DNA of 64,000 bases from Cymbomonas tetramitiformis (lineage: Eukaryota > Chlorophyta > Pyramimonadophyceae > Pyramimonadales > Pyramimonadaceae). The notes under the pieces were generated by a model, which saw only the letters and a list, made by a program, of their open reading frames with translations, ran no database searches and was not told the DNA's origin. Below, piece by piece: positions 1 through 64,000 of the stretch. Numbering within the stretch: the stretch's first letter is position 1; every line of letters begins with the position of its first letter. The stretch spans positions 17,595 to 81,594 of the forward strand of contig LGRX02024759.1 in the NCBI GenBank assembly GCA_001247695.2, read 5' to 3'. The position numbers and the translations under genes are program-made.

Positions 1-483
1 GGTTGATTAAAGGACGGAAAACTTAATTTACACGACTCCGATAAGTTTTGGGCACATTACACAACCTTGAAGTTGGGGAAATAACGGTGGGTAGAAAACT
101 TCGCTTACGGTGGGTATAGCCATTCAACTCTATTTGCAGACTTCTGCAGCTTGGTATAACATCAATATACTTATTTTTTCGATATGTACTTTGATTTTGG
201 TATATAACCGACGTACCTTTTGGTACAATATGTGCTGCCACCTCGCAGACCTCCGACACTTGCACATTCAAATTCAGGTACTATGCACACCAAATATACT
301 ATATACACAGTGCATTCCGATGATATTAGGGTTTGGGTATTTGGGTTCGTTTGGCCCGTTATCAAGTCATTTCTGGCGCATGTGGAGGCTCCATAGAGAT
401 TCGCGGGAGTGTCTAGAACAAGTTGGTCACTGGTGACATGCCGTGATTCGCAGCCAATCATCGGTAATTATTGATACCCTTCG

Positions 484-530
484 GGTGGGTATACCCACCG
501 TAAGCACCTCTTACGGTGGGTATACCCACC
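484..530. repeat. Double palindrome (hairpin of palindromes)
   Basis: Two 21-bp arms at 484-504 and 510-530 are exact reverse complements separated by CACCT. Each arm contains GGTGGGTATACCCACC, which is itself a perfect palindrome. A related sequence (ACGGTGGGTATAGCC) lies near 99-115. This could be the end of a small foldback element, but I could not define a target duplication. Confidence 0.8.
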
Positions 531-657
531 CTTCGTAGAATAGGCACTTTGCGTGGACATGCAAGCGCACGCCCGCCATATTCCATGCGACTTGTCCAAG
601 GAGGCGATGGGAACTATGTGGGGTAAGTGAAATTTTCCAGTTCCCAATTGTGAAAGG

Positions 658-778
658 AATGCCCTTTGAAAGCCTACTGAACATGGCCATATTTGGGCCC
701 TATCCCTCTGGAAACCTACTGGACATGGCCGTATCCGGGCCCTGTCCTTCTAGAAACCTACTGAACATGGCCATACTT
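658..778 (+). repeat. Short tandem repeat, about 45-bp unit
   Basis: Three imperfect units share the core CCTACTGRACATGGCC, spaced about 45-60 bp apart. The reading frame through them is short and unrecognised. Confidence 0.6.
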
Positions 779-793
779 ACCTGTTTATCGCAG

Positions 794-978
794 ACAGTCC
801 AGCATGGAGGCAACGGCGGGAAAGGTACCCCAAGTTCTTCAGCGATCCCCGCAACGTGGTGATCTTAGGATGTGCGGATGGCGCCACGGTGTGGAAGGAC
901 CTGCGCGGAGTTTTCCCGGTGACGTTTCAATACCTCAATATGCACTCCACCATCCGCGGCAAGTTCGTGAACATAGAG
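794..978 (+). pseudogene. Relic exon resembling Tnp2-type transposase
   Basis: An open stretch is bounded by an acceptor-like CGCAG before 794 and a donor-like GAG|GTG after 978. Its translation includes YPKFFSDPRNVVILG, CADGATVWKD, FPVTFQYLNM and RGKFVNIEV. This order resembles the core of Tnp2 transposases of the CACTA/Plavaka group (Pfam Transposase_21), where a DPRNV-LG--DG block is followed by a WPV--NLP--R-K-EN block. No start codon, second exon or element end is visible, so it is a fragment. It lies downstream of gene M on the other strand and may be unrelated to it. The family assignment rests on recalled motif order only. Confidence 0.45.
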
Positions 979-1256
979 GTGTTAACACACTATTCGATGA
1001 AAATGACATTATCATATGTCATTTTTGGATTTATATATATTTCATAAAAATCAGGGTTGAGTGATATTTATGCGCGAAATAGGGATACATAAAGGCAACA
1101 AGGTAGAAAAGTGCAGTATGCGTACAATGAAAACACCGAAATATGCATACATGTATCATTCTTTATTCAAATGTTTACGAGCAGAGTACTTTTCACCCTA
1201 TACCGTCGAGGCATGACTGATACTATCAGTCAGGGCGGTCGACAAATCCTACTATT

Positions 1257-4078
1257 TTATTCAGCATTCTCTTCGGCCTCTTCTACTTCTGATTCGTTCT
1301 CCGACGACTCAACAGCGGCTGCTTCCTTCCCCTTCGCCGTCGGTTCGCTCTTCGTTTTGGGCTTCAACTCGGCATCCTGGTCGGGCTCGGCGTGGAAATT
1401 GATCAGCCGTTGCTGCGCAGAGCTGACCATGTACTGGTCGTGGTCGAAGCCGATCGCGTTCATACCACACCTCATGGCGGCCATGGACGTCGAGCCGACG
1501 CCGCAGCAAGCGTCGAGAATCCAGTTGAGTGGATGGCCGTTCTCATCCGTCTTGCCCGGATTGTCACCGAGCATGTGGCACTGGATCAGCTCCATCAACA
1601 GTGCTAGGGGTTTCTGATGGTTATTCACGACTTTGCCGTCGCGTTTGAACATCTGGTGCACAACTGGGAAGCCGCGCAAAAGTGACGCGCGGCTGTAACG
1701 TTCACCTTCCCCCAGATCAAAGTTGAACATCCACTACGGCTTTTTAGAAGACTCCCCCTGGGCATCGCTCTTTACATGGTACCCCAGGACGCCACATTCA
1801 ACGTCATTGTAGCGTACGGACTTGTTGGGGTTCATGTGCACGTTCTGCTTGTGCCAGAAGAACCGCTCCGCGCGGCCGGAGCAGTAATTGTCAATCACCT
1901 CCAGGAAATCGTTTTGTTGGACGAAACCGCAAAAGATAGCGACTGTCCATGCCGGGGCGGTGGTCTTGGCGTTGAAAGACTCCAGGAACGGTTGCACCTC
2001 CTCCTTGGTCATCGCGTCGGGAGTCTTCTCCTTGTCAAGGGCGTAATTGCAGTCGATGATCGTCCCCGTGAAGGGCAGTCTCGGGACGTCCTTCATATCG
2101 TTCATGCTGCCCTTGATGATCTTCCAACGAGGGAACATCGGCACGTCCTGCTGATGTGTGGGCTCGTCGTCCTCCAGGCCTGCCTCTCCTGGAACCTTAG
2201 CCTCCGGCCCGTCGGTCCGCGCCTCCCGATAGAGTTTGATGTCGACTTTCACCTCGATCTGTTGCAAGCCTTGGATGTGAGCCGCGCTTGGCGCCTGCGC
2301 TTCTTTGAGATTTGCCCCCGCGTTCTCGACGTAATTGAAGATCGCTAGCGGAACTTCCCCAGACCCCCCCCGGCGCGCTCCCCCCTGAGTTGAAGGTAAG
2401 CAGCCGATCAACGACTCGATTTTCTCTTGAGAGCTTCAGTAGGGGGTGAACTCGTCCTTGAAGTCGTCCCAGGTTTGCAATCCCGCCGCGGACACCAAGT
2501 GCTTCTGCACCATGCGTTCCTTCTTGAACTGGCTTATCATCAGGCCCCCCGCTTTTACTGACAACTCCTTGTTAATAATCAGGCGCAGATACGTGTCCAC
2601 CTTGTCGAACTCCGCCTCCCCCGCCAAGCCGCCCAACTTAATCCAGAACGTCATACCCATGGATTTGGCATTGTGGAGAAACTGAGCTTCTTCCACCAAA
2701 ATGCCTGCCCCTCTAGACGAGCCCGCTCCGTGGTCCCCGCCTCCTCGTTGCACCTCGTCTTCCATCTGTAAGTAAAAAAACATTTTTAGCATATCTTAAA
2801 ATATAGAAAAGGATGCTTTGGGAGGGAGAACACTGTTTGAAGCAGAAGTAAAAAGTAATTTACCTGTCGGTTGGAGGTGCCCTTTTTGCCAGTTTTCTTG
2901 GCGGGTCCCTTAGCGGGCGAAGATGAGACCTTGCGCTTTTTGGTCTTCGAAGCCAAAGGGTTTTTCATGCCCTTCAGGTCAAACCTTCTGTAAGCCTCCA
3001 TGATGCTAACGCAGAGGTCCCACGTCTGCGGCCGGAAATTGGCAATTGTCCAGTGCATGAAGTAGTGGTTGATTTGCGTGGCGCCGAACACAGAATGCTT
3101 GGACATCGCTACTTGCTTCACATGCGTCTCCATCGACTGGTTCAAGTGAGACACGGGGTACCAATCTGTGACCCAATCGAGGTGAGCGTTGATGTCATCG
3201 TCCAGCACCTTCACCGTCACCTCTACCTGAGGGAGGGTCTCAGGGTCTCTCTCGTGCTCAGACGTCTCGTCCACATTCTCGATGTACTGGAATCCCTTGG
3301 GATATTTCTCGGGATCCGGGACTGAAAATCCATGCTCTGATTCGAACTCCGCCATTTTTTCCACCAGCCCTCCGACCTCGTAATACCCAGGTTGACAAGG
3401 GGTACCCCGTTCGGTGTCCTCGGGGACGCTGGCGATGAACTCGGAGATCAACGCTTCTCGGTAAACCTTGTACACGACCCCATGCTTTTCGAAAAGGGTC
3501 GAACGGAGCCCTTGCATGGACTGAGTGTTGTCTTTGCCGTTCTGCTTCTGGTCGATCATGTTCTGCATCTCGCCTAAGAACCGAATCATGTCAGGCGTGA
3601 GACCGATGTAGATCTTGCTCTCGAAGTACGCGAAGGCTATCTCCAACGGGATTTCCTCGTGACACTCGTCGGTGGCTTGATAACAGTGCTGGTGCCCAAA
3701 AACCTTGCCTCTGTATCCTCCCCTCAGAGCTTTTTTCAGGGAGAATTCGGCACGGGTTTTGACATCGTCGATCGCAACAAGACCCGCATTGAAAGGGGCC
3801 CACGGGTTCTCCTTCCTGCTGGACTTGATCTCGTTCACCCAGCCCCTCTCTTGATCCCGGCAGGCCTCGTACCCCGTCGCGTGGTACAGGCATTTGATGG
3901 GGAGACGAAACACACTCCCTTGCTCCGCCGCCTCGTCGAAATCCATCGGATTCGGCCACCGGTGCTCCATCTCGATTTGCATGCACAGCTCTGCTTTCTC
4001 CTCATATTCCATCTTTGCTGCATGCTCCACTTTCAGCTTAGCGTGCCACCCACATGCAGCCACCTCGGCCGCCTTCCT
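1257..4078 (-). pseudogene. Gene M, 3' part: N4/N6 methyltransferase-like, broken
   Basis: This is the 3' part of a methyltransferase-like gene. Exon 2 runs from 4078 (where E0 is inserted) to 2864; a 98-bp intron occupies 2863-2766 (CAG|GTAAAT...TTACAG); exon 3 runs 2765-1257. In exon 3 the order of motifs fits a beta-class N4/N6 DNA methyltransferase: GTIIDCNYALD in the place of motif IV, a WHKQN segment, then HQKPLALLMELI (motif X-like), then LDACCGVGSTSMAAM with IGFDHD (SAM-binding motif I). The catalytic D-P-P-Y is replaced by D-C-N-Y. Two stop codons lie in frame without any frameshift: TGA at 2438-2436 and TAG at 1736-1734. The C-terminus is acidic and ends at TGA 1259-1257. I infer a nonfunctional copy of a mobile-element methyltransferase. 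The target base and substrate are unknown. Confidence 0.65.
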
Positions 4079-4081
4079 TGC
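3233..4081. repeat. 849-bp direct repeat, copy A
   Basis: This segment of gene M exon 2 is repeated at 7258-8106 with no length difference and about eight substitutions that I can count. Copy A runs into the E0 5' LTR at 4079; the last three bases are shared by chance with the LTR start. The pair is a segmental duplication flanking E0, not an LTR pair. Confidence 0.9.
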
Positions 4082-4270
4082 TGGATTCAGTGCACCGTAG
4101 GTCATACCGTGCATGACTCCGTTCGACTGTACCAGTACTCGTACAGTACTTGGTGACAGATACCTAGGTCATAGATGCATTATATATTCGTTTCCCTTTA
4201 TAATCAGTACACACTTGTATGAGAACCTTTCAGTGACCACCCGATATAATACGGTATATTATATCTCACA
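4079..4270 (+). repeat. E0 5' LTR (192 bp, inferred end)
   Basis: It starts TGCTGG, like the LTRs of E1 and E2, and ends ...CTCACA just before the conserved GGT that opens the internal region. No second copy exists in the window, so the right end is inferred by analogy. Confidence 0.6.
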
Positions 4271-4310
4271 GGTTATGGGATATTACCCCGCTTTTATCAC
4301 TGCTGACTTT

Positions 4311-4325
4311 GCCATGATTGGCTAA
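4311..4325 (+). promoter_or_regulatory. E0 leader hairpin with Met-Ile-Gly-stop mini-ORF
   Basis: GCCATGATTGGCTAA: GCCA pairs with TGGC and the loop holds the start codon. The frame reads ATG ATT GGC TAA. Equivalent sites exist in E1, E2 and E3 at 44-59 bp after the LTR. Confidence 0.65.
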
Positions 4326-4407
4326 GCTTTTCCGCTTGGCGGGGCGTTGGGGCCTCGCGAGGTGTTGAATTGGCCATTTTAGGGCGTGCGGCTTGCACCA
4401 TGTTGCG

Positions 4408-4660
4408 GTGAGATTTCGAGTTGGAACTTTCGGCAACTTCTTCGAGTGTCCGCGTTGGATTTTGTTTTAGACTGGGCTTGATCACCCCTGTCAACATCTC
4501 CTTGGCCGTCGCGTGTACGACTTCGTTGATTTCGTTCGACCCCATCTTCTTCTTACTCCGCAACTGCATTTCGGTCGCCCGCCACCTTACAATTTGACAC
4601 TCGCCTTTTCCCCAACCCCCTCCTATAGGAATTTAATCTGACGACTTCATCCTCCGTTAG
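4408..4660 (+). other. E0 predicted leader intron
   Basis: Donor TTGCG|GTGAGA at 4408 and acceptor CATCCTCCGTTAG ending at 4660. After removal, the first ATG downstream is the gag start at 4683. The same arrangement is seen in E1-E3. Confidence 0.5.
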
Positions 4661-4682
4661 TACACCGGCCGTGGGCGCTAGA

Positions 4683-7061
4683 ATGCGCCTAGACTCAATT
4701 TTTGCTAGGAACGTGGGTGCTCGCTATAAGAGCACCCCGCAGTCAGCAAAAGTTGTACTCGCTGCTGCTGACAGGACACGCGGCAATGCCGTTTTACAAT
4801 CATCCTGGGACACTGACGTCGTTAAACGTGTTGCAAAGGACACCTTAGGTACTAAGGCGTCCTCATTTTCCGGAAGTGAACCTCATCGTCAACTTCTTTG
4901 GGATTCCTTGGTTACTGCCTTGGAGGCATCATTTGTCAACAAGGACAACGCCAACGAGGACATCTCTGACCTCGTGGACGTCACCGAGGAGGTTCACCCA
5001 ATCTTCAACGACATTTTACTTCGTGCGTTGGTCTCTTTGACAACGCCCCACTCTCCAGCTCGAAGGTGGGTTGACGCTTCGGCTCGGATTTCTCCGCGCG
5101 ACGGTAAGCGTGCCCTCCTTGAGATCACCAAGCGGCTGCTGCCGCCTGGGCATCGACCGCTCCGCCATCACGAGGAGCTCTTGAGCATTTCTTTTGGGTC
5201 CTCTGTTGATCCAGAGCCCTTGGTGGCCCAATTTGATGAGTGCCTAAAGGCGATTGCGGCTAGCGGAGCCGGTGCTCTGGACGACGAGGCTGCCAAGAGG
5301 CAGCTCCTAGCGGCACTGGACACCGAATTTTACAAGGAGGTGATCACCCCGCTTCGCCTTGACACTGAATTGGCGAAGGTGAGCATCGAGGAGGTTTACA
5401 CTCACATTCTGGAAGTGTGGTGGTGTGCGAACCCTAATGGCCCTCCCACCCGCCCCAAGGCAGCCGCGCCTATCCAGACGCACACGCCTCTCGGATTGGC
5501 TTACGCAGGTGACGAGCAGAGTGACATCTCGGACTTCCTCGAGGAGTTCGCTCGTATCATTGGTGAGGCCTCTACCCTACTTACCTCCCTCCGTCATGAC
5601 GAGCGCGAAGTTGCACGCGACACACCGCCGCCACGGAGTGATTTTCCCCGTAGGCATGGGGGCGGTGGTGTGAAATTTACACCGTCCAAGTGGCGCGACG
5701 AGCGGAACCGTCGGACCGACGGTAAATTTCACGGCCGTAACCGTCACGTGGGATGGAAGCATCGCTTCGCGGCCTCCCCACTCCCTAAAGGCGGGAATTG
5801 GTCTCAATCGCATCGGACGCAGGGTGCCAGGTGCATATCTTTCCATTCTGCATCGTCGGCCTTCGTTCAGGAGTGCCCCCTCTGCCCTGGGCACTTTCAT
5901 GACACGGCGCGTTGCCCAACGGTGTGTGGTTCATGTGATGTGGGACTTCGTAATGCCGCCATGGACTTGGACGAGGTCGTTTCGGACTTTCAAGCCGCTT
6001 TCGACGACGAGGACGACAAGGGATTTGCTGAGCTATGCCAGCGGCACGACCGGCCTTTGGTACGTGACGACCCGGAGCCTTTCACGTACCCGGTGGAGCA
6101 CGATGTGGGCTTGCGTGCTCACTATGCGGGCTTGGGTCGTGGTGCGTCGGACGCCGGCATGGAGGATGTTCTCTCCGACGAGGCACGGGGCGTCCTTGAG
6201 TCCCTGCGGTCTGCGGCTACGGCTGCGCAGGTAGGTGGTGCTACCGCAGCTGGTAAGCAACCACCGCTGCACATCGGCACTTTGTCTGTGCCGCAGGTGG
6301 TGTGCGATGCGCCACCACCTGCCAATCACGAGATCGACACGGGGCTTTACCCTATTTCGGCATCGGACCCCGCTTCTTTCAGGTCTCCTTTCGAGGAGCC
6401 ACTACATGTATCTTTTATGGACCGTGTAATGCCGACATGCCCTGACACCTCTCTTAAATTGTGCTCGATTGACTCGGTTCACGAGTCGGGTCACCCGGGA
6501 GAGCTTTCCGTGATCGACGATGACGACGACTCCGACGGTTATTCCTTTTCCGGAGACGAGATTCCCTCGGCCCCACCGGCTACACGATCACGTGTCGGTG
6601 TGGCAACATTGCCGAGAGTATTCTCTTTTGCATCTCTAGCCCTGCCCGCACTCATGTGTCTTGCATGTGTGTCAGCGGTTCAGGGTTCGGTGGTGCTCGA
6701 TCGAGCCCCTGGATTCACCGCAGCGGTACATCCCACTGGGGTGACTGCCGACAGTTTGTCTGCCTTGCCGTACTGTTTTGCTTTCGGCATTCCTTTTCCT
6801 TCTGTGGTTTCGGCAGGTCTGAATTCTGATTTTCAATTTTCGGAATTCCTAATTTTGCTCTACGAATCTTTTCCTGCCTCTGGCTTCTGGTCTTGGCTTC
6901 TGGATTATGGTTGTGGCTTCTGGTTCTGGACTCTGGCTTCTGGACTCTGGTTCTGGATTATGGCTTCTGGGCTCTGGTTCTGGTTGAACATCTTTGACAC
7001 TGACAACTTCTTCAACTCTGGTGAACTCTGCAACTTTGTAGACCACTTTGAAAGTGGCTGA
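4683..7061 (+). CDS. E0 gag-like protein with zinc knuckle and membrane segment
   Basis: This single intact ORF encodes about 792 aa and is the only long ORF of E0. The N-terminal half is helical and shares with E1-E3 a block reading SPARRWVDAS...DGKRALLE. A canonical CX2CX4HX4C zinc knuckle (CPLCPGHFHDTARC) lies at 5874-5914, as in retroviral-type Gag nucleocapsids. An acidic run (DDDDDSDG) precedes a hydrophobic segment around 6616-6690 (SFASLALPALMCLACVSA), so the C-terminus should cross or enter a membrane. The last about 60 residues contain a W/F/G-rich repeat (6880-6990). I see no protease, reverse transcriptase or integrase motif. The role, inferred, is particle formation for an element mobilised in trans. 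The start is the first ATG after the predicted leader intron. Confidence 0.7.
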   Translation: MRLDSIFARNVGARYKSTPQSAKVVLAAADRTRGNAVLQSSWDTDVVKRVAKDTLGTKASSFSGSEPHRQLLWDSLVTALEASFVNKDNANEDISDLVDVTEEVHPIFNDILLRALVSLTTPHSPARRWVDASARISPRDGKRALLEITKRLLPPGHRPLRHHEELLSISFGSSVDPEPLVAQFDECLKAIAASGAGALDDEAAKRQLLAALDTEFYKEVITPLRLDTELAKVSIEEVYTHILEVWWCANPNGPPTRPKAAAPIQTHTPLGLAYAGDEQSDISDFLEEFARIIGEASTLLTSLRHDEREVARDTPPPRSDFPRRHGGGGVKFTPSKWRDERNRRTDGKFHGRNRHVGWKHRFAASPLPKGGNWSQSHRTQGARCISFHSASSAFVQECPLCPGHFHDTARCPTVCGSCDVGLRNAAMDLDEVVSDFQAAFDDEDDKGFAELCQRHDRPLVRDDPEPFTYPVEHDVGLRAHYAGLGRGASDAGMEDVLSDEARGVLESLRSAATAAQVGGATAAGKQPPLHIGTLSVPQVVCDAPPPANHEIDTGLYPISASDPASFRSPFEEPLHVSFMDRVMPTCPDTSLKLCSIDSVHESGHPGELSVIDDDDDSDGYSFSGDEIPSAPPATRSRVGVATLPRVFSFASLALPALMCLACVSAVQGSVVLDRAPGFTAAVHPTGVTADSLSALPYCFAFGIPFPSVVSAGLNSDFQFSEFLILLYESFPASGFWSWLLDYGCGFWFWTLASGLWFWIMASGLWFWLNIFDTDNFFNSGELCNFVDHFESG
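6870..6995 (+). repeat. Coding minisatellite in E0 gag
   Basis: Imperfect repeats of TCTGGNTTCTGG and GGATTATGGCTTCTGG encode repeated L/F-W-x-W and ASGLWFW motifs near the C-terminus. E1-E3 lack them, so the tail was added or expanded in E0 only. Confidence 0.75.
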
Positions 7062-7257
7062 GTGTCCGCAAGATTGAGCTGTAGGAACTTAGCTTGCAAG
7101 CAGTATCCTAGCAGCAGTTTTAGAAAGGGACCGCCCTGGCTAAAGCACAGGCCTTCCTCTAGCAGTTTCCAGCTCCTAGCTGTTTGTTGTTTCGGAACTT
7201 TGGACTTTGTCTGTGAGCCGCTCTCTGCCACCTGAACAGCACTCCGTACAGCTCAGA

Positions 7258-8106
7258 GAGGGTCTCAGGGTCTCCCTCGTGCTCAGACGTCTCGTCCACA
7301 TTCTCGATGTACTGGAATCCCTTGGGATATTTCTCGGGATCCGGGACTGAAAATCCATGCTCTGATTCGAACTCCGCCATTTTTTCCACCAGCCCTCCGA
7401 CCCCGTAATATCCAGGTTGATAAGGGGTACCCCGTTCGGTGTCCTCGGGGACGCTGGCGATGAACTCGGAGATCAACGCTTCTCGGTAAACCTTGTACAC
7501 GACCCCATGCTTTTCGAAAAGGGTCGAACGGAGCCCTTGCATGAACTGAGTGTTGTCTTTGCCGTTCTGCTTCTGGTCGATCATGTTCTGCATCTCGCCT
7601 AAGAACCGAATCATGTCAGGCGTGAGACCGATGTAGATCTTGCTCTCGAAGTACGCGAAGGCTATCTCCAACGGGATTTCCTCGTGACACTCGTCGGTGG
7701 CTTGATAACAGTGCTGGTGCCCAAAAACCTTGCCTCTGTATCCTCCCCTCAGAGCTTTTTTCAGGGAGAATTCGGCACGGGTTTTGACATCGTCGATCGC
7801 AACAAGACCCGCATTGAAAGGGGCCCACGGGTTCTCCTTCCTGCTCGACTTGATCTCGTTCACCCAGCCCCTCTCTTGATCCCGGCAGGCCTCGTACCCC
7901 GTCGCGTGGTACAGGCATTTAATGGGGAGACGAAACACACTCCCTTGCTCCGCCGCCTCGTCGAAATCCATCGGATTCGGCCACCGGTGCTCCATCTCGA
8001 TTTGCTTGCACAGCTCTGCTTTCTCCTCATATTCCATCTTTGCTGCATGCTCCACTTTCAGCTTAGCGTGCCACCCACATGCAGCCACCTCGGCCGCCTT
8101 CCTTGC
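7258..8106. repeat. 849-bp direct repeat, copy B (empty E0 site)
   Basis: This is the second copy of the gene M exon 2 segment. At 8103-8110 it continues uninterrupted (CCTTGCCTCA) through the position where copy A is interrupted by E0, so it preserves the unoccupied insertion site. Confidence 0.9.
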
Positions 8107-8247
8107 CTCAGATGGGGTGGCCACTTGAGACATATCCACATTAGCGCCCGCTCCAGTATACGCTCTGGAGCCACCAGGTCCTTTAAGGGCGCGTTCGGCA
8201 GCACGCTGCACATCCGTTCTCCTGGCAGCCTGGGACAAGACGAAACT

Positions 8248-8523
8248 GTTCATTAGCTAATGAACGCCTTCCGCCCCGGTACGGGCTAAAGGCGCGCGTT
8301 TCGAGGCGGAAAGCGTTCATTAGCTAATGAACGCCTTCCGCCCCGGTGCAGGCTCAGGGCGCGCGTTTCGAGGCCGAATGCGTTCATTAGCTAATGAACG
8401 CCTTCCGCCCCGGTCCAGGCTCAGGGCGCGCGTTTCGAGGCCGAAAGCGTTCATTAGCTAATGAACGCCTTCCGCCCCGGTCCAGGCTCAGGGCGCGCGT
8501 TTCGAGGCCGAAGGCGTTCATTA
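8248..8523. repeat. Palindromic array 1, left part (67-bp units)
   Basis: There are four units of 67 bp. Each has the palindrome GTTCATTAGCTAATGAAC plus a GC-rich spacer beginning GCCTTCCGCCCCGG. The spacer ends are near-complementary (CCTTC/GAAGG). The array sits 18 bp from the intron acceptor of gene M and continues after the inserted TIR element at 9595. Confidence 0.9.
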
Positions 8524-9594
8524 TGGCTACTGCCCGACAGTCCTTGTGGGAGGACCGAAACGGCGTTGGGTCCTCCCACAAGGACCGGTGTTGCGGGAAT
8601 TTTTTTAGCCGTCCTCTTGACGGTCTTAGTGCCTACCCTTCAGTTTTTAGTACACTTAGGACCTAAACTGAGTGTCCATATGCGCCATCAACCGTATATC
8701 GTCATAAAATGACTATATCCAATGCATTTGTAGCACGTACCCTATCATTTTTGAGTTGCAACTTTTGGAGGACGTTCAAAAACATGCCATGCCATTCAAA
8801 TATTTTAATCCAATAGAATTCCAGGTCAAACAAGCCGCCCAAGTACAAAATTTTATCCTAACATCATACCCAATCATACTTGCAAGATTATACATGTTGG
8901 CGACCTCATATTGGGTGTATATACGCACTCAAATCGACCTTACAGCTGTAAAAAACATTTTTGATCCAAGATTTTCAAATGTTTTTTTCGTTACTACGGA
9001 TACTATGAATGCCAAATAGTGTTCGGATATGATAGATGTATGATGTGCCACGTCGCATACTTCATGTAAACATGTTTATCGATTTTTAGAATGCTTAAGC
9101 ATGTCAATATGTGCAGTAGTCTACTCGGAACATTGCTTTGGAATTCGGCGAGAGCAGATTTTTGGATGGCCGATTTTGATGAAATCTATTTTTTTCGTGG
9201 GTGCATGACATTGTGAGGGATATATACCGCAGTATTGTGGATTCCGAAGATGTTGTACATTGTATAGGGCACGAAAAGGTCATGTTGAAGTATTTTTTAA
9301 GTGCAGTGGGCACTAGGAAGGCCACTTAGTGAGTGTAGGTGGGTTGGGAACTTCCGGTCCTTGTGGGAGGACCGGCCCTTTTATTTAATTTCGAGCGGTT
9401 TCACCCCCACTTTTCAATAACGTAAACCACATCGCTACACCGAGTATTACACCCAACACACGTTTTTAGATAATTATTGGACACCTAAATATGACCCCAA
9501 AGCACTCATATACCAACTATATCGAAAAAACGCGGCATATATCCCAAATTGACTTCGGTCCTTGTGGGAGGACCGGACCTTCGGGTAGTAGCCA
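8524..9594. mobile_element. 1071-bp TIR element inserted in array 1
   Basis: Ends are inverted: TGGCTACTGCCCGACAGTCC on the left, and the reverse complement of the right end begins TGGCTACTACCCGAAGGTCC (3 differences in 20). The flanks are ATTA at 8520-8523 and 9595-9598, a 4-bp target duplication, and removing the element restores a normal array palindrome. Inside, GTCCTTGTGGGAGGAC occurs three times directly and once inverted (8540-8585, about 9357, about 9560). No transposase is encoded, so it is non-autonomous. The superfamily cannot be assigned. Confidence 0.8.
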
Positions 9595-9905
9595 ATTAGC
9601 TAATGAACGCCTTCCGCCCCGGTCCAGGCTCAGGGCGCGCGTTTCGAGGCCGAAGGCGTTCATTAGCTAATGAACGCCTTCCGCCCCGGTCCAGGCTCAG
9701 GGCGCGCGTTTCGAGGCCGAAAGCGTTCATTAGATAATGAACGCCTTCCGCCCCGGTCCAGGCTCAGGGCGCGCGTTTCGAGGCCGAAAGCGTTCATTAG
9801 CTATTGAACGCCTTCCGCCCCTGTCCAGGCTCAGGGCGCGCGTTTCGAGGCCGAAGGCGTTCATTAGCTAATGAACGCGCCTTCCGCCCAGGGACAGGCT
9901 CAAGG
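9595..9905. repeat. Palindromic array 1, right part
   Basis: The array continues after the TIR element with four more 67-bp units. Two palindromes carry point changes (ATTAGATAATG, AGCTATTGAAC). The last partial unit ends about 15 bp before the inferred donor GTACGT of the gene M intron. Confidence 0.85.
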
Positions 9906-10476
9906 CGCGAAAGGGACGTACCGTAGCCTGTACAACAGGTATCTCGCCACCACTGCTGAGGTCATCAATCACTGGCGCTGGCCTCTTGCTTTGCCAGAAA
10001 GGAGCTGTAATCGACGCTTTCCACGCCGTGTTTACATAGCTCGCTATATAGAATTCCTTGCTTTTTTGTTATTTTTCTGCCCTACTTTTCAAATTTTGAT
10101 AAGCCGAAAGCCGATTCGTGTGCCTAGGACAGCTCAGGTCTTCCTCAAAGTCATCGCTGTCCAGTTCGATTACAGTGTGCTTGTTGTTCCTAAGAGCGAC
10201 GAAATACAAAATGGGAGTCTGGCCTTCAATTATACTATACGCAACGCGTCTTTCCGGAAGAAGGCTACCTTCTTCTACAGTCGTTGAGATGTATTGGGGA
10301 AAACTGTAAATTATTTCGTCAGCTTGGTCGTTTGGGTCATCTGAGTGGATTATTATTCGCAAGGTGTCTGCAGGATTGTCGGTTTCTAGCGTTCTAACAA
10401 TGCTCCACTTGTGGCCAAGATACAACTGCAAAGTATGATTTTCCCTCAGTGCTTGAAATGTTTCTGCTGTCGCCAT

Positions 10477-10800
10477 ACTGAAATGAGAGAAATTGGCTGT
10501 CAACTGTGAAAGGGGTGTGTGTGAAAGAACTTTGAAAAAGTGATGTAACTTTAGCAAAATATTGTAAGTCATTTCTGGCGGCTGAAAATGACATGTCAAA
10601 TATCGATGACAATTTCTGTCAAAAATGACATTTGCTGTCGCTTCCTGATTCGGTCTGTTCAGATCAAGGATATGATTTGAAGATATCCTGGTGTCATTTG
10701 CGCTGAAATCGAGAATCGATCGATTCAGTAAGATAGAAATTCTCCGTTGACTCGCAAGTCCATATCATTTTCAGAACGTAAAAAACGGCTTCATAAGCTA
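10477..10800. promoter_or_regulatory. Divergent intergenic region between genes M and T
   Basis: About 325 bp separate the chosen start codons of genes M (minus) and T (plus). It presumably holds both promoters. A short palindrome AATCGATCGATT lies near 10713. I see no confident TATA box. The start codons are themselves uncertain. Confidence 0.4.
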
Positions 10801-13800
10801 ATGACGGCTAATTTTGACGAAAATATGTTTTCTATTCCTTTTGATGAAGGTTGCGAGATTATCTGCAAACCGTGCCCGGGAATAGTTATTGAAGATTCTA
10901 TGGAAATAGGGGCTGACTTTTTTAATCATGAGCCAATTCCAAGCACAGCCCCGAGCGCAAATACGCAATTGGTCCTTTGGAACGCGCCTTTGACGTGTAG
11001 ATCGGAAGTTAGCTCTAATTCTTCACGCGTTTCCGGGACACGCGCTTTGCGCGAAATTGACTTACAAGAGATAAAAAGCAGACTTGATACAGAATTTTCA
11101 GAGACAAGTTTGGACTTGAGGAATGAAGACCCTCTTCATTGTTTAAATGGTGAAGTAAACAAGCAGATTGTCGTGCGCAAACCGTGCGAATCCGACATAC
11201 GCAAACAGAAATATACAGGCGTAATTAGTATCAAGCAGCGACGTTTGCAGGCTGACAGTATATCAATGACAGAAACCATTAAGTGCAACTGCAAGTCGCA
11301 CTGCTGTCTATCTTTCTCATCGGCAGATATTAAGTCTCTTCGCGAAAATATTTTCAGCATGACGCAAAAAGATAGAAAGGAATACTTCATCAAAGACTTG
11401 CTAAAAAACAGCTATCGATCTGAGGACAAGTTCGACTTCAAATACTTTTTGGCCAAGAAGCAGGTATGTTTTTTTTTGAACTCGTTCATTAGCTAATGAA
11501 CGGCCTCTGGCAAAGCGCGACTCACACAGAGACACTTTGGCTACGGGAACCGTTCATTAGCTAATGAACGGCCTCTGGCCAAAGCGCGACTCACAATTAG
11601 ACACTTTGGCTGCGGGAACCGTTCATTAGCTAATGAACGGCCTCTGGCCAAAGCGCGACTCACAATTAGACACTTTGGCTACGGGAACCGTTCATTAGCT
11701 AATGAACGGCCTCTGGCCAAAGCGCGACTCACAATTAGACACTTTGGCTACGGGAACCGTTCATTAGCTAATGAACGGCCTCTGGCCAAAGCGCGACTCA
11801 CAATTAGACACTTTGGCTACGGGAACCGTTCATTAGCTAATGAACGGCCTCTGGCCAAAGCGCGACTCACACAGAGACACTTTGGCTACGGGAACCGTTC
11901 ATTAGCTAATGAACGGCCTCTGGCCAAAGCGCGACTCACACAGAGACACTTTGGCTACGGGAACCGTTCATTAGCTAATGAACGGCCTCTGGCCAAAGCG
12001 CGACTCACACAGAGACACTTTGGCTACGGGAACCGTTCATTAGCTAATGAACGGCCTCTGGCCAAAGCGCGACTCACACAGAGACACTTTGGCTACGGGA
12101 ACCGTTCATTAGCTAATGAACGGCCTCTGGCCAAAGCGCGACTCACACAGAGACACTTTGGCTACGGGAACCGTTCATTAGCTAATGAACGGCCTCTGGT
12201 CAAAGCGAAATTTTTCTTGGACCTTGTGATAGATTGTGTGATCTTGTTCATCACAGGAATGTGGAAAATTGTATCATAAATTTCTAAATAAATTTCATAA
12301 AGTACACATTCACGACGTTGGTCGAGTTGGTACGGCGCTAGGCTATGAACCTCGCACTCGTGGGTTCGATTCCCACTAAGGGTGTAGGTTGCGCAGATCT
12401 AAGGCGTGACGGAGAGTGCTGACGAGCACGCGACGGCCGTCCCGCCTGCAGACGTGCAGTGTTGGGGGTGTCTCCCAAGCGTCTTAGATCCAGCCAACCT
12501 ATAAAAACCCTTATGCGTTTCCTTGGATAATTTGTTAATAATTTTTGAGTGACGGTGTCTTTTGTTTTGTAACAGGTGTGCTTTAAGTTCTACTATACGG
12601 CTTACGGCATCAGCTACGGGTATCTTCACGACTGTCGGACACGCGTGCTCGAGGGCCGACACACGTTTGTTCATGGCTTGACGTACGAGGAGGACAATCA
12701 CAAGATTTCCCTGAAACGCGAGTCGGTCGTCGCATGGATCAAGAAATACGCCGACGAATACGGACAACCCCAACCTGACAAAGCCGAGATTCATCTTTCG
12801 GATGGTTTGACCATCGAAGAGCTGTGGGACGAGTACATCGAGGGCCTGCGTGAGAATGGGGAGAGCAAAAAAATCTCTTTCAGTTACTTCTACAAAGTAT
12901 TTGACGAAGATTGCAGCTCTTGGCTCAAGATTCCATCGGTGAACCGATTTTCTCAGTGCGATGTTTGCGCGTCCTTCAAGTTATTGAAGGAAGGCTTAAC
13001 CAAATCTCAAAAAGGTGAATATTCTTGAATAGCTTTGTGATGTGTTTATATGCTTATGCAATTTGTTCACTGACCCGAATTTGTGTACCTTGCGCAGCGC
13101 AATACAACGGGCCTCTCAACAAACATCTTCGGCAATCGCACGAGCGGAGCGCCAGAAGTTCTACAAACATGGTCGTAAAGCGAATATGACCAAGAGCATT
13201 GCCATGAACAAAACTTGGCATGAGTATGCCTCGGTGATCATCGATGGCATGACGCAGTGGACCACCCGACTGCCACACTTTCGACGTATCCCTAAACATC
13301 TGGACTCTAAGGACTTCCTTGACGTGCACAACATGGGGAGCATGATCGAGAACGTGGGCCGCTTCATGGATTTCAACTACGCCAACTTCAAGGACGATGC
13401 GAACTTCCTTGTCAACGTTTTGCACCGGGATATCCTCCGCATTCAAGAGCATCGACGCAACGGGGACGGGGAAAATTCATACCCGATGCCGGAAGTATTG
13501 TATGTACAGCTTGACAATGTGAGCGCCAACAAGAGCAAGTTGATGTTGGCATACGCAGCTTGGCTAGTGCACACGGACGTCTTTCGCAAGGTGAAACTCA
13601 ACTTTATGTTGGTGGGACATACGCACGAGAACATTGACCAGATGTTTTCACGCTTCTCCGTGCGTCTACGACGCAAGCAAGCTTGGACGCTCGACGAGAT
13701 GATAGAGGTCGCACAAGAATGCTTTACGGATGGTGTAATATGCGAGCACACCGAGAAGATCTTCGACTTCAGCTCTTGGTTTGATGGTCACGTCTTCGAT

Positions 13801-13904
13801 TGCCACAATATTTTGGCACAGCAGGCTTTCAAGTTCAAGAAGAACGAGCACGGCGAAGTGGGCATGCAGTACAAACAGTATTCCATTTCACCCAAATGGT
13901 TAGG
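10801..13904 (+). CDS. Gene T: DUF7869/DDE transposase-like protein, three exons
   Basis: Exon 1 ends at 11463 (AAGCAG|GTATGT), exon 2 is 12576-13014 and exon 3 is 13098-13904. Exons 1 and 2 join in phase (FLAKKQ|VCFKFYYTAYG). Exon 1 contains a Cys/His cluster (CNCKSHCCLSF) and exon 2 a SQCDVCASFKLL motif. Exon 3 carries the family core: IIDGMTQW, then VLYVQLDNVSANKSK, then LVGHTHENIDQMFSRFS. This D...DN...H-T-H-E pattern is typical of DUF7869 proteins and resembles a DDE/RNase H-like transposase core. I infer it is the transposase of the element that also carries gene M. The exon 3 frame needs a one-base shift near 13145. The protein may continue, because TTAGG|GTAAGA at 13904 is a donor-like site. 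The frame is open upstream to 10747, so 10801 is only the first in-frame ATG. Confidence 0.6.
11484..12208. repeat. Palindromic array 2 (69-bp units) in gene T intron
   Basis: Eleven copies of GTTCATTAGCTAATGAAC are spaced 69 bp apart (the first unit is 68). The spacer starts GGCCTCTGGCCAAAG and has inner inverted ends CCAAAG/CTTTGG. Two spacer variants differ at CACAGAGAC versus AATTAGAC. The array starts 20 bp after the intron donor. The palindrome equals that of array 1, while the spacer is unrelated. Confidence 0.95.
12311..12510 (+). repeat. tRNA-derived SINE-like sequence
   Basis: An A box TGGTCGAGTTGG (12319-12330) and a B box GGTTCGATTCC (12363-12373) are 32 bp apart, as in tRNA genes. 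The T arm GTGGG-TTCGATT-CCCAC folds perfectly. No acceptor stem pairs around it, and the sequence runs on into an unrelated GC-rich body ending near TATAAAAACC. It lies in the large intron of gene T. It is better read as a SINE head than as a working tRNA gene. Confidence 0.6.
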
Positions 13905-15014
13905 GTAAGAAAGTCTTAAATATGGGGTCAGCCAGCGAATTTCGTCAAGTTGTGACCCCCCCGCCAGCGCCAGCGACCTATGATATTGCTAAGAATAAGA
14001 AATCCCGATTTTGTAGCTCAGCCAGCCAATTTCTTATTCTGATTACTTAAGGAGGAGGCAGCCAGGTATCTTGAAATTGACACTCGGCGACGGCCACAGT
14101 AGTAAAATTTTAGTATGGATCCTGAAAGCCGTGAGCAGATAGGAGAGCTGAAGAAGGAAAATTCAACAGTCTGTATGATATTTTTATTGAGATAAATTGT
14201 GTATAAGCATCAAAATCCTTTGATAAATCAAGTAAACCCACCAAATAATCCAGCCAAAATTTCTTAACTAGTTTTCACTATGATTCAAGCCGGCCAGCCC
14301 CTTGATTTCTTATTTTGGCTGTAACAATAAATCGGTCAAAATACAATACGTTGAATCTTTTGCAAATTCGGGATTGATTTTTTTTGCTATAATGGATATT
14401 TAGCTATCAAATAACAATCCCATGCAGGGATTTTACGTGTAACACCCTGTAACACCCTAATAATCGAATGTGTGTGTCAGGGGTGTAACGTACCCTCTGA
14501 AAATCACTTAACATTCACTTAGGTATTAAATGCAGTTTTGCTTAAAAACCTTTGCAAAAATTTTATACTGCTTATTTTTTACCTATTTTAGGGTTACTGA
14601 TATAATGTAACACCCTAATCATACTATTGGGTATTTGGGCCACTGTAACGTGATATGCCCTAAAATGCCACTGTAATTTCGATAAAACTTCGTGTTTGGC
14701 GTTAATATATCATGCTGTTTTCATCACAGACATGATTATATGATGGGCAACAACCCAAGAACTGTGACAGATGCTTCCTGAAAGGATGCATGCTGATTAT
14801 GAGGTATTGGCCATTGACAACTGCCACAATATCACACACTTCCTTGAGGGGGGAAGAAGGTGGATATATATATATACTTACCTCTTTATTATGTACTAAT
14901 GTACTATATGTATGTAAACATACCGATATACCATATATAACATAGGTATATATATATCAACACACACACTCAGTTAGCTGAAGGTATTTTTGTGTTGTGT
15001 TTTGTTTTTTTAAG
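13905..15014. other. AT-rich non-coding stretch
   Basis: No gene is seen. It holds scattered short motifs: CAGCCAGC/CAGCCAAA between 13930 and 14300, TGTAACACCC repeats between 14440 and 14620, and a TATATA run near 14865-14955. It separates gene T from a Ty3-like relic. Confidence 0.5.
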
Positions 15015-16885
15015 ATGGCAGAAGATACAGATATTCCAGCCATCAATGCAGATCCATCAACATGGTTCTTCGACATATATATTAGGCTCATATGATTCAT
15101 TCAGTCGATTCAAGATTCCGAAGTGGCTCGTTGGTTATGATAACACCCAGACCAGATTCGACCAGGTAGGGTACTTCGACGGTATCAGTCGCATGAAGCC
15201 TGATATGAGCAGATATCGGGATCCTGAAAACGAGCCTCAGGAACCAGATGAGGAATATTCTGCAGACAATCCTCCAATGGTCTTCACAGATCCAGATGCA
15301 GATCCAATTCCAGCACCAGCACCACCGAGTTTGGTCCCCAAGGTGAAAATGACACCACCTAGGGAGTTCAAATCAGGAATGGACGCAGAGGTTTGGTTGG
15401 AAACCGTGGATAGATACTTCCAATTCACGTATCCAGGAGTTCCAGACAAGGACTTGATTACAGTATTCCTGACCCTCATACAGAATAACGACCGACACTA
15501 TTTCCAGGTTGTGGCAAGTCAACCAGATGCCACATATGAAAAGATCAGAGGAATTTTTCTCAGACAGTTTGGTAACCCCCACAAAAGATCAGTAGCCAAG
15601 AAACATCTAATGGCGTTGTATCAAGGGAGCCAGACTTTCTCAGATTATCTACGCACATTCACGTCACTGGCTGCATTGGCAGCAGTTGATCTGGATGATG
15701 TGTTGATAAAGGACAGATTTGTCAACAGCATAGATCCAGAACTCCGCAGACAGTTCCACTTAAGATTCCTGACAGAGACAGAAAGGAATAATCTGTCGTG
15801 GTCACAAACCACACAGATACTGCTCGACCTGAATTATGTCGTTCATTCGAAGCAGTCAGAGACCCTGCACTATAGGGGGCAGAAGGAACAGTCAACGGGA
15901 GGTCCAGTCAGAAAGGAAGAGAACAGAGGACGTGGCCAAAAGCCATATGACAGATCCAACAGAAATCGGAGTTGGAATCAGAATGGTAGCCAAAATTTCA
16001 ACCAGTTTCGGACCAAAGGAAAAGGTGGAAAGGGCAAAGGAAAAGGAAAAGGAAAAGGAAAAGGAAAAGGAAAAGGAGCATCACCAAGTCCTCCTCAGTC
16101 TTGCCAGCGTTGTGGTCGTATAGGTCACATCGCAAAGGATTGTTTCTCCACCAGAACCCCAGATGGAAAGGAGATCAAGGGTAAGCCACCAGCTCAAAAT
16201 CCCTTTCAGCAGAATCGGAGACAGCAGCAGAATCAAGGTGCTAAAGATGGGTCTGGCAAACTCATCAACACGATCAACACCTTGGTCAAGGAACTGAAGA
16301 ATCAGCAGAGCATCAATGCAGCGGTTGCAACTCCAGCTCCATCTCCAGCTCCAGCTTCAGCTCCAGCTCCTCAGGGAAACTCTCAGGGTACTGCACAGGT
16401 ACCATTGTTCAGAGCACCCCGAGGATAGATCAGCCTGCAGATGCCACTGAAGCAAGTGGCCGGGTTGAGAGTATCTCAGAAGAAGTCCTTTCCAGTCTGA
16501 CATTGCAGTTTCAGCAGATGGACACTCCCTCAGAGCACATCGCACAGATACAGTCTCAAACAGCACAGCTGAAATCACAGAAGAAGCTGTTGTTGTACAA
16601 AGGGAAAGTATATGGACAGAGTACTCACATTTTGGTAGATCCAGGAGCCACATCGTCTTTTATCGACAGACAGTTTGCTGATCAACTTGGTATAGCACCC
16701 ACAGATTCTTCATCATTTTCAGTGGGATTGGCTGGAGGAAGCCAACTGCCATGCACATCCTATCTTCCCAAGGCTACATTTTCTCTGGGCAAGTATATAT
16801 AAAGATACAGAAGATTTTTACATCATTGACATGAAACCATTCACTGTCATTCTGGGTCAAGATTGGTTGGAGAGACCGATGACAT
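15015..16885 (+). pseudogene. Ty3-like gag-protease relic, truncated
   Basis: A retrotransposon Gag reads WLETVDRYFQFTYPG, then FLRQFGNP and a CX2CX4HX4C zinc knuckle (CQRCGRIGHIAKDC) near 16102-16143. A (GKGKGK)n basic run precedes the knuckle. Gag stops at TAG 16426-16428. A retropepsin follows in the -1 frame, with ILVDPGATSSFID near 16630 and, after another shift at a TATATA run (about 16797), VILGQDWLERP. A likely original start (MAEDTDIPAINADPS, 15015) is also out of frame with the rest. The sequence ends in simple repeats at 16885 before any reverse transcriptase, and no LTR is visible. It is a decayed fragment. Confidence 0.75.
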
Positions 16886-17483
16886 ATGTGTCATACATGT
16901 CATACGTGTCATACCTGTCAGACATGTCATACCATGTCATGTCATGTCGTGTCATATATTAATATGACAGTCGACAGTACGGTCGATCATGACTGCACAC
17001 GTCGAGTCGCGTCATATATTATTATGACAGTCGTCAGTACGGTCGACGATGACTGTACAGGTCGCCAGATGATAACGTCACATCATCTGTCATTATTCAA
17101 GGAAAGACTTGAATGACCCTGTCATCGAGAGTTCGTACGTCGAACTCGAAGATGGCAAAGCAAAGATAACATCTTGAAGTACAAACAAGAACCATCTTCG
17201 CTTTTAGCATGTGCGGAACACATATGCGCAGCATAAACGAACTAGTCGTTATTACAATGCTGGTCGTTCAACCTACGTCTCGGGTTCACAACCCAATGGC
17301 GGTACCATCTAAGATGATGGGAGACGTATGGTATTAAGTGAGGCAGCGTTGTGCTTCAGCAGCTCATTATCCAGAGACTGCACTCACACCCGCTATTCTG
17401 TTCACTTGTGTATGCTGTCCAACAACACAGTGATTATCTAATAATATTGAATAATATACAGGGCTCGCATATCTGCCCTAACA
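16886..17483. other. Simple repeats and palindromes
   Basis: GTCATAC-type repeats at 16888-16960 are followed by two about 65-bp units that begin GTCATATATTAWTATGAC, itself palindromic. No gene is seen to 17483. Confidence 0.6.
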
Positions 17484-17603
17484 AGTGCGGTGCGGAACGG
17501 TCGGAGCGGTGGCAGATGACAAAATGACAGGCACTCAAGGCGAGGGGTGAAACAAGGAGAAGCAGACCCCCATACAGTGGAGGGGAAATCGGCTTCCCCG
17601 TGA
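17484..17603. repeat. Dispersed 120-bp repeat, copy 1
   Basis: It matches 34669-34788 with about two mismatches, starting AGTGCGGTGCGG and ending CTTCCCCGTGA. It contains a CCCCCA...TGGAGGGG stem. The class is unknown. Confidence 0.8.
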
Positions 17604-18609
17604 CACCACCTCACCCCGAAGGTGCGAGTGGTCATCTCGAAGCAGGCAAACCCTAAATCCTAACCCAATGTTACTAGAATGTTTAGGCCTAAGGGGCCTT
17701 TCTCAACCCAACTAGAAGCACATCCGTGCATGGGGCGCTGCCTAAAATCCTAGTACCTAAGGGCAAGCATCTACAATCCGCCACGTGATTGTGGAATGGC
17801 GGCGGCGGAGTTCTCGATTGCAGAAGTCCTCGAGCGCCACGAAAACGAGGAATCAGCCAATGCCCACGCGGTGCCAAAGCCAAAAGCGGCCTGGCACCAC
17901 CAGAGCGAATGCGTCGCTGAAGAGGGGATAGGGAGGTGGAAGGTGGAAAATGCGGTGAGGGAACGTGATCGAGGTCATGGGGAGGAACTCGAAAGGGATG
18001 ATGGAGAGGGGGGAAGCGGTCGTGATAGCACCACCAGACACAACCAGATGGCGACCACTGGGGGCATAAGGCGAAGGTGAGGGAAGTGGCGAGACGAAGT
18101 CGTGGAAGTCATTGGTCTCGTCGATCGTTGTCGTCCAGGATGTTGTCGTTGTGATTGGTGCCTGGTGCGCAAGCACCACCAGGCACCACCAGAACATAAC
18201 CAGCGGTAAAAGGATGTCGATGCACTCGGAGAGAGAGCAACGCTGAACGAACGGCGGCCATACGTGCACGCTTACGTTTTGTGGACATGACAGCTGCAGA
18301 ACTCTGCAGCAGTGTGCAGAATTCTGCGAACCCCAAGATAGGGTTCCCAAGCGAAAAGGTATCTTCGCGTAGAATTAAGCGAATCGAACGATCGAAAGGT
18401 CAATTTGGGGCAGTTTTTGACGAGGAATACGGTGGTGACGTCAAAAACGCCGTACGGTAAAGCGGTTCTCCGGCAGCAGAGGCGCTGCTGGTCAGCGTGT
18501 CGAAGGACGTTGGGGGTGGAGTAGTCGGCCAAAGCGACGGTAAAAAAGAAAATACGGATGAAGGCCGATGACGGATCGTAGACAACCAATCACAGACGGT
18601 AGGCAGCTA
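17604..18609. other. Stretch without a supported gene
   Basis: Overlapping GC-rich frames on both strands (17.7-18.6 kb) lack any motif and look like chance. The right end (18517-18609) matches the tandem repeat at 20.65-20.96 kb, which shows the TIR element at 18610 inserted into that repeat. Confidence 0.5.
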
Positions 18610-20647
18610 CAGTACTCACTCGTATTTAAGAATATCTTAATTTAAGAAATTCGGGCCGGAAGAAATACTAAAATCCTTTAGAATACTAGCCCCACCTCAA
18701 ATTGTCAAGCCACATTCTTAAATATTGATCGACAACCGAGTTAAGAATGAATGGGCTATAAATCTCAAGAAGTATTCTTATTTCACAAGCGTGTGTACGT
18801 GTTTAAAAATAATATCCCGAATGCCCAGTTTACTGCAAATAAATTCTTTTACGGAATATTGCGCCTATGCTTACAAACGATATATAAATCTGTGCGTCTA
18901 TGAAAGACCTATTTGTGGTTCATTTTTCAGCCAAAATGGCCAAGTATATCAAAAGTTATACTCATTCCGAGCATTTTCGGTTATTACATTATAATAACAC
19001 TCACGTACGCTGCACAGTTTTCTGCAAATGAATTCGTTTACGGAATATTACGCCTATGCTTACAAACGATATATCAATCTGTGCGTCTATGAAAGATCTA
19101 TGTGTGGTTAGAACTATTTGATACTAATTTGTTCAGCTTGGCAACCAGTTGGCAACCTTCAGAGCTGTAAAACCTATATGAAATATGATCGATAACAGGT
19201 TTCAAGACTAATTAAACCGGTTCTGAGACTACAACAATAGGTTTTGCTTAGGCATCACAATTGAGGTTCGGTGGGGCTACCTTGCTTGTCGTTGCCAACA
19301 AGGGCAAGGGGAAACAAGGCAACCTTGGAATGTGATGCTTATCCAAATACCCAAATACCAGATATTGTTTTGTTTCTTATTAGTCATTATGAATAGTGAC
19401 AAACGGGTCAACCTTGGCAGAATATACACACATAGCATTACTACGTACACTTTAAAGATGATGCCGAGGACATTGAAAAGATGATACTTCTGTGTCTCAA
19501 AACTTGTAGTGTTCGTGGGCAATATATACCGTCCCGCGTATGATTAATCTACTACGTACTCTCAAGGGACTGGAGTGTGTAAGACAAAACGAATGTATCA
19601 CTAACTATTCACAACGGCGTGAGATGCTCCTTGCCGCGCCTGGCATCTGTCCCTTTCAATACTTTCCCATTGTCTAACTTTAAAGTCACAAAACTAAAAT
19701 AGTTGGTCTCAGTGCAACCCTGTTCACACTTGCCATTCTCAATTCCATGGGTGCAGCAAAATGAAAGTAGGATAACATTCCCGAAGATGCCATCCTTCAC
19801 TCTTGCCCCTGACACCAGTTGCGCGCTTGCACCAGATGCGCTAGCGAGGTCAGCTGTGACCACAGCAACCACCTTCTTACCTCGACCTCTTCCAACCACT
19901 TCAGCGGCAATAGTGTCCGCGACACGCGTCATCTTCTTGAGATCAGGGTATTGTATCGGTTGCAGAATTGCTTATCGATCGATTTCGACATTTAATAATT
20001 CTAATCGATTATCGGCGATATCGATACATATCGATATCTCAAAATTATATACGCTTTCTCATATACAACACATAACACTTTGAATTCCGAAGCGAAGCGA
20101 TACCGATATATCGATTAAATGTGCGCAAAATGGATATCGATTGAGACTTGTACGTTGTATGCCAATATTTACCGATATATCGATATATCAGAATATCGGC
20201 ACAACCGATACGATGCCTTGCTTGAGATGAACCCAGCTGCCACACGGCGCACTCTCACCATAAGCATACGTGTCCGCCACCAGTAAGTTGTTGGCGCGAT
20301 CTCCATCCTCATACTTCACTTCGAAGTTTGCCCCTGTCCTTCTTTGTTGCGTGTCTGGTCGTCCATAATCTGTATTGTGTCAAAGTTTTTGGGTCCAAAA
20401 CTTGGGGCAGTCGCAAAGCTTTGCAGTAATCGCGAAATTTAGAATATTCGAGGCGATCAAATTTTGGTTGAATTTTAGGAATATTTATGCCGATTCCCAT
20501 GTTTAAGAATATGTGGGCCAAATCTACCCAATGTGGATTAAGCATATGATCCACGTGTTAAGAATATATTGTCCGAAATTCCCCAAATCCTTAGAATACG
20601 CGCCCCACCCCCAAATTTCCCAAATTCTTAAATACGAGTGAGTACTG
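18610..20647. mobile_element. 2.0-kb TIR element with TA target duplication
   Basis: The left end is CAGTACTCACTCGTATTT at 18610. The right end is its inverse, ending GAGTACTG at 20647. A TA flanks each side. The neighbouring repeat copy near 20800 shows an empty site (GCAGCTACGGATGG). The inverted ends extend about 24 bp perfectly and then continue with lower similarity (TTAGAATAC...CCCCACC on both sides). No transposase is seen; a 107-codon minus-strand frame at 19609-19932 is unrecognised. The TA duplication would fit a Tc1/mariner-like element, with a TAC reading fitting a PIF/Harbinger-like one; I cannot decide. Confidence 0.75.
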
Positions 20648-20900
20648 TACGGACGGAAGTGGGCAAATACGGAGATTGACGGAGTAGCCCACGAAGACGG
20701 ATAAAAAAGTCGGCCAAAGTGACGGTAAAAGAACAAAAGACGGATGAAGGCCGATGACGGATCGTACCGTAGATCACCAATCACAGACGGTAGGCAGCTA
20801 CGGATGGAAGTGGGCAAAGACACGGAGATTGACGGAGTAGCCCACGAAGACGGATAAAAAAAAATGACGGAGTTTACGGAGTTAGAATCGGCGGTCAGGC
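20648..20900. repeat. Tandem repeat, about 160-bp unit
   Basis: Units share GGAAGTGGGCAAA, GGAGATTGACGGAGTAGCC and CACAGACGGTAGGCAGCTAC. Parts of a further unit lie at 18517-18609, left of the TIR element, so the array was split by that insertion. Confidence 0.7.
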
Positions 20901-21178
20901 CGAAGCGAGTCAAAGAAACGACAAATGGACCACCACAGAAGTGGTCTAGCCCATACAGTAACCTGATGAAAGGAGTGAGTATGTCCCTCTGGCGAGCATG
21001 TCCCTGTGGTAACACCCTATAAGATAACAGTCAAGGACAGACTAATTTGAAGTATTTGAATACCAAATTTTGAATACGATGTTATAGACAAGGATCTAGT
21101 CAGGCTAAGGAAAGGCAGGTAATAAAATATTTGGTATTGTACGAAGCTACTGCTGTCGAAATCAAGCTAATGCATTCG

Positions 21179-23676
21179 TTAAGCAGGTGCATTCTCCTTC
21201 TTTCGATAATAGGCATGCTTTTGATAACAAGGCTGGCACATTCTCAAGGCATGCCACTTGTGCGTTGGCTTCTTGCAACTGGTACAAATAGGCGCATCCG
21301 GCCTGTCTTTCAAACGCTCTTTAAGCAGGTCCAATTTCTTCTGGTTGGCAGCATATGCATCATTGATAACAGGAGCCATTCTGCCCAGGGTGGATTCCAT
21401 TTGCTGAAGGGTGTTGTCGCCAGCTCGGCGAAAAACAATACACTGGGAGCGGGAGACTGATTTGGGCATAGGTGTTTCCCAGATAACGTCCTGCAAACGA
21501 AGGCACTTGCCTGCAAAGCCAATGCACAAGAATGGGCCCTTTTTTGTAAAGCCAAGGAGCTTTGAAGAGGTGGTAGTTGCGCGTGTAGCTGGAGGAATGC
21601 GTACAGTAACCAGGTCACCAATGCGCACATGGGTGTCACGCACAGTGGACTTTCCGTCGTAGGTGTCCTGGTACCTAGAATAGTGGGCCTGAGCCTCCTG
21701 CCGAATTGCGGTAGAGCACGTGACAAGGTCGTCAAGGGAAACCTTGTGGGGCACCTTCTTGTTAGTGTTCGAAGCAGCTCGTGTCGTAGACTCGGCAGGA
21801 ACGTGCGTGCCAATCTGTGAGGTGGTTTTGCGGCCGTAACGGTACTCCCAGGGGCTCATGCCAAGAGTCCTGGTGTACTCTTTGTTGTAGACGGCGCAGG
21901 CCATGTCCATGGTTGCACTCAAAGTTCGTCAGGTGGGGAAAACGAGCTCCAATGGAGGCCGCTTTTTGGAGAACAGGGCGGTGAGCACGTTCGCACTGGC
22001 CGTTTTGGTGTGCTTGGTGGCTCTGAATGAACTCGACCTTCATATTAAACACATCTCGAATAATCTGCAAAAGCGTGGAAGAAGCAGATGGGGTTAGGAA
22101 GGAGGATAGACTGTAGGGAAGAATTGGTGGAGTTCATCAATTAGAGGCCAATAGAAGTCGTGTTCGGCGTGGGCCATGTCCAACTCGTTTTCGATGCAAG
22201 CAAGCCAGATCTCGGGATATGTCCACCCGCCAAGAATGCAGGAACCCTGGGCGTCGCGAATACAATAAGAAGAATGACATGAATCCTGAAAGCATGGTGA
22301 ATACACCTGAGTGAGAAAAGCACCTGAAGGAGTTCACCGATGAATGCAGGACCATTGTCGCAACGAACAGTTGTTGGTGGCTCATAGGCCATCCCGCTCT
22401 TCACCATGGCAGCAGCAACGACAAAGAGCTGCGGGATGACGGGGATATTTAGTGCAATATAAATTAAGCTGAGGAGAAATGCAGGTGTTGCGTGGGCGGA
22501 AGTTGAGGATGGAATAGAGAATATAAAGGAACACACCTTCTCAGTGTCGATAGCATAGACTTCGTTAAATCCTCCAGGCTTATCGACAGTGTGAATGACG
22601 GCGTCCGTACCTTCACCAAGCGTTGTGACATCCCAAGCTTGGATGCGATCTTCGCTTTGCTTGGGACGAATCGCGGTGCATTCGCGAACAGGAGGGGGGT
22701 TTTTGGTGACAAGGCAGGTAGGGCAAGACTGTAGAATCGGGTCGACTACGGAATCGGGGACGTTGGCGATATTATGACCCCTGATGGTTTTGCGAACCGC
22801 ATTACGACCGGCGCACGCTTGAATCGCGTGAACTGAAGTAGCACAGTGGTCTTGCATGTGGGGAGGACACAAAAGAATCCACTGAGGACTAGTGGTGGCA
22901 TGAAATTTGCGGGCAATCGGCTTGTCCTGGAAAATATTGAGGAGGACGAAAAGAGTTAGTGGTGCGTGTAAGCAAGTTTCATTACGAAATTCGGAACAAC
23001 GAAATAAGGTTTCTGTAATCTGTATCCCTTTGAAATTGGAAGTTGAACGTACCTGCAGCAGGAACTTGTACAGGAGCTCCATGGAGGTCGCAGAATCGGC
23101 AAGAGAAACTTGCGCTGCATCCTCAGGTGGGAGCAAGATGCAGTAGTCGGAGCGTAACAGCTTCCGACCTCCGCACACCTTACGCGGGAAAAAAACGCCC
23201 AGGAACGCGAGAGCCCGCTGAAGGTGATGTGAGCGCAGGAGCGTGGGCGGTAGGAGACTGCTGAGGTTGCAGCTCAGCACGGAGGCTTTTGTAAATCACC
23301 TCGTCAAGGCAATGCCATCCCAGCCCTTCATATTGTTCCAGCATTCCGCGTGAATGCGGAGGGGTCAAAACTGGGGAAAAAAGAATATGAAGCTGCCTGT
23401 TTACTTGCGAGGGCGTTTGCTGCGACGGACGGCAGGAGTCGGAGGAGAGGTGATGGACGGATTTGTTGCTGTTTGCGGGGTTTGAAGGACAGGCACGTCC
23501 CAAGAAGGAGGTCCCTGGGGAAGCAGATGTCTGTCTGGCGCAGAGGTTTCAGGGAGGGGGAAGTACTTTGTTTGAAGGCAGTCGGGACACACACAAATTT
23601 GATCCGAGAGGCGCAAAAAGAGTGTGGCAACGTCGCTCTGCCAAGGCAAGGGCTGAAGCTTCTGTTTACGAGGCAT
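21179..23676 (-). pseudogene. Intron-containing integrase-like gene, frameshifted
   Basis: An H2C2-type zinc-binding region ends SCPTCLVTK (near 22710). A DDE integrase core follows: WDVTTLGEG, then VRCDNGPAFIGEL, then HQAHQNGQCERAHR, giving the D, D, E order of Ty3-type integrases. Three introns join in phase: 23052-22927 (FLLQ|DKPIA), 22536-22429 (DTEK|LFVVA) and 22323-22065 (GELLQ|IIRDV). The C-terminal half has a GDLVTVRIPP strand region and a CTSCKKP...CQPCYQKH cluster. One-base frameshifts occur near 21930 and in a T7 run near 23190. The 5' end is unsure; candidate starts are 23676 and 23344. A spliced gene of this kind could be a Ginger-type DNA transposase or a former retroelement integrase. 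No TIRs were found. The hAT element sits just upstream. Confidence 0.6.
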
Positions 23677-24392
23677 AGAGGTTTCGAATATTATTTGGAA
23701 TTGGGTGAACGGGTACATCATGACTTGGGAAGCGGAACTGCTGAAGCTGACGGACTGCTCGTTTCGTTTTTTGCTCAATTGGGGGACTGCTGGTTTCTAC
23801 TTTTTCCAGTTCCCAGCCTTGCATAGGCATACAGTATAGCTGGCATATTACCGGGTAAAGGATTTTGGGCCTTGGTAATACCGGGTAAAATACCGGTATT
23901 ACTTTACCCGGTATTACCAGGGTAATACCGGGATGGGATTTTTGGCAATATTGGAGAAATGCATCTTTAACTCACCTCTACTTCATCATATTGCATCGAA
24001 TCAAGCACATATTACACAGTGTGACCTCCGCCATCCTCTCCCTAAACTTGCCATCGTCTCTCATGCACAAATTTCGGTGGTATCGGTCTATAACGAGGTC
24101 AGACGCGGCACAGCATGATAACCATCTGCTCAGCATCGAGGTAAATAGGGGCAATATCACTATAAGCAAGACACGATGCGCAACATGAGAAACACGTAGA
24201 ACTTATTAAATAATACTGACACTCTGTTAGAACGAAAGAGGTACACTTATTAAGTAATACTGTCACTCTGCTGGACGACAGTGGTACACTTCTTAAATAA
24301 TATTGACACACTACTGGAAAGCGGTCATCACATAAGTGTCAAGCCTGGCATATTACTCAGATCTCAGAGGAGCTATTGGAGATAACTTAGCT

Positions 24393-27292
24393 CTAAGCTA
24401 GACTCTTCCGCAAGAATAGCCACTCTCCTGCTTGTGGAATATATGTCTCGTCGTTGAGCATAGTATAATACGCTGACAAGTGAAGCTTGGAGCCCCGCAA
24501 ACCATCATCCCACAAAATATTATAGTTGTGCAGCGTGCGGTTGTGCATATATTTCTCAACCTTTCCGACCTCCCACGCATTCCAAACACGGTTGCGCCTG
24601 TCCTTCATTGCCCATACCATCATCACATACAGGTTATCAACTTCTCGCGGCAGTGCAGCCGGCTTGTCAACAGCAGTAAAACCATGCGGCATCACAAATA
24701 GTTCGTCAATGGGTCCGTCTTCGCCAGCGCCTTCCGCATCCTCCGCGTCATCCTCTTCCTCTGAATCACTCTCTGTCTCAGCTTCACCCGCAGGTAAAAC
24801 TGCCTCCTCACCATCCGCAAAATCAAAAGAGCTCAAAAGAGTTGACAGCTCGTCTTCCTCCATCACTTCCTCCAGGAGCTGTGCTACAGCTCCTTTTTTC
24901 TTTTGCTTACTCATATCCTTTGGCAGAGTGAGGGACAAGTTGGAGTAAACATAAACTGCTTTCACAGTTCGCGACTCCCCTAAGTTGGCTCGCAACTTAC
25001 TGTGGACCAAACCGCAATTCTTGTTACTGCGCTCTACCCCGATAGCATGCATCACGGCTTGTAACATATCGACGGATGCCACAGCCAGGAGCTCCTGCTC
25101 TGCACTGTCAACATCAAGGCCCTGCCAAAAAATAACGCCAGTACCGATGCTACGCAGAGATCGGAGAACGTGCACGAGCACCAGTAACTTGTTATCTTTG
25201 TCCTCGTCTTCAACTTCCTTGAGAACATCTCCCAACTGCACCCACAACGAAGGACACAATAATACCCACATACATCACACACTGCTTATACGTTACTGCT
25301 TCGTTATCGACGGATACTGCTAAAAACGACTGCTTATCCTGCTTACACCTATTGCTTATAGAAAAAACAAACCTGCAGCTTGACGAGCATGTTGACGTTC
25401 TTCAGCTTCTGCTTATACCCGCCGTCCTGTGCAATAAAGCGGTTGTACTCTGCAACGATGCGTGCATACTTCGAGTCCGATTTCCCACCGCAATAGTTTT
25501 TGAAAACAGCCAGAACGTTGTTCTCGTTAAATGAGCGCTCAAGTCTTTTGAATTGCTCGTCACCCAAAACTGTCTTGACAGCGGCACGAACGTATGGGTC
25601 TAACATAAAGGTCGCACAATGCAAATTGTGACGCAGACCGACTTTTTCGGAGGTCCCTAACCAACGTTCACGCCCAATGCGCTTCAGGCAGTCCAAGCTA
25701 TCTACGTCCAAAATATCTTTCGACTGTGAAGGAGGATTGACCAGATGCCAGTAGAGCATGCAGTAAACAGGCAATATGTACGATGGTGGAATACTACCGC
25801 CTTCAAGAAAGTGTAGTGCACTGCTTATGGGTCGCAACAAGTCGTGAACGCCTTCCCCGCGAGTTTTAATATCCCCCTTCAACAGGCTCTCGAATTTGAG
25901 AAAGTCAGCACCACAAGATGTGCCATCTTTCTTCTTCCTGCTCATCGCTTTCGCTTTAACAAGTCTGTACTCCGGCATTTTCGGGACATCGATAAGCACT
26001 GGCCAGTTGTACAAGCAAATATTAACCATGAGGTAGCAATAAGCGAACCGTGTGAGAGGAAATACACGGAATGAGCGCGTCTTATTACCAAACACCTGTG
26101 CTGCCTTTTGCATAACAGCTTCGGTCAACAAGCCGTGACGTCTCATGAATGAGGAAATGAAATGAAAGTCGGTTACAGTGTCTGCGATAACTTCAATCTT
26201 AGCAATATCCTCAATCAGAAGATCCAGAACGTGCACGCGACACCCGATAAAGAACAACGCAGTGAATATTTTCTGAAGAATACTAAACATCGCCTTCATA
26301 TTCCCTGTATTGTCAGCCACAACAGCCATGAATTTGTCCGCTCGATCCTCTAGTTCAGCTTGCACAAGCTCAGCGTGAAACGCCGTTGTGTGCTCACGAG
26401 ACTTACAGAAAATAGTTTTCACATATGTGCTTATAGTCTGCTTCATACGGATGAAATTGACAGTACCACGCCCTCGTACATTAGTATGGCCATCGAGTCC
26501 GAGTGTCTCCTTCCCAGGAACGCGATTGAGCAAAGCCTCAGTAGTATCGAGGGTTTCCTCGTAAACGTCGTCTAAGCACGTGCTACTTAGAACCCGACGC
26601 GAAGGCAAAAACTTCGTGTAGGCAGGACGAACAGCTGAGATAAAACGCTTGAAGAAAGGGTTCTCAACACAGTTGAAGGGAATGCGACATATGAAAAAGA
26701 AGCATGCGAGATAGAAATTCAAAACGGCTGCCTCTCCTTCGCTAAGAACATCCACTGAGCGTGCATCTAAGATGGACTGTCGCGCGTTCTCCTTAAACAC
26801 TGACGGATCTTCTTCCTCAAGACACTCGTTTTCAATCGCCTTCAAGGCATCACTGTTCGAGTCCTCGCAAGACTTGCGCTTCAAATCGTATTGTTTCTTG
26901 AAAACTACTGCACACTCCGCTTTTGACACTGTGGCTAGTTTGAGTTTGACATCCTCATGAACATTCTGATTCTTAAACACTTTCACCAAAAGCTTGCCTG
27001 GGTTGATCCTATTGTAGGCGATATTTGTGCAGAACGCTGGATCATATTTCGAGGTTAGTATCGTGCGGACGCTGTCTTTTACAGTCGGCTTTCCGTGAGC
27101 AGGAGGAACAAACTCAGCAACGTCGTCAAAAAGACTGACTACATACGACAGGTCTTTACCCCAAGTTTGCCCACGATACTTCGTGCTAAGGGCATCAAAA
27201 CAGCTTTTGGGACCTTAGTACCCTTCCAATCTACTTCTGGTTGAGTGCATGGAGATGACTCGTCCCCTTGGGGTGAGGAGGCCGAAGCCATG
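24393..27292 (-). CDS. hAT transposase, two exons, one N-terminal frameshift
   Basis: The start ATG at 27292 (MASASSPQGDE) is followed by a one-base shift near 27208, after which the frame reads STKYRGQTWGKDLSYVV. A 137-bp intron (25372-25236) joins VKLQ|LGDVLKE. The catalytic-core region has VVADNTGNMKAMFSI with GCRVHVLDLLIEDIAKI, the usual hAT D-x-A/N-NM and C-x-x-H-x-L-x-L blocks. The hAT dimerisation motif GVERSNKNCGLVHSKLRANL is in exon 2. It is followed by an unusual about 190-residue extension with a highly acidic SDSEEEDDAEDAE tract, ending at 24393. The gene lies wholly between the element's terminal repeats. The shift means this copy may be inactive. Confidence 0.75.
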
Positions 27293-27560
27293 ATGATGTC
27301 TGCCTGTCGTGTGCCTCGGTCTTGTGGGTGTCTTGCGTTGGGGAATGTTGCGCTAATAGTCTATGATGGCGGCTGAGGGTTACCGTCGATCTGACATTTT
27401 TCATGGTAAAATCGGGTAAAATCGATGGTAAGACGGGGGTAATACCCGGTAATACTCATACCCGGTATTACCAAAGGTAATAAAAAAAAGGTAAAATGCG
27501 GTAATACCACCCTGCACTGGGGTAATGAATTTTGGGGTAAAGTAATACCGGGTAAAATAC

Positions 27561-27795
27561 TGCTGGACTTTAGGTTCAGGGTTATTATTATGGGCTCTGA
27601 TAGCCCCTAGCCTGACCCGTCTCTGATCGGAACTGTGACTCCGCTAGTAGCTAGGATGACAGTACAGTAGTACTGTACTGTCAATCATTACTTCGTATTA
27701 TCCGGGTTTCCGAGATGCATGATAAAAGCACTCGGCCGGACTGATTATGGGAGCTTAGCCAGTTTGTTTTACCGAGCGGAACACCTGTTCTCGCA
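27561..27795 (+). repeat. E1 5' LTR (235 bp)
   Basis: It begins TGCTGGACTTTAGG and ends TGTTCTCGCA. It contains the inverted GACAGTACAGTAGTACTGTACTGTC tract around 27658. It is matched by the 3' LTR. Confidence 0.9.
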
Positions 27796-27850
27796 GGTTA
27801 TGCGCGTCACCACTTCCCTAGTAATTCTGATGGCACAGCGCCTAGCTGTT

Positions 27851-27865
27851 GCCATGTTTGGCTAA
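27851..27865 (+). promoter_or_regulatory. E1 leader hairpin with Met-Phe-Gly-stop mini-ORF
   Basis: GCCATGTTTGGCTAA. Same GCCA/TGGC stem and ATG-x-GGC-TAA frame as E0, E2 and E3, 59 bp after the LTR. Confidence 0.65.
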
Positions 27866-27921
27866 GTTTTGACACAGAGATGGGGTGGGCGCCCCCTTAG
27901 GCAGTAGTTCGTCTTTTCGCG

Positions 27922-28114
27922 GTATGGCCTATCCTTGAAGTGGAGATCAGTTTTGGAACATTCTTCGGCAGCAGTATCGTCGCCCGCTATGGCTTCTTTT
28001 TACGTTTCACCTGGCCGGTGGAGAGGGCATTCCGCGTATTGTGGGTCGCAACCACTTTTAGCCAATCGGCTCATGACCTGTTTGATGTTGGTTTTAACGC
28101 TGAGACTTCTGCAG
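27922..28114 (+). other. E1 predicted leader intron
   Basis: Donor TCGCG|GTATGG and acceptor GAGACTTCTGCAG. After it the first ATG is 28193, which begins the part of the ORF homologous to E0, E2 and E3. The sequence upstream of 28193 is open but not shared. Confidence 0.45.
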
Positions 28115-28192
28115 GGATTGGCCGCTGCAACTATTGATCTAACTGCTGCCGCCACGCTAGCCCACGCTCCCCATCTCACCGTCATTTTTGAA

Positions 28193-30373
28193 ATGGAAAC
28201 ACCGCAAAGGCCACGTACGCGCGCTAGAGCGCGCAAATTAGCAACTATTTTCGATGATGTTGGGGCATTAAATTCGGCTACCCCCACGACGCCGCATTTG
28301 GCTTCGGCTGACGAACCGGCTGCGACTGCAACGCTCGTGCAGCGATTACGGAAGGATTCGTTCGACGTTCAGTGCGCTAAGACAGCGGCGACCAAGGTCT
28401 TGGGGGACAAAACAGCAAAGTTTCATGGCAGTGAATCGTCGGCTTCGGACATTTTTTCACAGCTGATCTCCGAAATTCAGCAGCTCTTCACGCTGCAGTC
28501 ACAGGTGGTTGCACCCCTGTTTGAGCTGACTGATGCTGATGTCCCTGTCATGCCTACTGCCAATGAACTCCTGTACTCTGTGCTGTTGCTGCTGACCGCA
28601 CCAGGGTCTCCTGCCCGTAATTGGGTGGAGGCTTCTGGGGCTGATGTTCCTGCTGATGGCAAACGTGCCACCCTCGAGGTGGTGCGTATGCTTGCTGATG
28701 ATTCGACTCCGCTCGAGTCTTTTGCTGAGCTGCTTGAAGTGAAAATCTCGGACGAAAGTGACCCTGACTCTGGCATTCGTCTTTTTAACAGTTGTCTTCG
28801 GGATGCACAGCGTCTGCAGGCGCTGCCCGAGGACGCTGTTAAAAGGCAATTCCTCTCTGCCCTGTCTGGACCGGCTTACGCCACGCTGGTTGACTCGTTT
28901 GCTCGAGCTGACCAGCGTGCGGTTGTGAGTCTGCTCACCTTGCAGGCGCGAGCCCGTGAGCAGTACCGCTGTGGGCGGCTCTCGGGCAAGCGCACTGCGG
29001 GTCGGCCCATGTCTGTTGCATCTTGCACCACTGACACTGGCCTGGCTTCGGCCATTGATCGGCTCAGTGCTCAGTTGGCCAAGTTGCAGCGGGCTGTGGA
29101 TTCCCTTAAGAGGGGTGGCTCCAAGCCGCCCCCTGGGAAGCACACTCCGCGCAACTTCCACCGACCTGGAGTGCAACCGCTTGCTCGCTCCGCCTCTTCG
29201 GAGGTGGCTTTTGACAAGCGGTCTGGCACCTTTGTCCCAACGTGCAGGCACGAGAAGTGCCGCGCCGTTGGGTCAAAGCATTGGCTGAGTGAGTGTCCTC
29301 ACAAGGACACTCACCCACTGTCCATTTCGGCATCCTACTGCCAAGCCGTCGAGTCTTATGACTCCGACGTGCTTGCCCTTCGTTTTCAGCGGTACTACGA
29401 CGCTGGGGATGAGGGGTCCATGGAGCACTTGTGTGCTCTCGTGGGGCAACCCGAAATCTGTGAGCTGTCTGCGCATTCCTTTGCTCCAGAGCCTACGGCT
29501 CTGCAGCAGTTCAAGGATGCTGCTGCCTCTGCTGAGTCTGCGCCTGCTGAGCATCTTTCCATTCTTGGCCGTGTTGCATTTGCTGCGGTCAGCGGTCCGC
29601 TTGCTGGTGGTGTCGCTGAGCCGGCCACTGACAAACAGCTGCTGCCGAAGGCCTCTGCACCCGTGCATGGTGAGCCAGTGGACTTGCATGAGATCGGGCG
29701 TGTCGCCTTTGTGCCGCCGTCTGCCTCTCTGGCTCTCGGCCCGATGGCTCCTGCTGACAACTCTTTCAAAACGTTCAACGCTGTCCACCCTGACTGGTTT
29801 GACATTGACCCTGAGCCTGTTGACGTCTGTGACTCCGATGATGATGGGGAGGGCTCCGACTACTCTCCCGGTGTCTGTCTGACTGAGATTGAGGGGGGTG
29901 CACCGCCGACGGCTGCAGCATTTCGGCGGTTCGGGGTTCCCAGAGGCTCCAGGCCATTTGGCATCGGTGAATTTGCTCTCAGTCTCTTCATGGTGGCTAC
30001 ATTTCTCTTCAGTGCTACGGCGATGCCGACACTTGTGGTCGGCGGTGGTGTCAGGGGCCTGGTTGAGCCCGGAGCCACCTACGGCTACGGTGCGGTTCAT
30101 CCCGGTGATGCATTACTGGATTCCCTTTGTCCGCCTGTGATTACTACTGGTTCGTCATTGCCGCCGCGTGATGTGGCACCGTTCTTTTCTCAATCGACCT
30201 CAGCGGCTTTGCAATCCGATGGTTTTGCCACTCCACTCTGGGATCCGCCTGACCCACTTGGGTCTGGTGGTGTCAACGCCTTTCAGTTATCTTCTCGATT
30301 GACTTCGGATGCTTTTCTTGATTGGAATCCGTCTGCTGAACTCGGCTCTGCCGACCGGCTTTACAGTGGCTGA
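28193..30373 (+). CDS. E1 gag-like protein with zinc finger and membrane segment
   Basis: This intact ORF encodes about 726 aa from ATG 28193; the frame is open further upstream, including ATG 27988. It shares with E2 the N-terminal RKLATIFD block and with E0 the block SPARNWVEAS...DGKRATLE. A CX4CX6HX4C cluster (CRHEKCRAVGSKHWLSEC, 29243-29296) stands where E0 has a canonical knuckle. An acidic DSDDDGEGSDYSPG patch and a hydrophobic segment (ALSLFMVATFLFSATAM, about 29970-30030) follow, then a about 110-residue tail. There is no enzymatic domain. I infer a structural Gag anchored to membrane through its C-terminus. Confidence 0.7.
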   Translation: METPQRPRTRARARKLATIFDDVGALNSATPTTPHLASADEPAATATLVQRLRKDSFDVQCAKTAATKVLGDKTAKFHGSESSASDIFSQLISEIQQLFTLQSQVVAPLFELTDADVPVMPTANELLYSVLLLLTAPGSPARNWVEASGADVPADGKRATLEVVRMLADDSTPLESFAELLEVKISDESDPDSGIRLFNSCLRDAQRLQALPEDAVKRQFLSALSGPAYATLVDSFARADQRAVVSLLTLQARAREQYRCGRLSGKRTAGRPMSVASCTTDTGLASAIDRLSAQLAKLQRAVDSLKRGGSKPPPGKHTPRNFHRPGVQPLARSASSEVAFDKRSGTFVPTCRHEKCRAVGSKHWLSECPHKDTHPLSISASYCQAVESYDSDVLALRFQRYYDAGDEGSMEHLCALVGQPEICELSAHSFAPEPTALQQFKDAAASAESAPAEHLSILGRVAFAAVSGPLAGGVAEPATDKQLLPKASAPVHGEPVDLHEIGRVAFVPPSASLALGPMAPADNSFKTFNAVHPDWFDIDPEPVDVCDSDDDGEGSDYSPGVCLTEIEGGAPPTAAAFRRFGVPRGSRPFGIGEFALSLFMVATFLFSATAMPTLVVGGGVRGLVEPGATYGYGAVHPGDALLDSLCPPVITTGSSLPPRDVAPFFSQSTSAALQSDGFATPLWDPPDPLGSGGVNAFQLSSRLTSDAFLDWNPSAELGSADRLYSG

Positions 30374-30555
30374 GTCTGCTTATCTCAAAGCCTGGAGGTG
30401 TGATTAGCCTTAGCCGCAGTGGTGGGTTGTGCCGGGACAAGTCCCCGGGCACCCAGCTAGAAGTATATCTGTTTCCAGTAAAGTGCTGTTTGTTATCTGT
30501 TTAGTTAGCTCCGCTTGCCTAGCCCTATTGGCTACAGTCACAACTCCGGGTGGTG

Positions 30556-30789
30556 TGCTGGACTTTAGGTTCAGGGTTATTATTATGGGCTCTGATAGCC
30601 CCTAGCCTGACCCGTCTCTGATCGGAACTGTGACTCCGCTAGTAGCTAGGATGACAGTACAGCAGTACTGTACTGTCAGTCATTACTTCGTATTATCCGG
30701 GTTTCCGAGATGCATGATAAAAGCACTCGGCCGGACTGTTATGGGAGCTTAGCCAGTTTGTTTTACCGAGCGGAACACCTGTTCTCGCA
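30556..30789 (+). repeat. E1 3' LTR (234 bp)
   Basis: It matches the 5' LTR except for two substitutions near the GACAGTACAG palindrome and one missing A in CGGACTG(A)TTATGG. Confidence 0.9.
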
Positions 30790-30852
30790 AATACTGGTAT
30801 TACCTTTACCGGGTATTACCTTTGGTAAGATTTGTCCCAGCTATAACATACA

Positions 30853-31063
30853 TGCTGGATGTGACACACCGACAGTAAAGTCTGTCACCTGTCACTTCCT
30901 ATAGTAGGCTGGGTGACCGTCACCAGTAGACGGGAAACATCCTTTAGTATTTATGTGTGTATCTCTTTTATCAAGGGAGCTTTTATCGTTCTGATTCCGT
31001 ACCCTTAACTCAGGGTTTATTTCAACAGTTAAGATATATTACTTCCACACTATATATCTGCCA
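30853..31063 (+). repeat. E2 5' LTR (211 bp)
   Basis: It begins TGCTGGATGTGACAC and ends TATATCTGCCA. The one difference from the 3' LTR is CATCC(T/G)TTAG. Confidence 0.92.
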
Positions 31064-31104
31064 GGTTTGGCCCCACTTGCGCTTTATTTAGCCACTGCGA
31101 GATT

Positions 31105-31122
31105 GCCACCATGAGTGGCTAA
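31105..31122 (+). promoter_or_regulatory. E2 leader hairpin with Met-Ser-Gly-stop mini-ORF
   Basis: GCCACCATGAGTGGCTAA. The stem is extended to GCCAC/GTGGC relative to the other elements, with the ATG in the loop in a strong GCCACC start context. Confidence 0.65.
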
Positions 31123-31180
31123 GCTCGGACGCCTGGGATGGAGTGAGGCGCTCCGCGCGTGAGAGTGCCGGCGGTCGCGG

Positions 31181-31445
31181 GTATGGCCTAAACTTTATGG
31201 ATTGATTTACGGCACGCCGCACCGGTTGGAGAACGATTTTCTTACGGGACTTAACGTTGGACTGGTTTACGTTTTCCGGTTGGATCCCACACCGTTGCGT
31301 ATCGGCCGCCGCTACCACACGACTTCCCGGAATTATTTGATCTCTCACGGCTGCCGTATCGGCGACCCACGCGTTTCTTGGCCGCCCGAAACTGCCGCAC
31401 ATCTCACGTTTCATTGCCTCACTCCGCCCCTTCAGTCCTTCTCAG
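31181..31445 (+). other. E2 predicted leader intron
   Basis: Donor GTCGCGG|GTATGG and acceptor CAGTCCTTCTCAG. The gag ATG begins two bases after the acceptor (31447). Confidence 0.55.
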
Positions 31446-31446
31446 T

Positions 31447-33759
31447 ATGGTAGCTTCTACTCGAGCCACCGCTAGCATGGCGAATCGCCGACGAGCACTA
31501 GCCACGATTTTTGATTCGGCAGCTGCGAGACACGCCAACACTCCAGCCACACCGCCGGCAGCTCAGCCGGCTGCCAATTCGGCAGGTGCTACGTTCCTTG
31601 CCTCGGTGCGTACACTTCAGCGGGAGCACTTCGACATGAAGGTCTCCAAGTCCGTTCGTCAAAAGTTGTTCGAGGACAAGAACGGGCGGTTTTCGGCGGC
31701 TGAGGGCCACGCGTCTGCGATCTTCGCCAGGATGGTCTCTGCGCTGCAGACAGCATTTGTCACGGAGGACATTGGTTTCGCACCCCTTTTCCTACTGGAC
31801 GATGCTACACTTCCCATCCGCGTGGAGGCCAACGCCTTGTTGTTCTCCACGCTCGAGCTCATGGTTGACCCCGCGTCGCCGGCAGCGGACTGGATGGACT
31901 CCTCGCACTCCACGTTCCCAAATGATGGTAAGCGGGTGCTGCTTGAGTTTGCCCGCCGCATGATCCCGGCGGGTGACCCCTTTCAGGGTCAAGCGGACAT
32001 GTTGGGCATCCGCATCTCTGCGGGCGTGGACCCGCATGACAAGATCAGCGACTTCAACGCCGCTCTGAAGGCTGCGAGGACGCGCGCGACACTCCACGAT
32101 GAGGACGTGAAGGCGCTATTCATCAAGTCCCTCGACACCGTCTTCTACCAGCCGGTGGTGTCGCGGTTGCTTCTCCATGATCAACGAGCCGCTCACGACC
32201 TCCTCACGATTCAACAATGGGTGCGTGAATGCTACTCCGAGCACGTGCGGGCGGGCACCGCCACGGCGTCCGCACACCGCTACTCTCACGGCACGCATTT
32301 CATGGAGGGGGCCGCCGATGACTCCGGTGGACCCGGTGAGCTCGCGGACTTGAGGACGATGGTCCTCGACTTGAAGCGTCAATTAGCCGCATTCCTCGAC
32401 ACCGCCGAGTCCGGACCGGCTCCGCGAGGATTTACTCCTCGCGCGGACAAGCCGGACCGCCGCATCAAGACTCGTTTCGCGGCCTCGCCCCAGCCTCCCC
32501 AAGGGGGGCAATTGGTCTCAGTCCATCTCCAAGAAGGTGGCCTTCCATCGCGACACCGGCGCGACCGTGCCGTACTGCCAAAATCAGGTGTGCGCGAAGG
32601 GCAAGGCGCGGCATTGGCATCGGGACTGCCCGAACGGGGGCCGAACCGGGCTCTCGGCCTACGCTTTCGCTGAGGAGGCCGAGAACTCGGTGTTGGCCGC
32701 AAAGTTTCAACATGCCATCGACCACGACAACGCCGAGGAGTTCGACGCTCTTTGCATGCTCGCGGGCGGGAAGCCGGACATCTTCGCCGACCTCTCCGCG
32801 TGCTCGTTCTGCGAGGAGGACGGTGAGGCCCTCGTGTCCGCCGTCACCGAGTTCTCCGAGTTGGCGCGCGCGGCTGGGGATTCGACATTCAACGTCAACA
32901 CCTTCACTGCCGACTTGCCGGTGGTGTCGGAGCCACCCGCACACTCCCCGCCCGCGTCGGTTGAGTCCGAGGAGGAATGGACCGGTCCGCCGAACCCCTT
33001 CTGCCCTCCTGTCACCCGCACGTTTGCCGACTTCATTGAGAGCACGGGCATTGCGTTAGTGCCCGACGAGCCGGCCCCGAGCATGAATTTGCTCTCCGCG
33101 GTTGAGGAACCGGAACGCGTGATCGACTACAAGCCCGCGACTTACGTCCCGAGCGACGATGACGACGAAGATGCCTCGGTGACACCGCCGCGGCCACGGT
33201 ACGGCTGCGGAAACGGCATTCCGAGGTTCGCGAGGTCTCTCCTCACTTCCTCCTTGGTGTGCGCACTCTTTATAATTTGTGCCACCGCCGCACCGCACGC
33301 CATTGCCGGTGTCGGTGGTGCCGGTGCGCGCCCATGCACGGGTCCACCGGTCGGTGGTGCTACGTGGACTGACTCGGCAGTCCCGGCTACGGAGGCTTCG
33401 CCAGCTGACGTGATTCATGACATGCCGTGTGCTATTCCGCCTCGTCGCCAGCGGCGGGAGCAGAGACGGCAGGGACTCTACATGGCTCCGATGCCGTGGC
33501 ATCCCCGGGGCCGCCGCCGCCTGCCGAGTTGTTTGTGGACGGTCCTCCGTTGTCGCCGGCGTCGTCTTCAGATGACGAGGCCCCACCGTCGGGCAGCACT
33601 TGGCAGCACCCCGGTGCAGTGCAGCCTCCCGTGATCGAGATCGAGAACCCGCCAATTTCTTCTACGAATGATTCATCACCGGCCCCGGGGGCCGGCAACT
33701 GCTTCGCAATCACGCTGCTCCGAGCCGGACAGACTGCTCCGAAGACCACTGGTGGCTAG
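31447..33759 (+). pseudogene. E2 gag-like ORF, frameshifted
   Basis: It starts MVASTRATASMANRRRALAT at 31447, aligning with E1. It shares SPAADWMDSS...DGKRVLLE. The frame shifts by one base at a C4 run (32497-32500); the new frame restores KGGNWSQS, as in E0, and the cluster CQNQVCAKGKARHWHRDC (32576-32629). An acidic SDDDDEDAS patch, YGCG, and a hydrophobic segment (LLTSSLVCALFIICATA, about 33235-33300) follow. The frame ends at 33634, or, with a second shift near 33430, at 33759. Without these shifts the layout equals E0, E1 and E3. Confidence 0.7.
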
Positions 33760-34012
33760 AATTGGTCACGCCGTGCCTGCCTAGGAGTTAGCTGTGGTGC
33801 AACTTCCTAGATGTGCAGAAGAGCCCTGTACAGTTGAGCTATGTTTAGGGTTTTGGCAAAGTAGCAGCAGTATCTGACAATTTTGTTGTGACATGGGACC
33901 GCCCTGACCAAGAGTACAGGCCCCCAGTTGTGCTACAGTTTCCTCCTGAAGTTGAGTAGGGAGTTTGTTTGTTTCGTTTCCCTACTAGCTCCGGTCACCA
34001 CCCTAGGTGGTG

Positions 34013-34223
34013 TGCTGGATGTGACACACCGACAGTAAAGTCTGTCACCTGTCACTTCCTATAGTAGGCTGGGTGACCGTCACCAGTAGACGGGAAACAT
34101 CCGTTAGTATTTATGTGTGTATCTCTTTTATCAAGGGAGCTTTTATCGTTCTGATTCCGTACCCTTAACTCAGGGTTTATTTCAACAGTTAAGATATATT
34201 ACTTCCACACTATATATCTGCCA
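34013..34223 (+). repeat. E2 3' LTR (211 bp)
   Basis: It is identical to the 5' LTR at all but one position, and is followed by the ATACA target duplication. Confidence 0.92.
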
Positions 34224-34228
34224 ATACA

Positions 34229-37036
34229 GTCACAATGGCAAGTGAATCCCGTTTCTCTAGTTTCAATAAGGACACGCAGCTGTTTAAACTATCCACGTCA
34301 GCCGTGTCACAGATTTCAGATGAACAGTCGCGATGTCAATATCATAGCATGACGACGATGGTCGCGCTCGACTTTTGAATTGTGTTCGAAGTGTTCCATT
34401 CCAAACTCGAAAGTGCAGTCGTCAACATTTCACGAATACCGTACAGTCGAGTACTACTACTCTACTGAAATGAGAAAAATAACGGACAAAATATTTAATG
34501 GGTTACAGCCTACAATATGGAACGGTGTAAGGAAAATAACTAGGGGAGGGACATACTCGCCACAACATATATATATAAGGGAGATATATCGCTGAAACAC
34601 AGGAAACACAGGTGGTGATCCGGTCGGTCTAAAAACTGCATAAGATAAAATACTTAGGTGTTTTATCGAGTGCGGTGCGGAACGGTCGGAGCGGTGGCAG
34701 ATGACAAAATGACAGGCACTCAAGGCGAGGGGTGAAACAAGGAGAAGCAGGCCCCCATACGGTGGAGGGGAAATCGGCTTCCCCGTGAGGACAAATAGAC
34801 AGGCAAGCAAGATGCAAGTGACACTACACGGCGAGGGGTGACACCGGAAGAGACAGTCACCCCCAATTTATGGGGGGGCGAAAGTAAGTCTCTCCATGAC
34901 GACATGGCCGCGACCATGTAGCATATGCATGCACTAAGTTTTTTTTTTATAACTTTTTTCAATATGTAAAATTAATTATTGGGGGGGTCTAATTTTCTTA
35001 AATGTTCAAAACCTTAAAAGTTTGTAATTATGAAGGTAAAATAAATCAACCATGTAAAATATTTCTAAAAGTTAGATTTTGGGTGATCCGCCGCATGCCG
35101 CGATGTGATGCAACAATGGCCAACCTTAGAAACTATGATATAGAAGAGAAAGTTTGAAAAAACATAGTGGGGGGTCTCGATTGGGGATTTTCACACGAGT
35201 CCCAAGTACCCCCCACCCCCCACCACCCACCCTTAACACTGTAAAACCAATCAATTCGGCATCTACAATGTTTCGAAGGGCCCATTAGGGGTGGGGGGTC
35301 AAATTAAATTAAAAAAAAAATCAAAAATCAAAAAATAACCGATTTTTTAAAAATCGAATTCGAAAAATCACTCATGAGTAGTGACGAATCGGAAATGCCA
35401 GAATTTCAATTTGGAAATGCGGTCGAAGGCGCGCGGGCGGGGGACAAACTGAAAACTTTTCCCCCAATACAATATGGTACCGAGGTACTGCGTATCACAA
35501 TCAGTATAAATTCAATCGAATATTTCAAATTTGCAATTTATACGAAACACTGTTTCTAACAGAAAATGTTTGTAATAGGGGCTCTACAAATGACGGTGTT
35601 AGGTTTATACTGATGATGATGATACAGTGACACCGCACCGTCGCGTCGCGTCGCGTCGCGTCGTCGTCAGACGAGAGAGGCGGAGAGGGTGCGGGTGCGG
35701 GTGCGGGAGTGCGAGTGGTGCGGGTGCGGGTGTCACAGCATGAGTGTCATGTTTTCCTCTAACCGCATGTAGAGCTCTACTCAAATTTCATGGATCTTTA
35801 ATCTTCCCTGGAGCCTAGCCTTGACGAATCATCTTCTCGCTAGAAAAAATCTACTGGAGAGCTCCAGTGTTCTACACGTACACTGAACACTCGTAGTCGT
35901 GTCACAAGCAGGCGCAGGCGAGCGGTGTGTGTGTGTGTGTGACTGTGTGTGTCGAGACTCAGACTGAACAGATGTGCTCAAGTCGAAGTGTCAAGATCGA
36001 AGATGAAGATCTATCGAGCTCTACTGTACAGTGACAGGGTGTGACACAGATCTTCAGTTGAACAGCAACTCAACAAGAGAGAGTATCTATAATTCTATAT
36101 ATAGAAGCACAAACCGGTACCGGTACCGCTACCGTGCTATCGTCGAATGAGAGAGACTGTCTTGTTATATTTTATATTATATTATGGATCGTACATGGTA
36201 CATCGTTAGATGCAGACGAAAGGTGCAGGTGCCGACTGCTGACGTCCCGACCAGTGTTGCTGGAATCTGATGGATGGTACCGGTAAGATTTCGACGGCTG
36301 CCAGTGGGTAAGGGGGCATTTAACCGATATATGCTTCTTAAGTATGGAATTTGATCCGATGGCTGCCGGTAGCTAAGGGGTATCGCTACCGGTAGCTACC
36401 GGTGCCACGTCGGATTTCTACAGCACTGGTGCCGACCTGCCGAGGTGGTGGTCGATGGATAAGATGCTACTTTGAACCATACTCATACTGTTGAACTGTC
36501 GTGTGTCATGCGTGTGCGGACTGTTCGTGTTCATGCTCGATGCTGTGAAAGTAGTCGAGAGATATGTTGTCCCGTCTCCGTGAGCTGAAAGCCTGAAACA
36601 ACTAACAAGCACCTTATGAACTTCAACTTATCAGCGATCAAGGTGCAGCTTGTGGCTTGCGTGCTCCATCATTTCTGTTACTGCTGCTAGGTGCGAAATA
36701 TAGTCGTAAATTGTATACCTCGCCGTAAGAGGGTGCGACAGAGGAGAGGGTGACAGAAGGTTTCAATTTGCCCCCCTTGTACAAAAGTTTTTCCCGGGCG
36801 GTCTTCTTTCCACCGAATTTTCCACGCGCACATTTGTGCCACAGGTTCAAGAAGACCGAAAGCAAGTTTTTCACAACAGCTTGGCAGATTTTAGGAGATA
36901 GAAGAGACCGAAGCGACTTTGAAATATTGACTAACGCATCGGTTGTATTGCCATATCCGGATACTCTTCTCGCAATCCTCAGCCTCCGGAACCTCGAGAT
37001 CTAAACACAGGATTCGAGTCTCCAAACCCGTTAAAA
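34229..37036. other. Intergenic, low-complexity and simple repeats
   Basis: No gene is seen. The left edge is the far flank of the hAT insertion. It contains the second 120-bp dispersed repeat, an AT-rich tract (34.93-35.5 kb), GTCGC and GGGTGC microsatellites (35640-35735), a GT run near 35925, and ACCGGT-rich repeats (36110-36130, 36270-36410). Confidence 0.5.
34669..34788. repeat. Dispersed 120-bp repeat, copy 2
   Basis: It matches 17484-17603 with about two mismatches. A diverged related unit with a CCCCC...GGGGGGG stem follows at about 34828-34900. Confidence 0.8.
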
Positions 37037-39414
37037 ATGTCTTTCAGAACCTTGTTATTCGTGCTGCTTGCCATCATCCGGCCTGTTTCAGCCCTCGCCT
37101 CCTCCCTGTCACTTGGGGGGCGGCGTTCAGCATTCCTCCGGAGCGCCGAGCAGTCCGTAACCGCTACAGATGCTATCACGTACACGATGCTTCCAGGACA
37201 GTCATTCAAGAGCTATCCTGGCAATACTACCTGGCACATTAGCTCGTGGGGTGCCGAGTGTGTGGTTAAGTTGGATCCGAAACCCGATGGAGCATGTTGT
37301 CCATATGCTGTGGTACGCCTCGCCTCCGGGGCCAAGTGCCCGGTTGGCCGGGTCTTCAAAGCTGCCGACGCGATTCTTTCCAAAGACTGGTTGCCATACA
37401 CACCTGGTCTTACAACACCGACTGTGCATGTCTTTAACGGTACAAAGGATTCGGGTCTATTGAAGTGCAATGATGACGCAGCCCCCATCGAGAACACCCG
37501 CTTGATGAACAGCATCCTGACCCAGCTTGCCCCTGGAGATACTCTGGTTGTGCCTCCTGGCGTATATTGCATGGGCGCTGGCGTGATTGCATACCGACTG
37601 CGTCACGTAGTTGTCGACATCAATGGTGAGCTCTACTTCTCACAAGGCATGAAGGAGTGGCCGAAAAACGCGAACGACTATCTCATCGCGATGAACTTCT
37701 TCGGCCTCACGAACGTGACCTTCACCTCAACGACGCGCAAAGGATTAGTTAAGGCTTCAGGTTGTACTAAATGGTATGCCGAGAGGCTGGCACACGGAGG
37801 TGGCGAGGGTGGCAACACATTGTTCCACATCGGCCCTGACGTGAACCTCACTTACGCCAGCTCCGAAATACTTGTCGAGCACCTGAGCTTCGAGGATGGG
37901 CCCGATTGGCAGGTAGAGTAACATACACCTCTTCAGCTCGTTTAAACACACCTTCAGCGTCACAATATCGAACGTTAGAGTGCACCTTCAGCGTCTTGCT
38001 GTTGACCATTCTAACTCGCCCTCAGCGATTAACAAACCTCTAGGTGTATGTGCGTGCTCTCTTGCGCAGACTTACCTCGAGAAGATCACGAACGTCGTGG
38101 TGCGCCATGTAAGTGTGAAGATAACTTGCCTTCCAGTGATTGGCACAGTCACGGAGATCATCAATGCGCTGGCACTGAATACGGACGGCATCGACGTCTG
38201 GGGAAGCAACGTACATATCCATGACGTCGACATCGTAAACGGTGACGACTGTATTTGCGTCAAAGGAAACGCGGATGGTTCAGGAATCATGTCCGAGAAC
38301 TGGCTTGTCGAGAACTCCTCTGCTACTGGCGAGGGCCTCAGCATCGGCACCATGTGGTCTGGCAACTTTACCACGCGCAACGTTACCTTCCGCAACATCG
38401 AGATGCCGCACACCCGAAAGGGCATTTACATCAAGGTGGTTCCCCCTGTCTCCAAAATTGCTTACCAACCTACTGCCTCGCTTGCTTTGAGGTGGTAAAT
38501 GGGTGTCTCAGGTCGATGGCTGTGGTTATTTGTAGAGTGCCTCCTGTTTAAGGCGTCCAAAACAACGTAGAAAAAACGCCACAAGTGCAATCCGATGTCC
38601 TTCTTGATTACGCGCAAGGGCTCCAAGATGTCCTTGCCTTCCGCTTTAAAAGGGGAACGAGGGTTTAGACGGAATCATACTATGTCCTTTTGCGAACGAT
38701 GCGCGAAGAACCTTGGAAAGGCCAATGTTCCCCCCGGTTTGCTTCAGACCTCCGTGGAAGGCTCGAGTGCATACACTCACGCTCAAGTGCCTGTACAATC
38801 ACCGCTCGCCCAGCCGCCCCCGACAACCGCTCACGATGGTTTGTTTCCCGCAGGTGGACACCGAGGGAAACGTGGTTGAAGATGTTTTGTACCAGAACAT
38901 CACCCTTCTTGGCTCAACTCTGCAGTTCCCCGTGATGATCGGGCCGATTCATCAATTTACAGATCAGAGGTGTGCTTGGTCTTGGCCATGGATTGAAACG
39001 GGGACCTGTGGCACTTTCAGCAACGCACGTGTTAATGTATCTATCGATGGGCTCCACATCAGCCGCCCCAATGGGTTTCCCTCCTCTAATATGGCAGACA
39101 TGGTCATCATCGGCAACAACATATCACGTCCCACAGTGCGCCTTGCTAACATCAAGATCGACGGACTTTTCAAGGATAAAGGTCTAAAGACTTGCGATGA
39201 CCCTCCCACAACAGCAATCGGTTATTGTGACAACGCATGCTATTCTGCAAATGTGATTACAGATGGTTCATACCCAATCAAGTGCACAGCCTATAGCACC
39301 ACGGTGGAAAGTGGAAAATGCGCTCCACGTGTTGGAGCTGTGGCGCAGAGGTGTGCCTCCGGTAAGGCGGAGAAAGATGTCCTCTGCACAGGCTCGGGCC
39401 TCAAGTGTACTTAG
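37037..39414 (+). CDS. Secreted GH28 (polygalacturonase-like) protein, three exons
   Basis: Exons are 37037-37912, 38070-38435 and 38854-39414, with GT-AG introns joined in phase (GPDWQ|TYLEK and GIYIK|VDTEG). The product is about 600 aa. The N-terminus (MSFRTLLFVLLAIIRPVSA) is a signal peptide. LAPGDTLVVPPGVY opens the pectin-lyase-like beta-helix. GH28 landmarks in order are NTDGIDVWG, VNGDDCICVKG, GEGLSIGTMW and KGIYIK. The three catalytic Asp positions are present (NTD, DD). The GHG histidine is Glu here, and the usual RIK is YIK, so the active site is altered. Many Cys in exons 1 and 3 suggest disulfides. It probably acts on pectin-like or other uronate polysaccharides outside the cell, but substrate and activity are uncertain. 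It is an apparently intact host gene. Confidence 0.85.
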
Positions 39415-42400
39415 GAGCTATATGTAGGTCAAGGGCCATAGAGTACCGGCGTCGCAGTCGTGGTTGTCTGGAGCAATATCATTGTGCTGCTATGTATCAC
39501 ATCTTGCATCAGTGTCAATTAGAGCGACACCTCTGAACAATTGTATTGTTCAAAAGGTAGACGGGTTGGAGAAAAATCTGTGGTAATTATGACTGTTTAT
39601 CCGAATAATATGGAGCCCTCTTCTAAAGTGGCGCCAAATTTTCGGTAATTTGAAGTTTGGGAATGAGTAATTCATGAATATTTTATTTGACGAACTGTGT
39701 TGGATGAAGCCAAACCGTTTATGTGCGTAAATATAGCAGGCCATTTGTGCCTCACTAGTCTGGGAGGATGTATGGGTGTGTACGTACCCATATTAGGGTA
39801 CATATACACATAGCAAGTCAATGTATACTCCTTGAAATGCTATTTATTCATTTAGCTACATTACAAAAGTCGACATCTCCCGTACACACACTGCACTAAC
39901 TATTCTGACTCCGTGCGTTAGGTACTCTTTAACATACGAATTTTCACATATGCCAGATTTCATCGTTTGCAACAAAAGATTTTTTAATTTTGAACATTCA
40001 ACAAATATGACATGTGGTCTGTACAACAACATCCTTCTGGGATGACGCCGCCAATATCTTTCTTCGATGCCAGCTTCACACCGAAACCGCAGACGCCCTG
40101 CGCGAATTATATGAGACACTAAACTGAAATACGACGATTAGTACCGAGTATTCCAACCACACTTTCTGAAGCGGTGATCGTCGTCGGTGGAACAATGGAC
40201 CCCTCAATTTGTTTAAAAGCAAACATGGCGAGAATCTTGTTCAATGTTCAACAATATCAAGAAAAACATACATCACCCAGGCACGCAAAGTTGTCAACAC
40301 GCATAACGCACGGAAGCAAAAGCAAAAGCAAAACGAAAGCGAGATGAGATACAAAATTGGGGGATTCATTTTTATAGTTTATAGAAGGAATGCAAAATAA
40401 GTAGCAACCGTATGTACATAAGAATGCTCCCACCATCATGCCCCTTCCTCACTCATCAGACAACGGTCCGGCCGCCAGGTTCCGAAATGAAAAGGACTTC
40501 ATCGGCTCAGATCTCGATTAAGTGCTTGAATTTCGAAGAAACCAAGACAGCCGTGAAACCGTTTATCCAAACAAATTCGAGAACGCAAGTTATCGTATTA
40601 ATCGATCAATCGATCGACTGCGATACCCATTCGCTGACCCAAAAAAGAATAAGAAATTCCCGTTGAATACCTTGCCTATCGCACTGTGCATTGGACAACG
40701 AAATGCGAGACACTAGCAAGATACGAACCTTTTGAAAATGCGTAACATCGCCATATGATTCTTCTCTACATACTGTTTCCAATCCAACAACGCAAAATTT
40801 AACGATTTAGTTCACAGCTTTCGCATTTCTTGGGTACCCAGGTTGTGTTCAGATTGGCATGCGTCCATACTGACGCACGCTAATATTAAGGTCATTCTCA
40901 CAGACACACGATCACATTTCAGTGTTCGAGCATACTGGACGGCGCCATCTTGTGGATAGCACCACTTCCCCTTCTTCGAGGAATATATAAGTTATCAACT
41001 TTGAAACAAAAAACCCCAGCCATAACTTAAGCAAAAAACATTTTTTGGACCTGCGGTTTTGCATGCAAATTTTTACATGCATAGCCCCCACCGTGCTGTG
41101 CAAACACCGTGTGCAAACCCATCAAGATACAAAACCCTCCACCCCTCCCCGGGACAACTAACGTGTACATATTGTCACATTATCAATATGATTGGAGGTG
41201 TAAGAATCCAGATACAAAACATAAACATGGCGAAAATCAAATGGTAAGAGCGACATCATGGCATCTTCAGTATAAACCCTGTTAACGATGCATAGATACG
41301 GAATGTGGACTGATGGACGAGGTCGTCATGAAATGGATTCTTAAAGCACCAAACGTTAGTTGTGAGATCAATGTTATGCCCATTGTGCGTGCCGGCTACT
41401 ATTACTACGGACGGTATGTTCCCACGTGTGCAATTCTATAATCGGAAATTTCCCACGAGTTTTTACGCACCTCCAACGAAGTGCACACATACGAGTGCAA
41501 GCCCAATAAATCCCGTGAGTACTAAAACAAATGCCAATAAGATCCCGTGTAGGTGTTATCCTACACCTTCCCGTGTAGGTGTTATCAAGGATGACCGCGG
41601 CTCGAGATTTATGTTTCTTTATACCGAGAACAGGAAAATTAAGTGCATATGTTAGATGTATGTATAATTAGATATATGTTTTTCGTGCAATAATGGGTTT
41701 GCAAAGTTTCATTTGAAAATATTAAGAATTGCGGTGTATCTCTCTCTCTGTCTCTCTGTTTCATTATGAGAATTGAATACTCACGTTGTCCATAGGTACG
41801 GGCGAACATCGCTACGAGGAAAGGGGGTCAAAGCAGGACATACGAGTTATTAGGGCGGGTTCAAGCCCCCTACAAGTTAGCGTATGCAACTGGGGAGGGC
41901 GGGGCAGGATGAAGTCCTCATCGCCCAACACCACCATCACACCTTTGGGGTCAGATACCATCAAGATCCCCCCGGCGGTCCAGGAGCTTAGTGCGGGCAC
42001 GGCTTGCAACAACCTTATTTCACTAGTGCCGAAAAATATGGCAAAGTAGGACATGAGTGTGCCGCTAGGAGGGGTTATGGATCCCCCCTAGGAGCTTGGG
42101 ACGCGCAGCTAGGGGGAGGGGTCCCATGTCCCTTTTGGTGATCGAGTTGCAGCATAGTTCAGCAGTTTACTTGACCAAAATTGATCGTCCAATTGATATA
42201 AGCTAAAGTACTAATTCTTCGTTGATGATGCATATGATGCAAAACTCAGCATCTACCACACGGTTTCGTATCCTGCTTAAAGCATCTCAGAAGCAATAAA
42301 CCATAGTATATTACAGTGCAAGTGACGTTCTGTGAGGTATTCTGCTTGCATTTTGCATTCAATCCGTGCAAGTGCATTCTCCCATCCAAGGGAGGCCATT

Positions 42401-43217
42401 GCTCTAGTCACTCCTCAGACGGAACAGTGAGCGTAGTATGACTTGGACACGCACTCAGTGCGATGTAAAGCAGTTTCACATTCAAAACGATCTTTGTTTC
42501 ACAGCACGCGGGATCACGCACTACAATCCCACAGCACTGCTTCCTTCAGGTCTCTATGATATAGATTTCTCTACTTGACCTAAAACGTCCTTGTAAAGCT
42601 AAGAGTTCAAAAGGATATCCTCTCGATGCTTCGCTAGATGGCTCCGAATATTGATACGAAACAACGAACAACTAGAGGTAGTATGGCAATTGTTTTCCCG
42701 CGATAAATACTTTAGGTTTCCCTGGAACGACGTGATAAAGTCCCAGTCGTTTGCAATGGTCCGTGTCTACGAGTACGCAGGTGTCCTTGAAATGCTTTTG
42801 CGACCTTGTTCCATTGCTTCTCTCTCCAAGTACCTTGTTTTCGCGCAAGGCGCCGAGGCGTCAGCACGAAGCGCGCCTTTTGAGGGGCCTACGACCTTAC
42901 TTTGCAGTCAAGTTGGTGAAATACGAGTGCACTCCGTAGGCAAGATCAAAACTTCTTCTCTAAACGACTTTTTCGAGCTGCACTGCATCAACCAACTGAG
43001 ACGGTTTTTTGCTTCCTCGACCCTAGCAGAGCATTCCCACGTTTACCCCACTTGAAGTTACCGCAGTACACAGCTTTCCAATATGCGCACTGCGGACAGT
43101 TATTTTGGGACCGGCCTTCAAAGCTAAGAAGATTCTTCGCGCTTCACACTCAAGAGCTTTGTTGACACGCGTCATACGTTGGGCCTACACTGGACCAAGG
43201 TGGAAAAGTGCTCTTAC
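39415..43217. other. Intergenic stretch without supported genes
   Basis: I recognise nothing here to 42600. Minor features are a repeated CCCGTGTAGGTGTTATC near 41542-41592 and a TCTCTC run near 41740. From 42600 to 43217 there may be further exons of the IQCC-like gene, but none could be fixed. Confidence 0.4.
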
Positions 43218-44087
43218 CTCGTCACAAAACTGTTGGTATAGCTTGCTCTCGCCTGCTGCGCCTCAAGTGCTGTCCAGGTGGCGGAAAGAATATTCATAAG
43301 TGAGAATTTGCGCCGAGCAAGTAAACTACAAGGTCAAGGTCTGTTTACCTGGCGTCGACTGTCGAGGGCATCTTCAGCCCAGCGCAGCTCTTCAAGAAGT
43401 TCCTGGCGCCTTTGTTCTTTACTTTGGAAACCTGCAACTTGGCATGGAAGTCAAGGGTTTCGCCTACAAAGCCTTCTACTGGAGATGGGCATGAATCGAA
43501 AGCGCGGGCGAGTCGAACAGGGGCAGTTTTCACAAGTCGGAGGTAAACGCGCACTCGGATACAACACTCAACGCTTGTGAACCCTTAATAGCCCGCATCC
43601 TATCGCTGTTGTGGGTTGTGCTTCAAACTTACCTGTCCCTTGGTCGCCAGACTTGAGTGCGACAGGACACCCCAGTCTGCTTCTGCAACCCCAACCAACC
43701 GTACTTATTTCTTTTGCAGTGCCCAGAAACAAACAAACATAAAACTTGGAAACCTCCTTGGTTATACATCGGGAAAATGCTAACTAGAGCTTCTCACCGG
43801 ATCGCTGGCCGACATAGGTGTCGTTCAGCTCTCCACTCAACTGCCCACTCCGCCGGGGTATCGCCTTCAATGGTCAGAACGCACCGTTCGAATTCCTTCC
43901 TTACTTGGTGTATAAGTTTTTGTCTCGCGCGATAGCCCCGATAACACCCCTGTACGATATCACGGTCACTCCACCTAAAAGCTAGGTGATTATTGATAAA
44001 AAGAAACAACAGGCACGTGCTTAATACCTGTATGGCTGTTGCCGCTTCGTTGAACCTTGCATAGTTAGAAGAAAGCCAACTATGCAT
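43218..44087 (-). CDS. IQCC-like protein (IQ motif, coiled coil), multi-exon
   Basis: Exon 1 is 44087-44028, exon 2 43949-43798, exon 3 43682-43633 and exon 4 43431-43349, all with GT-AG borders and continuous phase. Exons 1 and 2 create a complete IQ motif across the intron, AATAIQ|GCYRGYRARQKL (IQxxxRGxxxR), a calmodulin-binding signature. VRKEFERCVLTIEGD follows. Exon 4 encodes an acidic-basic helix, RRQELLEELRWAEDALDSRR. This order (IQ motif, EFE--V--IEGD, then ELL-EL-WAE-A--SRR) resembles IQ motif-containing protein C. After exon 4 an open stretch 43325-43218 (LLARRKFSLMNILSATWTAL) looks coding but does not join in phase, so the 3' end is unresolved. This is a likely host gene, with no sign of mobility. 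Confidence 0.6.
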
Positions 44088-45151
44088 AAGAACTGTGCGC
44101 TTAGCTCAATGCGTTTTCCTATTTGGACAGCGGCATCACACGTCGGAAACGATAAATCTGGCCAAGCAGCTCGTTATACTTATGGTGTTACATTGATGGT
44201 TTCAGCTTATCATTCAGGGATCACAGTTTGACAATCTTGCAAAACTCAGAAATGATGTCGCATATGGATATGTTCCCTCGCCTGCCGTCCGTCGTGAAAT
44301 AGTTATGCAGAAGGGGGATAAAATAGTAGAGAAAGTTTGATAAAAAACATACGACATTTGACATCTGGGTGGAGCGACATTTGGTCAGGTATTGCCGTAT
44401 TTTTAAAAATATACCACATCTGGGATGTCAATCATGCATGCATCTTTCATCACCATGGTTTCGCGAAGGGAAGGGTTATACGCGCTGGAACTGTCTCAGC
44501 CCCGAAAAAATTCTGAACCAGAGTGACGGTCATATCGATATCGTCTCGCATCGTCTCGCGTGTCATCGTGAATTTAATTTCCAGGATTATTAAAACAAAT
44601 CATCTATTTATCTTCCATCGATATCGCGGATACGATTGCCGTTGGCGTTGACTCGCTCAAGGATAAAGAGCTGCGCACCAACATTTACTGCTCATAATTT
44701 TCTCAACGGTCCTTCGCGCTTCGCCTCATGGGCGGAACGATGTCGTGGCTGCTGTGTTATGCGCAGGGATTTCGGAAGTGTTTGACTGCTTTTATTTTTC
44801 AATTTGTTTATGCACATGTGCCGACTCACGATACTCGGTTTGTGCAACTTGTGTCGCAGGTTTTCCGATGGTGAGGAGGGGCGCGCTTTCTTGAGGTGTG
44901 GAAGTCTAGGGCAACCTAGCTTGGGATCACACCCAACCACATCGGACCCACCTTGTTCTCACGTTTTATTCAACTCACTTTGAATCTGCATACAAAGTTT
45001 GAGCAGCATCGGGTTGGGATAAGCTACAGACTGATTTTGTTTTTGGGTTTATGGCGTCTTCCTCGCGACCTCTTGGGGTGTGGAAGTCAAGGTTGGGCAT
45101 GCCAACCTTGCTTGGGTTCGAACCCAACCACATCAAAGGCATCTCATTTGC

Positions 45152-45404
45152 TGCTGAAATCTGTATAGGCAGCCCTGACTGGGAGTCCCGGTGCAGGCCC
45201 CTATGACAGACTCCTAGGACCAACACTGGACTGCTGACTGATCTATAGGTTCGTGCTGTGACACACGCTGTGTCACAGGTAGGCTAGACTCCGAAACCGT
45301 CCGAGACCGTTCCGGGTATATCTAGCTTAGGGTTTATTTATCTTGAGAGTTTATCCACACAGTTCGGGAGTTTCTGATATCTAGTGAACTAGGATATTCC
45401 AGTA
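45152..45404 (+). repeat. E3 5' LTR (253 bp)
   Basis: It is matched by the 3' LTR apart from one extra G in CCCGGTGCAGG. Confidence 0.92.
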
Positions 45405-45445
45405 GGTCGTGGCCCCATCCACGCTTTTATTCCACTTGCTGATTT

Positions 45446-45461
45446 GGCCATGATTGGCTAA
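45446..45461 (+). promoter_or_regulatory. E3 leader hairpin with Met-Ile-Gly-stop mini-ORF
   Basis: GGCCATGATTGGCTAA. Same stem and reading frame as E0, starting about 46 bp after the LTR. Confidence 0.65.
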
Positions 45462-45534
45462 ACGGCCGCTTGGAGAGGTGGTGCGCGCATGCGCGTTTGG
45501 GTGCGACTAGGAATTATGGTATGAATTGTTTGCG

Positions 45535-45800
45535 GTAAGCAACTGTGAGTGGCGGCCATGGGGACCGCGCCTCGTTACGGACTAGTCTTAGCAAAGTTCG
45601 GATCCAGTTTTGCACCAGCACTGGCCCTGCTGGTTACTGTTTTCTGGGCTGGTGTTCGCGACACCTTCGACTTCGACGACATCTTCGAGTGCCCCTCGCC
45701 GCTCCACTCTCTTAGCTCCTCTCCGCTGCTGACCATTACCATTTTTCCGCTACCACACCCAACCGCGCGACTGCGTACCACCTCCCCTCTGGCTTTTCAG
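45535..45800 (+). other. E3 predicted leader intron
   Basis: Donor TTTGCG|GTAAGC and acceptor TCTGGCTTTTCAG. The first ATG after the acceptor is 45804. Confidence 0.6.
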
Positions 45801-45803
45801 AGT

Positions 45804-48155
45804 ATGGGTATGTTGACCCGAGCGAAGAAGTCCCTGGACAGGGACAGTGACATCGACGCCTCGCTGAGGCTATTAGACGGAGTTCGGAACAGTCCGACGG
45901 TGCGTACGCCAACTGTTCCGAACCCCGCTCCGAATTCAAACGAAGATGCAGACGTGGCGACCAGGAAGTACTTGCAGGAGCAGAGCAAGCTGGTTGACGA
46001 CGTCTACAAAACGCGGCTGCACCGCCAATGGGCCAAGGGTGTCCGAGAGGATGTCCTTGGGGACAAGAAGCACCACTTCCGCGGTACGGACGACGCTGGC
46101 CTCCTCTCCGAGCTGGTGGTGCAGCTGCGTACAGAGTTTCATTCCGCTGGGCTGGAGTTGGCATCCTTTGACCTCGACGACCCTCTGGCTTGTGTGGTGA
46201 CCAAGGTCAACGGCTTGCTCTTCGACGTTTTGGCTCTGGTTATCGAGAAGCACAGCAACGCCTACGTCTGGTTGACTGGCACCGACGCCTCGTCTGACCG
46301 TGATGGACGGCGAGCCCCGGTGGACATCATCAAGGGCTGTGTACCTGTGGCGCTACGTGAGTCGCACCAGGAGGAGCACGCCGCGTTGCGTTATCCCGCA
46401 GACACTGACCCGCAGCCCATCTTGGCTCGGGAACAGCGTCTGGTGCGGGATAACAAAGCTACGGACTGGACACCCACCGAGGAGACCAGGAAGCTCTCCA
46501 TGTACAACCGGCTGGACCCGGTGTTTTACACCGCGGTCAAGGTGCGGTACCCTCTCGCGGCCGATCTCGCGCACGTATCCTTGGCGTCTCTCCGCTCCCT
46601 TGTGGTGGAGATATATCAGGCTTGGGCGCAGACGGGGGCGGCGAAGACAGTCTCGGGCAAGAGCGGCATCTCCGCGCAGCTCTCCAGCACCGAGTACGGC
46701 GCCCTCCTCGACAAGATCAACGAGCTCCAGGATTTGCTGCGGCAACAGCGCGGGACGGATGCGCCACCGGCGCAGCAGCAGCGGCAGCAGCCGCAGCGGC
46801 GGCAGCGGCAGCAGCAGCAGCGCGGTACGCAGCGGGGGTTCCGTGTCGGCACGCACCCGTTGCCTCCGGTCGGTTTTGACCGTGACGATCGGAAGGCGAA
46901 GCCTTTTTGCGGGAAATGCAAGAAGGCGGGGGAAGGTGAGCAGTACCATTTCTACCGCGACTGTCCGTTGGGCGGGCGTCAGCATCCCCCGCACTCGGCC
47001 GCGGCATTCTGCATTCCCATCGACGAGGAGGACGCGGAGGGGGTGCGTGCATTGGCCATGTGTGCCCTGTTCCAGCAGGCGGCGGACGATGGGGCCGAGG
47101 CTTTTGCCACTGCGGCATCTACGTACGGGCCGCCTGCGGTGCTCTGTGCGGGTGCGGTGGGCGGGATCGACGTGTCGGCCTACGGCTTCACGGTGGAGCC
47201 GCAGCAGCCTGCTGACGAGCCCGCAGGTGACGACATTCATCAGCGGCTGGACGATCTCGCCGCGGAGGTCCATGCCGCGGCGAACTGCAAGGTGCACTAC
47301 ACTCACGCATCCTTCCCACCACGGGCGGTTCTCGAGCCGCATGCATCGGCTCTGGTGTGCGGCCCCGCGGCAGCGGGGAACATGCCGGAGGAGCAGGTTC
47401 CGGCAGGTGGTGCGGCGGCATTGGCATCCGCCGTGCCGGCCCCTGCTATACCTGTCTCGCAGGAGGAGGATGTGGAGCCCGTGCCGCTTCAATCGGCGCG
47501 GGTGACTGCCACGACGGACGGTGAGTTCCCTGGGTTCGTTCAGACTGTCAACCACGCCGCCATCGCGCCGGTTGACCTCACCGGCTACGACACCGACGAC
47601 TACGAGGACTTTGCCGACGGCAGCTTCCGGCTGAAGCCGCGGGGTTCGCCTCCGTCGGCCAATCATGCTTCCGGGCCGCCCGTGGACGAGCAGAGGACCT
47701 ACGGTTGTGGGAAGCCGCCCTGGGGCTTTCCTGCCACGGTTGGACCATGGGGAATTCCTTTCCTCCTTTCCCTCGTTCTTTGCATCTCGATCATGGGGGT
47801 GGCAGCTGTGCCCGACGCTCAGTCGGCTGCGGGATTGCCTTCGCCTTGTGGTGATCTCGATTGGGAAACTCCGTCAATTTTCTCCACGAATGAATTTGTT
47901 GAATCTGTGATCCCGGCTCAGGGTTTCTTTGTGACTGACGATGTGCCACCGCTTGAGCCGCCTGAGCCCCCTGGCCTCTTTCAGGACCTTGCTCAGGCAG
48001 ATTTGGGCTTTGACATGGCTCACTACTACGGTATGGCTTTACATGAGGCCGGTCCTCTTGATGTGGAGCACTACTACAGTGCTGGCTTTTTCACATCTTA
48101 CTACGGCATGGACTTCCGTGAGGCCACCACTGGCTACTTTGGTGCTGTCGATTGA
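45804..48155 (+). CDS. E3 gag-like protein with zinc cluster and membrane segment
   Basis: This intact ORF encodes about 783 aa from ATG 45804. The same frame is open to ATG 45558 upstream, but that part lies in the predicted leader intron. The helical N-terminal region has a diverged VWLTGTDASSDRDGRRA block. A poly-Q/R stretch (46770-46830) comes before the zinc cluster CGKCKKAGEGEQYHFYRDC (CX2CX9HX4C; 46908-46964). An acidic YDTDDYEDFADG patch, YGCG, and a hydrophobic segment (GIPFLLSLVLCISIMGVAA, about 47753-47810) follow. The tail carries repeated HYYGM and YYGMDF motifs. No pol domain is present. It has the same inferred role as the E0 and E1 proteins. Confidence 0.7.
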   Translation: MGMLTRAKKSLDRDSDIDASLRLLDGVRNSPTVRTPTVPNPAPNSNEDADVATRKYLQEQSKLVDDVYKTRLHRQWAKGVREDVLGDKKHHFRGTDDAGLLSELVVQLRTEFHSAGLELASFDLDDPLACVVTKVNGLLFDVLALVIEKHSNAYVWLTGTDASSDRDGRRAPVDIIKGCVPVALRESHQEEHAALRYPADTDPQPILAREQRLVRDNKATDWTPTEETRKLSMYNRLDPVFYTAVKVRYPLAADLAHVSLASLRSLVVEIYQAWAQTGAAKTVSGKSGISAQLSSTEYGALLDKINELQDLLRQQRGTDAPPAQQQRQQPQRRQRQQQQRGTQRGFRVGTHPLPPVGFDRDDRKAKPFCGKCKKAGEGEQYHFYRDCPLGGRQHPPHSAAAFCIPIDEEDAEGVRALAMCALFQQAADDGAEAFATAASTYGPPAVLCAGAVGGIDVSAYGFTVEPQQPADEPAGDDIHQRLDDLAAEVHAAANCKVHYTHASFPPRAVLEPHASALVCGPAAAGNMPEEQVPAGGAAALASAVPAPAIPVSQEEDVEPVPLQSARVTATTDGEFPGFVQTVNHAAIAPVDLTGYDTDDYEDFADGSFRLKPRGSPPSANHASGPPVDEQRTYGCGKPPWGFPATVGPWGIPFLLSLVLCISIMGVAAVPDAQSAAGLPSPCGDLDWETPSIFSTNEFVESVIPAQGFFVTDDVPPLEPPEPPGLFQDLAQADLGFDMAHYYGMALHEAGPLDVEHYYSAGFFTSYYGMDFREATTGYFGAVD

Positions 48156-48474
48156 CTTCTTGTTCACTCTGGATGCACACCAACATGGTGGTGTGCGGAA
48201 CTCCAGTGACTTCAACGACTTTTATGGTTTATGCTTTTGCTTTTGACATCTACAAGTTACATTCTGGCTTGCTAGCTCGGTGCCTTTCAGTTGTTTAGCG
48301 GGTGCACAATGCCCGTAGGTTTCTGCACCTGTGCTAGCTAGGAGGTTTCCAATTTGTGTTTCAGAATTGCACAGTTGGATTAGCAGTTAGGTCTGTCAAC
48401 CTGGCTCCTGCCCTAACTTATCTTACATTATCTGACTCTCCTAGACAGTCACCACCCACAGTGCTGGGGTGGTG

Positions 48475-48726
48475 TGCTGAAATCTGTATAGGCAGCCCTG
48501 ACTGGGAGTCCCGGTCAGGCCCCTATGACAGACTCCTAGGACCAACACTGGACTGCTGACTGATCTATAGGTTCGTGCTGTGACACACGCTGTGTCACAG
48601 GTAGGCTAGACTCCGAAACCGTCCGAGACCGTTCCGGGTATATCTAGCTTAGGGTTTATTTATCTTGAGAGTTTATCCACACAGTTCGGGAGTTTCTGAT
48701 ATCTAGTGAACTAGGATATTCCAGTA
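48475..48726 (+). repeat. E3 3' LTR (252 bp)
   Basis: It lacks one base relative to the 5' LTR and is followed directly by the TTTGC target duplication. Confidence 0.92.
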
Positions 48727-48959
48727 TTTGCATATATTCATGCACTTGTCTTCGATATTCATGCAAAGTTTTAGGATCTTTGAGTTAGGATAAGCCTTAG
48801 GCAGATTTATCTTTGTGGGTTATGGCGCATTGTTTCCTTCTTGAGGTCGACACAAAGCATGAAAAGCTTTGCAGCCGAAGGCTTTTCGTGCGTACTAGCG
48901 CACCAAACTTGGCACTAATATTGCTGACAATAATATTAGTGCACCCTCTTAAGCGCAAA

Positions 48960-49610
48960 GACTTTCAATGAGTGTACACGGAATGGTCGCCTCTTGATAA
49001 AGAGGAATTTGGGTTTGGGTTCAACGTACCCAAACCCAAAGATGCCCATCAGCCGAGGGCTTTCCGTAAGTTCTAGATCACGGAACATGGCATAAATACT
49101 CCCAACGTATGTACCTCCAAGTTACGTGAAGCTCAAGGCTTCAAGTTACTTGTGCGCGAAACGAGCAATTTATTTCTAAGGCAGATTTATTGGGTTTGGG
49201 TTCGAACGTACCCAAACCCAAAGATGCCAAAAAGCCGAGGGCTTCCCGTGCGTTTTAGCGCATGAAACTTGGCATAAATACTGTCAACGTATATACCTTT
49301 GAGTTACCTGAAGCTCAAGGCTTCAAGTCACTTGTGCGCAAAACGAGCAATTTATTTCTAAGGCAGATTTATTTGCTTTGGGTTTGGGTTCGAACGTACC
49401 CAAACCCAAAGATGCCAAACAGCCGAGGGCTTCCCGTGCGTTCTAGCGTACGAAACTTGGCACAAATACTGCCAACGTATATATATTTGAGTTACCTGAA
49501 GCTCAAGGCTTCAAGTTACTTGTGCGCGAAACAAGCAATTGATTTCTAAGGCAGATTTATTTGCTTTGGGTTTGGGTTCGCCATGAACCCATAAGCCTAT
49601 GACAAGACCT
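48960..49610. repeat. Core tandem repeats of foldback copy 1
   Basis: About four units of 165-180 bp share AGCCGAGGGCTT, CAACGTATRTACC and GAAGCTCAAGGCTTCAAG. Each carries the palindrome-like GGGTTCGAACGTACCC inside a longer inverted stretch. The same array lies at 53130-53780 in copy 2. Confidence 0.85.
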
Positions 49611-49657
49611 AACGTCATTAAACGCAAATATGGATAACTATTGAAGTTACATAAAAG

Positions 49658-50565
49658 CAAGGCGTGGTATTGATATTTCGATATTTCGATATATCAATAT
49701 ATCGAAAATATCGAATCGATTGATCACAAATCATTCGATATTGAAATATTGCTAATTGATTGATTCATTGCGTGAAGTATTGAAATCGATTGATATGAAC
49801 GGTGGAATATCGATATCGATCGATGATACGAACCATATATCGATATCGATTGATTTAGAATTTGAATTTAATCAAAATATCGACTCCGGGCGAATATCAA
49901 TTATTGAACCGATCCAAGAACATAGCAGAGCTCGAGACCCATTGGGGGATTTTTTTCATTCCCATACAACGTTGTTAGATTGGTGGAGAGAGCACAAGTC
50001 AACCTATCCCAACGCGTAGCGAGGATGGCCCGTCAGTTCTTAGTTGTGCCTGCCAATACCGCAGGAGTAGAGCGCGCTTTTTCAGCGGTATCTTTCATGC
50101 ACTCGGACTTGCGAAAGTCCCTCAGTGAAGGGACCATCCAAAACCCGCTTTTTGCAGCGATGAATACTGTGTAAGTACGATCTTTAATATGTATGTAGGG
50201 TAGAGTCTAGAGTGTATCATTGCCATCTATGTATCCGTATGCGCATGCTTGCTTTAGGCAGAATCATAATAGGGGCAGACTCTCACACCATTCTCCGACA
50301 TTATTGAAAAAATATATCAATATATTGATAATTGCAAAAGTATTGATCATTGCCATGGGTTTGATATATTGGTAATTGATTGATCACAAGATTGCATAAT
50401 CGATATTGATCGATACCTTCGGAGAAATATTGTTATTGATTGATTACACTTAGGAAATATTGAAATTGATCGATCACGAGATATAGATATCAAAATCGAT
50501 TGATAATAATTGTCAAGATATCAAAATATATCAATGTGGCCTCAGAACTTCGATACCACGCCTTG
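49658..50565 (+). mobile_element. 908-bp hAT deletion derivative
   Basis: Terminal inverted repeats are CAAGGCGTGGTAT and ATACCACGCCTTG, with a perfect 8-bp target duplication CATAAAAG at 49650-49657 and 50566-50573. Foldback copy 2 has the empty site near 53823. Inside, a hAT C-terminal dimerisation domain survives in two frames: LLDWWREHKSTYPN, then ARMARQFLVVPANTAG, VERAFSAVSFMHSDLRKSL (49970-50170), with a one-base shift near 50017. The rest is rich in ATCGAT and ATTGAT repeats, probably subterminal motifs. It cannot encode a transposase. Confidence 0.9.
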
Positions 50566-51464
50566 CATAAAAGATAATAGTACGATACCGACGTGGTTGG
50601 GTTTGATTCCAAGCAAAGTTGGTAAACGCCAACTTTGACTTCCACACCTCAAGAAGGAAACAATGCGCCATAACCCACAAAGATAAATCTGCCTAAGGCT
50701 TATCCTAACTCAAAGATCCTAAAACTTTGCATGAATATCGAAGACAAGTGCATGAATATATGCAAATGAGATACCTTTGATGGGGTTGGGTTCGAACCCA
50801 AGCAAGGTTGGCATGCCCAACCTTGACTTCCACACCCCAAGAGGTCGCGAAGAAGACGCCGTAAACCCAAAAACAAAATCAGTCTGTAGCTTATCCCAAC
50901 CCGATGCTGCTCAAACTTTGTATGCAGATTCAAAGTGAGTTGAATAAAACGTGAGAACAAGGTGGGTCCGATGTGGTTGGGTGTGATCCCAAGCTAGGTT
51001 GCCCTAGACTTCCACACCTCAAGAAAGCGCGCCCCTCCTCGCCATCGGAAAACCTGCGACACAAGCTGCACAAACCGAGTATCGTGAGTCGGCACATATG
51101 CATAAACAAACTGAAAAATAAAAAGCAGTCAAACACTTCCGAAATCCCTGCGCATACCACAGCAGCCACGACATCGTTCCGCCCATGCGGCGAAGCGAAG
51201 GACCGTTGAGAAAATTGTGAGCAGTAAATGTTGGTGCGCAGCTCTTTATCCTTGAGCGAGTCAACGCCAACGGCAATCGTATCCGCGATATCGATGGAAG
51301 ATAAATAGATGATTTGTTTTAATAATCCTGCAAATTAAATTCACGATGACACGCGAGACGATGCGAGACGATATGACCGTCACGCTGGTTCAGAATTTTT
51401 TCGGGACTGAGACGGAAACCACGTTCCAGTTCCAGCGCGTATAACCCTTCCCTTTCGCGAAACC

Positions 51465-52218
51465 CCCGCCCGTTTGTAATAGGGAAGGGTTATCTCTACG
51501 ACGGTCCGGGTTTTTTCAGCCTTGCGACCCACGTACGCGTAAGACCCGAACCCTGAGAGCCGGCCTGCATTTCGAACCTCCCCACCCTGCCCCCCCGCCA
51601 ACCACCCCAAAAGCATTCTTTCGCCATTCTTCTAGTGTGTTGGGACACCTCGCGCGCTGCACGAATCGAAGCGGTTCGCTCGCTACGCCCTGCTCCGTCA
51701 GCGCAACCACGCTCGGGCCACACCCCCTCCAATGCCCCCACCTACCACAGTCTACATCATCATGTGGCAAGGCGCGGTAGTCCCACATCCCACCTGATGT
51801 CCTTCGTCATCCCCACCATGCATCTTGCCTTGGCCATCGAGCTACACGCCGCTGCAGCACGCCAACTGCACCCTACCTGTCGTCCCACCAATTCTGGGGG
51901 GTGGACCGTCATAGAGATATCCTGCCCTAGCCCCCCTTCGAAGTCGGCGGATCCATGGGGCTTCAGCGCAACCATGCTCGGGCCACACCCCCTCCAATGC
52001 CCCCACCTACCACGGTCTACATCAACAACCTTTTGCACTAGAATTAGGGGTGCGCCGAGCCTCCATGTGGCAAGGCGCGGTAGTCCCACATCCCACCTGA
52101 TGTCCTTCGTCATCCCCACCATGCATCTTGCCTTGGCCATCGAGCTACACGCCGCTACAGCACGCCAACTGCACCCTACCTGTCGTCCCACCAATTCTGG
52201 GGGGTGGACCGTCATAGA
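51465..52218. repeat. Region between foldback copies with a tandem duplication
   Basis: Two direct copies (about 51700-51925 and 51966-52225) share GGGCCACACCCCCTCCAATG, GGCAAGGCGCGGTAGTCCC and GGGGGGTGGACCGTCATAGA. The second copy carries an extra about 40 bp (near 52025). Foldback copy 2 joins the end of the second unit. A second GGGAAGGGTTAT near 51480 may be a remnant foldback end. No gene is seen. Confidence 0.65.
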
Positions 52219-54709
52219 GTTATACGCGCTGGAACTGGAACGTGGTTTCCGTCTCAGCCCCGAAAAAATTCTGAACCAGCGTGACGGTCATATCGTCTCG
52301 CATCGTCTCGCGTGTCATCGTGAATTTAATTTCCAGGATTGTTAAAACAAATCATCTATTTATCTTCCATCGATAGCACGGATACGATTGCCGTTGGCGT
52401 TGACTCGCTCAAGGATAAAGAGCTGCGCACCAACATTTATTGCTCATAATTTTATCAACGGTCCTTCGCGCTTCGCCTCATGGGCGGAACGATGTCGTGG
52501 CTGCTGTGTTATGCGCAGGGATTTCGGAAGTGTTTGACTGCTTTTATTTTTCAATTTGTTTATGCATATGTGCCGACTCACGATACTCGGTTTGTGCAAC
52601 TTGTGTCGCAGGTTTTCCGATGGCGAGGAGAGGCGCGCTTTCTTGAGGTGTGGAAGTCTAGGGCAACCTAGCTTGGGATCACACCCAACCACATCGGACC
52701 CACCTTGTTCTCACGTTTTATTCAACTCACTTTGAATTTGCATACAAAGTTTGAGCAGCATCGGGTTGGGATAAGCTACAGACTGATTTTGTTTTTGGGT
52801 TTATGGCGTCTTCTTCGCGACCTCTTGGGGTGTGGAAGTCAAGGTTGGGCATGCCAACCTTGCTTGGGTTCGAACCCAACCACATCAAAGGCATCTCATT
52901 TGCATATATTCATGCACTTGTCTTCGATATTCATGCAAAATTATAGGATCATTGAGTTAGGATAAGCCTTAGGCAGATTTATCTTTGTGGGTTATGGCGC
53001 ATTGTTTCCTTCTTGAGGTCGACACAAAGCATGAAAAGCTTTGCAGCCGAGGGCCTTTCGTGCGTACTAGCGCACCAAACTTGGCACTAATATTGCTGAC
53101 AATAATATTAGTGCACCCTCTTAAGCGCAAAGACTTTCAATGAGTGTACACGGAATGGTCGCCTCTTGATAAAGAGGAATTTGGGTTTGGGTTCAACGTA
53201 CCCAAACCCAAAGATGCCCATCAGCCGAGGGGTTTCCGTAAGTTCTAGATCACGGAACATGGCATAAATACTCCCAACGTATGTACCTCCAAGTTACGTG
53301 AAGCTCAAGGCTTCAAGTTACTTGTGCGCGAAACGAGCAATTTATTTCTAAGGCAGATTTATTGGGTTTGGGTTCGAACGTACCCAAACCCAAAGATGCC
53401 AAAAAGCCGAGGGCTTCCCGTGCGTTTTAGCGCATGAAACTTGGCATAAATACTGTCAACGTATATACCTTTGAGTTACCTGAAGCTCAAGGCTTCAAGT
53501 CACTTGTGCGCAAAACGAGCAATTTATTTCTAAGGCAGATTTATTTGCTTTGGGTTTGGGTTCGAACGTACCCAAACCCAAAGATGCCAAACAGCCGAGG
53601 GCTTCCCGTGCGTTCTAGCGTACGAAACTTGGCACAAATACTGCCAACGTATATATATTTGAGTTACCTGAAGCTCAAGGCTTCAAGTTACTTGTGCGCG
53701 AAACAAGCAATTGGTTTCTAAGGCAGATTTATTTGCTTTGGGTTTGGGTTCGCCATGAACCCATAAGCCTATGACAAGACCTAACGTCATTAAACGCAAA
53801 TATGGATAACTATTGAAGTTACATAAAAGATAATAGTACGATACCGACGTGGTTGGGTTTGATTCCAAGCGAAGTTGGTAAACGCCAACTTTGACTTCCA
53901 CACCTCAAGAAGGAAACAATGCGCCATAACCCACAAAGATAAATCTGCCTAAGGCTTATCCTAACTCAAAGATCCTAAAACTTTGCATGAATATCGAAGA
54001 CAAGTGCATGAATATATGCAAATGAGATGCCTTTGATGTTGTTGGGTTCGAACCCAAGCAAGGTTGGCATGCCCAACCTTGACTTCCACACCCCAAGAGG
54101 TCGCGAAGAAGACGCCATAAACCCAAAAACAAAATCAGTCTATAGCTTATCCCAACCCGATGCTGCTCAAACTTTGTATGCATATTCAAAGTGAGTTGAA
54201 TAAAACGTGAGAACAAGGTGGGTCCGATGTGGTTGGGTGTGATCCCAAGCTAGGTTGCCCTAGACTTCCACACCTCAAGAAAGCGCGCCCCTCCTCGCCA
54301 TCGGAAAATCTGCGACACAAGCTGCACAAAACGAGTATCGTGAGTCGGCACATATGCATAAACAAACTGAAAAATAAAAAGCAGTCAAACACTTCCGAAA
54401 TCCCTGCGCATAACATAGCAGCCACGACATCGTTCCGCCCATGAGGCGAAGCGAAGGACCGTTGAGAAAATTATGAGCAGTATATGTTGGTGCGCAGCTC
54501 TTTATGCTTGAGCGAGTCAACGCCAACGGCAATCGTATCCGCGATATCGATGGAAGATAAATAGATGATTTGTTTTAATAATCCTGGAAATTAAATTCAC
54601 GATGACACGCGAGACGATGCGAGACGATATGACCGTCACGCTGGTTCAGAATTTTTCCGGGACTGAGACGGAAACCACGTTCCAGTTCCAGCGCGTATAA
54701 CCCTTCCCT
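52219..54709. mobile_element. Foldback element copy 2, uninterrupted
   Basis: It starts GTTATACGCGCTGG at 52219, lacking the first about 15 bp of the terminus, and ends AACCCTTCCCT near 54709. The arms of about 0.8 kb flank the palindrome-containing tandem core. It is nearly identical to copy 1 without the two insertions, so it provides empty sites for E3 and the hAT relic. It carries no coding capacity I can support. Confidence 0.85.
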
Positions 54710-57700
54710 AAATAGAACGAACATTGCTTTGCGTGACGATGACGCTCTTGCGTGACGATGTGTAGTGTAGTACAGTAGTACAGTACATGACATACAGTAA
54801 TACAGTAGTACAGTACAGTGACGATGTGTAGTGCAGTACATTGCTTTGCGTGACGATGTATAGTGTAGTGTCACAGTAGCCTATATCGTCGCGTCGTTAA
54901 ATAAAAACTGCCTATATTCAAATTTAACTGTGATGTATAGCTTTGTATAAATTTGAAAAGTCTTTAAAAAGTAATAATAGAAAAAATCAATTTGCGGCGT
55001 TGAGATGAAAGCTGCAAACAAAATTTTAATTTGTGGATATGTTTGTATATCTATTTATTTATATATTTATAATTATATCGACAGAATGTCGTCTGAACAA
55101 TTATAAAATATAAAATATCAGTTAAACCGAATAAATTGTGAATTAAACCTTTGTCCGAACCCTTAACTGTCGATCGACGACCATCGATCTGACGGAGATA
55201 ATTCTTTTGGCGAGGATCGAGGGGGGGATCAGTTTTAATGCTGAGAGCTTCGACAATGAAAGTTGATGACATTGTCATGAACGTCAATTATGGAAATTTT
55301 GGCCCGAGTCCGATGGAAATCAGTTAGCCCACATTTTTTGGGGGGTGTGGGGGGCGAAGCCCCTCGCTAAACCTTACCGTGACCGTAGAAACGACAACAT
55401 ACTATCTATTAATTTTTATTCTTTGAAAGGGAGAACAACTTATCGAGAGCTTCGACAATGAAAGTTGATGACATTGTCATGAACGTCAGTTGTATGGGCT
55501 GGCCGAGTCCGATGGAAATCAAGTTGCTTCTCACATTTTTTTTTGGGGGGGGGTGTGGGGAATCTGTGGTGGCCGTGAGCCGTAGGGGAATCGACAACTT
55601 ACTATCTATTAATTTTATTCTTTGAAAGGGAGAACAACTGGGCTGTTTGAGCCTCGCGGGTGATTTGGCCTTTTAATTTATGAGGGTGAGATTGGGCTTC
55701 CGCGCCCCCGTCGTGGCTCATCCCGGCGCCCACTGCGGGGTTGGCTGAGGCCGGCTCGAAGGGGGTTGAGACAAATGCTATTCCTGAATTCTTAATAAGT
55801 AAATTGACATGCAATTACCAACCATACATTAAGCTCATATGCACTCATATTTCTTCTATTTGGCTCAAATGAGTGTGTGTGCTAGGAATTGATATGTTCC
55901 CTTGGATAAGAGATTTATATGCTGATTTGTATGCTGATTTGAGATTGATTTTTCCCCACCTGTACGTTCACGTACCCCCTATATTGGGGAAAAATCTTTA
56001 GATTGTCCCCCTCTTTGAAAAAGTCCGTTTTATGACGTCACAAATTTGCGTATAAACTTTTAGAGGTTTGATTTCGCAGAAACCAGCTATTACAGAACGA
56101 ACATTGCTTTGCGTCACGCTCTTTTGCGTGACGCTTTTTGGGAGACGTATAGCGTAGTAGTTTACAGCCTAGCTTTGCGTGACGTATAGTGTAGTCTCAG
56201 CCTATAGCGTCGTTAAATAAAAACTGACGTGACGCTTTTGTGTATAAATCTTTAGAGGTTTGATTTCGTAGAAACCAGCTATTACAGTACTGTACAGAAC
56301 GAACATTGCTTTGCGTGACGATGACGCTCTTTTGCGCCATCGCATCGCCACGCTCTTTTGCGTCATCGTCACGCTCTTTTGGGTGACGTATGCTATGGTG
56401 TAGTAGCCTATCGTCGTTAAGGGTAGGGTGCACTCAGTTTTCGACTCATTTAATTTCATAGCATTTTCCATATTTAATAGATTTCCAGGGTTATTCATTT
56501 TGTAAAATCGCAGGGAGCTCCATAACCTATAGACCGATACCCCACTGTGATCTACGGTCAGTTTATTTGCATAGCTGGCGCCATAACCTGAATAACTTTA
56601 AAATGGATCACTAGAATCTTTTCTCGATTTTTTATATACTTTATAACACCCCAAACTGACCGTAGATTATGGTGGGATATCGGTCTATAGGTTATGCTGC
56701 TCCCTGCGATTTTACAAAATAAATAACCCTGGAAATCTATTAAATATGGAAAATGCTGTGAAATTAAATAGGTCGAAAACTGAGTGCACCCTACATAAAG
56801 ACTGCCTATATTCAAATTTAACTGTGATGTATAAATTTGAGAAGTCTTTAAAAAGTAATAATAGAAGAAATCGATTTGCGTCGTTGAGATGAAATATATT
56901 CAAAATATATAATTTATAATTATAAATATATCGGCAGAATGTCGTCTGAACAATTATAAAATATAAAATATAAAAATATAAAATATGAGTTAAACCGAAT
57001 AAATTATGAATTAAACCTTTGTCCGAACCCTTAACTGTCGATCGGCGACCATCGATCGGACGGAGATAATACCGGTAATTACCGGTGCCACTGGGACTCC
57101 AATAAGGGAATAGGTGGGGGACTCTCATAGGGGGACTCTCATGAATATTATATATATGTATATAAACTTAAAAGGTAGCCCCTCCCCGGCGCGAAGGGGG
57201 GGAGTAGAGAAACGACGCCCCTCCCCTCCGCCCCCCCTCCGTTAATCGATCGGAGCGCGCGAGCGCGAGCGGAGCGGGGGCGAAGCCTCCGCGACGCGAA
57301 GCGGGAGCAACGCGCGGTCGGTTGATGTTCGACTTGGACTTCGAACGCCAACGCCAGAAAGCGCATGCCATGCCATGCTATGCCATGCCATGCGATTGCC
57401 ACAGAATTCAGAACGAACAACTCCTCCCAACCACAATCAATTTTGGAGATTGATTTTTCCCCACCTGTACGTTCACGTACCCCCTATATATATGTGGTAG
57501 TCCGGAGGCTGATACTATTCGTATGAGGCCCAAATGAAGGTTCTTCAAATGCTATGAAAATTCGATAGTGGCAGCGGACGGTCCTAACTAGCAGAAGTCC
57601 TGCTTACCATATCGGGAAAAACTAATTTTCGCCTTGCCTGTAGGAGCGTATTTGCAGTCATATTCGCCAGGCCGCAGAATAATATAACATTTACGCTGAG

Positions 57701-58108
57701 AATAATGACAATGTCATGAGTCCGCTGTAATCCTGCAAGCAGGCAACTGTAGAACAGAGGGAGCTGAAATCATCCTCATAGCGCGCCCCGAAGGGCTCAT
57801 CTAGGTCGGATCAACCTAGGAAACCGCGGCATGACAAAACTACGCAGAGCGCTAAAAAGGTCGTGCCGGCGGAGAAGCAGCAGAGGAGGTGGAAGTGGAG
57901 CGAGGCTGCATCTGTGGTGGAAAAAGAGGGCGGAAGCGAGGCGGAGGAAGGGCGGTGGTGGGGGTCAGGAGAGGCGGGGGCGGAGGGAGCCCCGGAGTGT
58001 GGGGGTGGAGGGGCTAAGGTAGGAGGGGAGACTCCTACCTAAGAGGGGGGGGGAGTGTTAATAAAGTGTTCACCTGAATGAAGAGAAGAGAAAGGGTGGA
58101 AATGATAG
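54710..58108. other. AT-rich repeat region and LINE 3' flank
   Basis: No supported gene. Repeated blocks are: AGAACGAACATTGCTTTGCGT (54716, 56096, 56297), a block from GAATGTCGTCTGAACAAT (55084 and 56938), GAGAGCTTCGACAATGAAAG (55246, 55446), and CCCCACCTGTACGTTCACG (55956, 57459). A GC-rich island lies at 57180-57310. From about 57490 to 58108 the sequence is probably the 3' untranslated part of the LINE. Confidence 0.55.
56421..56795. mobile_element. Palindromic MITE, about 375 bp
   Basis: Inverted arms of about 150 bp start GTAGGGTGCACTCAGTTTTC and end with its complement. The unique centre is about 70 bp. TAA at 56418-56420 and 56796-56798 may be the target duplication, which would fit PIF/Harbinger. 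A related flank without the insert lies at 54893. Confidence 0.75.
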
Positions 58109-61100
58109 TCATTCAAGGGAGGTCAGGAGAAAAACATGTTTTGCTCTTTCAACAGCTTCTTCTTCAGTGGTACCCGTAATTCGGCTAAGAGTGGTTCTGA
58201 AAGGGTCATGGATCTCGACCCTAGCATGACCATTAAGGAAGGCGTCACGTCTAATGCGGGTGTGGTATCTGCACAGTCTGGAAAGCTTCTTGAGGAGAGG
58301 CTTCAGTCTTCTCTGGTGAACCCCTATGGTGCTAAGAACCTGTTCAAAGTGCTTCGGAAGGTATCCCATCAATGTAAGTTCTTTGGGCCACGTTACAGTC
58401 CCTGCAAATGGTTTGTTGTCCTTGTTCGTGTAGGACGTGTCACAGTGTCCTCCGTAGTATTCTGTTGGGTGGGCACTCTGGCGGCTCTCCTGCGAGAGGG
58501 GCCACGGGCAGAGGCTGTCGGGGATGACAAGTTTCCTTTCACCCAGGACTTCCTGCCAGATCTCGGGGTCAACTCCGGTGCAGTTCAGTCTTCTGTCAGT
58601 AATCTTCTTCTCAGGAAGGACATTGATGTACCACCTTGCAATCTTTTTCTGCGTCCCACTCCAGTCATGAGCAGGAAAGTCTTGGCTCGGAGGGCTATCA
58701 ATGGCAATAATACCGACATCTGAGAAATCATCTTTGTAACATCCTCCACCCGGGAGAACATATGGGTCATCCCCCGTCCAGTAGCCGTGTGGAATGAAAG
58801 GAATGGTGTTGTGAGGAAATCTAAATACCATCTTAAATCCTTTAGCAATCCACTTTTCTTGATTTTTTGGAGAGAGTGGGAGGATCCAGACGCCTCGAAA
58901 TCCTGGCACAGTGTTTGCTGCACGATGGCCGAGTTCTAAGGTAGCCATAACCGCTGAGTTTGAGAATCTTTCCTTCCAGTCAAACGGGGGGTTCCCATAA
59001 ACATTCCTACCCATATTGGTGATAGGGTCGACATAGGCATCATATGCAAGTCCATCGAAGCCAATTCTGCCATTTGCACAAAAGGGCCGAAGGGCGGCTC
59101 TCATCTGGTCTGAGGGGATACATCTTCTCGAATGAATCCTAGGGTGTGAGTTTAGTGGGTTACAAAACAGTTCACATCCATTCTCGTTTAGCCCACGGTC
59201 GTCAATGATGATGTCAAGGAGGCTTCTTCGAATGGCGTAGCAGTTTTTGGGGTCACCCGACTCATCTCTGCACGCTTTAAGTGCTGTATGAATGCCATGC
59301 GCACGCGTGGCATATCGTGAGAGTGGTGACGGAAACTCTTTCTTTGAGAGATAGTGCCACGACAAGAGTTTCCAGAACTCTTGTTTCCTAGCATATTGGA
59401 GTTCAGGGTACACATTATTGCCGCTCTGAGTGTTAACATCCGGAAGTGCTGTCACAGCAATGGTCCCCTTCTTGGAAGCAGATGGGCGGTACATTCCCGA
59501 TTCAGGCAATGCTTGGAGGTAGAGCTCCCGCTTCATTTCGTCGCGGAGGTCAGCAAGTGGAAAAAGTGTTTCGGAGCAAATGTCTATAAAGGAGGAGCCT
59601 TTCCCTGGGTTCAACAGCTTGGGTTCCCCTGTAAGCTCGGCCGCCACATGCTTTCTGAGTTCATCGTCTTGTTCTCCTCTAAGGTATACAAGCGAGTTAC
59701 CCGGGCCCGGGCATTCCAGTTGAATGTGAGAGAAGTTGCACTTGGTTCCTGTTTGGCAGTACGGGCAGTCAGGTGAGGCGGTGACACCCAGCTTATGTGA
59801 ACGTGCGGGTGAAGCTTGAAGGCCCAAAAGTTCTCTGCTTCTGGCCGCTGTATAAGATTTAGCTGTGACTTTTGAGATATCCTTGGTGGGAGTAACGTTG
59901 TGGTCCTCTAGCATTCTAATATACTTCCCTTGAGACGACATGGCTTTCCATGTATGAAGGTGAGTAAGGCGTTGGATTCTCCTGATGTGGTTCCGAATAT
60001 CTCCTGCAACTGGCACTTCCATGTAAAAGAGAGAATAGGGGAGTTCTTCGTATGGGTCAAATCGGGGAGCGTTTGCCCCTTTTCTGAAAGAGGCCCTCTT
60101 TGCAGCTCTATCAACTCTATCGTGAAGTCTATCATTATTATGCCCCCTTATCCATTTAAGGATGATCCTGCTGTGGTCTTCTCCACTGTAGAAGCCAAGC
60201 TCCTTTAGTATTAATCTGACTGCCTGCAGTTCACGTCGGTTTGGTTCCCGAAGCATCTCACGAGCACTGACAGTTTTCCTATCCTTATTTACCGCCGTGA
60301 TCGTTGCCATTGAGTCAATAGCATGTATCATTGGAGTCACAGACTTTAGAATGTGGTCCTTTTGGTCCTCTAAGAGAAGTCGGAGCCCGATGATTTCAGC
60401 AGATGTAGAACTTGGTGTTTGAATATCCGCTTTAATCAATCGATCATCAGCAGTAAAGACACTGCTGGCAGGGATGTTAGCCTTCCTAACAGAAAAGGTG
60501 CCCCCCATTTCTTTAAGCAAATAGGCCGCACCACTGCAAGCCGTTTTCTTCCCCGCAAATAGTGAACCGCCACTTGCCATGTCGTAGTGGTCTTGAGATA
60601 TGCTAGTTCCATCGCTAGGATTTTCATCCTCGTCCGAGTTACTGGGGCAGCTGTAAGCGCTCTCTTCGTCCGCAGTTCGGTTCCTGAGCTGGACATATAG
60701 AATCTCTTTTTGGCGATCCGCGATGTAGTCGTAATGGGCTTCCAGATTTTGAACATCTGATCTCACATTTATAGGGGGAGTGGCATTGTTGTCACATTCA
60801 ATGGTCTCTCCAACGGGAAGGAGAATGCAGCCATCCGATGTCATTTGGTATTCGCGGTCATACTGGCATTGAAGCACCTGACCATTCATAACAAATTTAT
60901 CATTATCTAAGTGGTCTGGAGTATACTTTAAATAACGCATGGTGTTTGTTTCCGCGTCAAGTTTTTGAATGCGTATCAGTGTGATAGAAGATTTGTCACC
61001 ATTGCCTTTCCAGTGAAACTCACTTACATCAGGAATGTCATGAGCATCCCTGTAGCATTGTTTAACATATCTAGCTTTTGGGTCATGGTTTCCCAGGTTT

Positions 61101-64000
61101 ATTATCATTTCGGACTCCAAACTCTCCAACCATGCTGGTGGCTTATTCCCGTTAACACCTAATGAGTGCTTCATATTAGCCCATCTTCTCAGCATCCCAC
61201 CACAGGGGGTGAGAAAGAAACCAGTGTGCTTGATATTGTATTTTTGAATGGCGCTGCTAACATTGCTTGAATCATACAGTGATTTAGGAATTGAGGACAC
61301 AAGGTTGTTATACCCTGTTTCACATTCAGGAAAGAGCTTAGAGTCAATTGCATAGCCCATAGAGGCCATAATGGTGCTAGTCCTTTTCATCCAGTTAAAT
61401 TGCTTTCCTTGAAGGTTCCTGTAGGTTGTGTAGTGAGAGAGGGGGAAACCATTAATGGTGTTTTTGGGGTCTTTCCTTTCCCTTTCCATATTGTGCAACA
61501 TAATTTTTAGCCACGCGTCACTGTATTTTTTATAAAGGGAAATACGCATAGGATCATTTATACGGTCGGTGTGGTCAGTTTGCCAGTAGACGTGCTCCTT
61601 AGCAGAGCAGAGAGTGGACATGGTTTCAGTGATGCACGTGGCACCAACCACATCCTGTATACTGTCAATCCCATAGCCTCCATAACAAACTGGTGTCCAC
61701 ACAATCTGATGATTTGTGTCCGTGGGGCATCCCATGTAGTTGAGGATAAATTTTGCTATTTTACAATCAAGGGTACGAGCAATGTTTTCTGAGGAAGTGG
61801 CTATGATTGAGGTGACTTTTTAGCGGGAAAGCCATCCTCGGGACAATTACAGCATTCACGATATACCTGAGTTGGTGTAAGGTCAGATTTTGAAGTTGAA
61901 TTGCCGCAAGGGAAGACTGCAGCTTTTCCGTGAGGAGCTCGGTCTGATGGTTCCATTTTCCATTTAATGAATACCAAACCCCCAAGTACCTATTGGCTTC
62001 AGTTACATCACTGTATTCTAGGTATTCTGGAGTCTCGGGTGGGGACCATCCCGCGTGGATTTCTGGGCCAGCAGCATTTTGGTCCACCAGGAGACGGCCT
62101 CCCGACATCAACAATTTGTCAGAGTCACTATATCTCCTAGTGGTTGCTTTTGTGGTTCGGGTACATTTCCTGAATGAGTATTTGGATTTTTTCACATTGA
62201 CCGGGATTCCAATGTATGTCATGAATTCATTGACAACCACCAACATATCTTGAACTTCCTCCTTTGTTTTGCCTATAAGCATGATGTCGTCACAGAAAAA
62301 ACGGGCGAAGACATTCGGAGGTGAATTCATGATTAATCAGATTTGGTGCCGGGAGATGTGGAGCATCAGTACTAGTGACTTCTTTTCTAGTATGCATGGT
62401 GTAGCCATAGGTTGCACCACTCGGGTTGGCTCCGTTTGCCCTTTTTGCCAGCCATATCGCTAAGATGTCCATGATGGCCACAAACCTGAGGGGACTTAGA
62501 ACTTCCCCTTGCGGCACTCCACACTCAAGTGACCATTCGTTTGTTAAGCCTTCCTCAGTGAGGACCGTGCGGGTGGCTTCATTAGTGATGTTTGAGATAA
62601 TTTCAGTGATTTCTTTGGGGAAGCCTAGTTTATCAAGTGCGAGGTTGCTCATCCAAAACTCAGCTCTATCAAAGGCTTGCTTAAGGTCTAAATAGACCAC
62701 ATGAAGTTCTTTATCATATCTGTTGGCATCTGAGATGACTTCATTCAAAATTTGAAGTGAGTCATCAATGTTTTTGTTTGGGAGGAAAGCATCTTGAATG
62801 GGGGAAAATATGGGGTGGACATTTAAGGCTGCCTTTATTCTGTTTGCAATGATTGTATTAAAGAGTTTCAAACCAGTTTCAAGCATGGTCAGCGGTCTGG
62901 CATTGTCAGGTGTACACGGTTCAAGCGGGTTTTTGGGGATCGGAAGAATGATGCCCGACTTTGCGCGTTTGGGAAACTTTCCAGTTCTAAGGATGTGGTT
63001 GAAGAGTGAGACAGTTTGAGCTTGGAAGTTTTCCGGGCCTTGAATCCACTGCGAGTATCTCATTCCTGTGGGGCCAGGAGCCGTCGAAATGCCGCATGTA
63101 GAATATGCTTGGTTTAGTTCCTTTCGGGTGATAAGACATGTTAATTTAGCAGCTATTGGGCTAGGAAGTTTCGGGCTTATTTTTAGGATTTCAAGAAGCC
63201 ACGGGGGGAGGGTATCCGGTTTCTGTGGAGTGGTGGAGTAAAGTTTCTTGTCCTTGTATTCTTTTAAGGTGAGGTCAAGTCTCTCCTGCTTGCTTTCAGG
63301 AATGTTACCCTCGCTGTCAGGTGTGGCCGCTGCACCTTGTTCATTTGGTTTTATCTTGCCCATGACCGTGTCTAGGAATCTTGAGAGATTTGTGGAAAAA
63401 AGATCTTGGAGGGCCTCCTTCTCATGGAGTTTCCTTTGTTCCAAATCAGCCTCTCTGCTCTCCTGGAAGGCTTTCCTAAAGAAACCAAGGTTTTCGGACA
63501 GGCGGCTGAGCCATGCGGTGACATTTTCATTATGTTTAGCTCTTATTCCTGTGAAAGGAATTTTAGGATCAGGTTCCTTGCCTCTGTGGGAATGCGATTG
63601 TCGTGTATGCGGGTTTCCATGCATTTAATGGTTCGTCTGATGATGTTCATCCATTTGTAGGTGTAATTTGATACCGCCGAGGGTTTACATATTCCCGCTT
63701 TCGGGTTTTGGCCTCTTGTACCAAAGGAATGAGTTGCCGCTTTGCTTGCCAAATCATGAAGGGTTTCCCATATAGCATCGGGGTCCAGCTCATACTCAGT
63801 TGTTGACTCGTCTTTTGTTGCTTCAGTCGGTAGTGCCTCGGATAGCAGCAGATCAAGCCGTTCAGTGTATGCCCTCCAGCCCGTAGCATATCGAAAAGGA
63901 GCACTTGCAATTGTTTTAGAAGCCTCACCAGTCATGGCTGTGCCGTACGTGTTCCAAAATTTGGCCGAAAGGTGGGGTTGAAGGGTGACACTCCAAGTAG
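58109..64000 (-). pseudogene. LINE with RT, RNase H and methyltransferase-like C-terminus
   Basis: This is a non-LTR element running off the right edge, so its 5' end is missing. The reverse transcriptase shows YLDLKQAFDRAEFW, LECGVPQGEVLSPL and FFCDDIMLIG (about 62300-62700). The last about 1200 codons are intact to 58109. They hold a RNase H domain (MASGGSLFAG, SAEIIGL, HAIDSMATI, WIRGHNNDRLHDRVD; about 60100-60590), a CPYC...C...H...C cluster (about 59720-59775), and, about 900 residues in, FDGLAYDAYVDP with YGNPPFDWKERF and GVWILPLSP (about 58880-59080). That last block resembles Dam-like N6-adenine methyltransferases, where NPPF is the catalytic motif. One-base shifts occur near 63550, 62330 and in an A5 run near 61816. 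I saw no endonuclease domain in the part present. Confidence 0.75.

Follow-up and report, generated by a model that had tools for sequence, protein, structure and literature searches.

In the VANDAL transposons of Arabidopsis, introns of the genes of the element contain clusters of tandemly repeated VANC motifs (PMC5735166, sections consulted). Multiple binding sites are also found in the P-type transposon Galileo, where sites for the THAP domain lie in the long terminal inverted repeats (TIRs) (PMC3688188, excerpts). DNA-modifying enzymes of the TET/JBP type are carried by KDZ, hAT, IS3EU and other DNA transposons (PMC12730594, excerpts); the term "tandem repeat" is absent from the main text of that paper as excerpted.

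The locus described here lies in a stretch of 64,000 nucleotides (the window) of the green alga Cymbomonas tetramitiformis and comprises the divergent genes M and T of one TIR DNA transposon. Its palindrome arrays and the VANDAL/VANC system are alike in having family-specific intronic motifs, the copy number of which is dynamic and which diverge between related elements (PMC5735166, sections consulted). The VANDALs are of the MuDR type, whereas T carries DUF7869 and the target site duplication (TSD) measures 4 bp. In contrast to the VANC motif, that of M/T is palindromic; the companion gene encodes M, which resembles an amino-methyltransferase, and binding is presumed from the sequence. As in the TET/JBP transposons, a putative transposase and a gene for an enzyme of a base-modifying type occur together; M is methylase-like rather than demethylase-like, and the TSD is 4 bp as opposed to the 8 bp of Zisupton (PMC12730594, excerpts). 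With Galileo the element would share multiple sites for its own transposase, which are located in the TIRs of Galileo and, presumably, in the introns of M and T (PMC3688188, excerpts). The M/T element was not found described in the titles and abstract openings searched, and a literature search for DUF7869 gave nothing. In the consulted main text of the Cymbomonas genome paper, no words beginning with "methyl" or "tandem" occur (PMC10675990).

A transposon with two divergent genes

M and T had originally been predicted to be divergent neighbouring genes. Their divergence stands, but they are not two host genes, both being parts of a single transposon that is multicopy in the algal genome. The features of the copy in the window are as follows.

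984..1006, + strand: left terminal inverted repeat, AACACACTATTCGATGAAAATGA; the same repeat is present at both termini of copies C23 and C62
1257..4081, - strand: 3' part of M, covering a portion of exon 2 and the methyltransferase-like region; C23 and C62 align with it
4082..7251, no strand: 3.17-kb insertion in M, between copies of an 855-bp direct repeat
7252..8229, - strand: M exon 2, its 3' part being the second copy of the 855-bp repeat
8230..9921, - strand: M intron 1, holding array 1; 5' site GTACGT at 9921, 3' site CAG at 8230
9922..10476, - strand: M exon 1, start ATG at 10476
10789..10806, + strand: lone degenerate palindrome (14/18) spanning the T start codon, also present in C23 and C62
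10801..11463, + strand: T exon 1, ATG at 10801
11464..12575, + strand: T intron 1, holding array 2 (GTATGT...AACAG); protein P0001 is continuous across it
12576..13014, + strand: T exon 2
13098..13902, + strand: T exon 3, the DUF7869 core (PF25273, E 1.3e-48), as compared with C62 and P0001

An open copy of the element measures 8,989 bp and is flanked by a 4-bp target duplication. Both TIRs of C23 and of C62 read AACACACTATTCG..., those of the C25363 copy read AACACGCTATTCG, and in all three copies of which both ends were seen the TSD is 4 bp long (ACAG, GGTG and TTAT). The right end of the window copy was sought and not found, and ARAGORN detected no tRNA in the window. The TIRs, the fixed-length TSD and a predicted RNase H-like protein with an acidic triad together identify a TIR DNA transposon.

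Tc1/mariner elements duplicate the dinucleotide TA, and MuDR/VANDAL elements have a MuDR transposase and a 9-bp TSD. The 4-bp, non-TA duplication of the M/T element does not fit the former, while the latter were rejected on the same TSD length and on the sole Pfam match of the T exon 3 piece, PF25273. KDZ elements of the Zisupton type, for which an 8-bp TSD is expected (PMC12730594, excerpts), were rejected since that of the M/T element has 4 bp.

For the T protein, modelling predicts an RNase H-like fold with a conserved Asp triad (D230/D320/D361). The pLDDT of the prediction was 48 with 11 sequences and 86 with 73, the latter comprising P0011 and 72 of 81 proteins, with nine models discarded as short, redundant or odd. 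The transposase domain of Mos1/SETMAR (PDB 3f2k, 3hot) has the same kind of fold and triad as predicted for T, but T is only 8 % identical to it, has large extra domains and belongs to an element with a 4-bp TSD rather than TA; a shared predicted fold does not in itself demonstrate family membership. A PDB sequence search with T returned just four matches, with E about 0.4. In the window copy, T exon 3 has a frameshift near its start, and its likeness to other copies ends at 13902.

In M, exon 1 has an in-frame stop in the window copy and is open in C62, in-frame stops interrupt the 3' part (1257..4081), and the two copies of the 855-bp repeat of M sequence around the insertion (3227-4081 and 7252-8106) are 98.8 % identical. 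The splice sites of intron 1 are phase-consistent and occur in C62 too. DNA amino-methyltransferases (N6/N4) are recognized by the SAM-binding motif I and by motif IV, (D/N/S)PP(Y/F/W). Going by its sequence, M resembles these enzymes, with an altered catalytic motif: motif IV reads D-x-x-Y and lacks PP. PF01555 matches the window copy at E 2e-5 with 25.1 bits, below the cut-off of 26.7, and 15 of 17 M homologues at E 0.01 (best 7.1e-8); alignment A2 contains 17 of 21 proteins. No match was obtained in a PDB sequence search with M exon 3 at E 0.1. Among viral contigs, a set that may lack records of the genome to which the window belongs, no relative was detected with T exon 3, T alignment A3 or M alignment A2.

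Palindrome arrays in the first introns

The palindrome GTTCATTAGCTAATGAAC occurs at 9 sites in the M intron and at 11 in the T intron. At three or fewer mismatches the window thus holds 20 sites, as compared to a mean of 0.02 in 100 shuffles. The arrays are built up as follows.

8248..8523, + strand: array 1, first block of 67-bp units, 4 exact palindromes
8524..9594, no strand: inserted element dividing array 1, with ends TGGCTACT.../...AGTAGCCA and ATTA on either side, as read by eye
9591..9909, + strand: array 1, second block of 67-bp units, 5 palindromes (2 exact, 3 with 1-3 mismatches)
11484..12207, + strand: array 2, 69-bp units, 11 exact palindromes

Most of the anatomy originally predicted was borne out. 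TRF returned the expected periods of 67 bp for array 1 and 69 bp for array 2. One palindrome is indeed shared by two arrays with unrelated spacers, the likeness of which is no better than that of shuffled sequence (an equal or better score was reached by 47 of 300 shuffles). The arrays come as near to the splice sites as claimed (about 20 bp): the first palindrome of array 2 lies 20 bp from the T 5' splice site at 11464, the last one of array 1 lies 18 bp from the M 3' splice site at 8230, and 12 bp separate the M 5' site GTACGT (9921) from the TRF-defined array end. All 11 sites of array 2 (11484-12190) are exact; of the 9 in array 1 (8248-8466 and 9591-9876), 6 are exact and 3 have 1-3 mismatches. 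Array 1 is one array split by the 1.07-kb element, which is missing from the arrays of C23 and C62; the first palindrome of the second block straddles the insertion edge. The units abut directly, with no target duplications between them. As to the degenerate palindrome over the T start, 6 of 200 Markov-shuffled sequences hold one that is equally good or better.

For each array, folding of a single unit gave a structure paired end to end, far better than those of shuffled sequences (z -8.5 and -5.4). Together with the position of the arrays next to splice sites, this is consistent with a function in RNA, where rows of intronic hairpins would juxtapose splice sites, supply small-RNA pathways or be bound by a protein. 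The dyad at the unit junction is, however, symmetric at the DNA level, a symmetry not needed for a stem across the unit, and a role of this kind is considered doubtful.

Genome-wide occurrence and a second family

The genome of Cymbomonas holds 10,793 exact palindromes. Of the sites, 53 were located, in retrieved portions of four contigs, and all of them are inside M/T copies, which bears out the suspected link to the gene pair for this small portion, the other sites having been counted. Arrays occur genome-wide, though none of the 53 was unlinked to M/T and none was in an intron of an unrelated gene. The two known spacers both begin with G; another base follows the palindrome at 1,072 of 21,586 sides. 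A viral collection yielded one palindrome match, a single site in the AT-rich contig L001 with no matching array.

Neither of the two origins proposed earlier, from two MITEs inserted in tandem or from units that generate introns, finds support, because the units abut without TSDs of their own and the 53 examined sites all fall in M/T copies instead of being singly dispersed. Introners are repeats with inverted ends beside splice sites, copies of which occupy introns of many unrelated genes. An origin of this type, by insertion of arrays or single units into intronless genes, would explain why the arrays lie near splice sites and why 19 of 21 homologues spanning the T junction align with two or fewer extra residues. 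The latter suggests that the T intron may be lineage-specific, but some of the 21 are annotated proteins that may have been spliced. Unlike introners such as those of Amoebophrya (PMC7789003, excerpts), the M/T arrays are tandem, lack TSDs and were seen in only two introns of one transposon type. Even with a second-family T 5' splice site that overlaps the array start, such an origin is very improbable.

This second family, with a T protein 57 % identical to the first, provides the decisive test of the binding-site reading. Intron 1 of both its genes carries arrays, with units of 144-151 and 93 bp and a related palindrome, CTCATTA-NNN-TAATGAG. In four of these arrays, all 28 units match the palindrome exactly at its 14 arm bases, whereas the centres and spacers have diverged. 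Family-specific motif arrays are thus found in intron 1 of both genes in two families. That a related palindrome is arrayed in the introns of so distant a family points to the word being a docking site for an element-made protein. The two ends of the second-family T-intron unit can form 13 pairs, which would again fit a function in RNA, but relative to length the second-family folds are less strong (raw energies of -24.6 kcal/mol over 145 nt and -16.8 over 91 nt).

The arrays might also be neutral and satellite-like, slippage in each intron having multiplied a hairpin-forming unit. The common palindrome would then be a nucleus of amplification (cruciform, replication slippage) or have passed from intron to intron by gene conversion. 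Close copies do differ in the number of exact palindromes (6+8 in C23, 7+11 in C62), and both arrays are partly homogenised within copies (0.092 within against 0.118 between for array 1; 0.037 against 0.048 for array 2). The column statistics of the first family are weak, and second-family spacers have a few bases next to the arm in common. Amplification of this kind remains unlikely: it leaves unaccounted for the presence of arrays in the first introns of M and T alike in two families whose T proteins are only 57 % identical, the invariance of the arms amid diverged centres and spacers, and the retention of the same word across two different spacers per element.

A possible role for the arrays

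The best-supported reading, on account of the related palindrome arrayed in intron 1 of both genes of the second family, agrees with the set of functional sites tied to the gene pair that was originally envisaged: by analogy and from the sequences at hand, the arrays are probably clustered, dyad-symmetric candidate binding sites for an element-encoded protein. Each site would consist of the arms TCATTA...TAATGA around a centre of 2-3 bp. Of the possible binders, M with its methyltransferase-like sequence, or a protein partnering it, would be the likelier, as in VANDAL/VANC anti-silencing, where a protein encoded by the element binds the arrayed motif and lowers the methylation of the element; the T transposase is the alternative. 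Many sites within the transcribed body may recruit the protein to every copy of the family, where it would set the modification, silencing or expression of the copies. Units would amplify and contract through unequal exchange, by which the spacers would drift and homogenise while selection retains the arms.

A more far-reaching possibility, put forward tentatively and thought unlikely in its full form, is a eukaryotic superfamily in which a DUF7869 transposase is accompanied by its own DNA amino-methyltransferase, docked on the palindrome arrays of both introns and marking or de-silencing all copies. Enzyme and palindrome would then co-evolve, giving each family its private word.

If the arrays are docking sites, a VANDAL-type intron motif array has been invented independently in a green alga, in a different transposase lineage, and has here been coupled to a methylase-like gene. 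The system lends itself to direct testing: a single genome supplies both proteins, both words and sites by the thousand. Such an invention would suggest that transposons repeatedly solve the problem of multi-copy self-recognition by making amplified binding platforms of their introns.

The two arrays and the transposon that holds them

Two tandem arrays in the window, located in the first introns of the genes M (resembling DNA amino-methyltransferases) and T (carrying DUF7869), have the 18-bp palindrome GTTCATTAGCTAATGAAC in common.

Features of the window copy (window coordinates)
984 to 13902: transposon copy, from its beginning to the point where likeness to the copy on contig C62 ends
8248-9909: array 1 (M), nine palindrome sites at a 67-bp period; a single array, interrupted by a 1.07-kb insertion
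8524-9594: insertion within array 1, a 1.07-kb element with ends TGGCTACTGCCCGA... and ...TCGGGTAGTAGCCA and ATTA on either side (by eye)
11484-12207: array 2 (T), eleven palindrome sites at a 69-bp period

Sites of this type were expected 0.02 times on average in the shuffled window. Spacer likeness between the two arrays did not exceed that of shuffled sequence (equalled in 47 of 300 shuffles), which bears out the original prediction of a common palindrome with unrelated spacers. In each of the three copies inspected, which are not independent, one degenerate palindrome (14/18) overlapped the T start codon; an equally good one was obtained in 6 of 200 Markov-shuffled sequences. The short motif GTCCTTGTGGGAGGACC was seen by eye in several copies inside the 1.07-kb element.

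M and T had been regarded as divergent neighbours. They do lie on opposite strands in C62, but they are not neighbouring host genes, as both belong to one transposon. The alignment of the copies on C23 (8,644 bp) and C62 (8,989 bp) runs in three pieces at about 98 %, with only ~0.27 kb of C23 uncovered; both copies carry the inverted repeat AACACACTATTCGATGAAAATGA at either end, bordered by 4-bp duplications (ACAG and GGTG). Both genes are open in C62, with three exons each, and the arrays are located in intron 1 of each gene; the introns were inferred from reading frames, splice signals and the T protein P0001 rather than from RNA. The published CYMTET_38921 (T) and CYMTET_38922 (M) have consecutive numbers and lie on contigs of equal size. 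The nearest named homologues are CYMTET proteins, at 91 and 96 % for T and 91 % for M.

The window copy has in-frame stops in M, a frameshift in T and two insertions. Its identity to C62 is uneven over M (exon 1, 79 %; exon 2, 90 %; exon 3, 95 %), which suggests recombination between families; T exon 3 is 99 % identical. Within 3227-8106, two copies of an 855-bp stretch of M exon 2 (98.8 %) enclose a 3.17-kb insertion, which holds a long gag-like open frame (4629-7061) for which no Pfam match was obtained. A tRNA-like stretch in T intron 1 (about 12315-12390), with a box B-like GGTTCGATTCC seen by eye, is perhaps a SINE; ARAGORN made no call there. A zinc-knuckle retrotransposon gag (PF03732, PF00098) is located at 14941-16428, ~1 kb beyond the point where T breaks off, and paired near-identical 188-bp tandem arrays (49008-49580 and 53180-53752, unit start TTTGGGTTTGGG) sit in a region (44493-54709) where repeated and inverted segments cluster.

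Occurrence of the palindrome in the genome

A search of the genome assembly (851.7 Mb, 25,745 contigs) revealed 10,793 exact GTTCATTAGCTAATGAAC sites and none of the reversed-palindrome control. At 14-18 sites per copy, rough arithmetic gives several hundred element copies. The proposed link to M and T held in the sequence retrieved from the four contigs that come first by number, a nonrandom sample: 53/53 sites were inside M/T copies (C23, 14; C39, 3; C62 and C70, 18 each). The base following the palindrome, G in both spacers, was different on 1,072 of 21,586 sides, and several of the non-G sides listed form 67-bp rows.

It had also been proposed that the units themselves might generate introns. 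In favor of this, 21 homologues extend across the T junction, and 19 of them continue over it with no more than two added residues; against it, none of the 53 sites examined placed a unit outside an M/T copy, and on this sample the proposal seems unlikely.

Arrays of a second family

The T protein P0007 is diverged from P0001 (57 % identity in exon 3, 52 % in exon 2, and 46 % over 37 residues in exon 1). Searching the genome with it gave 74 scored copies among 3,733 first-look candidates, every one at 97-100 %. The copy on C25363 has terminal repeats, AACACGCTATTCG, similar to those of family 1 (to which the window, C23 and C62 copies belong), and a flanking TTAT duplication (by eye). The family-1 palindrome was absent from it at up to three mismatches, and other arrays were found.

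Arrays of the second family
C25363, M side: 144-bp units, 4 palindromes CTCATTAGGCTAATGAG; the array separates the first exon of M from the methylase exon (splice sites read by eye)
C25363, T side: 93-bp units, 8 palindromes CTCATTAGGTTAATGAG, within the first intron of T
C293 (subfamily copy, T exon 3 99.5 % identical): 151-bp and 93-bp units, centres ACC and AGC, once GCT

The T intron interrupts the protein at the same point in both families (CDRP|VCSAF vs GKKQ|VCFKF), its 5' splice site in C25363 overlapping the array start, and the M exons start alike (MATLEQFRAL vs MATLETFQAL). Genome-wide, 2,810 CTCATTAGGYTAATGAG sites (1,417 + 1,393) and none of its control were found.

For a third copy, in a 10-kb stretch of C871 (38600-48599), likeness to the C25363 copy is confined to the right 2.2 kb (99.8 %), and the remainder is different. 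The stretch lacks the CTCATTA/TAATGAG palindrome and carries a 180-bp tandem array without it; this partial or chimeric copy was counted as a miss for array recurrence. CYMTET_20758, which starts with a fragment of second-family T (96 % over 96 residues) and continues as M, would be chimeric either as a gene model or as an element.

Conservation of the arms and readings of the arrays

Two families and one subfamily were compared. The arms CTCATTA and TAATGAG were exact in 28/28 palindromes of the four C25363 and C293 arrays; the counts per array (4, 8, 6, 10) match the TRF copy numbers, and therefore no unit was left out. The centres were GGC, GGT, ACC and AGC/GCT, thus three distinct ones, as ACC is GGT on the opposite strand and GCT is AGC. 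C25363 and C293 spacers matched in 108/134 and 63/76 columns. Within one copy, M and T spacers differ in length and over most of the sequence but have CAAAACTG beside the left arm in common; 2 (C25363) and 20 (C293) of 300 shuffles were as alike. Both families have TCATTA...TAATGA arms.

The conservation signal is weaker within family 1. Array 1 was represented by 39 units from six copies and array 2 by 32 units from four. In the palindrome, 25/702 and 8/576 positions were off consensus, compared with 160/1911 and 54/1632 in the spacers, but random column sets equalled the palindrome in 1003 (array 1) and 4872 (array 2) of 20,000 draws. The consensus palindrome was identical across all 21 array pairs, consensus spacers differing at up to 8 (array 1) and 3 (array 2) positions. 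The arrays could be a neutral satellite. Alternatively, they may act as RNA hairpins; folding one unit of each window array gave end-to-end pairing in both.

The arrays fit candidate binding sites for an element-encoded protein, because the arms are kept while spacers and centres drift, and because of the dyad, the many copies and the location in an intron of each of the element's two genes; which protein would bind, and with what effect, we infer. In the part of the literature consulted, the nearest described design is that of VANC, whose motif is arrayed as tandem repeats inside VANDAL gene introns and varies from family to family (PMC5735166); there, as in M and T, the arrays sit in introns of the element's genes.
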